Assembly: GCF_965363235.1 (NCBI RefSeq)
Contig: NC_134844.1
Coordinates: 76,501,497 to 76,565,496, forward strand
Reading direction: 5' to 3'
Source of the DNA: Mytilus galloprovincialis
Lineage: Eukaryota; Mollusca; Bivalvia; Mytilida; Mytilidae
DNA: 64,000 nt
Positions 1 through 64,000 of the stretch are shown here, piece after piece. Within the stretch, counting starts at the first letter, position 1; each line of letters begins with the position of its first letter. A model generated the notes under the pieces. It saw nothing but the letters and a program-made list of their open reading frames with translations, was not told where the DNA came from and did not search any database. The position numbers and the translations under genes were made by a program.

Positions 1-419
1 GAAAAAAAAATATTACAAGAACACCGAATTCCATGGCAATATCATGTAACATTACAAAATCTAACATTACAATTCAACAGATCAAGTGCATAACAACTGC
101 CATATTCCTGACTTGGTATTTCTTGTATTTTAAGAAGAAAAAAACCTGGTTCACGGTGTATGCTTTTCTTGAACTTATTGGACACATACTCTGACGTATA
201 GTTCAAGCCAATAAAAGCTTAAGTCTTTTATATTCGTATTTGAGCTTATTTGTTGGTAGATTTTGAATGGATATGGTCAAACTCCTCTCAAAGTTTACCA
301 CAAAGCATTACCATCTGAGTGTATGCTATAGTAGAACAAAAATAAATCCTTTTCTACATTTTTTAGTATTAAGAAATCAGATTATCAAATGCAGATCTTT
401 GTATTTACGTCTTTACTAA
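1..419. other. intergenic, nothing recognised
   Basis: AT-rich sequence with no long reading frame, no RNA gene and no clear repeat structure that I could identify. Confidence 0.5.
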
Positions 420-840
420 GCATGTATTGTCGAAATGCGCATCTGGTGCAACAAAATTGGTACCGTTGATTTTATTACTACCACTGGGTCGATGCCTCTG
501 CTGGTGGACTATTAGTCCCCGAGGGTATCACCAGCCAAGTAGCCAGTACTTCGGTACTGGCATGAAAATACGGATTTTTTGTGTTATTAAAATTTGCTGT
601 TACAAAATATTAGAAATTATTATAAATTAAGGAATGTATCTCCCTCATGCAAAGCTCTGATTCCTTTCACGAATTTGGCTATACTTTTTGGACCTTTTGG
701 ATTATAGCTCTTCATGTTTTATATAAGCTTTTGATTTCAAATATTTTGGCCACGAGCATCACTGAAGAGACATGTATTGTCGAAATGCGCATCTGGTGCA
801 ACAAAATTGGTACCGTTGATTTTATTATTTCAATTTTTTG
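420..840 (+). repeat. two fragments of the CGTCACTGATGAGTC mussel repeat family
   Basis: Two partial copies lie head to tail, at about 420-556 and 655-830. They share the string ATGTATTGTCGAAATGCGCA and the downstream GGTACCGTTGATTTTATTA. The first also carries the family landmarks CACTGGGTCGATGCC and GAGGGTATCACCAGCC. Other copies in this window are near 4495-5010 (reverse), 5640-5740, 6180-6755, 27225-27415, 59560-59650 and the extreme right end. The small ORFs inside are not genes. Family membership is read directly from shared strings; the transposon class is unknown to me. Confidence 0.75.
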
Positions 841-3800
841 TTGCAATTCTATAATTATTAAATTTATATATCCGTAGATTCTTAAATCTATACCCAAACT
901 TTGACTTACCTCTAGTATTGCACACTTGATCAATTATAAATGCTCAAGTTATACAAGCTTTTTTGAGAGCTTACAGTTGTGTATATAATTTAAACGATTT
1001 TCAGTTGTTATGTGCATGATTTAATTATTCTAAATAATGAAAAGATAGCTTAGAATATTTTATAAATGACACACTATTTTTTTCTAAATTTTCTAAATAA
1101 TCTATCCTACTCGTGAGCAGGCCATTATGTATAAAGGAAGTAATTTGTTGGTGACATTAATATTTTAATGTTTTGTGTTTCATCATAAAATTCAAGTCGA
1201 CAGAAAAGTTATTTTTTTCAATTTTCAACACCTATGGGTTTTTATAATGATTTTCTTTCGGATTCTGTAAGGTTCCGGACTTTTATCAAAACTACTGACG
1301 CCCTTCAAATGAAGTAAACAATATTAAAACAAAAAGTAGTTGTATTTCAGAATTTAAAAAATGACGCCGTAAAAAAACGGAAGTATGATATTCGAGTTAT
1401 CGAACGTAATTACGACTGACATAATAATTGTGCGAATTAATCCAGATTAAGAGGTTGAATTTTACAGGGATAAATATAACCAAACGTTTTTTTATAGATT
1501 TTTTTGGTTAATTTAGTCGCCTAGTCCTCATTAACCTCATTAAATTTATGTCATTTAGATACACATGATATAGTCAAACTGTATTGAGAAAAACCTGTGT
1601 TAAAAGACCATTAATTTTATATCCCTCTGAAGTACATTTTATATAAATTGAACCTTTAGTAAAAGACCACCTAACTTATGAGATCCCTTTCTTGCTCACT
1701 TTTAAGTGGTATGTTAAAACAATGATTTCAAATAAAATAAACAACATATCTAGTTTGTATTTCGGATTTCAAAATTGAAGCAATTAATCTCTTTAAGATA
1801 TCACATGTATATTCTACTCACCTTGAACAGTCCTACTTTTTCAGAGAAATACCATAATCCAGAATCAAAATGGAGTCAGGGAAGTAAATATAGATATCAT
1901 AGATCTGCTGACAAAGGTAATGTTTGGTTGAATGAACTCTAAAACACAATGCAGTTGTGTCCCCTTCACCATTAAAAATAAATGCCTACGTTTATTTGTA
2001 TTTATGAATTATTTTGTCAAATAGAAATAAATTGTATATATGTCGTGTATATGTTCTTATTTTGTACAGGTTATTACTTGAACAAATACTTTGTACCAGT
2101 AATTACTTGCATGGTGCTTTCATACAAGTTGTTACTTGTACAAATATAATCGACAAATAATTACTTGCATGTACAATTTTTGTGAAGAAAAAAAACATAA
2201 CTTTTACATCTCACAATCTTTGGGTTATATATATTTAACAAAAGACACAAAGTAAAATGACAATGATACATACATAACAAAGGACCACTAATAAATATCG
2301 AAAACCCTGGTGTAATAATTTTTCGATTTCATTCATTAAAATCAAATAGGTTTTAACATAAAATCATTATTATATAAACGAGTGAATTGAACAAGTTGAG
2401 ATATATAAATACCATTAGATGGTATCAAGGGAACGGTTAATTACAATTGGAAATGAAAAATCATCTTCTATATCATAATTTTTGTTATTAAGCTTTCCGT
2501 TACAGAAATAAATATCAAGATCCAGGAAAGGGTAGTGTTTGTTGTTAATATTAGCTTTATTTAAAGTATGTATCTGAATGAAAAGCCTGATAGTCTCTCT
2601 TTCCTTACATTACTAACAAGCCCAAGTCTTTCACGTGTGTTGCTGAATTATTAGAAGAATTTTTTTTATGCCACAAGTTAATGATTTCATTATGAAATGT
2701 ATTTTCAAAGTTTGTTTTTCATCTTTACACTTTAGTTTTGACTACTAAACTGAACAGCTTTGCTATATTATTTTTGTTCAATAAAAAGTACGCATATTGA
2801 AAGTTTATACCTTTAGGCTATTAAAGTTATTTATTATTTTTTAAAAGGGAAATGATTTGTTGTGAACATCAAATAGACCAAGGTAGAAAAATGATTCGTA
2901 CAAATTATCATCTACGAGTAATAACCTGTACAAAATGATAACATGTACACGACATATATATAGATCAGATAAATATGAAAGCTACATGTACCACTATTCG
3001 ACGTATACATTGTATATTTGCAATAACGTTTTCATTACATTTTCGTTGTCTATATTCCTTCATGATATCATTTGTTGAAATAATATTCACCAAATTACTC
3101 AAAGTATTTATCAACCACTAAATCAGTCATTATGATTTGAATAAAGAATTTGAATATCTGCATAATGTTATATTAAGTATTTTTGCATTGAGATGAATTG
3201 CGTTGATTTCGCGATCACTAGAAATGATTCAAATATGTTCCATGTGAATAGCTTGTGAAAGGCATCGTCATTGAGCATTAGTGCAGACGTACAGTTGGCC
3301 TGATAATTAAACCCCCGTAAAAGGTTTATGTTTACGATACACATTTTAGTCCTCTGAGTGAAACACTGTAAAACAAGACTCAATCCGCCAATTGAATAAT
3401 GACTGTTCCCTGTAACTGGAGTCCATCACTGTTATAAATCTCATAACAATAAACTTCATTTGTAACTAAAAAAATGATTGTAGGTAGTAAATTGGGCATG
3501 TTCTTTCAAATTATCCATATAGGAGGTAATTAGGTTATTTAATTTGGCCCAAATAAAACAACTCTTGTGATAAACATATCCAGTCAAATCCTACATGTCC
3601 TAGTAGTTTTATTTTTTAATGACTTTTTATTTCATTCTTAGCAATCCTTTTTTAATCTCCTCGTTCATGTCTTTTAATAACTGTTGTTAAATATCCTCAT
3701 TTCTGAAACTCTCAATTGGTATGGATTTATTACACTTTTACGACAGCAGCTCGCTCGATACTTGTGTGAACTGGAGTTGTTGCTCTCTGTATACACAACA

Positions 3801-4494
3801 TTATACGACGTTCAGTCAAATATTGATGCTTTTTTTTCTTTTTGTCCATTAATTGTTTAGTGAGGGTTTTTTTTTTTTAGATATTTTATGTATGTTTCAG
3901 GTTCTTCGAAGGCAATTTTACAATTGATGTAGTAATACTCTATGTACAGCTTTCCAAATTTGCAAGATTGCACACAACAGGTGAATATTGCACCTGCTGT
4001 TCCAAACCAGGAATCCCTGGCCTTAGTTAGTCATGCTTGTTTTGTTTGTTTTTTGGGTTTTTTTTTAAATATGGTTCATTTATTTGCTTCGATGTATTGT
4101 GTGACGTTCATTATTTGAAGTAGTATACATTATTGTCTACGAAATAGCTATAAAGCCACCTCTGGATGCGTGATTATCTCGTTGTGCTTAAGATCCATTG
4201 GTGGCCTTTGGCTGTTTCTGCTCTTCAGTCAGGTTGCTGTCTCTTTACGACAATCCCCGTTTTTAATTCTTCATTCTCTTCAAACAAAATTCTTGATAAA
4301 ACATGCAATAATCCGGCAACACATTAACTTAAAGTTATTTATAACTAATGATTGAATTATATAATGTGTGGATTTTTTTCTCAGAATTTGAAATATATAT
4401 ATATATTTTATGAACTTTGATACGTTTTTAAATAAGTGTGTAGATAAACTCAAAATTTTGTAAACAGTTAATTTATAAAAATAACCATATTAAT
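841..4494. other. gene-poor AT-rich stretch with one candidate exon
   Basis: No long reading frame. Near 2060-2170 and 2930-2960 there are scattered GTAC/ACTTGTAC words, which recur at 21310-21420. One candidate exon lies at 1845-1916 and is listed separately. Otherwise I see nothing I can name. Confidence 0.5.
1845..1916 (+). other. candidate 72-bp coding exon of an unknown gene
   Basis: A pyrimidine-rich acceptor (CTACTTTTTCAG) precedes a 72-base block that ends in ACAAAG followed by GTAATG, a good donor. The first frame is open for all 24 codons and reads RNTIIQNQNGVREVNIDIID and then LLTK; a second frame is also open. No flanking exon was identified, so this may be chance or the only piece of a gene that runs outside what I can recognise. 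Transcript evidence is lacking. Confidence 0.2.
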
Positions 4495-5010
4495 GATATT
4501 ATTTCATGTCAGCACAAAAGTTCAGACTACTGGGCTGGTGATACCCTCGGGGAAATAAATCTCCACCAGCAGTGGCATCGACCCGGTGGTAGTAAATAAA
4601 CTCATCATATATACCAGGACTACATTTTGTATGTACGCCGACGCGCGTTTTGTCTACAAAAGACTCATCAGTGACGCTCGAATAAAAAAAAGTTAAATAG
4701 GCTAAATAAAGTACGAAGATGAAGAGCATTGAGAACCAAAGTTCCTAAAAGTTTTGACAAATACAACTAAGATAATCTATGCCTGAGGTAGAAAAGCCTT
4801 AGTATTTCAAAAATTCAAACTTTTGTAAACAGTTAATTTATGAAAATAACCATATCAATGATAATTCATGTCAGCACAAAAGTGCTGACTACTGGGCTGG
4901 TGATACTATCGGGGAAATAAATTTACACCAGCAGTGGCATTGACCCAATGGTAGTAAATAAACTCTTCATAGATACCAGGATTAAATTTTGTATATACGC
5001 CGGACTATCG
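4495..5010 (-). repeat. two tandem copies of the CGTCACTGATGAGTC family, reverse orientation
   Basis: The blocks at about 4495-4800 and 4820-5010 both contain CTACTGGGCTGGTGATA and a nearby CACCAGCAGTGGCAT, the reverse complement of the plus-strand copies at 6400-6480. The first copy also includes GACTCATCAGTGACGCTC. The head-to-tail arrangement suggests the family occurs as dimers here. Confidence 0.75.
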
Positions 5011-5639
5011 TCAAACATCTGGAAATATGTTAATAGTATTTTAATAATTATTAAAATAACGCTTCTACACTAGCATTCTCGTCAACAAAAGGCTAAACAT
5101 CAAAAAAATAATGAAATAGTAAGGTAACAAGAAATTAAAAGGTAACAATAAAAAACGTCAACGACAGCCAACAACGTTAAGAGAAAAATAAAAGCCAATA
5201 AAGTAAATACAATGTTTTTTGGAGTACACTTCTGTGGTCAGCACGACAAAATTCAATCAAAATACAAACAATGGTGGTTTTTTTTATTATGGAAAATCTG
5301 TACCAGCATTTGTGTTTTTAGAAAATTGTATTTTAATAAGTATTGTAATTTTTATTGTATATCAGTACTACAATAAACCATATCTTGAACTCTATCCTAC
5401 TTTTTCAAAATGTTTAGAAATTTAAAGTGACGTCACTTTGTGTGTCGATCTCTTTGGCCAACATATAATACGTTGTTTGACTGTTATGTACTGATTTATG
5501 TTGTTTTACGTATTCGTTTTTATTCTGAAGTTAGCGAGGAAGTTAGTCACCACTTCCATGTGTCACTTCAATGTTAACGTGTATATCTATTGTTTAGTCA
5601 TTTTTATATGTTTACTGTTTTCAAAAGTATGAATTATTT

Positions 5640-5745
5640 TAAATACTAAGGAATTTCTAATCCTAGGCAGAATACCTTAGCCGTATTTAGCACAACTTTT
5701 TTGAACTATTGGTCCTAAATGCTTTTCAACTGTGTATTGGGTAGT
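5640..5745 (+). repeat. fragment of the CGTCACTGATGAGTC family
   Basis: Contains CCTTAGCCGTATTTAGCACAA, the same landmark as at 6225-6245 and 6580-6600. Partial and diverged. Confidence 0.6.
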
Positions 5746-5789
5746 TTATATAATTATGTATAGAAGTAGTGAGCAAGCAATAATTTGAT

Positions 5790-6180
5790 TAAAACAAAAT
5801 GATGCAATCCTGCGTAATTATCATACAATGACCTTCATGGCACCACAGTGTCAATGGAAAATTAATGTTTAATCAGTACCATTCTAACTTTATAAAGCAA
5901 TTGTCTTGTCTGTTGTTTTTTTTTTTTTTTTGGGGGGGGGGGGGGGGGTAAAGCCTAAAAATGCACTTCAAACAGACCAAATATATAAAACATATCAATT
6001 ATATCAAAACCCTTATGGGTTGTTCAATATGATTCCATATGTTGCACAAATGATTAAAACGTTAAAATCTATAAGATTAAAAAACTGGTCCGAGGACTTA
6101 GTTTTTGTTCGTTGATTTTTGTTGTCTGCAAATGAAGTCCCCAGTGCGGTTAGTATATAACATACAGATTATTTTTATAT
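5790..6180 (+). repeat. left copy of a diverged 0.4-kb duplication
   Basis: Blocks such as GCAATCCTGCGTAATTATCA, GTTCAATATGATTCCATATG and AGTGCGGTTAGTATATAA recur in the same order at 7985-8405. A poly-T/poly-G tract (about 5916-5949) interrupts this copy. Neither copy encodes a recognisable protein. Confidence 0.65.
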
Positions 6181-6755
6181 TCCTTCCATTACTAAGGATT
6201 TTCTTATTCCAGGGATAGATAATCTTAGCCGTATTTGGCATATCTTTTGGGAATTTTTGGTCCTCAGTGCTCTTCCTCTTTGTACTTGTTTGGCTTTATA
6301 TCTATCTTTATCTGAGCGTCACTGATGAGTCTTATTTAGACGAAACGTGCGTCTGTCGTATTAAATTATAAGCCTGATACCTTTGATAACTATTAACACC
6401 ACTGGGTCGATGCCACTGTTGGATGACATTTCATCCTCGAGGGCATCACCAGCCCAGTAGTCAACACTTCGGTGTTGACATGAATATCAATTATATGGTT
6501 ATTTTTATCAATTTCATGATTACAAAAGTATGATTTTTTTTCAAAATATCAAGAATTTTCTAATGTCAGCCATAGATAACCTTAGCCGTATTTGGCATAA
6601 CTTTATGGAAGTTTGGGTCCTCAAGGCTCTTCCTCTTTGTACTTGTTTTGGCTTTATAACTATTTTGACTACTGTGAGCGTCACTGATAAGTCTTGTGAA
6701 GACGAAACGCGCGTCTCGCGTATTAAATTATAAGCCTGGTACCTTTGATTACTAT
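6180..6755 (+). repeat. two tandem copies of the CGTCACTGATGAGTC family
   Basis: Both copies, about 6180-6500 and 6530-6755, carry CCTTAGCCGTATTTGGCATA, a GCGTCACTGATRAGTCTT stretch, GACGAAACG followed by GCGTCT, and TATTAAATTATAAGCCTG. The first extends into CACTGGGTCGATGCCACTG and GCATCACCAGCCCAGTAG. Confidence 0.8.
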
Positions 6756-7984
6756 CTATATCAAAAGGCCGACACAACAACTTGTGAAAGTTTATTTCCC
6801 TGGTGCAATAAGAGCCCTGTTTCCTGCAATTTTGGTTATTTATGATGCGCTTATTTTCTTTGCATTTTTGGCAAATAAAATGTAAAAATATTCAAAAAGC
6901 TAAAATATTCTACTTCAGTGAGTCATTAACCTAAATGGTCGTAAATTTAGGCTTATCTTCATCATGTTCAACGTCAAAATAATTTAGACTTCTAATTTGG
7001 TTTTCCGGGAATAACTGATGCTAACACAAGCTTTTAATGTATTGAATGATAAGCTTGGTAGCTTTTATGATTATTAGTAGAAGTAATAAGCAAGCGAATG
7101 AGATGCAAGCTTACTACCAATGAACTCTCATTTACTTTCGTACAGTTAAAATAAGTACGTGTTGATGAATTGCGCTCGATTACTTTGATTCACCTTTATT
7201 ATATTGGTAAATAATATGTGTAGTACAATTAACTATTGGCCCAATTCAAATTTAAAGTTATTTTTGAAAATTGTCGTTAAATATCTATTTACGTTTATCA
7301 CAGAAACATGAAAAAGGTGCTAACAAACGTTTATACTTTTCCTCCTATGTCTTTTTCTTGAAGTTCAAAGTTCATCTATTTTTAGCACATCACTTCACCA
7401 ATAAACTTAAATATAATTCAGGAGTGTGTTTTTTGATGGTTTTTTTCCTTCATCATGTAAAACGTCAAAAGAAATTTCAACGGATATATTAAATATGAAT
7501 GGTTTGTTCAAGGTTTTCTTAATAGTTATCACGTATTTCGCATAAACAGTTGAAATGACTCAAGGGTAAAGCAACTATAGGGTCAAGGGTTTGTATGTAA
7601 ATACATGTTAAATTTTGTGTTACTTTGATGCCTTTAATTGTCAGTACGTCTTTTTATATTGTGAAAGGTTTTGTCTGTACTTATCCAGAAAAAAATGTTC
7701 TTGGATCTTAAATCAAAGAAACACTAAAGTTAAAAACTATCATTTCATTTCGATCATTTATAAAATGTGCTGATTAAATTGTCATGTGACAATATGATAT
7801 CTCAATCCAAACTGGATTCCTCCTAATATTTGTCATTGAAAGATAAAGAGTCGGAAAGATTTTAGGTTTGTGTGCTATCCTTTGTTTTCCTTTAATTTTC
7901 ACATCTTTTGTTTAATGTGACATGTTTTATCCATTTGTATTTATTGAACGAACGCTAATGTATAATTTTGATAAAAAAAAAAAA

Positions 7985-8405
7985 GCCAAACGTGGTATTG
8001 CAGTCCTGTGTAGTTCTCATGCAACAACCTTCAGAAGACATGACACCCCAGTATGAAGGGAAAGATAATGTTTTATCAGTAGCGTTCTTATGTTATAAAG
8101 TAATTGTCTCTCTGTTTTGTTCAGGTCAACCCTATCAATGCAATTCAAATGGACTAAAAGTACAAAACATATTCTATCATCAAGTATTAGTATATGTAGA
8201 ATTTCTACTACAGCAAACGTTTATGAATTGTTTAATATGATTTCATATGTTGCATATTAAATGATAATAACATTACAATTTATAGGATTTAATAAATGGT
8301 CCAAGAACTCATTTATTGTCCTTTGATTTTTGTTATCTGTAAAATTAAGTCACAAGTGCGGTTGGTATATAATTTACAGATTATTTTCAAACACCTTCCA
8401 TTTCT
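7985..8405 (+). repeat. right copy of the diverged 0.4-kb duplication
   Basis: Partner of 5790-6180. The 90-codon ORF here (7968-8240) is open only in this copy; the equivalent in the left copy is broken by stops and a homopolymer, so I do not call a gene. Confidence 0.6.
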
Positions 8406-8639
8406 TTCATAATTCTTTATATTTTATGCATATAATGTTAAGTGAGGAGTACAAATTTCCCGATAAACGAATTTGTGTTATGAATTTCAAGGTAAAGAAG
8501 TGATTTTGTCCACTTCAAATAGTTGAACAATTAGTATGTCTGAAACTGTCAAACTGAATAATATGCCCTCCTTGACACACAATTCTTCTGCCAGATATGA
8601 AATTTGAGCATTCAATACTGTACAGTTTGTCAATTTCCT

Positions 8640-9060
8640 TTGGTGACTAGAATGAAATTGAGAATGGTAATGGAAAATGTGTCAAAGGGACAATAACCCG
8701 ACCAAATAGCCGAAAGCCACTAATTCGTCTTTAACACTGTAATTAATGCGTTTCCGCCTCCGGATAAATTGTGAACTGGTTCAGGGAAAATGGACGTCTC
8801 ACTAAACTCGAATACACATACATGAACTAAAAATAAAATACTTTAAAGATTTACAAACGCCAGAGGCTCCTGGCCTGAAACAGGCACAACAATTCGGAGG
8901 GTTTAATCATATTTGGTGAGATATCAACCCTCCTTTTATACCTGTAGCCAATGTAGAATAACAAACAAAAAACAGCGATACGAAAAGTAAACCCCAATTT
9001 TATAAAAGTCCGAGTTCCATGTCAGTAAAGGTAACAATTTAAAGAAACTAAGCAAATAGA
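8640..9060 (+). repeat. interspersed repeat with GTGTCAAAGGGACAATAACC and CAGAGGCTCCTGGCCTGA
   Basis: The order of motifs (GAGAATGGTAATGGAAAATG, ACAATAACCCGACCAAATAG, CCAGAGGCTCCTGGCCTGA, GAGATATCAACCCTCC, GTAGCCAATGTA) is matched by the copy at 50195-50480, and a reverse-complement fragment lies at 47205-47285. The sequence class is unknown to me. Confidence 0.7.
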
Positions 9061-10293
9061 CAATTACATATCAATTTAATTAAGAAAGGACTACAAGCAG
9101 TTACTGACATGCCAGCTCAAGACCTCAATTAAACTGATTGAAAGTTATGTCTTCATCATATGAAAATCAAGCACAATCCCTCCAAGAAAGGTTCTAGCAC
9201 CATGCTATAAAAACATATTACAGAAGAACATAACTGTATCATGCCAACAACTGATTTTTATAATAAATTTGTTGATTTCCGATGCAGAGACCCCATGAGT
9301 TAATCAATACTTATACCAAAGTATGCCATCTTAAATTACCTGCAAACAGTATCGTAACTTAGCCTTTTTGTATAAATCGTCTAGGTTTGTTTTAATAACC
9401 ATTTGGTTAGCTTTTGAGGTGAATGCCGACAAATTTGTACGTTGTATAGAAATCTACCAGCAGCTGTATCGGCCAAGTGCAAAAATGAATTTAGACCTTT
9501 CTGAGGTAAATTCGTGTAATGAGATGGTCAATAAAAATAGGCAATAATGACCATTTGAAAAAGTAACACGATACGGAAATTGTAAATGACAAAAAAACTA
9601 TTGTAAAACTATGTCATTGAAACCAGACACCTACATGGCAGTTTATCTTATTTGATCCATTTAAACTTATTAAAGTAGAGTCCATTTGCTTATCGAAGAT
9701 CTGAATACTTAACCTATTTTCAAGTCATATCTTATGCGAAATGGTCTATATTTTCTGTTGTCTATCTCTTACGTTCATTTTATATCCGCGCCATATATAA
9801 TAAAGCTATTTTCTTTCCTAGCTGCGTTAATTTTTAAGATACGTTTTTCTATCTTTTTGTTTATGTTTTTTTTTTATAATTACTCTCAACAAGATTCAAA
9901 GGGGGTGTAGTGACAAGATAATCCCTAACCTGCATGTTCCCATTCATAATAAGCGTCAGTCTGGAATTTCGTCAGCACTTGGCAATAATCAAATTAATGT
10001 CTTTTCCTCTTGTTCATTTAACAGTTTCTATTATATTAATTTACTATTTTTAACACTCCGAATGATTTGGAGATACACAAACTTGACTGATTACAGACCT
10101 TGAGGTCAAACTGTCTTTGATATTTAATGTCCGAAGATGCAATTTTATTGACATGCATATACTGCAAATCTCTTGTATTATTGTTTTTATTTAAAAAATT
10201 ATGGCATTGTTATTTCTACTTAACAAATGACTTACTTTGTCAGTAACAACACCTTCAATTGTTTCTATATTCAGATTCCTGTGCATCTAACAA
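9061..10293. other. intergenic, nothing recognised
   Basis: AT-rich sequence without reading frames, tRNA-like boxes or clear repeats. Confidence 0.45.
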
Positions 10294-12277
10294 CCAGATG
10301 CTCCGCAGGGCGTAGCTTTATACGACCGCAGAGGTTGAACCCGGAACGGTTAGGGCAAGTATGGACACAACATTCAAGCTGGATTCAGCTCTAAATTTGG
10401 ATTGTGATTAAATAGTTGACACAGCATAGGTTTCTGACACAGAATGAATGTGTTCTAATGAACTTAAAATTTTTGTTTCTCTTAGAGCAATTCACTATGC
10501 TGTTGAATATTAATCCTCTCAAAAAAATGTTTGAAGAAATTTTCTTTTTTATTTATGAAATTTCAAATGAGAAAAATTGAACCCAATTTTTTTAATCACA
10601 TCCCCCTTTCCCTTATTCCAAAACTAATCTCAATTAAAATTTCTAATGGAGTTTGCAACAATAACTACTCATTTAAATACATCATAAAATATTAAGATGT
10701 AAAAAACTGCTTGTTATCACTGAATGGTAAAGATTATTTTAATTTATCAGTTGGTAGTAAAAAGTGAATATACATTGTATATTGTATATAACAAATTTTT
10801 AAGTTGATTCTGGACAAAGAAAGATAACTCCAATTAAAAAAAAATCTTGCTATTGCACAATATTTTGCAATTAGATATTTCTTGCTTACTATTCTGGACA
10901 AAGAAAGATAACTCTAATTAAATTTTTTTTTTATATTTCACAATATTGTGCAATTAGATATTTCTTGCCATTGCGCAATACTGTGCAATTGAAAAGACTT
11001 GCTATTGCACAATACTTAATATAATAATTTTAGATCCTGATTTGGACCAACTTGAAAACTGGGCCCATAATAAAAAATCTAAGTACATTTTTGAATTCAG
11101 CATATCAAAGAACTTCAAGATTTCAATTTTTGTTAAAATCAGACTAAGTTTAATTTTGGACCCTTTGGACTTTAGTGTAGACCAATTTGAAAACAGGACC
11201 AAAAATGAAGAATCTACAAACACAGTTAGATTTGGTATATCAAAGAACCCCATTTATTCAATTTTTGATGAAATCAAACAAAGTTTAATTTTGGACCCCG
11301 ATTTGGACCAACTTGAAAACTGGGCCAATAATCAAGAATCTAAGTACATTTTTAGATTCAGCATATCAAAGAACCTAACTGATTCATTTTTTGTCAAAAT
11401 CAAACTAAGTTTAATTTTGGACCCTTTGGACCTTAATGTAGACCAATTTGAAAACGGGACCAAAAGTTAAGAATCTACATACACAGTCATGACAGTTAGA
11501 TTCAGCATATCAAAGAACCCCAATTATTCAATTTTGATGAAATCAAACAAAAGTTTAATTTTGGACCCTTTGGGCCCCTTATTATGTTGGGACCAAAACT
11601 CCCAAAATCAAACCCAACCTTTCTTTGATGGTCATAAACCTTGTGTTTAAATTTCATAGATTTCTATTTACTTATACTAACGTTATGGTGCGAAAACCAA
11701 GAAAAATGCTTATTTGGGTCCCTTTTTGGCCCCTAATTCATAAACTGTTGGGACCTAAACTCCCAAAATCAATACCAACCTTCCTTTTGTAGTCATTAAC
11801 ATTGTGTTTAAATTTCATTGATTTCTATTTACTTAAACTAATGTTATTGTGCGAAAACCAAGAATAATGCTTATTTGGGCCCTTTTTTGGCCCCTAATTC
11901 CTAAACTGTTGAGACCAAAACTCCCAAAATCAATCCCAACCGTTCTTTTGTGGTCATAAACCTTGTGTCAAAATTTCATAGATTTCTATACACTTAAACT
12001 AAAGTTATAGTGCGAAAACCAAGAAAATGCTTATTTGGGCCCTTTTTGGCCCCTAATTCCTAAAATGTTGGGACCAAAACTCCCAAAATCAATACCAACC
12101 TTCCTTTTGTGGTCATAAGCCTTGTGTTAAAATTTCATAGATTTCCATTCACTTTTACTAAAGTTAGAGTGCGAAAACTAAAAGTATTCGGACGCCGGAC
12201 GACGACGACGACGACGCCGACGCCAACGTGATAGCAAAATACGACGAAAATTTTTTCAAAATTTGCGGTCGTATAAA
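10294..12277 (+). mobile_element. 2-kb TATACGACCGC element, copy A (non-autonomous, inverted termini)
   Basis: Begins near TGCTCCGCAGGGCG and TTTATACGACCGCA and ends TTTGCGGTCGTATAAA, giving roughly 14-bp inverted termini. The interior is repetitive: a block of about 262 bp starting at TTTGGACCAACTTGAAAACT occurs at 11041 and 11302, and a block of about 163 bp with CCAAGAAAATGCTTATTTGG-like sequence occurs three times between 11690 and 12180. A GAC trinucleotide run lies near the 3' end (12197-12222). Copy B is at 31944-34022 in reverse. The 142-codon ORF at 11042-11470 is just the 262-bp repeat read in frame. No transposase is visible. Confidence 0.8.
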
Positions 12278-12945
12278 AAGATGTTGTATTTATGTGTTAT
12301 CTCATCAATATTACCGTAAGCGATAGAAGATGACATGTTGGTTCGATCTAAATAATCGAAATTACCATTGATAAGCAATAATTATACGCTCAAGGTCATT
12401 TTTATCGAAATTGTATTGATACTGGTATATACAAGTAGTTCGTAACAATGATATGTGTAGGTTTTTTTTATTTCAGTTTACCAGTAAATGATTTCAAATG
12501 AATTCTTGCAAAACCAAAGAGAAACGGTAGACAGTAAAACCGGTAGGTACTTTTTATGTAAATTAGGCATGCGGTATGATTGACAATGAGACAACTCTAT
12601 ACCAAAGTTTAGATGAAGTGGATATGGCAATCAAAGGCTACCCTACCGTATAGTCGGCTATAAAAGGCCGATGTGAAAATATGAATCACTTCAATCGAGA
12701 TAGCTTACGTTCAAATTTCTAACCAAAAAGGACAGAAATGAACCAACAACAACCCCATCAATTCATTTAACTAAATTCAGAAGTGTAAAATATAAAACAA
12801 ATAAATTATATATCCTTCAGTAGTTAAGCCTTGAACGTAAATATCAGATTATATTCCGCATTTCTTGAATTTTTCAGTTGCTTGCTTCTATCAAATTTCT
12901 AATCAAACTTTAAGATGACATATTTGATTTACTTTTAACAGCAAG
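12278..12945. other. region upstream of the TRIM-like gene, with a possible 5' UTR exon
   Basis: The coding start at 12946 lies 4 bases after an acceptor (ACTTTTAACAG, ending 12941), so the leader is probably spliced. A block at 12477-12542, bounded by TTTATTTCAG and GTAGGTAC, could be that leader exon. A copy of the GGTATGATTGACAATGAGAC repeat occupies about 12565-12690. The exon proposal is inference. Confidence 0.35.
12565..12690 (+). repeat. GGTATGATTGCCAATGAGACA family, diverged copy
   Basis: Reads GCGGTATGATTGACAATGAG followed by ACAACTCTATACCAAA, then TAGTCGGCTATAAAAGGCC. Related copies are at 16020-16090, 16270-16415, 18050-18200, 25405-25545, 34755-34830, 40745-40900, 41030-41242 (reverse), 44125-44275 and 52200-52375 (reverse). 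Confidence 0.75.
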
Positions 12946-14655
12946 ATGGCTACAAATACATCTAAATGTGTTATGTGTGACCAACAACATAAAACGCCAT
13001 TGTCCGAATACTGGTGTATGGAATGTAAGGAGTCACTATGTTCTAGTTGTAAAGAACGCCACAGTCTATCAAAGGAACGATTTGTTCACACCATCGCACC
13101 TTTATCACAATTCGTACCTACTATCGTATCTGATTTACACTCTTTTTGTATCGATCACAATGAAAACTACCAACATTATTGTATAAAACACGAATGTCTT
13201 ATCTGTTACAAATGCATTACGAAACACGGAAAATGCGATCAGGTTATCCCCCTCGAAGAAGTTGTAAGCAATGTTAAAACTTCTGAGCTGTTTCGAGATT
13301 TAGAACAAAGTTTAAAAGATGCACTTGAAAACATAAAACGCATTCGTGAAGGTAGAGAGAGCAACTTCAAATCTTTTCAAACCCAGAAGAGAAAGATTTC
13401 AATGGAAATCAAAAAAATCAAAGCGCAGATCAATCAACATCTCGACAAATTAGAAGAGGATTTCATAAAAGAACTGAAAAAAGCACATCATAATACTAAT
13501 GATGAGATTCAGTTAGTTATCGTTTCTTTGAAAGACCAAGAAAAAGAGATGGAACATTGCGACAGGTCTTTACGGTACATGACGAGGTATGCCTCCGATC
13601 TCACAACCTTCCTCGGTATGAGGGAAATTCAGTCAAAGGTCACTGATACTGAAACAAGTCTCAGGTCAATGATTGCAAATGAAAGTTTAGACAATGTCAG
13701 CATGAAAGTTAAAATCGATGATAAGATACATGACATTCTTTTATCTGTAAAGACATTCGGTTCAATTTCGATTACGAAAAGTCCATCTGCTGAAACCAAT
13801 ATGTTTAATAAAAAGACAAGACAAGCTCAGATATCAGTACCTTACAGAATGCAATCAATTAAGAACCTTTCAGTTGATTTCAAACAGACGTTAGACACGT
13901 CATGTGAATGGCTTCGAGGATGCTCTATAACTCAAAAGGGTGTTTTTCTTTTCACGAATTACTTTAATTCCTACAAAAAGTTTATAGCAGTTAACACTCA
14001 AGGCAAAACTGAATATACCATCCAGCTATCCGATCCATACAATGCTTTTGATGTAGAATGTATTGATGAGAATACAGTGGCAGTGACAACTGGCAAGTCA
14101 TACAAATTAAGCCAACTCACTGGCATCAGTATTGTTGATCTTACCAAAAGAAAAGTAATAAAGTTCATTGACTTACCTGGTTTCCCCTATGGTATAACAT
14201 ACGACGGTAAATCATTCATATGCTGTGTAGAAGACAAAGATTTACATGTGATATCACGTTCAGACTACAGCATTACAACAATACCAAATACTACACTACC
14301 TCGAAATTCTTACGTCTCATCACGTTCAGGCATGATTTTTTTTACAAATCCGGATTCAAATAAAATATCTTGCTGTTTATATGATGGAACTGCCGTTTGG
14401 GAGTTTGATAGAGGAAACTTTCTGCACACACCACGTGGAATCACTGTTGACGACAAGGGAAATGTTTTTGTTGTTGGACAGGACTCGTGTAATTGCATTG
14501 TCATATCGCCTGATAGAAAACAGTACAAAGAAATTCTAACCAGGAAAAGTGGTCTCAGTTCACCCAGTTCAATTTTCTTTGACAGGATAAAGAAACAACT
14601 TTTAGTGACAAATAATTCGTCCCTGGCAAATGTTTATAACATTTCATATTTTTAA
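12946..14655 (+). CDS. TRIM-like protein: two B-boxes, coiled coil, NHL-like propeller; no RING
   Basis: The 569-residue frame is uninterrupted. Residues 8-48 form a B-box 1-type zinc site (C8, C11, C24, C27, C32, C35, H39, H48). Residues 68-97 form a B-box 2 (C68, H71, C79, H82, C87, C90, H94, C97). Residues about 110-250 are charged and heptad-like, consistent with a coiled coil. From about 300 to the end there are repeats resembling an NHL/six-bladed propeller (for example HTPRGITVDDKGNVFVVGQD). The usual N-terminal RING is absent, so ubiquitin-ligase activity cannot be assumed; a scaffold role or RNA/protein binding through the propeller is inferred from the family. Bivalve genomes carry large expansions of such genes. 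The start follows a splice acceptor closely, so a noncoding leader exon is likely. An AATAAA lies 16 bases after the stop. Confidence 0.9.
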   Translation: MATNTSKCVMCDQQHKTPLSEYWCMECKESLCSSCKERHSLSKERFVHTIAPLSQFVPTIVSDLHSFCIDHNENYQHYCIKHECLICYKCITKHGKCDQVIPLEEVVSNVKTSELFRDLEQSLKDALENIKRIREGRESNFKSFQTQKRKISMEIKKIKAQINQHLDKLEEDFIKELKKAHHNTNDEIQLVIVSLKDQEKEMEHCDRSLRYMTRYASDLTTFLGMREIQSKVTDTETSLRSMIANESLDNVSMKVKIDDKIHDILLSVKTFGSISITKSPSAETNMFNKKTRQAQISVPYRMQSIKNLSVDFKQTLDTSCEWLRGCSITQKGVFLFTNYFNSYKKFIAVNTQGKTEYTIQLSDPYNAFDVECIDENTVAVTTGKSYKLSQLTGISIVDLTKRKVIKFIDLPGFPYGITYDGKSFICCVEDKDLHVISRSDYSITTIPNTTLPRNSYVSSRSGMIFFTNPDSNKISCCLYDGTAVWEFDRGNFLHTPRGITVDDKGNVFVVGQDSCNCIVISPDRKQYKEILTRKSGLSSPSSIFFDRIKKQLLVTNNSSLANVYNISYF

Positions 14656-14670
14656 AAACGTTATCAACTT

Positions 14671-14676
14671 AATAAA
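14671..14676 (+). terminator. polyadenylation signal of the TRIM-like gene
   Basis: AATAAA lies 16 bases downstream of the stop codon of the TRIM-like CDS, so a very short 3' UTR is expected. Confidence 0.6.
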
Positions 14677-14839
14677 GCCATCAGGTAAAATTCACAATAA
14701 ATGGATTGGGTTATTCAATGTTGGTCTCTTGGAGTGTTTAATTTTGGTATTTGGGCGCTTTGGATGTACGAAAATTTTGAAATTATTTCGATCATTCTAT
14801 ATATTCTTAGAAATAAAGTTTGGTTTTACTACAAAAGAG

Positions 14840-15790
14840 GGACGAAAGATACCAAAGGGATAGTCAAACTCATAAATCTAAAACAAACTGACAACGCCAT
14901 GGCTAAAAATGAAAAAAGACAAACAAACAACAGCACACATGACACAACATAGAAAACTAAAGAATAAACAACACGAAACCCACCAAAAAACTAGGGGTGA
15001 TCTCAGGTGCTCCGGAAGGGTAAGCAGATCCTGATCCACATGTGGCATCCGTCGTGTTGCTTATGTGATAACAAATCCGGTAAATAGCCTAATTCGGTAG
15101 GTCACATTCATGAAAGGGAAGGGGATTGTAGTTACGACGTAAGGAACATATCCGATATCATTTGTGAAACGGTTATTCCATAACGGTCAACCTACTCGTG
15201 ATGGCGTCCGTAAAATTTACGATGGGATGCTTTCAACTTCACCATTTGGAACTCTTGGTTTAATAGCTTCCTTGTGAGCAGCAACCCTCTATCAAGAAAA
15301 TCATGATAGGAAATGCAAGCACGGGAATATAGTATCAATTGGGAGATATATACCCCGTATGCAGGTGCTGCTGGAATATTGCTACTTAAAAGGAAAGTTC
15401 ACAATTGGAAAGCTGAAATCATCTCTTTTGTCGTAAAGTTTTGTTTTCAACCGACCTTCATTGTCAATTTCTAGATGTAAGTCAAGATATGAGGCCGACA
15501 TAACTGTATCTGTAGTATCCTTTATCTCTAGCTCGATGGGATAGATGCGTTCCACATAGTCACCAAATTTTTAATTATTTAGTGAAAGAACATAATCTAT
15601 ATAGCGGAAAGAAGAGTTAAAGGATATTGCTAACTTCTTATCTTTCTTTCTAAGAAGTTCCTGAATTACAAAAGAGGCAGAAAATATCAATTTCATCTTT
15701 ATAGTCGCGATGACAAGCCGTTGAAAAAACGAAACAAGTCCAGAATACACTACACAGTCAGTAACAATTAAACAACAAATACCCCACTTA
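14840..15790 (-). pseudogene. decayed retroelement: reverse transcriptase C-terminus and 3' region
   Basis: Reading the minus strand from about 15790, one sees KKDKKLAISFNSSFRYIDYV, then a stop soon after LSLNN, then KFGDYVERIYPIELEIKDTT and SASYLDLHLEIDNEGRLKTK, then KLYDKRDDFSFPIVNFPF before a stop and a frameshift. This matches a reverse transcriptase that I recall as common in cnidarian and bivalve genomes, with the consensus RYIDDVLSLNN; here the second catalytic Asp is Tyr. Farther along, to 14840, lies the non-coding or frame-broken 3' part. A same-family 3' fragment is at about 21955-22095. I suspect a Penelope-like element, but the class assignment is not certain. Confidence 0.7.
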
Positions 15791-17927
15791 TAAAAATTTG
15801 TTCATAACAGGTTAGGAATTCCTGTTATACTTGTGATACCAATCGTGATGAAAAATCAAAACATGATAACTTTTCAGTTATTTGTAAACGAGTACTTTCT
15901 GCATTGAAATTGCATGTAAATGTTGACTTAATCGAATGCATATCTGAATTCAGAATCCTTCAGTTTCTGTACATTCTTGAGTTTTAAATCCTGCCATGAA
16001 AATATCATGGTTTTTGTATATAAAAATGAATATGTTGTATGATTGACAATATGACAACTCTTCAGAAGAGACCAAATGAAACATTACAAAAGAGTGTAGC
16101 ATCTTATAATACGTGAGGTTTTTTTCTCATTGTTCAAGACTGTATATTGAATGTAAGTTGCTTACATCCATGTCATTTGGTTTCTGATTAAGAGTGGTCT
16201 CCTTGGTTTTTGGTTTATTTTTCATATTTGCGATTTTTGTCTTATTACCGGTAAAACTTTCATAATATAAAAAAGAAGATGTGGTATGATTGCCAATGAG
16301 ACAACTGTCCACAAGAGACCAATATGACACAGACATTAACAACTATAGGTCACTGTACGGCCTTCAACAATGAGCAAAGCCCATACCGCATAAGACTACC
16401 AGACAACATATGCCTACCATCAATAGGTGATGATGGTGCATGGGCGTTTTTTTAATAAAATAAATTGACTGGTGGCAAGTTAAATGCATGCATACCCCTA
16501 CTTTTTTAAAGTTGGGATATAATTATTTGAACAAGAAATATGCACTCTGTTAGAATAGGAGATATCAGACATAACAAGAAACCATTGCAACAAGAATTCT
16601 ATAATAAATTGTTGTGCTATAACACCTCTGTCCACGGTAAAGTGGAGTTTAGGTGACCACAAACATGATTAACTCTGCCTTCTATGTGTGCCTGTCCAAA
16701 TTCAGGAGTCTGTAATTAAGGGTAAGTCGTTTGTTGCTGTTTTTCATATTTGTTTTTGTGTTTTGGCACATAAATCAGACCGTAAGTTTTTAAGTATAAG
16801 TTGATAAACATTTATTCTTTCCGGGTATTTTACATTTGTATTGGTATGTAGTAATGGTTTAGTTCATTGTTGAAGGCCTTACTATGACCTAAAATTGCTT
16901 ACTTCTTGGTCAATAAGTCTCTGGTGGAGAGTTGACACATTGGTAATCAAACCACATCATTCTTTTTATTTCATAAATTCCATAATGATTATATAAAATG
17001 CCATTATAAAACATGATTTTTGTCAGATACAAGCCTCATTAGAGTTTAGGCATAACAAACAGCATGCAAAGTATCAAGTCATATATGATTCTTATACATT
17101 TATTTGCAAATTTTACAACAATAGTTTTATAATATTAACATTATGACCTAGATGAGTACAGAAATGATTTTCTTCATTAACACTTTTTATTAAATCATTA
17201 GACTGAATAAAAGTTCAAATGTGTTGTCTTTATCTTATGATTAGTTAGATGGTCTTATCTACATATCTGTAGACAAAAGAATAATAGTAAATCCTTGTGG
17301 TGACCAAGAAAAAAAATGTACATTTTAAAATAACATAAAAAAAGAGTGCAAAACATGAAAAATGACTGCAAAATATGAAACATTTTTTAACTAATAATCA
17401 GAAATAATTAGAAACTATACAAAGTCTTTCTCATATGAAATAATCCCCAGAATCAGTGATTGGAAATCATGACAATTAAAAACATTAATAAATCCTGCAC
17501 TGGGCACAATATTACACAAAATTACTGTCTTTTTGGGTGACCATTTCAACAAGATATAATTGCCCTTTACATAGTAAGACGTAATTACTAAGGAGTGTAG
17601 GAAAGTTTACCAAATTGGAAAGGATCAAAAAAAATTAAATAAGCATTCACTATGACTTTGCATAGTAAGGTTCTTTTAAGTTTAGATTTCATCATTTAAC
17701 TTTTGCAAGACCCCTTAAAACATTTGCCCATAAGGATTAGGATTGGGGGTCTTTATTTCTGTATTATTAAAATTTATAGCCTCTTTTCTCTATTTTTTTT
17801 TTCTCATAATGCAACGGAAATATTTAAAATAAAAAAATAAAGATCTATATACATACAAAAATGACATAAAAAGAAATTTTCTCTGATGTTTCTTTTCAAT
17901 GAACACAATGAAAAAAACATATATACA
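15791..17927. other. intergenic between the TRIM-like gene and POLR2D
   Basis: Contains two copies of the GGTATGATTGCCAATGAGACA family (16020-16090 and 16270-16415), and otherwise AT-rich sequence without reading frames. On the minus strand an AATAAA lies at about 17752-17757 and could serve POLR2D, whose stop is at 17928. Confidence 0.5.
16270..16415 (+). repeat. GGTATGATTGCCAATGAGACA family, well preserved copy
   Basis: Carries AGAAGATGTGGTATGATTGC, CAACTATAGGTCACTGTACG, GCCTTCAACAATGAGCAAAG and CCCATACCGCATA in order. A shorter diverged relative lies just upstream at 16020-16090. Confidence 0.85.
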
Positions 17928-23523
<5,596 letters not shown>

Positions 23524-23754
23524 GTTGATTTATTTGTTGTGCCGTAATACGGGAAACACCAGAAACAACCCGAAAATAAGTTCAACCAAAAACCAATACA
23601 GTAAATACAACGACGCAATAAATATTTTGGGTAGGCTTGTTTGGTAAACTTTTCAATTGGAGCGGGCGAATGTGTAAAATATGAAAAAAAATGAACGTTT
23701 TCTAAAGGATGATCAACGTTTCAATTAAGCGTTTTTATATTTCAGTAAACACTA
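23524..23754. promoter_or_regulatory. presumed POLR2D promoter region
   Basis: This is the segment immediately upstream of the POLR2D start codon on the minus strand. I see no TATA box at a usual distance, as is common for housekeeping genes. The transcription start was not located. Confidence 0.3.
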
Positions 23755-23949
23755 AGGGAGCTACCATTTGATTTTTATGAGGGGGGGATGACAATTTATG
23801 AAAAAAAGTCAGGACAAACTAATAAAAAAAAAGGCAGGACCGAATAGAGTGAAAAATAAAAAGGCAGGATAGAGATCACAACTTAGAAAAAGGCAGGACA
23901 AAATTTTTCATCCTAGCCCCCCCCCCTAAAAATCAAATGGTAGCTCCCT
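23755..23949. mobile_element. small foldback element, AGGGAGCTACCATTTGATTT termini, GGCAGGA array inside
   Basis: The left terminus AGGGAGCTACCATTTGATTT runs into a GAGGGGGGG tract. The right terminus has CCCCCCCCCTAAAAATCAA and then ATGGTAGCTCCCT. The interior is a purine-rich array of AAAAAGGCAGGA-like units (at least four). It has the same architecture as 30293-30521, 34833-35109 and 58246-58455, with unrelated sequence. Confidence 0.85.
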
Positions 23950-24347
23950 AAATCTTGTTCACCTTTGTTTATCTAAAAATATACAAAAATGTCCATTATG
24001 TGATGATTTTGTAGATGTTTCCTCTTTTCTTCTAGTTTCACTTCTTTGGATTTTGAATATAAACATAATCATAGAAGAATGGGTTTGAGCCAACCTCCAA
24101 ACCATCCCACGAAGTCCCTCTAATGAGGAGGAAGTATAAAATTTGTATTCGTGTATTGTCCACATTTTTGGAACAAATATTTGACATTAATAATTATTGT
24201 AATTAGCATTAATAGAGAGAATCAAGACGTTTCGGCCATATACCACCTCGGCCATGTAATAAAAATAATTTCTGTCGTACTTATTTTATATTAAAAGAGA
24301 ATTTGTGGTATATATTTTCATTTATATAACTTCCAATATAATTTTAA

Positions 24348-24503
24348 CAGTGGCGGATCCAGAAATTTTCATAAGTGGGGGCCCACTGGCTGACCTAAGA
24401 GGGTGCCCGCTCCAGTCACGCTTCAGTGATTCCCTATATAAGCAACCAAATTTTTTTCCAAAAAGGGGGGGGGGCCGGCCCCCCCCCCCTAAATCCGCCT
24501 CTG
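24348..24503. mobile_element. 156-bp MITE with CAGTGGCGGATCC termini
   Basis: The left end CAGTGGCGGATCCAGAAATT and the right end CCTAAATCCGCCTCTG form inverted termini. The possible 5-bp duplication TTTAA flanks the element. Inside, G9-10 and C11 tracts form a GGGGCCGGCCCC core. The element at 42626-42776 is a relative. Confidence 0.8.
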
Positions 24504-25404
24504 TTTAATAGTAATGATGTTAGATTAAAAAAATAACTAAAAAGGTTATGTAGACGATAGTAAAAAATAAACCGATTTGAAGCGAATAAAAATGCATTAC
24601 TTTGTAGTGTTTTAACCCTGATAACCATTTTATCCAATTTTTTTTGGGGGGGGGGGGTCTTTATATTATATGAGAAGATTGTACTTCGGGGAATGTATAA
24701 GGCCACATGTACGGTAAATGGTTTACACTGTCGGGACAGGTGTCAAGACGCCAGGAAATGTAACCTGAATTGTAATGCAATTGTGTGCTTTATGTTTCTT
24801 TTTATCGACGGCGATAGGAGGCATCTGCCTACATTACTCTATGTAATCTTCACAATATGACATAAGAAAACCGATGATGACAATCTTGTTATATGGAATG
24901 ATTGAATAGAATAACAAGTTGGCTGGTTGGTTTATCATGAGACACATCCCTTTGTCAAATATAAGATACCAATTTTATCACTTAGCCAATTAATTCATTG
25001 GGAAAGTATATGAACAAAAATTGGCAAGTTATACACTGTTCTTACTATGGACTATACAATGCAAACCAAAGGACGATACCTATGTCATTGGACCTATTGA
25101 GATGACTATAGATGATCATTCATGTACACTTTGCGAATTGTTATTAGTCTTCCTTATTAAATACCTACAGGAAAGTAACACCTCCCGAAACGAAATCTGA
25201 TTTTCATCAGCTGTAGTTAGAGCAAGGAATAAGACAACGAGTACGCAATACTGCTCAACAAACGACAGGTGTCTACATAGTACCGATATACGAGAAGATC
25301 TAAATCTCACCAGGTCAAGAAAGGTAGTGAATAGGTTTAACAGAGACTGTTATATATATTATTCCATCCATTGCATATAATCTGCGCAATAGGAAAATTT
25401 ATAC

Positions 25405-25545
25405 ATAAAAAAGAAGATGTGGTATGATTGCCAATGAGACAACTCTCCTCAAGTGACCAAAATGACACAGAAATTAACAACTATAGGTCACCGTACGGCC
25501 TTCAACCGTGAGCAAAGCCCATACCGCATAGCCAGCTATAAAAAG
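25405..25545 (+). repeat. GGTATGATTGCCAATGAGACA family, well preserved copy
   Basis: AGAAGATGTGGTATGATTGC, then CAACTATAGGTCACCGTACG, GCCTTCAACCGTGAGCAAAG and CCCATACCGCATAGCCAGCT. It is close to the 16270 copy and to the reverse complement of 41095-41242. Confidence 0.85.
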
Positions 25546-26033
25546 TAAAAAAGTTCTTTAACTAACCACGTTTTTGGCACACAGAGCTCGAGGTTTCGAC
25601 AGAACCATTACATTTGAGTTACTTATCAAATTTTGGAAGATAGGAAGCCTTTGACTCAAATTCTAGTACATTTTTTATTCATGACTCAAATTCTAGTACA
25701 TTTTTTATTCAACCTTTTTAGACGAATATATTTTGTCAACACATTGACATATTTTCCAGTTTCCTTTTTTCTGATTATTCATGATAAAAATCTTAGATTT
25801 TGTCTCCAAATAGTGATTTCTGGTCATGAACTGTGTTACATTTTGTCAGTTTCCGTATAAAATCAAGTTTTTTTGTCAAGTAAAAGTTAAAAAATTTCCG
25901 GTTTTCTATTTTCGAAGATTTCATCATAAAATCTTAGTCTATCATCCTCAAAAAATCAATATTTTGTTCGTTTTATTATAGAAATATAATACATTGTTGT
26001 ACACTATCATGTTTTATATATATATACAATTTT

Positions 26034-26335
26034 TGTGACTGTATCTTACATTAATTTGTAGTATCCTTTACTATAGATAATTCAGCTGATCTGTAAAAAT
26101 AACATCTCCATGCCTTATATATCATGTACTGTAATACGACGCTAGATTAAAACTGACGTGGAAAGGTAACTCCCGGCCACCGAAAGCTTCATTTTGAAGC
26201 CCAGGTGGTCGTGTGGTCTAGTGGGACGGCTACAGCGCAGGCGATTTGGTGTCACGATATCTCAGTAGCATGGGTTCGAATCCCGGCGAGGGAAGAACAA
26301 AAAATTTGTGAAAGCAAATTTACAGATCTAATATT
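26034..26335 (+). mobile_element. tRNA-derived SINE, copy 1 of a tandem pair
   Basis: A polymerase III A box, TGGTCTAGTGG, lies at 26214-26224 and a B box, GGTTCGAATCC, at 26273-26283, inside a tRNA-like segment starting GCCCAGGTGGTCGTG. Both boxes match the consensus. The same unit, including about 175 bp of 5' flank from TGTGACTGTATC, recurs 439 bp downstream. Confidence 0.85.
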
Positions 26336-26472
26336 GTTGGGTTGATGTTTAGACGAGTTGTCTATACATAATGTACACAGCCATGTATCACCATCACTGC
26401 TGGTGATCCGATGGATAAATCTGTTGTAGAGTTGTCACTGGCTCAGACGTTCTTATAAATATAATTATTTTC

Positions 26473-26795
26473 TGTGACTGTATCTTACATTAATTTGTAG
26501 GATCCTTTACTATAGATAATTCAGCTGATCTGTAAAAATAACATCTCCATGCCTTATATATCATGTACTGTAGTACGACGCTAGATCAAAACGGCCGTGG
26601 AAAGGTAACACCCGGCCACCTAAAGCTTTATTTTGAAGCCCAGGTGGTCGTGTGGTCTAGCGGGACGGCTACAGTGCAGGCGATTTGGTGTCACTATATC
26701 TCAGTAGCATGGGTTCGAATCCCGGCGAGGGAAGAACAAAAAAAAATTGCGAAAGCAAATTTACAGATCTAACATTGTTGGGTTGATGTTTAGAC
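26473..26795 (+). mobile_element. tRNA-derived SINE, copy 2 of a tandem pair
   Basis: A box TGGTCTAGCGG at 26653-26663 and B box GGTTCGAATCC at 26712-26722. Aligned with copy 1 it differs at scattered positions only (for example CCGAAAGC against CCTAAAGC), so the pair arose by duplication rather than by two insertions at different sites. I do not call it a functional tRNA because the acceptor stem does not pair well. Confidence 0.85.
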
Positions 26796-27224
26796 GAGTT
26801 GTATATATACATGTATAAAATCTATATTATATTATATACAGAAATTATAAAGATTGCGTTTGAATTTCATGCAATTGTCCTTTTGTATGGTCTCTAGGGA
26901 ACGAAAACCCGAAATTCACTCGAACAATCCTTTTACACTTTTAATTATAGAAACTTGATATCATGTTAATAGTAATAGTTTGCTCAAAGTTTTGTCATTC
27001 TATGTGAGGACTACGGACAGAAAAGAGACAAAAATGCTTACGGTGTTATCGAGTATAAGTTTGAAACATTAATTGTAAAATAATTTGAATAGGAAGTTGA
27101 AACTTGAAGAAGATGTTAAGTGATATTTTCAGTAACTTTCAATAATGTATAAGGGTATAAAACATATTTGGCAGTAATACCAATAAAAAAATATACAAAG
27201 AACAGTTTCGAAATTACACGGGTT

Positions 27225-27415
27225 TAATATCCCGAGGAATGGGGTATCTTAGCTGTATTTGCCAAATACATTTCAGAGTTTTGGTTCATCAAAGCTCTTT
27301 AACTTCGTGCTTTATTTTGGCCTTCCAACTTACTATATTCGATAGTCGGTGGTGAGTCTTTTGTGGAAACGTGCGTCTGTCGTACAAAACTACAAGCCTG
27401 ATATCTTTGGTAATG
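27225..27415 (+). repeat. fragment of the CGTCACTGATGAGTC family, diverged
   Basis: Contains TATCTTAGCTGTATTTGCCA, GGTGAGTCTTTTGTGGAAAC, GTGCGTCTGTCGTACAAAAC and TACAAGCCTGATATCTTTGG, each a diverged form of the family landmarks. Confidence 0.7.
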
Positions 27416-28359
27416 AGTGCATGTATATGACAAAATATCCTTGTTGATGTTGTATTTTGTTTTTCACATGCTATATGTTGTATATGCTTTGTGAACTTAA
27501 TAAAAGATTGAAGGACAAATTAATCCCGGGTGATTTAGAAATTGCCCTTCTCAAAGATAATTGGAACTTGTAAAGATTCGGCTCTCTACATTCAGGATGA
27601 TTAATAGTATATCTAACACCTTCTTTTATCTGATTTCGAGACGATCCGACCATAGGTACTTGGGAACAGGACAATTTTGTTTGCCCTCCCCTTCCACCCC
27701 CACCCCCACCCCACCCCCAAGATCTCTCTCTATATGTATAATATACAAGTAACAGATGTGGATAGTTAACATGGCATTGATAGTAAATAGCAAATACTAG
27801 TTAATTGTAGTACTAGTATATCTGTATATTTTACAATACAGAAAAACGCATAAATGATAGAAATTGATAGAAAACGAAAAAATAACGGGTTTGAGGGTGA
27901 AAAAGGGGAGGGGCCAAAAAAAATTGTCTTGTCCCCAAGTTTCTATGATCTAGACATTTAAGAATAATGCGTTACTCAAACTGAGAATATATGAACGCGT
28001 GAACATAAGAAGATGTTCTTAAAATCATTTGTGTTAAAATGGTGTTGTTGGGCTGCTGCCTCAATAACGATTAACCTGTAATCCCCATTTTCATCTTTTT
28101 CCAAGGGCACTGGAGTGATTCTCATTATAAAGAAAATTGAAAAAAAAAATAATCGTATTCCGATTACTAGAAAGACTGCAGTGCCGGAGTGTGGAATATC
28201 CCACACCTGTGGCGCTATGTACATACAAATGGAGGTCGGACATTATCATTATATATAAAATAAAATATTTGCCACAGTCCAATTACAATAATTTTTATGA
28301 ATAACAATGAAAAATATCAAATTGGCAAAGGTCCATACGAGGAAGTTAAAAGGATAATT

Positions 28360-28453
28360 TAGTGCACTGAAGATGTGTGGACAACAGCATGACACAATAT
28401 ACTTAGTCTATCAAATCACAAGTGCCAAGAACGGAACTCATCCTACTTAAAAG
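28360..28453 (+). other. possible 5' UTR exon of the EMI/ITAM receptor gene
   Basis: The receptor's start codon lies only 2 bases after an acceptor (TTTAAATTTACAG, ending 30961), so a noncoding first exon must lie upstream. The best donor I see is at 28453/28454, where CTACTTAAAAG is followed by GTAAGTACTG. The 5' limit is arbitrary. Inference only. Confidence 0.3.
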
Positions 28454-29125
28454 GTAAGTACTGTCATGTATATATATGGTAAGTATGAATAAATACAACT
28501 CTTTCATCTATAGCTATATATGAGGGATTGTTTTAACAACGCATTATAAAATACACAGGAAAATAATTGTGAAATTTTAGAAGTTTAATTTGAATATAAA
28601 GGGATTTTACTATAGGAGCACGTAAAATTAAAGTGTTAAACTTTCAATTTGACTTTAGATAATTTAACTAACGGATTACTTTCTGAAGAAAAAAAGCAGG
28701 TATTGTGTAAATTATTAATTTAGGATAGATACTCTGGGTTGTTTTTTACTCTGTTTTACCTTTTTCTTTTTCGTTTACATGATGTTGGGGTTTGTTTTTG
28801 GTTTGTTTTGTTGTTTTTTTTTGGGGGGGGGGGTTTGGGGGGGGGTGGAGAAAAAAAATGAGAAGGAGATAGAACACAATGAAAAAAATACACCAATCAA
28901 TAAACGCTATACAGAACAATTGAGCTACATCCGAACAAATTCTTTCAGATTAGAAATACGCCTTTCGATGTTTTTCGAACATGAGAATATTCATCGATTT
29001 AAATTGCAAAGAACATAGATTGAAATATTCATTTTCTGTTTCGCAGTTGCATGAGCTGAAGATACGATAAGACATATGTAAGAGAGGTTAAATGAATTAA
29101 ATAAATGCATGAGAATGTGTCCCAT

Positions 29126-29283
29126 ACCCGTAGCCCTGGGGTTCGAGGGGTTCGGACAAACCCCCCCCCCCCCCCTTGAAAACAAATAAGCACTGTTAAA
29201 TTCAACGTTCTTTGCGAATTGTGACTGTGAAAGTCGAGTTGGTGAGTCCAAATATCCCCCCTTGGAAATTCCTGGCTACGGAC
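29126..29283. mobile_element. small element with CCGTAGCC/GGCTACGG termini
   Basis: The left end CCGTAGCCCTGGGGTTCGAG and the right end GGAAATTCCTGGCTACGG are inverted over about 12 bp, with a C17 tract inside. I recall similar ends as common in bivalve repeats. Confidence 0.65.
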
Positions 29284-30292
29284 CTGTGTCCAGTGGACAC
29301 ATATGATGCCCCTACTGGCATATAATGTTATAAAAGGAATACCTAGTGAACTGCAGAAGGACAATTGATCCATTTAAGCATTGTGTATAGAAGACGCATT
29401 AAATTTTATTTATGCAAACTAAAGTTAGAGAACGGAAACGAAAAAATTCAGCATTTTTAACAATTTATGAAGGCCCATAACTCCAGATCGGATTGGTTTT
29501 TGTGGTAATAAGCATTATGTACAATTTCCTACGTTTGGTTGAGACTTATTTCGGGAGGTATATTATACGTACGATCAAGCGCAACAAAACGATTTTTTTT
29601 TTTTGCAAAATGATTTCTTTTCATAAAAGGGGGTATTGGATTCGCCCCGTCTAAATCTACCCCTGTATATTATTTTTTTTCTTCCCATTTCAATATAATC
29701 AATTTGTGCGTAAGTGATTCACAGATAATGTATTAGAATAATTTAACACACATTTAAACTTATTATACTGCACTTTATATGTTTATTTGAATTTATTCAG
29801 TATGATTAGAAAGCGGTGCTTAAAGAATACAAATGAAAGTTCGATTTTTAGCATTATATTGTTCGGCGTTCAATAAATTATAACTACGATTTACATTACA
29901 TGTTCAAGTACAAAATGTATTTACTGCATTCAAATTCAAAATGTTTTTTAAACCTACAAATTAATAGAAAAAGTATTAATTAGGCAATTATTTTTGTTAT
30001 AGCAGAAGGTCTTTTACAGTTCAAAGAAATGTAAAAAAAAATTGTAATTATATATTTATCATTTTCATAAACTACCGGAGTTTGAGGAAAACTTGTTAAT
30101 ACTATATTCAAATAATTTCCATGGTAGTTGAAGTTGTTAGGAAGTTTTGATAATTTTGAAATCTTTTATTTTTTTTATATCTCTATTTAATTATTCTTCT
30201 TTGAGATAGGAAACTCTGATTTGAATAAAACAGTTGTGCTTCAAGTTTATATTTTTTTTAAATGTGTAGTACTTCTCGAGAGTACTAAATAA

Positions 30293-30521
30293 AATATATG
30301 AGGGTTTGGATGGGGGGGGGGGGTCTGTTATTCTGTAAACATTTAATTTTCACCCCTTTTTTCTCTAATCTTTAAAAAAATAACCCCTTTTTTCTCTAAT
30401 TTTCAAAAAATTAACCCCTTTTTTCTCTAATCTTCATTTTTTTTGCCCGTTATTCTCTAATCTTCATTTTTTAAGGGCATTATTCTTTAATTATTTAACC
30501 CCATCCAAACCCTCATATATT
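30293..30521. mobile_element. small foldback element, AATATATGAGGGTTTGGATG termini, CCCCTTTTTTCTCTAAT array inside
   Basis: The left terminus AATATATGAGGGTTTGGATG continues into a G-tract. The right terminus is CCCCATCCAAACCCTCATAT then ATT. Inside are at least five TCTCTAATCTT-containing units spaced about 30 bp apart. It lies just upstream of the first coding exon of the receptor gene, within its presumed leader intron. Confidence 0.85.
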
Positions 30522-30962
30522 CAATTTTTGATAATTGGAACCAAACTTTAGAAAGTTATATCTACCCCCACCCCCACCCCCTTTTTTGTTTACTCCTCCC
30601 CAAATTTTACTTTCCCATTCAGATGTATTAATTGGTACTGTTAAAACCCTTTGTTTTTGTGTTTTCAACATTTAAGGCAAGTTGTGCAACCTAATTTCTT
30701 AGCCCGGCTCAAACTTTAATGTATGCACGATAAAGCATTTACGCAGTTGATCGATTTCTTTCTATTTTTAGACATGTTTTTCTCTTCTTAAGAAGTTTTC
30801 CCACAAATTTAATATCATACTTGTTGTTTTTACATGCATGTACGTAATTTGACAATCATGATGAATTACAATCAAATATAATTTTATGTTACATGAAATT
30901 TCCTCATAATTACGAAATGTACGAAGTCATCTTGTGATGCATATGCACTTTAAATTTACAGA

Positions 30963-33900
30963 ATGCTGGAATCGTTTCCTTTGTTAATAATTCTGTCTAT
31001 TGTTGGGAATGTTGTCTCGCTTGGGAACGGACCAGGTGTGTGTAGCAGAACAGAACGGTAAGTAAAAGAATAAGCTTGGTCACTTATAAGGTGCTGTAAT
31101 CAATGTGAAACCAGTATGAACTTAGCGATAGCTAGTCCGAGATTGCTCTGGCGTCTAACGGCTGTTTTACCAGACAATCTGGGGCCGTGGAACTTTTCTG
31201 GCAAATCTGCCGTAATACGTCAGAGCAATCTGGGACTAAGTGATAGCAAACTTCAGTAGCTATACGTCACATAGATCTACACTATGTTTGTACCGCAGAT
31301 AATATAGATTTAAAGTGAAATACATTTATGTAGGTAATTTCTGTGTAAGTTAGGAACTAAACATAACAAAACAATTGAAAAAAAACTATTTTATCATAGG
31401 ACTATTCATCCATTTACATAAAATACATACTGTTATCATTCTTGTGAATATCATACAATATGATGAAAATATTGAACATATACTTTTAAAAGATATCACT
31501 ACTATGGCAAGCCGTTCTCGTCAAAACTATGTTTAAACCCTTTTTTCGAAAAAAAAAATACACACTGAGATTTAAAAACCTAAAATAACACACTGAGAAA
31601 TCGAAATTACACACTGAGATTTAAAAAAAATGAAAAACACACACTGAGAATTCAAAATTACACACTGAGATTTTAAAAAGACACACTGAGATGAAATAAA
31701 TTGAAAAACACACACTGAGAATTGTTAATTACACACTGAGATTAATATGCAAATTACTAATGAATATTCATGAGATGAATAATTCAAAAGATTAATATCT
31801 TGATCTCAAGAACTCTTGTCATTATAATGAAATGCGATTCCTTCAACCAACATTCGTAATAAATTTCAAGACTTAACATCGCTCATATTCATAAGTTTGT
31901 TGCCTATAATTCAGATCATTACTACCAGTGTATCGGGATGATTTTTATACGACCGCAAAATTTGAAAAAATTTTCGTCGTATATTGCTATCACGTTGGCG
32001 TCGTCGTCGTCGTCGTCGTCGTCCGAATACTTTTAGTTTTCGCACTCTAACTTTAGTAAAAGTGAATAGAAATCTATGAAATTTTAACATAAGGTTTATG
32101 GCCACAAAAGGAAGGTTGGGATTGATTTTGGGAGTTTTGGTCCCAACATTTTAGGAATAAGGGGCCAAAAAGGGCCCAAATAAGCATTTTCTTGGTTTTC
32201 GCACTATAACTTTAGTTTAAGTTAATAGAAATCTATGAAATTTTGACACAAGGTTTATGACCACAGAAGAAAGGTTGGGATTGATTTTGGGAGTTTTGGT
32301 TCCAACAGTTTAGGAATTAGGGGCAAAAAAGGGCCCAAATAAGCATTATTCTTGGTTTTCGCACAATAACTTTAGTTTAAGTAAATAGAAATCTATGAAA
32401 TTTAAACACAAGGTTTATGACCATAAAAGGAAGGTTGGTATTGATTTTGGGAGTTTTGGTCCCAACAGTTTAGGAATAAAGGGCCCAAAGGGTCCAAATT
32501 AAACTTTGTTTGATTTCATCAAAAATTGAATAATTGGGGTTCTTTGGTATGCCGAATCTAACTGTGTATGCAGATTCTTAATTTTTGGTCCCGTTTTCAA
32601 ATTGGTCTACATTAAGGTCCAAAGGGTCCAAAATTAAACTTAGTTTGATTTTAACAAAAATTGAATCCTGGGGGTTGTTTGATATGCTGAATTTAGAAAT
32701 ATACTTAGATTTTTAATTATTGGCCTAGTTTTCAAGTTGGTCCAAATGGGGGTCCAAAATTAAACTTTGTTCATCAAAAATTGAATAAATGTGTTCTTTG
32801 ATATGCCAAATCTAACTGTGTATGTAGATTCTTAATTTTTGGTCCAGTTTTCAAATGGTCTACATTAAGGTCCAAAGGGTCCAAAATTAAACTAAGTTTG
32901 ATTTTAACAAAAATTAAATTCTTGGGCTTATTTGATATGCTTTATCTAAATATGTACTTTGATTTTTGATTATGGGCCCAGTTTTCAAGTTGGTCCAAAT
33001 CAGGATTCCATATCAAGTATTGTGCAATAGCAAGAAATTTTCAATTGCACAGTATTGCACAATAGCAAGAAATATCTAATTGCACAATATTGTGCAATAG
33101 CAATTAATTTTCAATTGGAGTTATCTTTCTTTGTATAGAATAGAAGTTGATAATATATGTTGGAAATTTGCCAGACATGACTATGATGTCATTTTGTATT
33201 TTTATTTGCCAATAACTTTATGTAAAGAACTTCATTGGAAATTTGCCAATATAAAATGTTGCTGATGAAGCTTTTTTTCCTTATCTTATCTAAAATGTTT
33301 TTAGATAATGTATGTTGGACATTTGCCAGACATGACTATGATGTCATTTTCTATTTTTATTTGCCAATAACTTTATGTAAATAACTTCATTGGAAATTTG
33401 CCAATATAAAATGTTGCTGATGAAGTTTTTTTTATTGTTTTATACAATAAACAATGTATATTCACTTTTACTACCAACCAATCTTTACCATTCAGTGATA
33501 ACAAGCACTTTTTTTACATTTTAATATTTTATGATGTATTTAAAAGAGCAGTTATTGTTGCAAACTCCATTAGAAATTTGAATTGATATCAGTTTTGGAA
33601 AAAGGGAAACGGGGATGTGAAAAAAAAGGGGGGGGGTTTAAATTTTTCTCATTTCAGATTTCATAAATAAAAAGAAAATTTCTTCAAACATTTTTTGAGA
33701 GGATTAATATTCAACAGCATAGTGAATTGCTCAAAGGCAAAAAAAATATTTTAAGTTCATTAGACCACATTCATTCTGTGTTAGAAACCTATGCTGTGTC
33801 AACTATTTAATTTTAGATTTAAAAAGTTTGAAGAAGAAATCTTTAATTGATTTGTAAAATCTTGACATTTGTTTTGTGTAAAAAAAAACATGTAATGTCA

Positions 33901-36900
33901 AAAATTTGATCACAATCCAAATTCAGAGCTGTATCATGCTTGAATGTTTTGTCCATACTTGCCCCAACTGTTCAGGGTTCGACCTCTGCGGTCGTATAAA
34001 GCTGCGCCCTGCGGAGCACCTGGTTTTTACTTAAAACCGTGGGTCCCTTTTCAAAAGTGTTCCAACTGTTTCCCTGGTTTCGCTAGTTAATCTTTTATAT
34101 TTTGTTACGTTTATATGCTATAATAGACACTTGGGTAAAAATTTCACTGCATTCTTTTGCAGATTGTTCCAATGTTTTCTTATGATTTTAATAAAGTTTT
34201 TCACCATTTGGTTATATTTTGTAATAAGAGTAAGTGGGTATTTTTCTTGTTCTTGTATTTCTAAAGTTTTTTTATTAATAATTTGGGACCAAATCGAAGG
34301 ACTAACGAGTTCTGTCTCTTTGTTGTTTTAAGCTTGTAATAGATTCAGATTAAGTATGCTAATTAGATATGTGCGCATAAAAAGTGCGCATAAATCTCAG
34401 TGTGTAATTTTAAATTCTCAGTGTGTACTTTTAAATTCTCAGTGTGTAATTTCAAATTCTCAGTGTGTGTTTTCAGTTTATTTATTCTCAGTGTGTCTTT
34501 TTGAAATCTCAGTGTGTAATTTTCAATTCTCAGTGTGTAATTTTCAATTCTCAGTGTGTAATTTTCAATTCTCAGTGTGTAATTTTCAATTCTCAGTGTG
34601 CGTTTTGAAGTTTTAAAATCTCATTGTGCTTTGTTGTAATTCTCAGTGTGTAAATTTTTCGAAAAATAGTTTAAACATAGTTTTGACGAGAACGGCTTGC
34701 CATACACTACAATGATAAATGTATATAACACAAATATAAACTAAATATCAGAAGTATTAGATGCATGTGGTATGATTGCATTGACGCAACTATCATCAAG
34801 AGAGACCGGAGACCAAATGAAATATAAGCACTATTAATGAGGGGGGGGGGGACAGGGGGTACCCTTCTCCTTTCTCCCACCCCTCTTCTCCTTTCTCCTA
34901 CCCCCGTTCTCCTTTCTTTCATTAGAATAAAACATCTCCTTTTGAGATATTTTTTCTTGAAATATTAGAAAAAAATTTAAAAGGAGAGATATTTTATTTT
35001 TTCTCCTTTCTCAAACTTTTTCTCCTTTCTCCCAGCCTTCCTCTCCTTTCTCCTTTCTCCTAACCCCTTTCTCACTGTCTCCCTTACCCCTGTCCTCCCC
35101 CTCATTAATATGTACATCTATATGAAAACAATGAGTATGATATATATAGTGACAAAAAAATAAGTAACGTTCGAATTGAATTTTGTGATTGTGGTTTACC
35201 ATTCATTGATGACGACACGTGCTTTGAATGTCTTCATGCGTCATTCGACAAATAAAATATTCACGTGATACATATAAACCACAATTATATAATATTAAGA
35301 TTATTGTAAACAATGGATGAAGGTCGTAAGGTACATTGCAGCTTCTAATTGTGTTTCACTTTTACAACTTGTGGTTTGCAACTCGGTTTGCAAAGGCAAA
35401 ATGAAGAGATTGTGCGCGCATAAAATTTGTTTTAAGTACATCATCTTTTGAGCGAGTGGCAATTCGGGTTATCATAAAATAGAAGTTGTCGTTTGTTATT
35501 TTGTTGGGTACGCCAGTATTTACTAGGCGGAGAGGGCTGTTGCTTTTGCTGTTTTTTGTTGGTTTTTTTTAGGGGGGGGGTTAACTGCCAGGTATATTTG
35601 GTAATACCTGTTACCTTTTTTTTTCCATTGCTTAATTTCAAATAAAGACATTAGTTTTTCTTTAAATTTGGATTAAGATATCATTATCTTGGTATTACAG
35701 GAGGCAGGTGATAGAATAAAAATTTTGTAAAACTGTAGAGTTCTAGAGGATGAATAGCAACACTAGCGGAAGAGCTGGGTGGTGGTACCGAAGGGGGGCA
35801 TAACTATTTTTAGCTCACCTGGCCCGAAGGGCCAAGTGAGCTTTTCCCATCACTTTGCGTCCGGCGTCCGTCGTCCTGCGTCCGTCGTCGTTAACTTTTA
35901 CAAAAATCTTCTCCTCTGAAACTACTAAGCCAAATTTAATCAAACTTGGCCACAATCATCATTGGGGTATCTAGTTTAAAAAATGTGTCCGGTGACCCCG
36001 CCAACCAACCAAGATGGCCGCCATGGCTAAAAATAGAACATAGGGGTAAAATGCAGTTTTTGGCTTATAACTCAAAAACCAAAGCATTTAGAGCAAATCT
36101 GACATGGGGTAAAATTGTTTATCAGGTCAAGATCTATCTGCCCAGAAATTTTCAGATGAATCGGACAACCCGTTGATGGGTTGCTGCCCCTGAATTGGTA
36201 ATTTTATGGAAATTTTGCTGTTTTTGGTTATTATCTTGAATATTATTATAGATAGAGATAAACTGTAAACAGCAATAATGTTCAGCAAAGTAAGATTTAC
36301 AAATAAGTCAACATGACCGAAATGGTCAGTTGACCCCTTAAGGAGTTATTGCCCTTTATAGTCAATTTTTAACCATTTTTCGTAAATCTTAGTAATCTTT
36401 TACAAAAATCTTCTCCTCTGAAACTACTGGGCTAAATTAATCCAAACTTGGCCACAATCATCTTTGGGGTATGTAGTTCAAAAAATGTGTCCGGTGACCC
36501 GGCCATCCAACCAAGATGGCTGCCACGGCTAAATATAGGACATAGGGGTAAAATGCAGTTTTTGGCTTATAACTCAAAAATCAAAGCATTTAGAGCAAAT
36601 CTGACATGGGGTAAAATTGTTTATCAGGTCAAGATCTATCTGCCCAGAAATTTTCAGATGAATCGGACAACCCGTTGATGGGTTGCTGCCCCTGAATTGG
36701 TAATTTTATGGAAATTTTGCTGTTTTTGGTTATTATCTTGAATATTATTATAGATAGAGATAAACTGTAAACAGCAATAATGTTCAGCAAAGTTAGATTT
36801 ACAAATAAGTCAACATGACCGAAATGGTCAGTTGACCCCTTAAGGAGTTATTGCCCTTTATAGTCAATTTTTAACCATTTTTCGTAAATCTTAGTGATCT

Positions 36901-39900
36901 TTTACAAAAATCTTCTCCTCTGAAACTACTGGGCTAAATTAATCCAAACTTGGCCACAATCATCTTTGGGGTATGTAGTTTTAAAAATGTGTCCGGTGAC
37001 CCGGCCATCCAACCAAGATGGCTGCCATGGCTAAATATAGGACATAGGGGTAAAATGCAGTTTTTGGCTTATAACTCAAAAATCAAAGCATTTAGAGCAA
37101 ATCTGACGGAGTGAAATTGTTTATCATGTCAAGATCTATCTGCCCTGAAATTTTCAGATGGATCCGACAACCGGTTGTTGGGTTGCTGCCCCATAATTGG
37201 TAATTTTAAGAAAATTTTGACGTTTTTTGTTATTATCTTGAATATTATTATAGATAGAGATAAACTGTAAACAGCAATAATGTACAGCAAAGTAAGACCT
37301 AAAGATAAGTCAAACATGACAAAAATGGTCAGTTGACCCCCTAAGGAGTTATTGTCCTTTATAGTCAATTTTTAACAATTTTCATAAAATTTGTAAATTT
37401 TTACTAACATTTTCCACTGAAACTACTGGGCCAAGATCATTATAGATAGAGATAATTGTAAGGAGCAAGAATGTTCAGTAAAGTAAGATGTACAAACACA
37501 TCACCATCACCTAAACACAATTTTGTCATGAATCCATCTGCTTCCTTTGTTTAATATTCACATATACCAAGGTGAGCGACACAGGCTCTTTAGAGCCTCT
37601 AGTTTTACAAGCCCTTCACAATTTTGGCCACAATAGCTGATTGCATATATAAAATTGAAATATATAAATAGAGAATGTGTTCACATATTATGCCCCCGCT
37701 TGCATATAACATTTTAATAGATTGTGACACTGTGTTCACTGCTGTACCACTTTAGGACATTTTTACCTGTTATGTTTGTTTGTTTTATTTACACATCGTT
37801 GTTAAGGTATGGAATTTGATGCGACTGTCATACAAGTGAGAGGATTAGCGCTATAAAACCAAATTCAATCCACCATTTTCTACATAAGAAAATGCCTGCA
37901 CCAAGTAAGGAATATGACAGATGTTGTCCATTCGTTTGATGTGTTTGTGCTTTTGATTTTGCCATTTGATTAGGAACTTTCCGTTTTGAATTTTCCTTAT
38001 AGTTCAGTATTTTTTTTTATTTTACTTTTTGATACCGGTCTTCTGTAAATCATAGAATGAAATTCAAAACAGTGTGGCTGTGATTGACACATTAAATTCA
38101 TCCATTGACTGGGACAATTTAGGTGAACGTTTGTATGTAACGACCACTGCTCACTATGTACTTTTTATAGACACTTAAACTATGGGGTCACCATAGGTAC
38201 TCAACACCTTAATAAAGTAATTCGAAATATTAATCAGGAATAACACGATGTTTTGATTTATATCAATTGTATAAATCAAAACATAAAGGTTATTCCTGAT
38301 TAATTTTTCGAATTATTTTATAATTAAAGGCGTTAAGAAACCTTTGGTGACCCCACAGTTTAAATGTCTATCGTAGGTACGTCGTGAACAGTGGTCGTTA
38401 CAGACACACGTTCACGTAAATTGTCCCAGTCAGTGGATGAATTTAATGTGTCAATCAATGGCCACAGCCACACTGTTTTGAATCTAAAATCTGACTCAAT
38501 CAGACAGTCCGGTCGAAACTGAAAACCTGTGTTATCGGAAGTGAACAAATTAATCAGATGCATCTGATTCATGAAGTTAAAGTACTTGTCAAATTTGTTG
38601 TTGAGTGCTTGTGTATTTCTTCATTTTCGAAAAAAACATCCCTTTATTTGTTCTTGAGAAAAATGAAAAATAAACCACTAAAACGATTTTTTACACAATG
38701 AAAGAAGAAAATTCGTAAGGATTCCGCAGTGTCTACTTTTGCTGTTAATCGCAGGCTCAACAAATATGAGGGAAAATCAATCAAAATATTACTCTCGATA
38801 CTATCTTTTGATTAATGTAAGAAGCTTCTGTTCAAGTTTGGTAAAAATCCAGGATAGTTTATGAATCTAATAAATGTTTTGAAAACATCCACTGCAGACT
38901 GTATGTAATATTAACCGGAGGAAAAACTAAGTCCATTTATAAGTAAAATACGGATAAACAGGTACAAAATTTTAACAAAATTTCATTCTGGATACTAGCT
39001 TTTGATTATAAACAAGCTTCTGTCCAAGTGTAGTACAAATCCAGGATAGTAAAAGAAAGTTTAAAAAAAAAAATTAAACCACAGAGTGAATGTACATGTA
39101 TGGTAACTATCCTGGCAGTCCATTTATAAGTAAAATACGGGAACAAATGGGTTTTTTTTACAAAAAGTGCTTCTGAATTCTATCTTATGATCATAGAAAA
39201 AGCTTATGTCCAAGTTTGGTACAAATCCGGAATAGTTTAAGAAAGTGATTTACATTTCAAAAACGTTAACCACAGAGTGAATATTTCTCTCGCCGAAGAC
39301 GACGACTGAATGTAGGATCGCCATGTCTCGCTTTTTCGACTAAAGTCGAAGGCTCGATAAAAAGTACCAGATAATATAGATAACTGCTTAAAATTTATTT
39401 TCGTAAATTGTCGACATTTAATTATTGTTAGTTTTTAAGTCGAATGCTGTTATAATATCACAAAATTGTAGTGAGTTAAACATAAAAAATCAACGAAATA
39501 TAAAGAATTTTGCTTTGTTTTATTTTAGCAATGCTTTTCGGACGGTTTCGTGCAATTTAGGAACTTCCTTTCTGTTTCCGAGATTTTCTTTGGTGACAAA
39601 ATAAAAAGATACGTCCACTTGATTTAAACTTTGGTGGATAAGAGTCTCATTTGGCAATCCACTTTTTTTTATATATATAAATGCGTATTTTTTTTATATG
39701 TATGGATATAATTTTTCATGCAGATAACGCTAATACATGTACACTTAAAACTAGAACTGAGGACAAATGTGATAGTTTAATATTCCTATCGTCAACTTTC
39801 CATTCTTGAGAAGTAACAAACCTGGCTCTTATTTTGAATGGAGTTTTCGTGTTTCAGTTGAATGGATGCATGTCTTTCTCTGTCAACGCACCTGGTCAAA

Positions 39901-42900
39901 CTTTGTTTAGTGTATATTCGCCGTATTTAGACATTCCCCCTCATATTTGTGAAGTTGTTTTTGTTCTTTCTCCATTTTCATAGTTGGAAAAATGAGGGTA
40001 AGTAAGAACTGTCCTGTAAAAAGTTGACCCGCAATTCCTCCTTGCAGACATAACGTGGTAAATATGAAAATGTGGATTCATTAATTTTAGTGTGTACGAA
40101 TATTTCGTGGATTATGGATAAATTGCAATTGTGTGGATATTTGATTTCGTATTTCCCCCTAAGTTTGCATACAAGCTTATGTAAAATTTGTATAAATTAA
40201 ATTCGTGGTCCCACTATACTCACGAAATCAACGAAATTTGGCATCACACGAATAATGTTGCTGTATTAAAACATGATATATAAATTAAAATTTGATCGAT
40301 TCCCAGATGCCTCTATAATAACGGAAGTCATTTTTACTTTTTTCAGCCAAACTGTCGATCGAGTTGTGACGAAAGAGGTATATGTTGGAACTACAGAGAT
40401 ACCATGTATTGTCAATAGCTGGCTAGATGAATTATCTTGTATGAACAGAAAAACAAAAACAATGTAGGTATACCGTATACAACGATGTTAGATACACTGA
40501 GTTTAAAAATGCCCCTTTGAATTTCTTGTCTGATTACAGATTATCACATGTATTTGTATTTTCCACCTCTTACACGCGAGGTAAATTCCTATCATGCGCG
40601 ATTCACCAATTCAGAATATAATGCATTCTGAGTAATATTTTTAAAAATGCACACCAAAATCTTTTAATTTATTCTTGGATTCCGAATCGGCGAACTGTTT
40701 GACAGGTCGAGTTTCAAATCACGTAGAATTTGTGTTTATATATATAAAATAAGGAAATGTGATACCGTTGCCAATGAAACAACTTCCAGATGATGTAGAA
40801 GTTAGCAACTTTAGGTCACCGTATGGCCTTTAACAATGAGCAAAATCAATATCGCACAGTCAGTCAGTATACATTTCAAAATGTGAAACATAAAAACGGC
40901 CTTTTTTATGAAATATTAGTAACAATAAACTAAAAAAAAAATAAGAACCGCAACCAACAACACTAATTCTGTAATTCAGTGGTTGTCGTTTGTTTATGTG
41001 TTACATATTTGATTTTCGTTCATTTTTTTTTTTTTTTTTTTTTACATAAATAAGGCCGTTAGTTTTCTCATTTGAATTGTTTTACATTGTCTTATCGGGG
41101 CCTTATATAGCTGACTATGCGGTATGGGCTTTGCTCATTGTTGAAGGCCGTACGGTGACCTATAGTTGTTAATGTCTGTGTCATTTTGGTCTTTTGTGGA
41201 TAGTTGTCTCATTGGCAATCATACCACATCTTCTTTTTTATACATATAAAATGTGGTGGGGTTAAACATGTTTGTGACCGCAAATCACCCCCTTATTTAG
41301 GACAGTGGTGTAAAACCAGAATAACATAGAAAAACAAACTGATCAAAATTTGACAGGCTAATGATACAGTAGTTGATCTACTTAGACCGGTCGGCAATCG
41401 AGGCCCAAAACTAGCTTCGAATTCTCTTTGACCTATAGATCGCTATCGAATGATGGGCTTGCAACGGTAGGGTTGTTCTCTCCATTGCAACATATACAGG
41501 TATCTAAGTCACACTTGTTGCCAAGAGCCAAACAGATACAGGACAGGGGTGCATTCTAGCTTGCAATGGTGTTTTATACTGCTTGTATCATTTATCCATG
41601 TTAAAATACATTCAATTGCAAGACAATAGTTTTATTTAATACATATAATGTTTTATCGTAGAAACGTTACAGAACATAGAAATGAAACAGTACAGGAAAT
41701 CGTTCCCATGGTTATAAAGTTTTGTTGTGCAGGATATACCCTCGTGGGTGACAGATGTATACTGCGTAAGTGTATTAAGTTCAGCATATTAAAACATCGC
41801 CTAAACACTTTATAGCTCATTTCATTGAGTGTGTAGCTAAAGGAAATATTTTTGGTTAGCTTGCTTCATTTAGAAGTAGACTAGTCCGACAGATAACCAA
41901 TCTTTCTGCGTGTAGGACTAGGCTACTTTGAAAGGAGGGAACTATACATTACCTTATAAGGACTTCACGGTTCAGCTAGCAAGCAAGCTAACCAAAAATA
42001 TTCCCTTTAGCTACACACTCAATGAAATCGGCTGCTAAGATTCCAACACCTTAGAATAAATCATTTAACAAAATTATACAGAATATCACATTTTTAGAAA
42101 CATAATTCATTATAGTAAGGGGACTTTTTCTAAGGGCGGACAGGAGGAGTTTCAAAATGTATTTATCCAGACTTGGTAAAAACTTAAATCAGACATACGA
42201 CTTTTAATCTTTGCACGCTCTGTCGTTTTCAGTAAATTGTCAATTTTACCTCTATGTTCGTTTGTGTCTTTTTGTGTTTCTTTTCTAACTAAAAATATGG
42301 CATATCAAATTAACATGTCTTTTATTTTCCATCTTTTAAAATGCAAATGGAAAATAAAACAAACCAATTTTCACGTCGGGGGTGGGGGTGTAAAGGGCGG
42401 ATAAGCCTTAACATGTTTCAGGATTCACATTTGAGTCCAAGGCTGTTGCTTCTTTGTCTAAATAAAGACATGTTAACCTCTTTCCGTGACTAATGACCTT
42501 TATATACTAATATATACAAGTAATATCTATGTTCCTCTGTGTACAGTTGTATCTACAGCGGTTTAAGTGTATCAGATTTGTATTTTACTAACACTGAGAA
42601 CAATTGAAGCCTTTTGGAAACTAGACAGAGGCGGATTAAGGGGTTCAATGTACCCCCTCCTTTTTGTGGCAAATTTGGTTTATTATATAGGGAATAACTG
42701 AGGCATAACTGGAGCGGATCCCTTTTAGGCAGTCATTGCCCTTTCCCTCTAATGAAAATATCTGAATCCGCCGCCAAAGACTGCTTTATACGTATAAGAA
42801 CAATGTTACTTTATTTAAAAGATTTCCCACCATTTATTTAAAACAAATATGCATTAAAATTGAAAAACTGCTTTTTGTCGACTTTTACTAATACTTTTCC

Positions 42901-45524
42901 TTTCTTCTCTTATTAACACAGAAACTACTACAACAACAACAACAACAACGGAGAGAATGACAACCACATCTACAGTTAAAGTAGAAACAACGCAACCACA
43001 AACGACCACAATACCAACAACCATAAAACCAACAACCATAAAACCAACAACTCAACCACAAACAACCATTAAATTAACAACACGACCACAAACAACCGTA
43101 AAACCAACAACGCAACAACAAACAACCATTAAACTAACAACACAGCCACAGACAACCATAAAACCAACAACAGTAAAACCAGAAATTACGACAATTAAAA
43201 AATCCGAAACGACTGTTCCACCAAAATCAACTAAAAGTGTTCTTACAACATCTGAAACCACCATTACTGATATTGCAGCAATAACAGAAAGTAAAGTGAC
43301 ACTTGAAGCAAAAGTTAAACCCAAACCAATCACCAGCGACATAGCAGCCGCAGACAGAACTACACATATTCCAAACGATGAAAAAGACATTAGCCCAGAT
43401 AGTTCCTCTAAAAGTGTTGATACGAGAGATTTGTTATTATATGTGTCGGCTGCCTGCGGACTGTTGTCTTTTATAACTATGATAGTTGTCGTCGGCATAT
43501 GTTATCAGAGATCAAAGAGAAACAACAACCGCCGGTAAGTTTATACAATGCTCGGTTTGATTACACAATGTCAGGTAAAAAATCTTCAACATTTATCGGG
43601 AGGTTTTGCTAGCCACAAGATCAGGTTCAACCCACCATATTTTTCTGAAAAATGTCCTGTACCAAGTCAAGAATCTGGCCGTTTTTATCAAATAGTCCGT
43701 TTCTCTATGTATATTGGCGTTTATTTTATTTGAAGTTCAGTGTTTCTGTGGTTCCGTTGTTTTCCTCTTATAGTTTCTCTCGGTTTTGGTGTGTGACCCG
43801 GATTATTTTTCGCTTGACGCTTAACCAGTTTATGACTATAGGACAGCGGTATATTACTCTTGCCTTTATTGATTAAAAAACTAAAAAAATGTTCTACACT
43901 TGATAATGAAGAAACAAATATTTGAAAATCATAATGATGAATTTGAATTGTAAGAACAATACTTTGTTTTGTAAGATCGACATTTTCAAGTAGGCGCTTG
44001 ACTTTTGTCATATTAAAATTCAACGTATGTGGTTCGCGTTAAAGTGTCATTAAAGGTCATTAAAGGTCATTTAATGTATATTACAATAAACATATTACCT
44101 ATTTATCTAGTTGTAATCCTATAGATATAAGAAGATGTGATATGAGTGCCAATTAGACAACCCCATCCAAGTCACAATTTGTAAAAGAAAACACATTATA
44201 GTTCAAAGTACGGTCTTCAGTACAGAGCCTTGGCTCACACAGAACAGTATTAAGCTAATATATATAAAGGGCCGCAATTACTGCTTTATCGTTTATCTAT
44301 TTATAGAATGTACATTTTATATTTTAGATTCCATAATGATATTCTGTCAATGGAAACGGGTATGTATACATAGTACATTAAAATGTTGTTTTATGTGCCC
44401 CTTTTATCATTCAAAATCGATTAAAATATATGTTCCATAGCAATGGGCAAAATAAGTAAGGGAGTATCGGAAATCATAGATGGCGTTCCTTGTTTTCTAG
44501 CTTTCATGGTCCCCATAAAGAAGATTATTAAATAGATAAGCGTTTGTTCGTTAAAAAGACATCATGACCCTGCATGATAAATGTTATCTCCTTGAGTGAA
44601 GTTGAATAGACGACACACATGGCCCTTAATTAATTATAATAACCACCCAAACAAACACTTTTACCACCAACTCAGTTCGGACAATGGTATTGCTGTAATC
44701 ATACATACAGACATCTTTATATGGTGCTGGGCTTTCAATTATAACATAATATAAGTGCAATGTGAACATATTCAAACAACCACCTTCTGGAACATCGGTT
44801 GTTTACAGATTCACTCGGCGTTTAAAAATTCAGTTGAAAGATCATTGTTTTTTCAATAAAAACATAACTACACTGTCTACTGTTTGATCAACGACTTCTT
44901 GTTGTCTAATATTTCATCATTGATTGGCATTTGTTCTGTCTATTAAACCACGCCCTATCGTCTACTAATCATTATAACGCACCATAAAACTTTTATTGAG
45001 CTAACCGTTGGGTGGGATGGCTCAACGTGTTACAACATGGATGTTATAAATATAATGAAATCTGGTTTGATTGCCTGTTAGATATGTAAGAAAAATACTA
45101 GTAATCCACCAAAGAAACATCTACTGCATTGTACTGGTCACGTACGGGTTAAAATTTTGAGCAATGTTTTGCTTCCAACAACTATACAATTTCGATTAAA
45201 TGAATTTTCTTTTTTTTATTAGTTCGAGTGAACGGTTTGAATCAAATGCATGGTGTGGAAAATCCAAATTATAAGCAGCAAAATGAATCAGAGTGCGTCG
45301 AACCTATAAACTACAGAGAAAAGAAACAAAATTGTAACAACGTGTATACAGAAATGCGCTTAACAGGAGCAAACCAGTACGACGATCTGGTAGGAATCGA
45401 GGAAGACCCGTATGACGAACTACCTGACGAATTACCGGGCGATTACCAAGATTGCGATGCGTCACCAAGATTATACAAGACTTCGGTATCTCCAGAAAAC
45501 CCTTATGATGTTTCAAAGTATTAA
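30963..45524 (+). CDS. EMI-domain, mucin-stalk, type I membrane receptor with cytoplasmic ITAM (six exons)
   Basis: Exons: 30963-31057, 40347-40463, 41662-41765, 42922-43534, 44328-44359 and 45223-45524. All are GT-AG with matching phases and give 420 residues. Residues 1-21 look like a signal peptide (FPLLIILSIVGNVVSL core). Residues 24-105 form an EMI domain: C27, C52, C63, then CCAGY at 92-96 and C103. Residues 106-275 are a Thr/Pro-rich stalk with five 10-residue repeats of the type TTIKPTTQPQ, probably heavily O-glycosylated. Residues 276-300 span the membrane (LLLYVSAACGLLSFITMIVV). The tail has Y337 in NPNY, Y362 in YTEM, and Y373 and Y384 in YDDL-x7-YDEL, an ITAM. Related EMI proteins (CED-1, Draper, MEGF10) are engulfment receptors signalling through NPxY and ITAM motifs, but carry EGF repeats, which are absent here. 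Role as a phagocytic or immune receptor is inference. Intron 1 (9.3 kb) is full of transposons. Confidence 0.85.
31133..31238. mobile_element. 106-bp MITE with AGTCCGAGATTGCTCTG termini
   Basis: The left end TAGTCCGAGATTGCTCTGGC is mirrored at the right by CGTCAGAGCAATCTGGGACT. It lies in intron 1 of the receptor gene, 75 bp after the first coding exon. Confidence 0.8.
31497..34710. mobile_element. 3.2-kb foldback-like element with CACACTGAGA arrays in its termini and a CACTAC target duplication
   Basis: The element proper is 31503-34704. Outer termini: TATGGCAAGCCGTTCTCGTC then AAAACTATGTTTAAAC at the left, and the reverse complement ending GACGAGAACGGCTTGCCATA at the right. CACTAC flanks both sides (31497-31502 and 34705-34710). 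Inward, the left arm (31559-31745) is an array of ACACACTGAGA plus 8-12 variable bases (about nine units). The right arm (34396-34660) is the reverse complement array TCTCAGTGTGTAA (about twelve units). The TATACGACCGC element B is nested between them. Long inverted termini made of short tandem repeats are the hallmark of Foldback elements. No transposase is visible. The 86-codon ORF at 34356 is the array translated. Confidence 0.88.
31944..34022 (-). mobile_element. 2-kb TATACGACCGC element, copy B, nested in the foldback element
   Basis: Reverse complement of 10294-12277: it starts TTTATACGACCGCAAAATTT and ends CGGTCGTATAAAGCTGCGCC then CTGCGGAGCACC. Interior landmarks match copy A in reverse order. 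It has a 154-bp tandem duplication at 33157-33432 (TTTGCCAGACATGACTATGA and TTTGCCAATATAAAATGTTG in both units) that copy A lacks. Confidence 0.85.
34755..34830 (+). repeat. GGTATGATTGCC-family fragment, cut by a foldback element
   Basis: GATGCATGTGGTATGATTGC through GAGACCAAATGAAATATAAG. The copy stops where the element 34833-35109 begins. Confidence 0.6.
34833..35109. mobile_element. small foldback element, ATTAATGAGGGGG termini, CTCCTTTCTC array inside
   Basis: The left end ATTAATGAGG runs into a G-tract and GACAGGGGGTA. The right end is CCCCTGTCCTCCCCCTCATT then AAT. The interior is dense in TTCTCCTTTCTCC units with an inner hairpin, CTCCTTTTGAGATATTTTTT against AAAAGGAGAGATATTTTATT. It is inserted into a GGTATGATTGCC-family copy. 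Confidence 0.85.
35110..35811. other. intronic sequence, nothing recognised
   Basis: Part of intron 1 of the receptor gene. The small ORFs on the minus strand (35011-35202, 35441-35641) are low-complexity translations. No repeat that I can match elsewhere in the window. Confidence 0.4.
35812..37602 (+). repeat. three-unit 502-bp tandem repeat framed by AGCTCACCT/AGGTGAGC ends
   Basis: The left frame is AGCTCACCTGGCCCGAAGGG with a GGCCCGAAGGGCC hairpin. The right frame is AGGTGAGCGACACAGGCTCT with a hairpin AGGCTCTTTAGAGCCT. Between them CTTTTACAAAAATCTTCTCC starts at 35895, 36397 and 36899, an exact 502-bp period, and a diverged, truncated fourth unit starts near 37395. Units 1 and 2 are almost identical, so the two 76-codon ORFs at 35946 and 36448 are the same repeat. 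I recognise this as an abundant mussel repeat; mechanism unknown. It lies in intron 1 of the receptor gene. Confidence 0.9.
37806..38061 (+). repeat. ATGCCTGCACCAAGTAAGGA repeat family
   Basis: Landmarks are GACTGTCATACAAGTGAGAG, AATCCACCATTTTCTACATA, AATGCCTGCACCAAGTAAGG and GGAACTTTCCGTTTTGAATT. A relative is at 43600-43790 (TGTCCTGTACCAAGTCAAGA) and a reverse fragment at about 55195-55260. The right end abuts the palindrome at 38062. Confidence 0.65.
38062..38483. mobile_element. 422-bp near-perfect palindrome (foldback MITE)
   Basis: The left arm ATTCAAAACAGTGTGGCTGT continues GACACATTAAATTCATCCAT, GACTGGGACAATTTAGGTGA and TTAATCAGGAATAACACGAT. The right arm is the reverse complement with scattered substitutions and small indels. 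The centre is TTTATATCAATTGTATAAAT near 38268, so there is almost no loop. It lies in intron 1 of the receptor gene. Confidence 0.9.
38600..39362 (+). repeat. diverged tandem repeat with CAAATCCAGGATAGT units
   Basis: Units containing TTCTGTCCAAGTGTAGTACA-like sequence and AAATCCAGGATAGTTTAAG-like sequence occur near 38830, 39010 and 39210, about 180-200 bp apart, each followed by AAAAAC and CCACAGAGTGAA. The block ends with GCTTTTTCGACTAAAGTCGA and GGCTCGATAAAAAG. Intronic. Confidence 0.6.
40745..40900 (+). repeat. GGTATGATTGCC-family copy, diverged
   Basis: AAATGTGATACCGTTGCCAA, then CAACTTTAGGTCACCGTATG and CCTTTAACAATGAGCAAAAT. In intron 2 of the receptor gene. Confidence 0.65.
41030..41242 (-). 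repeat. GGTATGATTGCC-family copy, reverse orientation, long form
   Basis: GACTATGCGGTATGGGCTTT, GAAGGCCGTACGGTGACCTA, TTGTCTCATTGGCAATCATA and CCACATCTTCTTTTTTATAC. It also includes the upstream part AAGGCCGTTAGTTTTCTCAT, which recurs in the old copy at 52200-52375. In intron 2 of the receptor gene. Confidence 0.85.
41819..42028. mobile_element. 210-bp MITE with about 47-bp inverted termini
   Basis: The left terminus ATTTCATTGAGTGTGTAGCT then AAAGGAAATATTTTTGGTTA and GCTTGCTT is mirrored at the right by AAGCAAGCTAACCAAAAATA then TTCCCTTTAGCTACACACTC and AATGAAAT. In intron 3 of the receptor gene, 54 bp after exon 3. Confidence 0.9.
42626..42776. mobile_element. CAGAGGCGGATT MITE, relative of 24348-24503
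   Basis: The left end CAGAGGCGGATTAAGGGG and the right end CTGAATCCGCCGCC are inverted. In intron 3 of the receptor gene, about 150 bp before exon 4. Confidence 0.7.
43535..44327. other. intron 4 of the receptor gene, two old repeats
   Basis: Contains a diverged ATGCCTGCACCAAGT-family copy (43600-43790) and a GGTATGA-family copy of the 18050 subfamily (44125-44275, with AAGATGTGATATGAGTGCCA and AAAGTACGGTCTTCAGTACA). A short direct repeat, TAAAGGTCATTAAAGGTCAT, lies at 44051-44070. The ORFs here are shadows of the repeats. Confidence 0.6.
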
Positions 45525-48500
45525 ATCTTTATGGGGTCAAAACAAGACTAATGAGTTGTACAGGTTTCGTTGGCAGTTTCATGATTGCCGTTAAAGTAAA
45601 CAATATTATGTGAAAATTATCGTTGTGCGAGATTTTAATAACAAATATTAGTGGTATAACGTACTGTACATTATGATTGGTAACTTGTTGTATGTGTGTG
45701 ATATACATTACCGTTTGTCTGAATATTTTCGCCATGATCGTGGTCATTATTTCACACATGTTTCACGCGAACATAAATTTTCATCCATTCTCCATTTAAA
45801 ACTACTTTTGATGCCGTTAAGAAAAAGACTCAAGGTTTAAATTCTCCTTTTAGAGTGTCTGGATAAGGTTTACGGAATAGAGAACTAGTGTCACCCATTC
45901 AGACCCTCTTGTATGGTCCAAATCGTGAACAGACCATTGCGCAGATATACGGAATGTATGCTTAATTTCAATACATTTTTTATTTCGTTTTGTTTTGTCA
46001 ACGAATTTGCGTTCTTTTGTTATATGTATGTAATAACTTTTTGGATGTTAGGACCAGCGAGAGAGAGAGAGATATGTCACCGATTTTGTGTGGATGTTAG
46101 GACGAGCGAGCGAAGAGAGAGAGAGAGAGTATGTTGATTCAAAAAAAAAATTGCAATGTTTTGTTATCAGCCACATAAAGCCCATTTGGTCCATGGAATC
46201 TATTGTCGTAGTCTGTGTACCGGTAAATCATCATTGCCAAAGGACCACATGGTTGCAATGGCTATATATATATACACACACACGAGTCTAAATTGAAAAC
46301 TACGTTCATACATTGTATATATATGGGTGCAACGGAAGGTATTGTCTGATATGTCGAAATTTAAATAGACAGAGAAAATCATTCAAAGTAAAAACTTTGA
46401 AAATCTAGCAACATTTTCTTTGCTACCAAATCTATCAGCTATCGTTACTACTCGGCAATCTACGCTACGCATTGGCGATGTAGCGATAATGGCCGAGTAG
46501 TTCGGATTGGAATCGGACTCTTTGTTTCTCCAATTTATGTTCTTTTTATTCCTTTTGTTACAAATTTAAGGTTATAGACTATTATCCTGAAGTTATAAAC
46601 ATTAGGGTAAATCACACAAAAATGTTTGTTGATTGAAACCACCAATTCCTTACATAAGATATTGCCATAAAAGATTTTGACAAATTTTAAATCAAGATTA
46701 AAAGAAAGGCTTTTTTGTATTCTTGTCAAAAAAAATGTTGGTAGGGAGCTGTATATATATATATATGTTTTTAATGTTTCCAGATTTATTGATCGCAAAG
46801 AAAGTAATAATAATTATGCCAAACGCATCTTTCTGTCTGATGAGCAATTCATGTTCCTACTAACCTCTACTGTTTGGATAAATTAAAGCAAAAGGTGATC
46901 CAAACCCTATCCCGATGACTCTTGAGATTTTGTGTCAGGAGCGTTTTCCTCATTTGGTCGGCCACTAAATTCTTAATCATAATAACAAAAAGCAGTCAGG
47001 AAATTAAAAAGATTTACGAAACCGGAAAACAGTGGTTTTTTTCTTACGGACAGAAACATTACGTATACATGATGGTATAAATAAACCAAAGCAAGTAAAC
47101 AATGGAAAGGCAAATGTGTTCTCAGAATATGTATGTAGTATTCAATGGGCGGTCAAATCAGAAATCGGTCCAAACACAGATTCCCATTGTTGAAGACCCA
47201 TTGGTGACATTATGCTGGTATCTGCTCTTTGGTCGGGTTATTGTTTCTTTGACACATTCTTTTCATTCTCAATTTTATTACTTTGTTGGGTTTTTTTTAC
47301 ATGTACTTTTGTAAGTTAATATTTTTTTTGTAACGATGTGTTTTGTAACTTGACCAATATTTGTATAATTGAAATAAATAATTAAACATAAAAATAAAAT
47401 ATGTGAATATGAAATGTGTGAAATGACTATGATGGTGTTTGAGGAATATCGTTGTTGAAGGTCAATTCGCGGTCTTCGCAAATAGATCGTGCAAGGAGTA
47501 CAGCTCTAAATTAATCAAGTCTGTTGTTAATACATTTTAAGAGGCATTTGCTACGAGATATATCAATATCTTAAGTATGATTTTGTAGGTTCAATCATTT
47601 ATGAAAGTGAAATGATTCACTTTTAGCAGCCAGTATGGTTCAATTTTATCAAAATAAGCTAAGAAATATTGATGATGAATTATTCACTTGCAACCTCATT
47701 GAATCCGTATTCATGTGAACTTCAATTTAACACCTTAGCTAAAGATGGATAAAGCATGCCTACTGCGAGTCCGGTTTTTTAAAGGAAAAGAATGTCAACA
47801 TTGAAAGCGAAACAAAGGGAAATCATCTGATTGACTGATTCGATCCACAAAACATTCTTATACAGGTAAAAACGATGATAAACATATTATTTTGAATCTA
47901 TAATATGAAATTAAACAAACCTAGAAAACCCAATTGCACGAGTTTTGCGTTCTTTTTATATCTATATTTATGTTTATATTACTTATATGACCATCGGAGG
48001 TCAACTCGATAGTTAATTAGATGACTTAATACACACAAAACGAAGCTGCGTATTATCGAGCCCATGCCCTGAAAATTGTTTTCTTTAGACTTTTTATAAT
48101 TGGGATAATTGTTTTACAAGGTTACTAATAAAATATGAGGATTTGAGTCCAATCAATGAACATGAATTTGACAGCTAGTGCCCCTTTAACAGATATAATC
48201 AATCATCCCTCTTTTTTTAAATCTTGATAAAAAAATAATGAAAGGTGCATAAAAACTCTTACAGTGAACTAATTTAAAATAAACAAAAACCATACAATTA
48301 CAAAAATGGAATTTAGACATACTCGAGGCTTATATTTGTTGTATTACATGTGCAGGAAGTTTAAGTCTGAAATGGAAAGTTCACGGTTTTGATGAAAGTT
48401 CAGCTTGTGAAGTTAAATTTTCTATCCCTTTTTCAAAGATTAGCGGGTTTTCGTTGTTCGTTACTATTTTGTTTGTTTACTTTTTAAGGATATTAGATTG

Positions 48501-48539
48501 ACATCGATTTCAAATTACTTAAAAACACGAAACAACTTA
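45525..48539. other. intergenic after the receptor gene
   Basis: No gene supported. I see GA-rich microsatellites (46050-46071 and 46107-46128), short TA runs (about 46264 and 46752), a small hairpin with arms TACTCGGC and GCCGAGTA (about 46448-46501), and a reverse fragment of the 8640-9060 family (47205-47285, TTGGTCGGGTTATTGTTTCT). No clear polyadenylation signal for the receptor gene is visible close to its stop. Confidence 0.45.
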
Positions 48540-48829
48540 ATTTTGGATGTAATACGTGTTCTGATTGGCCACTGACAGTGTTTTGTCTATCATCTCTGAC
48601 ATAGACATAATTTTGTCATTTGGCCTTGACGTCATCACCGTATTTTTCATGATTTACTCCGGCTTATAATGGAATTTAGAATTGAATTATAAGGAATGAC
48701 AAATCTTTTTTCTGTCGATTCGAAATAGCATTAAAATTTGGTACACACATCAAAATAACAGTGTGCACCACATTTATTGTGTTATTTCTTTATAGACAGA
48801 AAAAATATTATATTAATTCCTTAAATATT
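48540..48829 (+). mobile_element. GTGGTGCACA hairpin family, copy 2
   Basis: TTTTGGATGTAATACGTGTT, ACATAGACATAATTTTGTCA, TTCTGTCGATTCGAAATAGC and CAGTGTGCACCACATTTATT, TTATAGACAGAAAAAATATT. More diverged in the left hairpin arm than copies 1 and 3. Confidence 0.85.
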
Positions 48830-50194
48830 TACAAACATATTTTATATGGTGGAACAACTTGACCTTCACGAAGACAACGGAAATCTACCTCTTATATTTG
48901 CAAAGTACATTATACAATAAAGAACTAATATGTCTGTACCGGAAGGACATCTATTCACATGCCATAAAGTGTCAGGCCATATATAAGAGATCTCATTAAA
49001 TGTTAAAATTATTTTTTGCGTTCTATTGCTACGTTGTTTTTTTTTAAATATATATATTTTCACAAAACAAAGACAATTTTAGAAATTAGCTGGGCAAAGC
49101 CCGAGTTTGGTTTTCTGTAATTTGTGGTTAAGTAGAAGAGAGACCGTCTTGACAAAGTCATGGAAACTCAAACCACCACCGGTACATACATAAAGAAAAG
49201 ATCTGCTTAACTATTTATTAACAGTTATTTCCCTCATTTGGGGGGAGGGGGGCGGATCCGAATCCCTTTGTATTTATGTATTACAGTATTTATATGTGTA
49301 ATTGAAATGTACACGATTTTTTGAAATAATAAATAAGTTTGAAGTAAGTAGAATAAAAAAGAATACTATATATACTAGAATATACTCTATGGAATGAAGA
49401 TTATATAATAAACAGTGATTCTATACAGTATATTGCACTGGTCTACATTATAATGACCCCCCCCCCCCCCACTTTTCCCCAAAGAAAACGGTACTTGCAA
49501 AGCAAATATGGATAGTTAATTTATAATTGTTTCTGGAGATCCCGAATATAGGTAAACAATTTTTTTGTTTCCATGATTCATAAGTTTATAGGTGTGGATG
49601 AAAAATAAATATTCTTGCATACAAGTTTTACCGTGAGATAAGGCAATTAAATGAAGAAGAAAAACTTGACATAATAAATATATATCATACAATTTCTTAA
49701 ACTAAATATTTTTAAAATGATTGATTGATTTATATTGTTTTCTCTCTAAAAGGATGATATTTAATATGAAGCAGCTCATTTTCATATTTTCTACCTGATA
49801 TGCAAGTAATATTTGCCGCTAGACGTTTAACATCCATCATTCTCCTTTGATTAAAGGGTAACAACTCTAAAATATAAACGAATCGATTCATAGAATATCT
49901 CGCATCAGCGTAATTCTGACATTATTTTTTCTAACATCGAAATTGATTTGCTCTAGTATTACAGTAGTGTCATTGAAACTTATAAAACTATTTTCTGAAT
50001 TCTCAATTTTTATTGTATTTATTGCCTGGTTTGAATCTTAAAGCAAAGAGTAATATTTTATAAAGAAGAAGACCAAAGTCAACTGTTAGGCAGGCCATTC
50101 CTTTAATTTGTTTAATTCGTCCGTCTTGTCACCGTACTAACTTATTTATAAATGAGATAATAGACGATTTACAGGCATGAATATGTTGAACAAC
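48830..50194. other. intergenic, nothing recognised
   Basis: AT-rich, with a C14 tract near 49457 and a G-rich patch near 49240. No supported gene. Confidence 0.4.
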
Positions 50195-50480
50195 ACGATC
50201 AAAGTGCAGATAACAGTCTAAGGCCACCAATGATTTTTCAACGCAGAAGAAATTCCAGCACCAGGAGGTGGGCCTCAGCTAGCCCCTAGATTAAAATGTG
50301 TACCAACTATGTCTAAATGGACGTCATACTAAACACCAAAACATATATATTAACTGAACTAAATTATAAAAAAAAAACAGCAGAGGAAGAGGCTCCTGAC
50401 TTGAGACAGGCGCAAAAATGCCGCGGGGTTTAACAGGTTTTGTGAGATCTCAACCCTACCCTATACTTCTAGCCAATGTA
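50195..50480 (+). repeat. GAGGCTCCTGACTTGAGACA repeat, second copy of the 8640 family
   Basis: GAGGCTCCTGACTTGAGACA, then GGCGCAAAAATGCCGCGGGG, TTTGTGAGATCTCAACCCTA and CTAGCCAATGTA. It extends further upstream (TCTAAGGCCACCAATGATTT, GTGGGCCTCAGCTAGCCCC) than the copy at 8640-9060. Confidence 0.75.
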
Positions 50481-50698
50481 TATATATATTTTTTTAATCA
50501 CAACAATACGCAAAATTTAAAAGAAGTCCAAATATTTATTTTCTCAATAAGTAACCAATTAAACACAATTGAAATCTATTTTATGATTCTAATAAGTTCG
50601 ACCCAGGAAATAATTGACACCGGGTACTCATTTCCCTAATTCCGCTTTTCTTTGTGTTATTCCTCACTTCCCAATTTTTTTCCCTCCATTTTTTACAG

Positions 50699-50788
50699 AT
50701 CCTCTCACTTTGCCAAAGCAATGCAAATTAAGTGATTTCCTTCCAGTTAAAAATATATACTATAGTTACTGTCCTGGACGTGATCATT
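50699..50788 (+). other. candidate 90-bp coding exon upstream of the Ser-rich gene
   Basis: A strong polypyrimidine acceptor (CCCTCCATTTTTTACAG) precedes a 90-base open block that reads PLTLPKQCKLSDFLPVKNIY and then YSYCPGRDH. It ends CATT followed by the donor GTATGT. It leaves phase 1. An acceptor CTTAG just before 51475 would join it in frame to the ATG of the 51491 exon through LELA. Equally, it could belong to another gene. No transcript evidence. Confidence 0.3.
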
Positions 50789-51490
50789 GTATGTAATATT
50801 TGCCGTTAAACTATAATCCTCAAATATGCATTTGCATACGAACTTGGTTTTATCTGACATATTTTAGAATAACTAAACACATTCCTTCTTGTTTTTCTTA
50901 ATATATTGGTAGATTAATCATTTAATCATTAAATATCTAAAATACATGTCTAAAATCCTTGAGAACTATGCATGAACTCATTTATCCACCGTTTAAATTA
51001 ACAAACAAGGGTTTTTTTCTTTTCTTTTCGATAATCCCCAATACACAATTTGGTAGTTTAACAGTTAACTGCCATAATGACCACTGTAATAAGATTTCTT
51101 TCAACCCGTATTATATTTCTACAAATCATTTTTATAAGCCGCTTAATTCTAATGAGCGGTGAATCAGTCGCTAGGTTAATTATTTTCCGAATGCACACAA
51201 AAAAGTCTTCTAAACATGAACGAGTAATTGTACGTAGTATCGATATTTTCTGTGTAAAGCAATTTCTAAGCCAGGAATAATTTGTATAAACGACAGTAGA
51301 ATATCAAATATTGGAGTTTTTTGTTTCATTTGGGAAATACCGTTATATTACGGTTTTATTATTATTAATTTCTGAGGAAATCAGATGGATTAATCAAAAA
51401 TATGGTTTCATACTATATAGCTAATAAACATGAGCATTCGTGACAGCCATAATGAAATAGTTAATTTTCTCTAGCTTAGTAGAATTAGCA

Positions 51491-54400
51491 ATGAGTACTT
51501 TGCAGGTTAAGGGAGGATCCGGCCCAGCCGGGAGGACTCTTAAAACTTTGAACAATAAAAACAACTTGGCTACTCTTTACATGAGAAAACAACTGGACCA
51601 ACTCCGAAGAGAAAACACATTTAGTATTTCACATTTGGACCGTGATAGGTTCGAAACACATGATTTTCTGCAACAGGTCTTACGGAAAGATTCGGACAAA
51701 CATCCATCTTCAATAAAGTAAGTGCATTTGATTAATTGATTGATAGTTGGTGTTATAACGCCACTTTTCAGCGCCACTTTTTGGCAATTTTGTGGCAGCC
51801 AGTTTTAATTGGTGGAAGAAGCCGGAGTGCCCAAAGAAAACAAACGACCGTCGATAGGAAAACTGATAATTCTGATCAATTACGAGTTGAGTCGGGAGCG
51901 GGATTCGAACTCGCAACCTCAGTGTTGACTGGCTAGTGATTACAGACAGAAGTAGAACTACATAGACCACTTCGAGACGCTGTCGAAATGTCTGGCTTAG
52001 TGGTGCTCACAAATATGGTGTAACCTTGTCTGTACCAATTCAGGAATATAACAATCATTCCGTTGGCTGATAGAGTATAACTTTTGATTTGATATTTCTT
52101 AAGTTCATGCACAACGTCCTACGTGGAGCTTTAGTCGTTGCCGGATACATACGTATTTATTTGAGAGATTCTTGTATATCATATTTTTTGTTTTTGTTTA
52201 TTGTTTTGTATATAAATAAGGTCGTTGGTTTTCTCGTTTGAATTTTTTTACTTTTGTCATTTTTGGTCCGTTTATAGCGTTCTATGCGTTAAGGTTTTTG
52301 TTCATTATTGAAGTTCGTGTGATGTTACATGTAACTCCTACTTTATTTGGTCTCTCTACTTCTTTATTTTCATAAGTAACCGATAATGATCAATATAGAT
52401 CGATAAAAATGTCTTATGCTTATTTTCATTTTTTGCTCAAATCCTAAATTTAGGCGCTCAAATGTCCTAGACTTTGGCACTCAAAAGTCCTTTTTATCGC
52501 TCACATGTTCTGCCATTTCGTTCAGATATCCATTGCAGTGTTCTTTTATTAGGAAAGTATCATTTATTTATTTTTTAATTATTCAATGTTATAAACATGT
52601 CTACATAGTTAAGTATTCAATCTCAAGGTGACAAATGGTTCAAAAACTTGACCTTTGGATTAGAGTTCAAGTACAGATTAAGTTTTGTATACAAGCTTAA
52701 AGTCTGTATAATATAAAACATATATTACTTCATGATTAAACTAATGGAACGTTATTAAAAGGGTTTAGTGGTTTTGCAGTTCACACTCCTCTTAAGGTGG
52801 TACCCAACACTTTCACTAAAATTAATTTGGCTCGTTTAATTTTCATAAAATTTTGACAAAGTATTTACTTTGACCCTTTAACCAAAATATATAAATATCA
52901 AAAATTTTGAACCAACCATTTTATCAGAAAAAATACACTGGTTATATAGCAGATTGACAAACACCAATTTTGATCATTGAAAAGCTTAATACTCCCTTTA
53001 CAAGACAACGTTATTAAAACGTTTGGCTGATTTTACAGAGTTAACTCCCTGTAGTGTTAGGTACCACCTTAAGTATAGCTATAGTTAAAATACTAAGTAA
53101 AATGTAGTTAAAAGATTTTTTAATTTAGAAAAAATTGATGCAAGCTATTCTTCATTGTAGTTTTAACATGGGTAGGCATTATATTCGTGATTATTTTTGC
53201 CCGAGTGATAGTGAGGGCTAAAAATAACGAAATAACACGAATACAATGCCTACCTATGTTAAAACTACAATAAAGTATAGCTTGCATCAAATATTTCGAA
53301 TCTGAATAGGACAATTAAGATAATTTCTATGTCCGATAAGTATTAGCGTAAAAGCGTTTGTGTAGGCTCTTCCATGAACCTCCCTTTTTTGTTTGTAAAG
53401 AAGCAAACGGCTGGCACTGTGATTTTTCAAAGGAAGGGGTTTGAACAGCCAGCATGAACGATTGTCGTATCTAGGTCAAATATGTCAATTCGGAATGCAA
53501 CACATTACAGTCATAATAAATGAATTAGTAACATCATGTGCACCATTTTTAAGAGTTTGAAAGTGTTTTATAGTTTAGGAAATATATTAAGTGCATGATT
53601 ATTTGATAAAATTCAGTATTCCGAAGAAGTCAATATACGCATGTGCAAACACATTTTATTGGATTTAGAGCATGGGTTTGTTCACAAAGCGAAAGAAGCA
53701 CGTCATATTAGAATCAGAAATATAATTGATTGATTGACTGATTGATTGATTGCTTAATTGATTGATTGAAATCTATTGAAATGTTAAAAATTCGTTTAAA
53801 ATAGATTCACAAGATTTTCAACCGAGGCCTTGGTGTACCTCGAAAGACCCGCGATAACTTGCATGGCTGAACACCGCACCCCTCCCCCCTTTCCGCATGT
53901 GGAAATTTCAACCGAGGCCTTGATTGATGATTTTTTTTAATCTCAAAAAGTCCTCCCCGACCAGAACGGCAAGCAAGCAATGTGTCTGGTGTATAGCGGG
54001 GATCATCGGATCGTTGGAACACGTGACATTACAAATCGAGTCTGAAGCTAGTCCAGTTGTGGTAAATAAGTATGCATGTATGTCTAATCAACAATATTGC
54101 TATCCATCTGATTTATTAAATGTAGAAACATATAGCTTAGCTATTTCAGCCCTGCTGTTCTCTGTTGTTAGATACAAAGACCCATGATTCTGTATTGTGT
54201 GTTGTCCTCAACCAAGTCTCTTACCATTGCCATCTCGAGTTATCTCTCTTTTCTTGTGAGAGTATGTTAATTTTTGGTCAGAAATTGCGCATTTTACATG
54301 GGAAATATTTAATTCAAATTCAAACAAGAATGTGTCCCCAGTACACGGATGGCCCATTCGATGCATCATTTTCTATGTTCAGTGGACCGTGAAAATAGGA

Positions 54401-56707
54401 GAATATCTCTTATTTGGCATTAAAATTAGAAGGATCATATCATAGGGAACATGTGTACTAAGTTTCAAGTTGATTGGACTTCAACTTCATCAAAAACTTT
54501 AACCTGAAGTGGGACAGACGAACGAACGGACGAACGGACGGACGGACGGACGCACAGACCAGAAAACATATTACCCATAAATGTTTGATATCTATTTCAA
54601 ATTGACACATAATGTTAAGAAATGCTTAGGATAAAAAATATAAAAGAAAAACATAAAGATTTTTACCTGATGACATTACAATTACGTCATTATATGTACT
54701 GTTTTTAAAAAATACAGATTTTATGTAGTTTTCCATCTTTATTTCTGTTATTGAAACATCGTGTTCAGGCAAGAAACAATAAGATAATTTAACAGCCTCT
54801 TTATTATTACTTTTGAAATGATCCCACCAAATATAAAGATGTTTCTTGGGTGCGCACATACTTTTTCAATCTAAAAAATACATAAAATTTGATGAAAAAC
54901 AAGGAAAATCACGAAATTTACCAAAAAAATATGCCAAATAAATCATGATTTGTTGCCATTTAAATTTGTTCAATGTCAAATTTGTTTTGTTTCTCTCAGT
55001 ACCTTGCACTGTAGCACGGTTATCAGTTATTTAAGAATACATAATATGATAACTTTTAAATTTGCAAAAAACAGTTCAATGATATTTATGCTTTGTATGA
55101 AAATTTATTTGTGCATGTCTCCATATTTTATGTCCTTAGGAACAGATCGTTTGTTTTTTTTTTGTTTTTTTTTTTATAAAAACACGTAAAATCTGTAAAG
55201 AGAATAATAAAAATAACAAACTCTTAGGAAAATCCAAACCGGAAAGTCCCTTATCAAATTGTAAAATCAAAACTGCAACTGCTGCTAGTAGTATACAAAT
55301 TATCTTTAAAAACTGATAAGAACATATGTAAATAATTGAACTTTTCGTCGGGATCCCGTCTTTATTTAATGTCTCTCTGTTTAAATTAATCATAACTCCT
55401 GTTGTTTGTAATCGTCTTTGCTTTATTATATACTCTTCAATAAGAGGCTAATGAAGTATGTAGAAAACGGTGGATTGCAATGTTGTTTCGAAATGATTTT
55501 ATGAGCAATCCGTATATACTGAACAAAATTTTGATTTAATGGATAAATATATAATAATTGTCAAAAAATATTTTAATAGTGTATACTTATTGACTAGGTA
55601 TGAGTTAAATAGTAAGTTTATTGTCCCCGATTTGCAACGATTGCCAAACTCATAGTATGGACCCTGTTATTCTTTGGTTGCTGTTTGTTATGTTTGTTTT
55701 GCGTTTAATATTTTTCTATTATTAAATTACATGTATGTTTCATTACAATATGAGTTAAACGATTTATAATTACAAATGATAAATTGATATTTTGTAGGTA
55801 TTTAGGAAAAGCCGAGATAAAAGATGAATTAAAATTGGACAATATCTTAAACAGTAAATCTGTAAGTCCCGGTCAACCACGTCGTAAACGTCGCCATCGA
55901 CGGCAAATCAGTCCGAAACCTCCAGCGAAATCACAAATTACACCATTGGTTGAAAAAATTGACGACATTTCTTACGACAAACCAGAAACGCCACGTGATA
56001 AAACGCCTAGCCGACTCGAACGTCAGAAAACATTTAGTATTCCCAAGTTAATGTCACAAACTAGTACATGTACCACACTCCCGTCACTAGATAGGAGGGA
56101 GTCAGTTTATTTTCAGATAGCATCCGGAAATGCTGCAGATTTAAGTAGCGATTCCTCTGAGGACGAAAGCGAGGAACCAACTCTTGCGGTAAAAACGAAA
56201 GATCTGTCAACAAGACGAAGGTCATCATTTGTAGCATGGGTTCAGGAAAACAGTGAGGACCAATCAAATAAAATGCAAGAGAGGTTGCAGCAAATTAAAT
56301 TGAAAGACAATCCACTTGAACAGAGAAGACTGTCATTTTCCAATTTCCTTAAGAAGCGTTTTAAAGCATCACGGAAATCTGTTACTCCCGCTGAACAATT
56401 ACAAGACATTTCAGAAGACACTACTCCAGATTGCGCGGACGTTTTTCCGCCATTTAACAATTCGTATCCACTCGATCCGTATACTGACCAAATGAAATCA
56501 TTGATGCTAAGTAAAACCGGGAGACGTAAACCACCATTGAACGATCGAATAAGTTCGTTTTTTACCCGTATTAGTAATCTAAAAATTCCTGTGTATAATT
56601 TTAACAGTCCTGCACCAAAATTAACTGCTCTGGAGAAAAGACGGTACACGCTGTTAACGAAAGGAATAAATGCCGCTTTAGCTATTTCAAGTGACGAGGA
56701 AGACTAG
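51491..56707 (+). CDS. basic, Ser-rich protein with repeated RRxS-type sites; function unknown (two exons)
   Basis: Exons 51491-51717 and 55798-56707 join in phase (K76) to give 378 residues; the intron is GTAAGT to TTTTGTAG. I do not recognise a family. Visible features: a basic cluster RRKRRHRRQIS at 104-114; sites resembling basophilic-kinase targets at ERQKTFS (150-156), DRRES (174-178), RRRSSF (215-220) and RRLSF (252-256); a related NTFSIS in exon 1 (42-47); an acidic patch, SSDSSEDESEE, at 192-202; and an acidic end, SSDEED. Such a layout, mostly disordered with phosphosites, suggests a regulatory or cytoskeleton-associated phosphoprotein, which is inference. There are no membrane segments or signal peptide. 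An upstream exon (50699-50788) might extend it. The intron holds a SINE, two foldback elements and a candidate opposite-strand exon. Confidence 0.7.
51737..51985 (-). mobile_element. tRNA-derived SINE family with GGCCAGTTTTAATTGGTGGA-like body
   Basis: Read on the minus strand there is an A-box-like AGTGGTCTATGTAG and a B box, GAGTTCGAATCCCG. The body (GGTGTTATAACGCCACTTTT, GGAAGAAGCCGGAGTGCCCA, TAGGAAAACTGATAATTCTG) matches the copy at 57701-57990. It begins only about 20 bp after the donor of the first exon of the Ser-rich gene. Confidence 0.75.
52200..52375 (-). repeat. GGTATGATTGCC family, old reverse copy
   Basis: AAATAAGGTCGTTGGTTTTC matches AAATAAGGCCGTTAGTTTTC at 41047; then TTCTATGCGTTAAGGTTTTT, GTTCATTATTGAAGTTCGTG and CTTTATTTGGTCTCTCTACT follow in the same order as at 41110-41210. 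Strongly diverged. Confidence 0.6.
52791..53073. mobile_element. 283-bp MITE with CTTAAGGTGGTACC termini
   Basis: The left end CTTAAGGTGGTACCCAACAC is mirrored at the right by GTGTTAGGTACCACCTTAAG. AT-rich interior with no ORF. In the intron of the Ser-rich gene. Confidence 0.9.
53135..53290. mobile_element. 156-bp hairpin element with TTGATGCAAGCTAT termini
   Basis: The left arm TTGATGCAAGCTATTCTTCA, then TAGTTTTAACATGGGTAGGC, is mirrored by GCCTACCTATGTTAAAACTA, then TAAAGTATAGCTTGCATCAA. The loop contains GCCCGAGTGATAGTGAGGGC, itself a small hairpin. In the intron of the Ser-rich gene. Confidence 0.88.
54323..54575 (+). repeat. GTACTAAGTTTCAAGTTGAT interspersed repeat with GACG-tetranucleotide tail
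   Basis: AATGTGTCCCCAGTACACGG, TTCAGTGGACCGTGAAAAT, GTGTACTAAGTTTCAAGTTG, TTGGACTTCAACTTCATCAA and a run of GAACGGACG/GACG units from about 54516. I recall this as a common bivalve repeat that follows gene-like 'human-readable' spacing but has no ORF here. Confidence 0.7.
54667..54859 (-). other. candidate coding exon on the opposite strand, in the intron of the Ser-rich gene
   Basis: On the minus strand a TTTTTTAG acceptor lies 11 bases before an ATG. The frame MCAPKKHLYIWWDHFKSNNK, then EAVKLSYCFLPEHDVSITEI and KMENYIKSVFFKNSTYNDVI, then VMSS, runs to a donor (TCAG followed by GTAAAA). The composition is protein-like rather than repeat-like. No second exon was found before the repeat at 54323-54575. 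Family not recognised. Confidence 0.3.
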
Positions 56708-57006
56708 GCATCTCGAGATCGTCATCAGACAGGATCCACCATCATATTGGTTACTATAACAATCATATCATATCATTGCTAGCATTGTAAAAAGTTGTTG
56801 ATCTGAAAATAGAATATTTTGAAAATTGAAATCAATCAAGAAATACATGACAAGAGTTACTGGGAGGGGGCGGAAGGGGGGGGGGGGGCTTCTCAAACAT
56901 TTTACCGAACTAAGTTTATTGTTACAACACACAATTTGTGGAAATATTCCTTAGTACTTTAGCTTATTTAATGTGTTTTGTTCTTATCCATGTGATAATA
57001 ATTTAA
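56708..57006. other. 3' flank of the Ser-rich gene
   Basis: Short AT-rich stretch with a G-rich patch (56862-56888). No canonical AATAAA close after the stop is apparent to me. Confidence 0.4.
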
Positions 57007-57308
57007 TTTTGGATGTAACGCGTCTTCTGATTGGCTGACGTTTCTTTGTTATGAGCCGGCCATAGACATAATTTAGTCATGTGACCGTGACGTCATCAAC
57101 GTTTTTTTCATGGTTTTCTACGGTTTAAAATGGATTTAGATTTAAATTATAAGAAATGACTGTAATATTTTTTCTGTCTATTCGAAATAACATAAAAATG
57201 TGGTGCACATTGTTAAATAACACGCTACGCGCGTTATTCAGTGTGCACCAAATTTTTTATGTTATTTCTTCACAGACAGAAAAAATATTACAGTCATTCC
57301 TTAAATAA
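57007..57308 (+). mobile_element. GTGGTGCACA hairpin family, copy 3 (best preserved)
   Basis: TTTTGGATGTAACGCGTCTT, CCATAGACATAATTTAGTCA and TGTGACCGTGACGTCATCAA lead into a long hairpin: ACTGTAATATTTTTTCTGTC, TATTCGAAATAACATAAAAA and TGTGGTGCACA, mirrored by TGTGCACCAAATTTTTTATG and so on to AAAAATATTACAGTCATTCC. The loop contains the palindrome ACGCTACGCGCGTTATT-like sequence. Confidence 0.9.
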
Positions 57309-57700
57309 CAGAAGTTTTTGTATGATGCTTCCATATTTTCCACGAACAAAATTGTCACCAAATTTCGGGAAAGTGTTTTAACTTTCTAAAATACAAAATG
57401 TATTAAACTTGACAATATGTTTGGCTGCTGCCTGACTTTTGAATTTTCCAGTTTTCAGGCTGTACTAAGATATTAATGATAGGCCCCTATTAAAGGGGGT
57501 TAACGATCTTGACAAGAATACACAATAAAATAAGCAACAAAAATATAAAAAATCAATGAAACACACATCAGAACCAGAAAAAAAAACAAATAATGAAATT
57601 GGACAATCAGACAAAAAAGAAAAAAAAAACAACAACCAAATCAAACTTTGTTGGTTTCAGGGCAATGTTTTTTTAAACAAAAGTTTGTGGATTTACGGTT

Positions 57701-57990
57701 GATTGATTGGATGATTATTTTATAGATTGATTGGTGTTTAACGTCACTTTCAGCGCTACAGTGCTATTTTGTGACGGTCAGTTCTTATTTGCGGAGAAGC
57801 CGGAGTGCCCGGAGAGAACCACCAACTTCCGGTAGGAAAACTGACAATCCTAGTCAATAAAGATTGGAGTCGAGCGCACCTGCCACGTTCGAGACCTTTT
57901 CGGTAGGAAAACTGACAATCCTAGTCAATAAAGATTGGAGTCGAGCGCACCTGCCACGTTCGAGACCTCAGTGTTGACAGGCTTGTTATA
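57701..57990 (-). mobile_element. SINE-family copy with an internal 71-bp duplication
   Basis: Same family as 51737-51985 (GAAGCCGGAGTGCCCGGAGA, TAGGAAAACTGACAATCCTA, GACCTCAGTGTTGACAGGCT). The block 57830-57900 is repeated at 57901-57971 with no difference over about 67 bp, pointing to a recent tandem duplication. Confidence 0.75.
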
Positions 57991-58245
57991 CAGTAGTTTT
58001 TGGATTTATGCTAAAATGTGAAAGAGTTCTTAAGATTTGTTCGATCCGACACAAGAATTCACATTGAGTTCACTTTATCACCATGTTCGTGCGTGCGCAT
58101 ACTATTATCTTCAGCAGTACCAGGTTTAATATTTGTCACTGATGTTAGGATCATTATTAAAAACGGCAGTTTCAATGTTCATTTTCCTTTTTTCATAACT
58201 TCAATTCGATAGTATGAACTAAAATAAAGATCAAATTTTATACAA

Positions 58246-58455
58246 GGGATGAGGGGGGATAGGAGGGGTCCTGATCCCGAAATCCCGGACTTAAAAAAAC
58301 GAATTCCCGAGGTCCCGAATTTAAATAAAGTAAATCCCGATGTCCCGAAATCCGAAAAAAACGATTCCCGGATCCCGAAAGGGTCAATCCCGAAATCCCG
58401 AGCTTAAAAACACCCGATCCCGGAGTCCCGATAAAGGTCCTATCCCCCCTCAGGG
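58246..58455. mobile_element. small foldback element, TGAGGGGGGATAGGA termini, AATCCCGA array inside
   Basis: The left end GATGAGGGGGGATAGGAGGG and the right end TCCTATCCCCCCTCAGGG are inverted. Between them there are more than ten CCCGA or TCCCGAAATCCCG units. Same architecture as 23755-23949, 30293-30521 and 34833-35109. Confidence 0.85.
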
Positions 58456-58859
58456 ATTCAAAGACAACTGAAATCGCAAATTATGGATATTCTGATCGAA
58501 GGCATTGATTTTGTACAAACACAATTATTTTGGCCGTAGCATGTACAAATTTGGAAAAAAATGTGTTTTAAGCATTGTCAAATTCAGGAAAAATAAAATA
58601 AATCAAAAACCCAGTATAGTGTTCATTGACCTTCGTGATCAAATGTCCAAATGAATGACCTCAAGGTGTTATTTTTTTCACATTTTCGATCCATACATGT
58701 ACCGGTTAACTATCTCAAGACATATTTTCAGACTTCCAATTAATACATTATGGAAAACTAAAAACTGAAAAGAAAACGTTTTCTTTAGTCGTTTTCAGAA
58801 GTTTGTTTCAACGATATATCAATATGTTTTAAGCAATATTAGTCCAGTATATATTTTGG

Positions 58860-59440
58860 GACGATTGATCACTTTATGGTAAAAGCATGAAACTTTGCAC
58901 AGTGTTAGTTATGATGCTTATAAACATTTTTGGATATGAAGCCATTAAAAAAAAATTTCACAATGGCCGCCAACAGTCGTGAAGCAGAGTCCGAAAATAT
59001 AGTATAATTTATCATTTGAAAATAAAAGCACAAAAACTATGCATATTGCTAGTTATGATGATAATTAATCTTTTCTAAATATGGAACAATAAAAAAATCC
59101 CTAATGGCCGCCAATTTTAAAATGGTCGCCAACAGTCATGAGGCAGAGTCCGAAAATATGGTATAATTTATCATTTGAAATAAAAGCACAACACTTTGCA
59201 AATTGCTATTTATGACTCTCATTAATCTTTTATGAATATGGAACAATAAAAAATAATTCCAAAATGGCCGATACATTCAAAATGGCCGCCAACAGTCATG
59301 AGGCAGAGTAAAAAAAATGGTATAATTGATCAATTGAAAATAAAAGCGCACAACTTTGCTTATTGCTAGTTATGATGAAAATTTAACTTTTCTGATTATG
59401 GAACAATCAATAATAATTCCATAATGGCCGCCAAAAGTCT
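58860..59440 (+). repeat. about 160-bp tandem repeat with ATGGCCGCCAACAGTC units
   Basis: CAACAGTCRTGARGCAGAGT starts at 58971, 59130 and 59290, with a truncated fourth GCCGCCAAAAGTC near 59427. Each unit also holds TATAATTTATCATTTGAAAA and TTGCTAGTTATGATG-like text. No coding potential. Confidence 0.85.
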
Positions 59441-59694
59441 TATTTTTTAGAAACTAAATCGTTTATATCTACAAAGCTATTAACAATCAACAAATATTTG
59501 TGCTTTGCAAAACTTTCAGGATTTCAGGTCATCAAATCTTGAATTACATACTTTTTGTTTGTCTTTTTAACTTTTCCGATTCAAACGTCACTGATCAATA
59601 CGTCATTTGTGGACGAAACACATGTCTGGCATACAGAAGTTTTCAACAAGGAATATATAAACCAATTTACAACCTATAGTTCTTACAACATGGC

Positions 59695-60190
59695 TACTGA
59701 AAAAATGTTCAGGGTTTTAACTGTAGAATATGACAAACCAACTAAATCAAATAATATTGATTTGGCAAATTGCCTCGTTTGCCAAGAAATTATAGATAAA
59801 AATTAACTTATAATATGCAAATTTAAATCTAAACGTCTCAACGTTGGGACTGGTTATCAATCTTTAGCTGACAATATTAAAGAGTTTCATGAATTACGAT
59901 TGTCAATTTTATGCATTAATGTGTGCAATGAAAACTTAGATGAGGGATCTGAAAAAGACATTGTGTTTACACTTGGCTCTGTATTTCAATATTGTGGCAT
60001 TTTTGTTGGAAAAACGAAATTCTTGTCATATTTTGATAATATGAAAGGGCAATTCAGGAGTTTTTGATCTCGAGAAAAGAATGATAATTGCGAAATGAAC
60101 TCGTTTGTTTTAGCAGATTCAATGAAATCGAGAAAAGTTATAAATGATTAGATAGCTGTGTAATGACTATTCTTCAAAAACAAACAACAG
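59695..60190 (+). pseudogene. decayed copy of a conserved, possibly transposon-borne domain
   Basis: From the ATG at about 59690 the frame gives NNIDLANCLVCQEIIDKN and a stop, followed in a nearby frame by RLNVGTGYQSLADNIKEFHE and LDEGSEKDIVFTLGSVFQY, and further stops. The pattern CxxCQ, then GYQSLxxNIxxFxEL, then LDEG, resembles an N-terminal module that I recall from repeated proteins in mollusc and cnidarian genomes. Broken by at least two stops. A CGTCACTGATGAGTC-family fragment (59560-59650) precedes it. Confidence 0.4.
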
Positions 60191-61068
60191 GCAACGGATT
60201 GATTAATTTAAACTTTTTTTATGTTCAAAAAGCTACTATAGCTACTGATAAGAAAAAATATCGGACGAAATATCAGGAAGCTTCGTAACTGGATAGGGGG
60301 GTTCCTAGAGTTTAAATTGTATATCCAAACCCCTTTTGGCCTTTTTTTTTTTAAATCACTTGAAAAGAGACGAAAATCAGACTCAATATTCCTACTGGAT
60401 CTGTGTCACTTTCTTATAGGCTATAACGTCACAGTATCCAAAATTGCACCTATTTTTAGCAAAAATAGCATAAACATCTTGCAAGTTTTCTTCGGGACTA
60501 AACAATTTGTATTTTTTATAATTTGACATTATGCATGTCTTTCAAATCGTTAAATATATTTAAATATACACAGAACATTCACAACAAATATAAACAGATG
60601 AAGTGTTTACTGGGAAAAATCTATGGGAACGTCGCAATGTGACGTCCACAAAAAGTCATCTTTTAAAAAAGAGCAAATAAAATATGTTACGAGCATCCAT
60701 TTCTTTAAAAATGAATAATAAGCATGGACTAATGTCAAATTGTTCTAAATATTTGAAGAAATAAAACAAACCATCGGTTAATCGATTTATAAGGATGTGA
60801 ATTTATGCATGGATGCAATTTGGGTACTCCTCATTATAGAATCATGGACAGTTTGGGGGTATGTTTCAATATGGATTCAAAATTAAATTGGTGGAACCAT
60901 ATAGTAACTAAGAATACATCGACAAAATAAACACAGAATGGAAACTTTTGTTTGGATCATAAATACACTTCGGTGAAAAAAATGTCAAAAAAGGTGCAAT
61001 TTGGGTACCCTCACGTTAAACACATCATGTTTCAGCATTTCTCTGACAAAAATAAAATATCATTTACA
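60191..61068. other. intergenic, nothing firm
   Basis: A word TGCAATTTGGGTACTCC/TGCAATTTGGGTACCCT occurs twice (60816 and 60993). Otherwise AT-rich and without supported genes. Confidence 0.4.
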
Positions 61069-62297
61069 TTATATGTCCGATATCCTCTTTTTAATTCGTC
61101 TTGTTTTAAATTCATCCTTTAATTTGCATCTCAAATGTAATTTCATGTATTTCTTATGTTCTCTGCATTTAAACATCTTTTTCAAAGCATATCTGAGTTT
61201 TTCACTAATGGCTATATAGATAAGAAAGTTTGAAGCACATCCAATGATCATTGAAAGTTTTAAAATTTCCATGAGAAGTTAAAACTGTTTCAAGTTAATG
61301 TCAATATGTCCATAGACAATGTTGAGTAAGTGGATCGTTGGTTCACTGTACGGTGAATAAAAAAGTACTATTTGATATGTTGTAAATTTCTCGATGTTAT
61401 GAAATAAGCATTGTAATGCATCTTCCGAATTATTTAATACTCTACTGCAATATTCGATAACTGCAATATCAGAAACGGACTGATGAATCAATTGTACGAT
61501 TTCATTTTAAAAAAAAGTCTCAATCACCACAAGGTCGTCCCTTAGATATTCATAATATATTTATTTCAATTGATATTTATAAACCACATTCACCACAAAT
61601 CGCGGATATTCTTCAGCGACCTTTTCAAAATCAGAAATGAAAACTTCCAGTTCATTAAAAATTATGTTTTGATCATGTTATGGCAGTTCAAAAAAATCAT
61701 AGACGCAGGACTCTCCTGAGATATAACTCAATCTATCATCAAAACATGCTGAATATTTTATCAACCTTAGTCGAAAGTTTCTGTAAGACAACATTCTGTA
61801 TGTCCAAATTGGATCTATAAGTACCGAATAGAGTCGAGCAGACATAAAGCCTTGGAACTTCTGCGAGAAAAAAGACCGTCATGACGCACAAATCAATATA
61901 CAAGATTTTGTTTCAACTCTGGAAGCCGCGGCATGTCCACGGACATGTCTCCGTCGGAACAATATACATATGATATAGCATGTTGATATAAGCATTGTTA
62001 CTATTGCAACAACCAAAATAACGGAGAACACAATCGGATAGTATGCTAGAATATACTTCTGAATGGTATATTGGGGTGCTGAGACTAAACATACATCTTC
62101 CTTCCCACGACTCAGATTATTAAAAATAATCTTGGCACGTTAAAGGCCAGTGTAAACAAAAAGCATGTAGAGCAAACGATGCAAGCTTTCCGTTCATAGA
62201 TCTGAGTTTTACTCCAAACCAAAGAGACGCTGTTAACAGTATGGACGCAAGGTCGAATGTGTCTCCTAGGTTTGTTAGACATTAATGCATTAAGCAA
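61069..62297 (-). pseudogene. class A GPCR remnant, TM4 to TM7, frameshifted
   Basis: Minus-strand pieces in order: SKTQIYERKACIVCSTCFLF and TLAFNVPRLFL (TM4, to about 62112); APQYTIQKYILAYYPIVFSV and ILVVAIVTMLISTCYIICIL then FRRR (ECL2-TM5-ICL3, about 62122-61882); CVMTVFFLAEVPRLYVCSTL (TM6, to about 61740); and KLSMIIGCASNFLIYIAISE then KLRYALKKMF (TM7 and helix 8, 61272-61069). The TM4 and TM5 frames differ by one base in a T-run, and the TM5 and TM6 frames differ again, so it cannot be translated as it stands. TM1-TM3 were not found. The TM7/helix-8 text resembles neuropeptide (FMRFamide-type) receptors, which is only a suggestion. About 0.4 kb of unexplained sequence separates TM6 from TM7. 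Confidence 0.6.
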
Positions 62298-63339
62298 TAC
62301 GAAAAGTTTAGTACAACTAGCCTTGTTGATTCTTCTTTACCTGTATAAGTATCGTGAGTGGCATCAAAATTGTTAGTATCGTTATAGACATCAAAATTGA
62401 AAGTATCGTTAATGGCATCAAAATTGTATTTAACTTTTCTGTCATCAATACTAAAGGTATTACTTCCTATAACTTCATAATGAAAAAAAGTTGTTATTGC
62501 AGTCTGACTCCGCCGCATTTGATTAGTAAACAATGAAATAAATAACCAAATTAATCTAAATAAATTACATAAACAACAATTTATCAAAACAAACATCCAG
62601 GAAGGGGGCTCTTATCATACAACTACCAATTTAACTTGTAAATGTGACACGAAATTTGATATTCATGAAAATATGTCTCTGGCTGTTCTGTCGTTCCATT
62701 TCCTCCATTTTCTAAGGTATATCTCCGTGATTTAAACAACCCATCAGTTTATAAACAATGTCCTGATGATGGGAACGGAGCAATAATTTTTAGAAAGCAA
62801 ATCGTTGAAGTATTTAACTTTCTTACTTGTCCTTAAAAAAAAAATTATTAGAGCCTTTTGACCAATAGTCAATCTATCCCAAAATGCTTAGAAAATTAAT
62901 TGCTATAAAAAGCTTATGGAACGTTACCGGGTGGAGGATGTAATTATATTTGATTTACTTACAGTCTGCCAGGTTAATATTGTCTAAAAAAAAAAAAGGT
63001 AAAGAAGGGTTTAACTCATCGGTTTTTTTTATATATATATAACCAATGAAAACTTTAAAATATTGTTTATATATTTTATAAATGAAACAACTTATTCTAT
63101 TGCAATATACCTCTTTTTTGAAACATCGCAAACATTATGGAATTTGAAAAAAAAACCATTTAATGACCAAAAAAGTGAACTTAGAAATAAAAACCCAATA
63201 ATTTTATATTAAATCTGAAAACAGAAAAACAGAAAAAAATGTCAATTGTAATGCACAATAAGATTTTTGTCAACATTTTACAAATAAATACTAAATATTT
63301 AAGTTAAATGTTCAAAATTTCTGATTACATAAAATGTTC

Positions 63340-63388
<49 letters not shown>

Positions 63389-63985
63389 TGATCATACGCT
63401 TCCTTTCAATTAAATCATAAAAAAATAAATGTATGGATTTAACTTATATTTCGTAAAGCTGTTTATTAATTGTTCAAGAGCCCGAAATATCGCCGGAGGA
63501 ATAGCGTTAAGTCGAGTTATTGAGTGTTGGCAATGCTTTTTGTAACACATATAATATGTTGTACTAATCCTAATTTTTACAATATTTTTTGTACAAATTG
63601 TCAGTGTTTTATGAATCGCTTTGACTACATTATATAGTCTTATATTGAGCATTCATGTAAAATACTTTTATACAAAAATACTTTTTAGGGATATCATTTA
63701 GGTATAAGGACATGAAGGAGAAAAATAGAAATATAATTTGAACAATTCAGGAGTCCTTGTTTCTAGTTTTAGGACAAGGAAAATAGCACTAAATGTTAAG
63801 TTATATTACAGAACGAATCTACTTTTTTTGCACATACGCGATATGTCAATAGACACAAAATAGTTTTCTAAGACAAGTTGTTTGACAATCTTTTACATAA
63901 ATGTCAATATTTTACTTTTAATGGTATATAAATATGTCAATTGCTTTACAATTGACATCTTCTGACTTTATACTATATTACCTTA
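62298..63985. other. intergenic right flank
   Basis: Contains a short tandem repeat between 62350 and 62430 (GGCATCAAAATTGTTAGTATC / GACATCAAAATTGAAAGTAT / GGCATCAAAATTGTATTTAA), an AT dinucleotide run at about 63343-63387, and no supported gene. The first part (TM1-TM3 region expected for the GPCR) shows no recognisable membrane segments. Confidence 0.45.
63343..63387. repeat. (AT)n microsatellite
   Basis: About 22 AT dinucleotides without interruption. Confidence 0.95.
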
Positions 63986-64000
63986 GTCGTATTTGGCACA
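63985..64000 (+). repeat. start of another CGTCACTGATGAGTC-family copy, cut by the window edge
   Basis: The sequence TTACCTTAGTCGTATTTGGC ACA at the very end matches the landmark CCTTAGCCGTATTTGGCATA seen at 6227 and 6583. Confidence 0.55.

Follow-up and report, generated by a model that had tools for sequence, protein, structure and literature searches.

A 64,000-nt stretch of Mytilus galloprovincialis DNA, the window, contains a real gene for a candidate receptor, which is present in NCBI as uncharacterized. In the window sequence, six exons with AG/GT borders can be joined without a break of phase, giving 420 codons and a stop, and these borders together with the NCBI model bear out the six-exon, 420-residue protein proposed in the first-pass annotation. 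The features of the gene, in window coordinates, are as follows.

30963..31057, + strand: exon 1, with the start codon, the leader (about residues 1-20) and C27, the first cysteine of the putative EMI domain; same in the NCBI model P0001
40347..40463, + strand: exon 2, putative EMI domain with C52 and C63; from the exon join and the genome EMI query
41662..41765, + strand: exon 3, end of the putative EMI domain with C92, C93 and C103; from the exon join and the genome EMI query
42922..43534, + strand: exon 4, Thr-rich stalk with 15-, 30- and 60-bp tandem repeats, then the membrane segment
43437..43502, + strand: membrane segment, about residues 278-299; from hydropathy
44328..44359, + strand: exon 5, a 32-nt microexon that restores the frame; peptide kept in P0001-P0004
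45223..45524, + strand: exon 6, cytoplasmic tail and stop; from the exon join and the genome tail query
45261..45272, + strand: NPNY (Y337), a PTB-type motif; in 4/4 homologues with a tail
45345..45356, + strand: YTEM (Y362), a YxxM motif; CTEM in M. californianus
45378..45422, + strand: YDDL-x7-YDEL (Y373, Y384), ITAM pattern; not in M. californianus

The homologues are designated as follows.

P0001: M. galloprovincialis, LOC143083686 isoform X2
P0002: complete 399-aa homologue, encoded on a 1558-nt contig from source 'lgn'
P0003: M. edulis; UniProt name 'EMI domain-containing protein'
P0004: M. californianus, labelled isoform X2
P0005: M. coruscus; C-terminus differs, without such a tail

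A direct join of exon 4 to exon 6 is out of phase, so that an additional, frame-restoring exon is needed between them. A splice-score scan gave three candidates, of which the 32-nt exon 5 ranked second behind a longer form at 44307-44359 with the same 3' end at 44359. P0001-P0004 carry the peptide of the 32-nt form and not that of the longer one, reading FHNDILSMET in P0001, P0002 and P0003 and YHSDILGMDI in P0004. The NCBI match of the 420-aa product is P0001 (419 aa), and the sole difference between them is one Arg fewer in the NCBI isoform at the exon 4/5 join. The missing Arg maps to CCGCCG at window positions 43529-43534, before the exon 4 donor, and no canonical alternative splice site explaining the difference was seen. 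The P0002 contig is presumably a spliced transcript, since 1558 nt are too short for introns of such size. P0003 and P0005 extend further at the N-terminus, which hinted at an exon upstream; a search of the window did not reveal one. Intron 1 (31058-40346) contains repeat arrays. One, from 35885, has three copies at a spacing of 502 bp; another, at 32033-32510, has three copies of 159 bp; in a third, at 34392-34661, the spacing is mostly 21 bp.

By inspection, the N-terminus of the protein is leader-like over about residues 1-20, and in the hydropathy profile of the 420-aa protein the most hydrophobic 19-residue window begins at residue 280. Translation and hydropathy thus agree with the predicted order of leader, Thr-rich stalk, one membrane segment and tyrosine-containing tail. 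The claim that EGF repeats are lacking was likewise supported: with a limit of E <= 10, Pfam assigned no family to the 420-aa protein, so that no EGF repeat was seen, and the stalk, which is probably O-glycosylated, is Thr-rich. P0001 gave a single sub-threshold Pfam match, to DUF1368 (E 0.066).

Elsewhere in the window, a 575-aa open frame at 12928-14652 (+) is TRIM-like: it matches a B-box zinc finger (E 2.8e-5) and, over a short length, a beta-propeller repeat (E 0.0004). The 317-aa open frame at 55754-56704 (+) has no Pfam match and may be a coding exon, and a frame at 61882-62139 (-) matched a rhodopsin-type 7TM family below threshold, at E 0.0011 and 19 bits (cut-off 30.5).

Relatives and the identity of the N-terminal domain

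The first protein search, which requires shared five-residue words and similar length and which distant or much longer relatives may escape, returned 7 proteins at E <= 10 among 4584 candidates. Five are true relatives; P0006 and P0007 were rejected, the five-residue words common to them and P0001 all lying within the Thr-rich stalk. Searching with the EMI region only yielded the same five out of 9 candidates. In a third search, the stalk was masked and one reference Draper EMI domain was added as a query row; the 26 matches out of 3675 candidates comprised the five relatives, P0008 and a further 20. Of these 20, 19 bear the names of drosophilid proteins and the last is an unnamed EMI fragment; we attribute them to the added Draper row. 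P0008, a 107-aa tail fragment, was discarded as an isoform: its end is exon 6-like and its start reads as intron, pointing to unspliced DNA. Besides the two stalk-only and the Draper-seeded matches, the relatives are all Mytilus or close copies. P0002 is identical to P0005 across the EMI query and may therefore originate from M. coruscus. The absence of the stalk and of the first EMI cysteine in P0003 was judged to be a gene-model artefact. In the 1.38-Gb genome, the tail query matched this locus only (1 match among 3 candidates) and the EMI query exons 2 and 3 only (2 matches among 5 candidates), so no second copy of the tail exon or of the EMI exons was found with these queries.

Between P0001 and P0002, 79/85 residues are identical in the EMI region, 27/27 in the membrane segment, 109/118 in the tail and 115/141 in the stalk (35 gap columns). 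The corresponding values for P0001 and P0004 are 61/85, 23/27, 76/103 (16 gap columns) and 93/152 (61 gap columns), and from the gap columns in these alignments the stalk is the most length-variable part. The membrane segment, taken as residues 275-301, is kept at 27/27 positions in P0003 as in P0002, and at 23/27 in P0004.

The first-pass annotation had tied its domain assignment to a match of residues 24-105 to an EMI profile. With Pfam EMI (PF07546) no match was obtained at E <= 10 for any of the five homologues or the two window-model inputs, in a search whose HMMER filters discard most weak matches; five EMI reference sequences all matched, at 52.9-71.1 bits. Purpose-built profiles did match. 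A mixed model built from these five EMI domains scored P0001, P0002 and P0004 at 23.4, 25.3 and 15.2 bits for the domain alone; out of 2000 shuffles of the P0001 domain that kept the cysteines in place, 0, 0 and 2 scored as high, and out of 2000 full shuffles none did. A second model was built from ten database Draper domains (eleven given of 20 fetched, one of which misfitted the extraction pattern) and gave 16.3, 18.5 and 15.0 bits; 0, 0 and 1 of 1000 cysteine-fixed shuffles of each protein's own domain reached these values, and 0/1000 full shuffles did so in each case. When 681 sequences were ranked at full length (six proteins and 675 frames, the latter taken from the window and the genome loci L004 and L005), P0002 and P0001 stood directly behind Draper under both models, followed by the window frame with EMI exon 3, the best window frame in both. 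P0004 ranked fifth with the Draper model and lay outside the best 12 of 681 with the mixed model. Full-length scanning lowered the mixed-model scores of P0001 and P0002 to 18.4 and 20.2 bits.

The domain contains six cysteines (C27, C52, C63, C92, C93 and C103), with a CC pair near its end. In an alignment with MEGF10, PEAR1 and two Drapers, these six cysteines do not vary, nor do the Glu that follows the first of them and the CCxG motif; EMI domains have three disulfides according to the available portion of PMC11949838. An unrelated six-cysteine domain would account for the missing Pfam match, for a PDB sequence search in which the only match, a fish antifreeze protein, was insignificant (E 2.5), and for low hhalign probabilities, namely 14% in global mode (E 0.00043) and 21% in local mode (E 0.001). 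The hhalign query had three near-identical rows, and its outcome is therefore given little weight, though it speaks against an easy EMI assignment. We consider an unrelated domain improbable in view of the scores above shuffles, the rankings and the aligned cysteines, to which the UniProt name of the M. edulis protein can be added. From the same model scores, rankings and alignment, the N-terminal domain is very probably a divergent EMI domain.

Tyrosine motifs of the cytoplasmic tail

The tail exhibits NPNY (Y337), YTEM (Y362), YDDL (Y373), YDEL (Y384) and NPYD (Y415), at exactly the positions claimed, in the 420-aa translation. NPNY is present in all four homologues with a tail (P0001-P0004), P0005 having no such tail, and the tyrosines of NYRE, DYQD and RLYK are also common to these four. 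The ITAM pair, YxxL/I-x(6-12)-YxxL/I, was found in the window protein and in three of the four tailed homologues (P0001, P0002 and P0003). Both the ITAM and the YxxM motif are absent from M. californianus P0004, where YTEM reads CTEM and 15 residues are missing at the ITAM site; one YDEL is kept there, and the next YxxL lies 13 residues beyond it, one past the limit used. NPYD reads NHYD in P0002 and NHYE in P0004. ITAM, YxxM and NPYD, which the first-pass annotation lists, are thus present in the window protein but variable among its relatives; their weight was overstated there, and neither ITAM nor YxxM defines the family. With the label isoform X2 on P0004, it is conceivable that another M. 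californianus isoform carries the ITAM stretch, although a single exon contains all of it in M. galloprovincialis.

In 20000 shuffles of the 121-aa tail, the ITAM pattern arose by chance in 2.7% and ITAM together with NPxY in 0.2%. With tail starts set by eye, the distance from the tail start to NPxY is 34-35 residues in the window protein, P0004 and an approximate Draper tail sequence. This approximate sequence showed no ITAM pattern, which is a flaw in it, as database Draper-type tails differ: a tail was present in 16 of the 20 fetched drosophilid-type proteins, and all 16 combined NPxY with the ITAM pattern. The spacing of YDEI and YDHL is 11 residues in 6 of these tails and 22 in the other 10.

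The ITAM pattern might be incidental to an acidic, Tyr-rich tail in which only NPxY is kept, which would be compatible with a role in either engulfment or adhesion. This is consistent with the M. californianus tail, where a lone YDEL and a too distant YxxL occupy the site and YxxM has likewise gone. In P0001, P0002 and P0003, however, the stretch is unchanged, even with 9 differences between P0001 and P0002 over 118 residues of the tail, and we regard an incidental pattern as possible rather than probable.

Proposed function and comparison with known EMI receptors

According to the available text of a review, the tails of Draper and Megf10 carry NPxY plus an ITAM and that of CED-1 NPxY plus a single YxxL (PMC8092387). 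Src-family kinases phosphorylate the Draper and Megf10 tails, whose ITAM is read by Syk or Shark, and GULP, a PTB protein, is a candidate for reading NPxY in Megf10 (PMC8092387). The review also describes antibody-based ectodomains joined to the ITAM signalling domain of Megf10 (PMC8092387); this suggests that the tail can signal without EGF repeats.

Our preferred reading, to which we assign a probability of about 0.5, is a compact Draper/NimA-like EMI receptor with an NPxY adaptor site and, in some species, an ITAM input, driving engulfment or contact signalling. The product of LOC143083686 would be a surface receptor that crosses the membrane once. Its divergent EMI head would stand clear of the membrane on a Thr-rich stalk, probably O-glycosylated and variable in length, which takes the place of EGF repeats. 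A ligand bound by the EMI domain would cluster the receptor. NPNY would recruit a PTB adaptor of the GULP/CED-6 kind, an output common to the four tailed homologues; in some Mytilus, Src-family kinases would in addition phosphorylate the YDDL/YDEL pair and a Syk/Shark-type kinase would be recruited, an output confined to three. The recruited adaptor or kinase would then drive engulfment or contact signalling.

An immune or phagocytic role is suggested by analogy only, and the EMI domain may instead serve adhesion, as in NimA. The protein could then be a NimA/PEAR1-like cell-cell adhesion receptor, with the EMI domain making the contact, the tail giving a secondary signal and no phagocytosis involved. 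NimA requires its EMI domain for S2 cell aggregation, and no scavenger function is reported by its authors in the available text (PMC13076899). Both the length of the Thr-rich stalk and the retention of NPxY would fit a role in adhesion and endocytosis. Against this stand the ITAM pattern in three of four tails, uncommon by chance (2.7%), and the naming of the ITAM for the engulfment receptors Draper and Megf10 in the accessible part of PMC8092387; we consider a purely adhesive receptor unlikely. Rather doubtful, too, is a further proposal, of a Mytilus-restricted, single-copy EMI receptor with a mucin-like stalk instead of EGF repeats, in which gain or loss of a full ITAM among Mytilus species, atop a constant NPxY, would make related species differ naturally in the Syk-type signalling of one receptor.

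No published description of an EGF-less EMI receptor with such a tail in bivalves, Mytilus or molluscs was found in the open-access literature, outside which most subscription papers lie; the mollusc-related EMI-domain matches, as far as their available text shows, concern eggshell proteins, echinoderm matrix and skin fibroblasts. Within this literature the earlier statement that the architecture is undescribed as a family stands, and the gene is apparently catalogued but unstudied, at present an annotated orphan. In the mussel, which has no antibodies, it is a candidate for a receptor on the haemocyte surface. If the tail signals, EMI receptors for engulfment or adhesion could do without the EGF array, and M. 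galloprovincialis and M. californianus would offer a natural comparison of a single receptor that has an ITAM in one species and lacks it in the other.

Ordinary EGF-bearing EMI receptors of the mussel were not found with three genome queries. A reference MEGF10 EMI domain gave two weak matches (E 2.1 and 2.69), and no EMI-like frame was seen on the reading frames of these two loci. Half a Draper EMI domain, a query without power, gave no candidates, and the Pfam EMI genome search gave no match in the mussel and none in 14 control genomes either, which makes it uninformative. A reverse-transcriptase-like open frame is present in the genome locus L004, at 2468-3121.

The mussel protein resembles Draper, CED-1 and MEGF10 in its N-terminal, putative EMI domain, its one membrane segment and YDxL/I-type tyrosines further along the tail, and Draper also in the NPxY about 35 residues into the tail. 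It differs from them in its Thr-rich stalk, with no EGF-like or NIM repeat seen after the EMI domain, in an EMI domain too divergent for Pfam and, in M. californianus, in the single YDEL with the next YxxL too distant for an ITAM. The motif set of the M. californianus tail is nearer to that of CED-1, whereas those of P0001-P0003 are nearer to Draper. PEAR1/Jedi (MEGF12) combines EMI with a tyrosine tail, as does the mussel protein, and NimA is not known to have a mucin-like stalk. In the available text of PMC13076899, PEAR1/Jedi (MEGF12) differs by its multiple EGF repeats, and NimA, which resembles the mussel protein as a small receptor with one EMI domain and a tyrosine tail without known domain, differs by one NIM and two EGF-like repeats.
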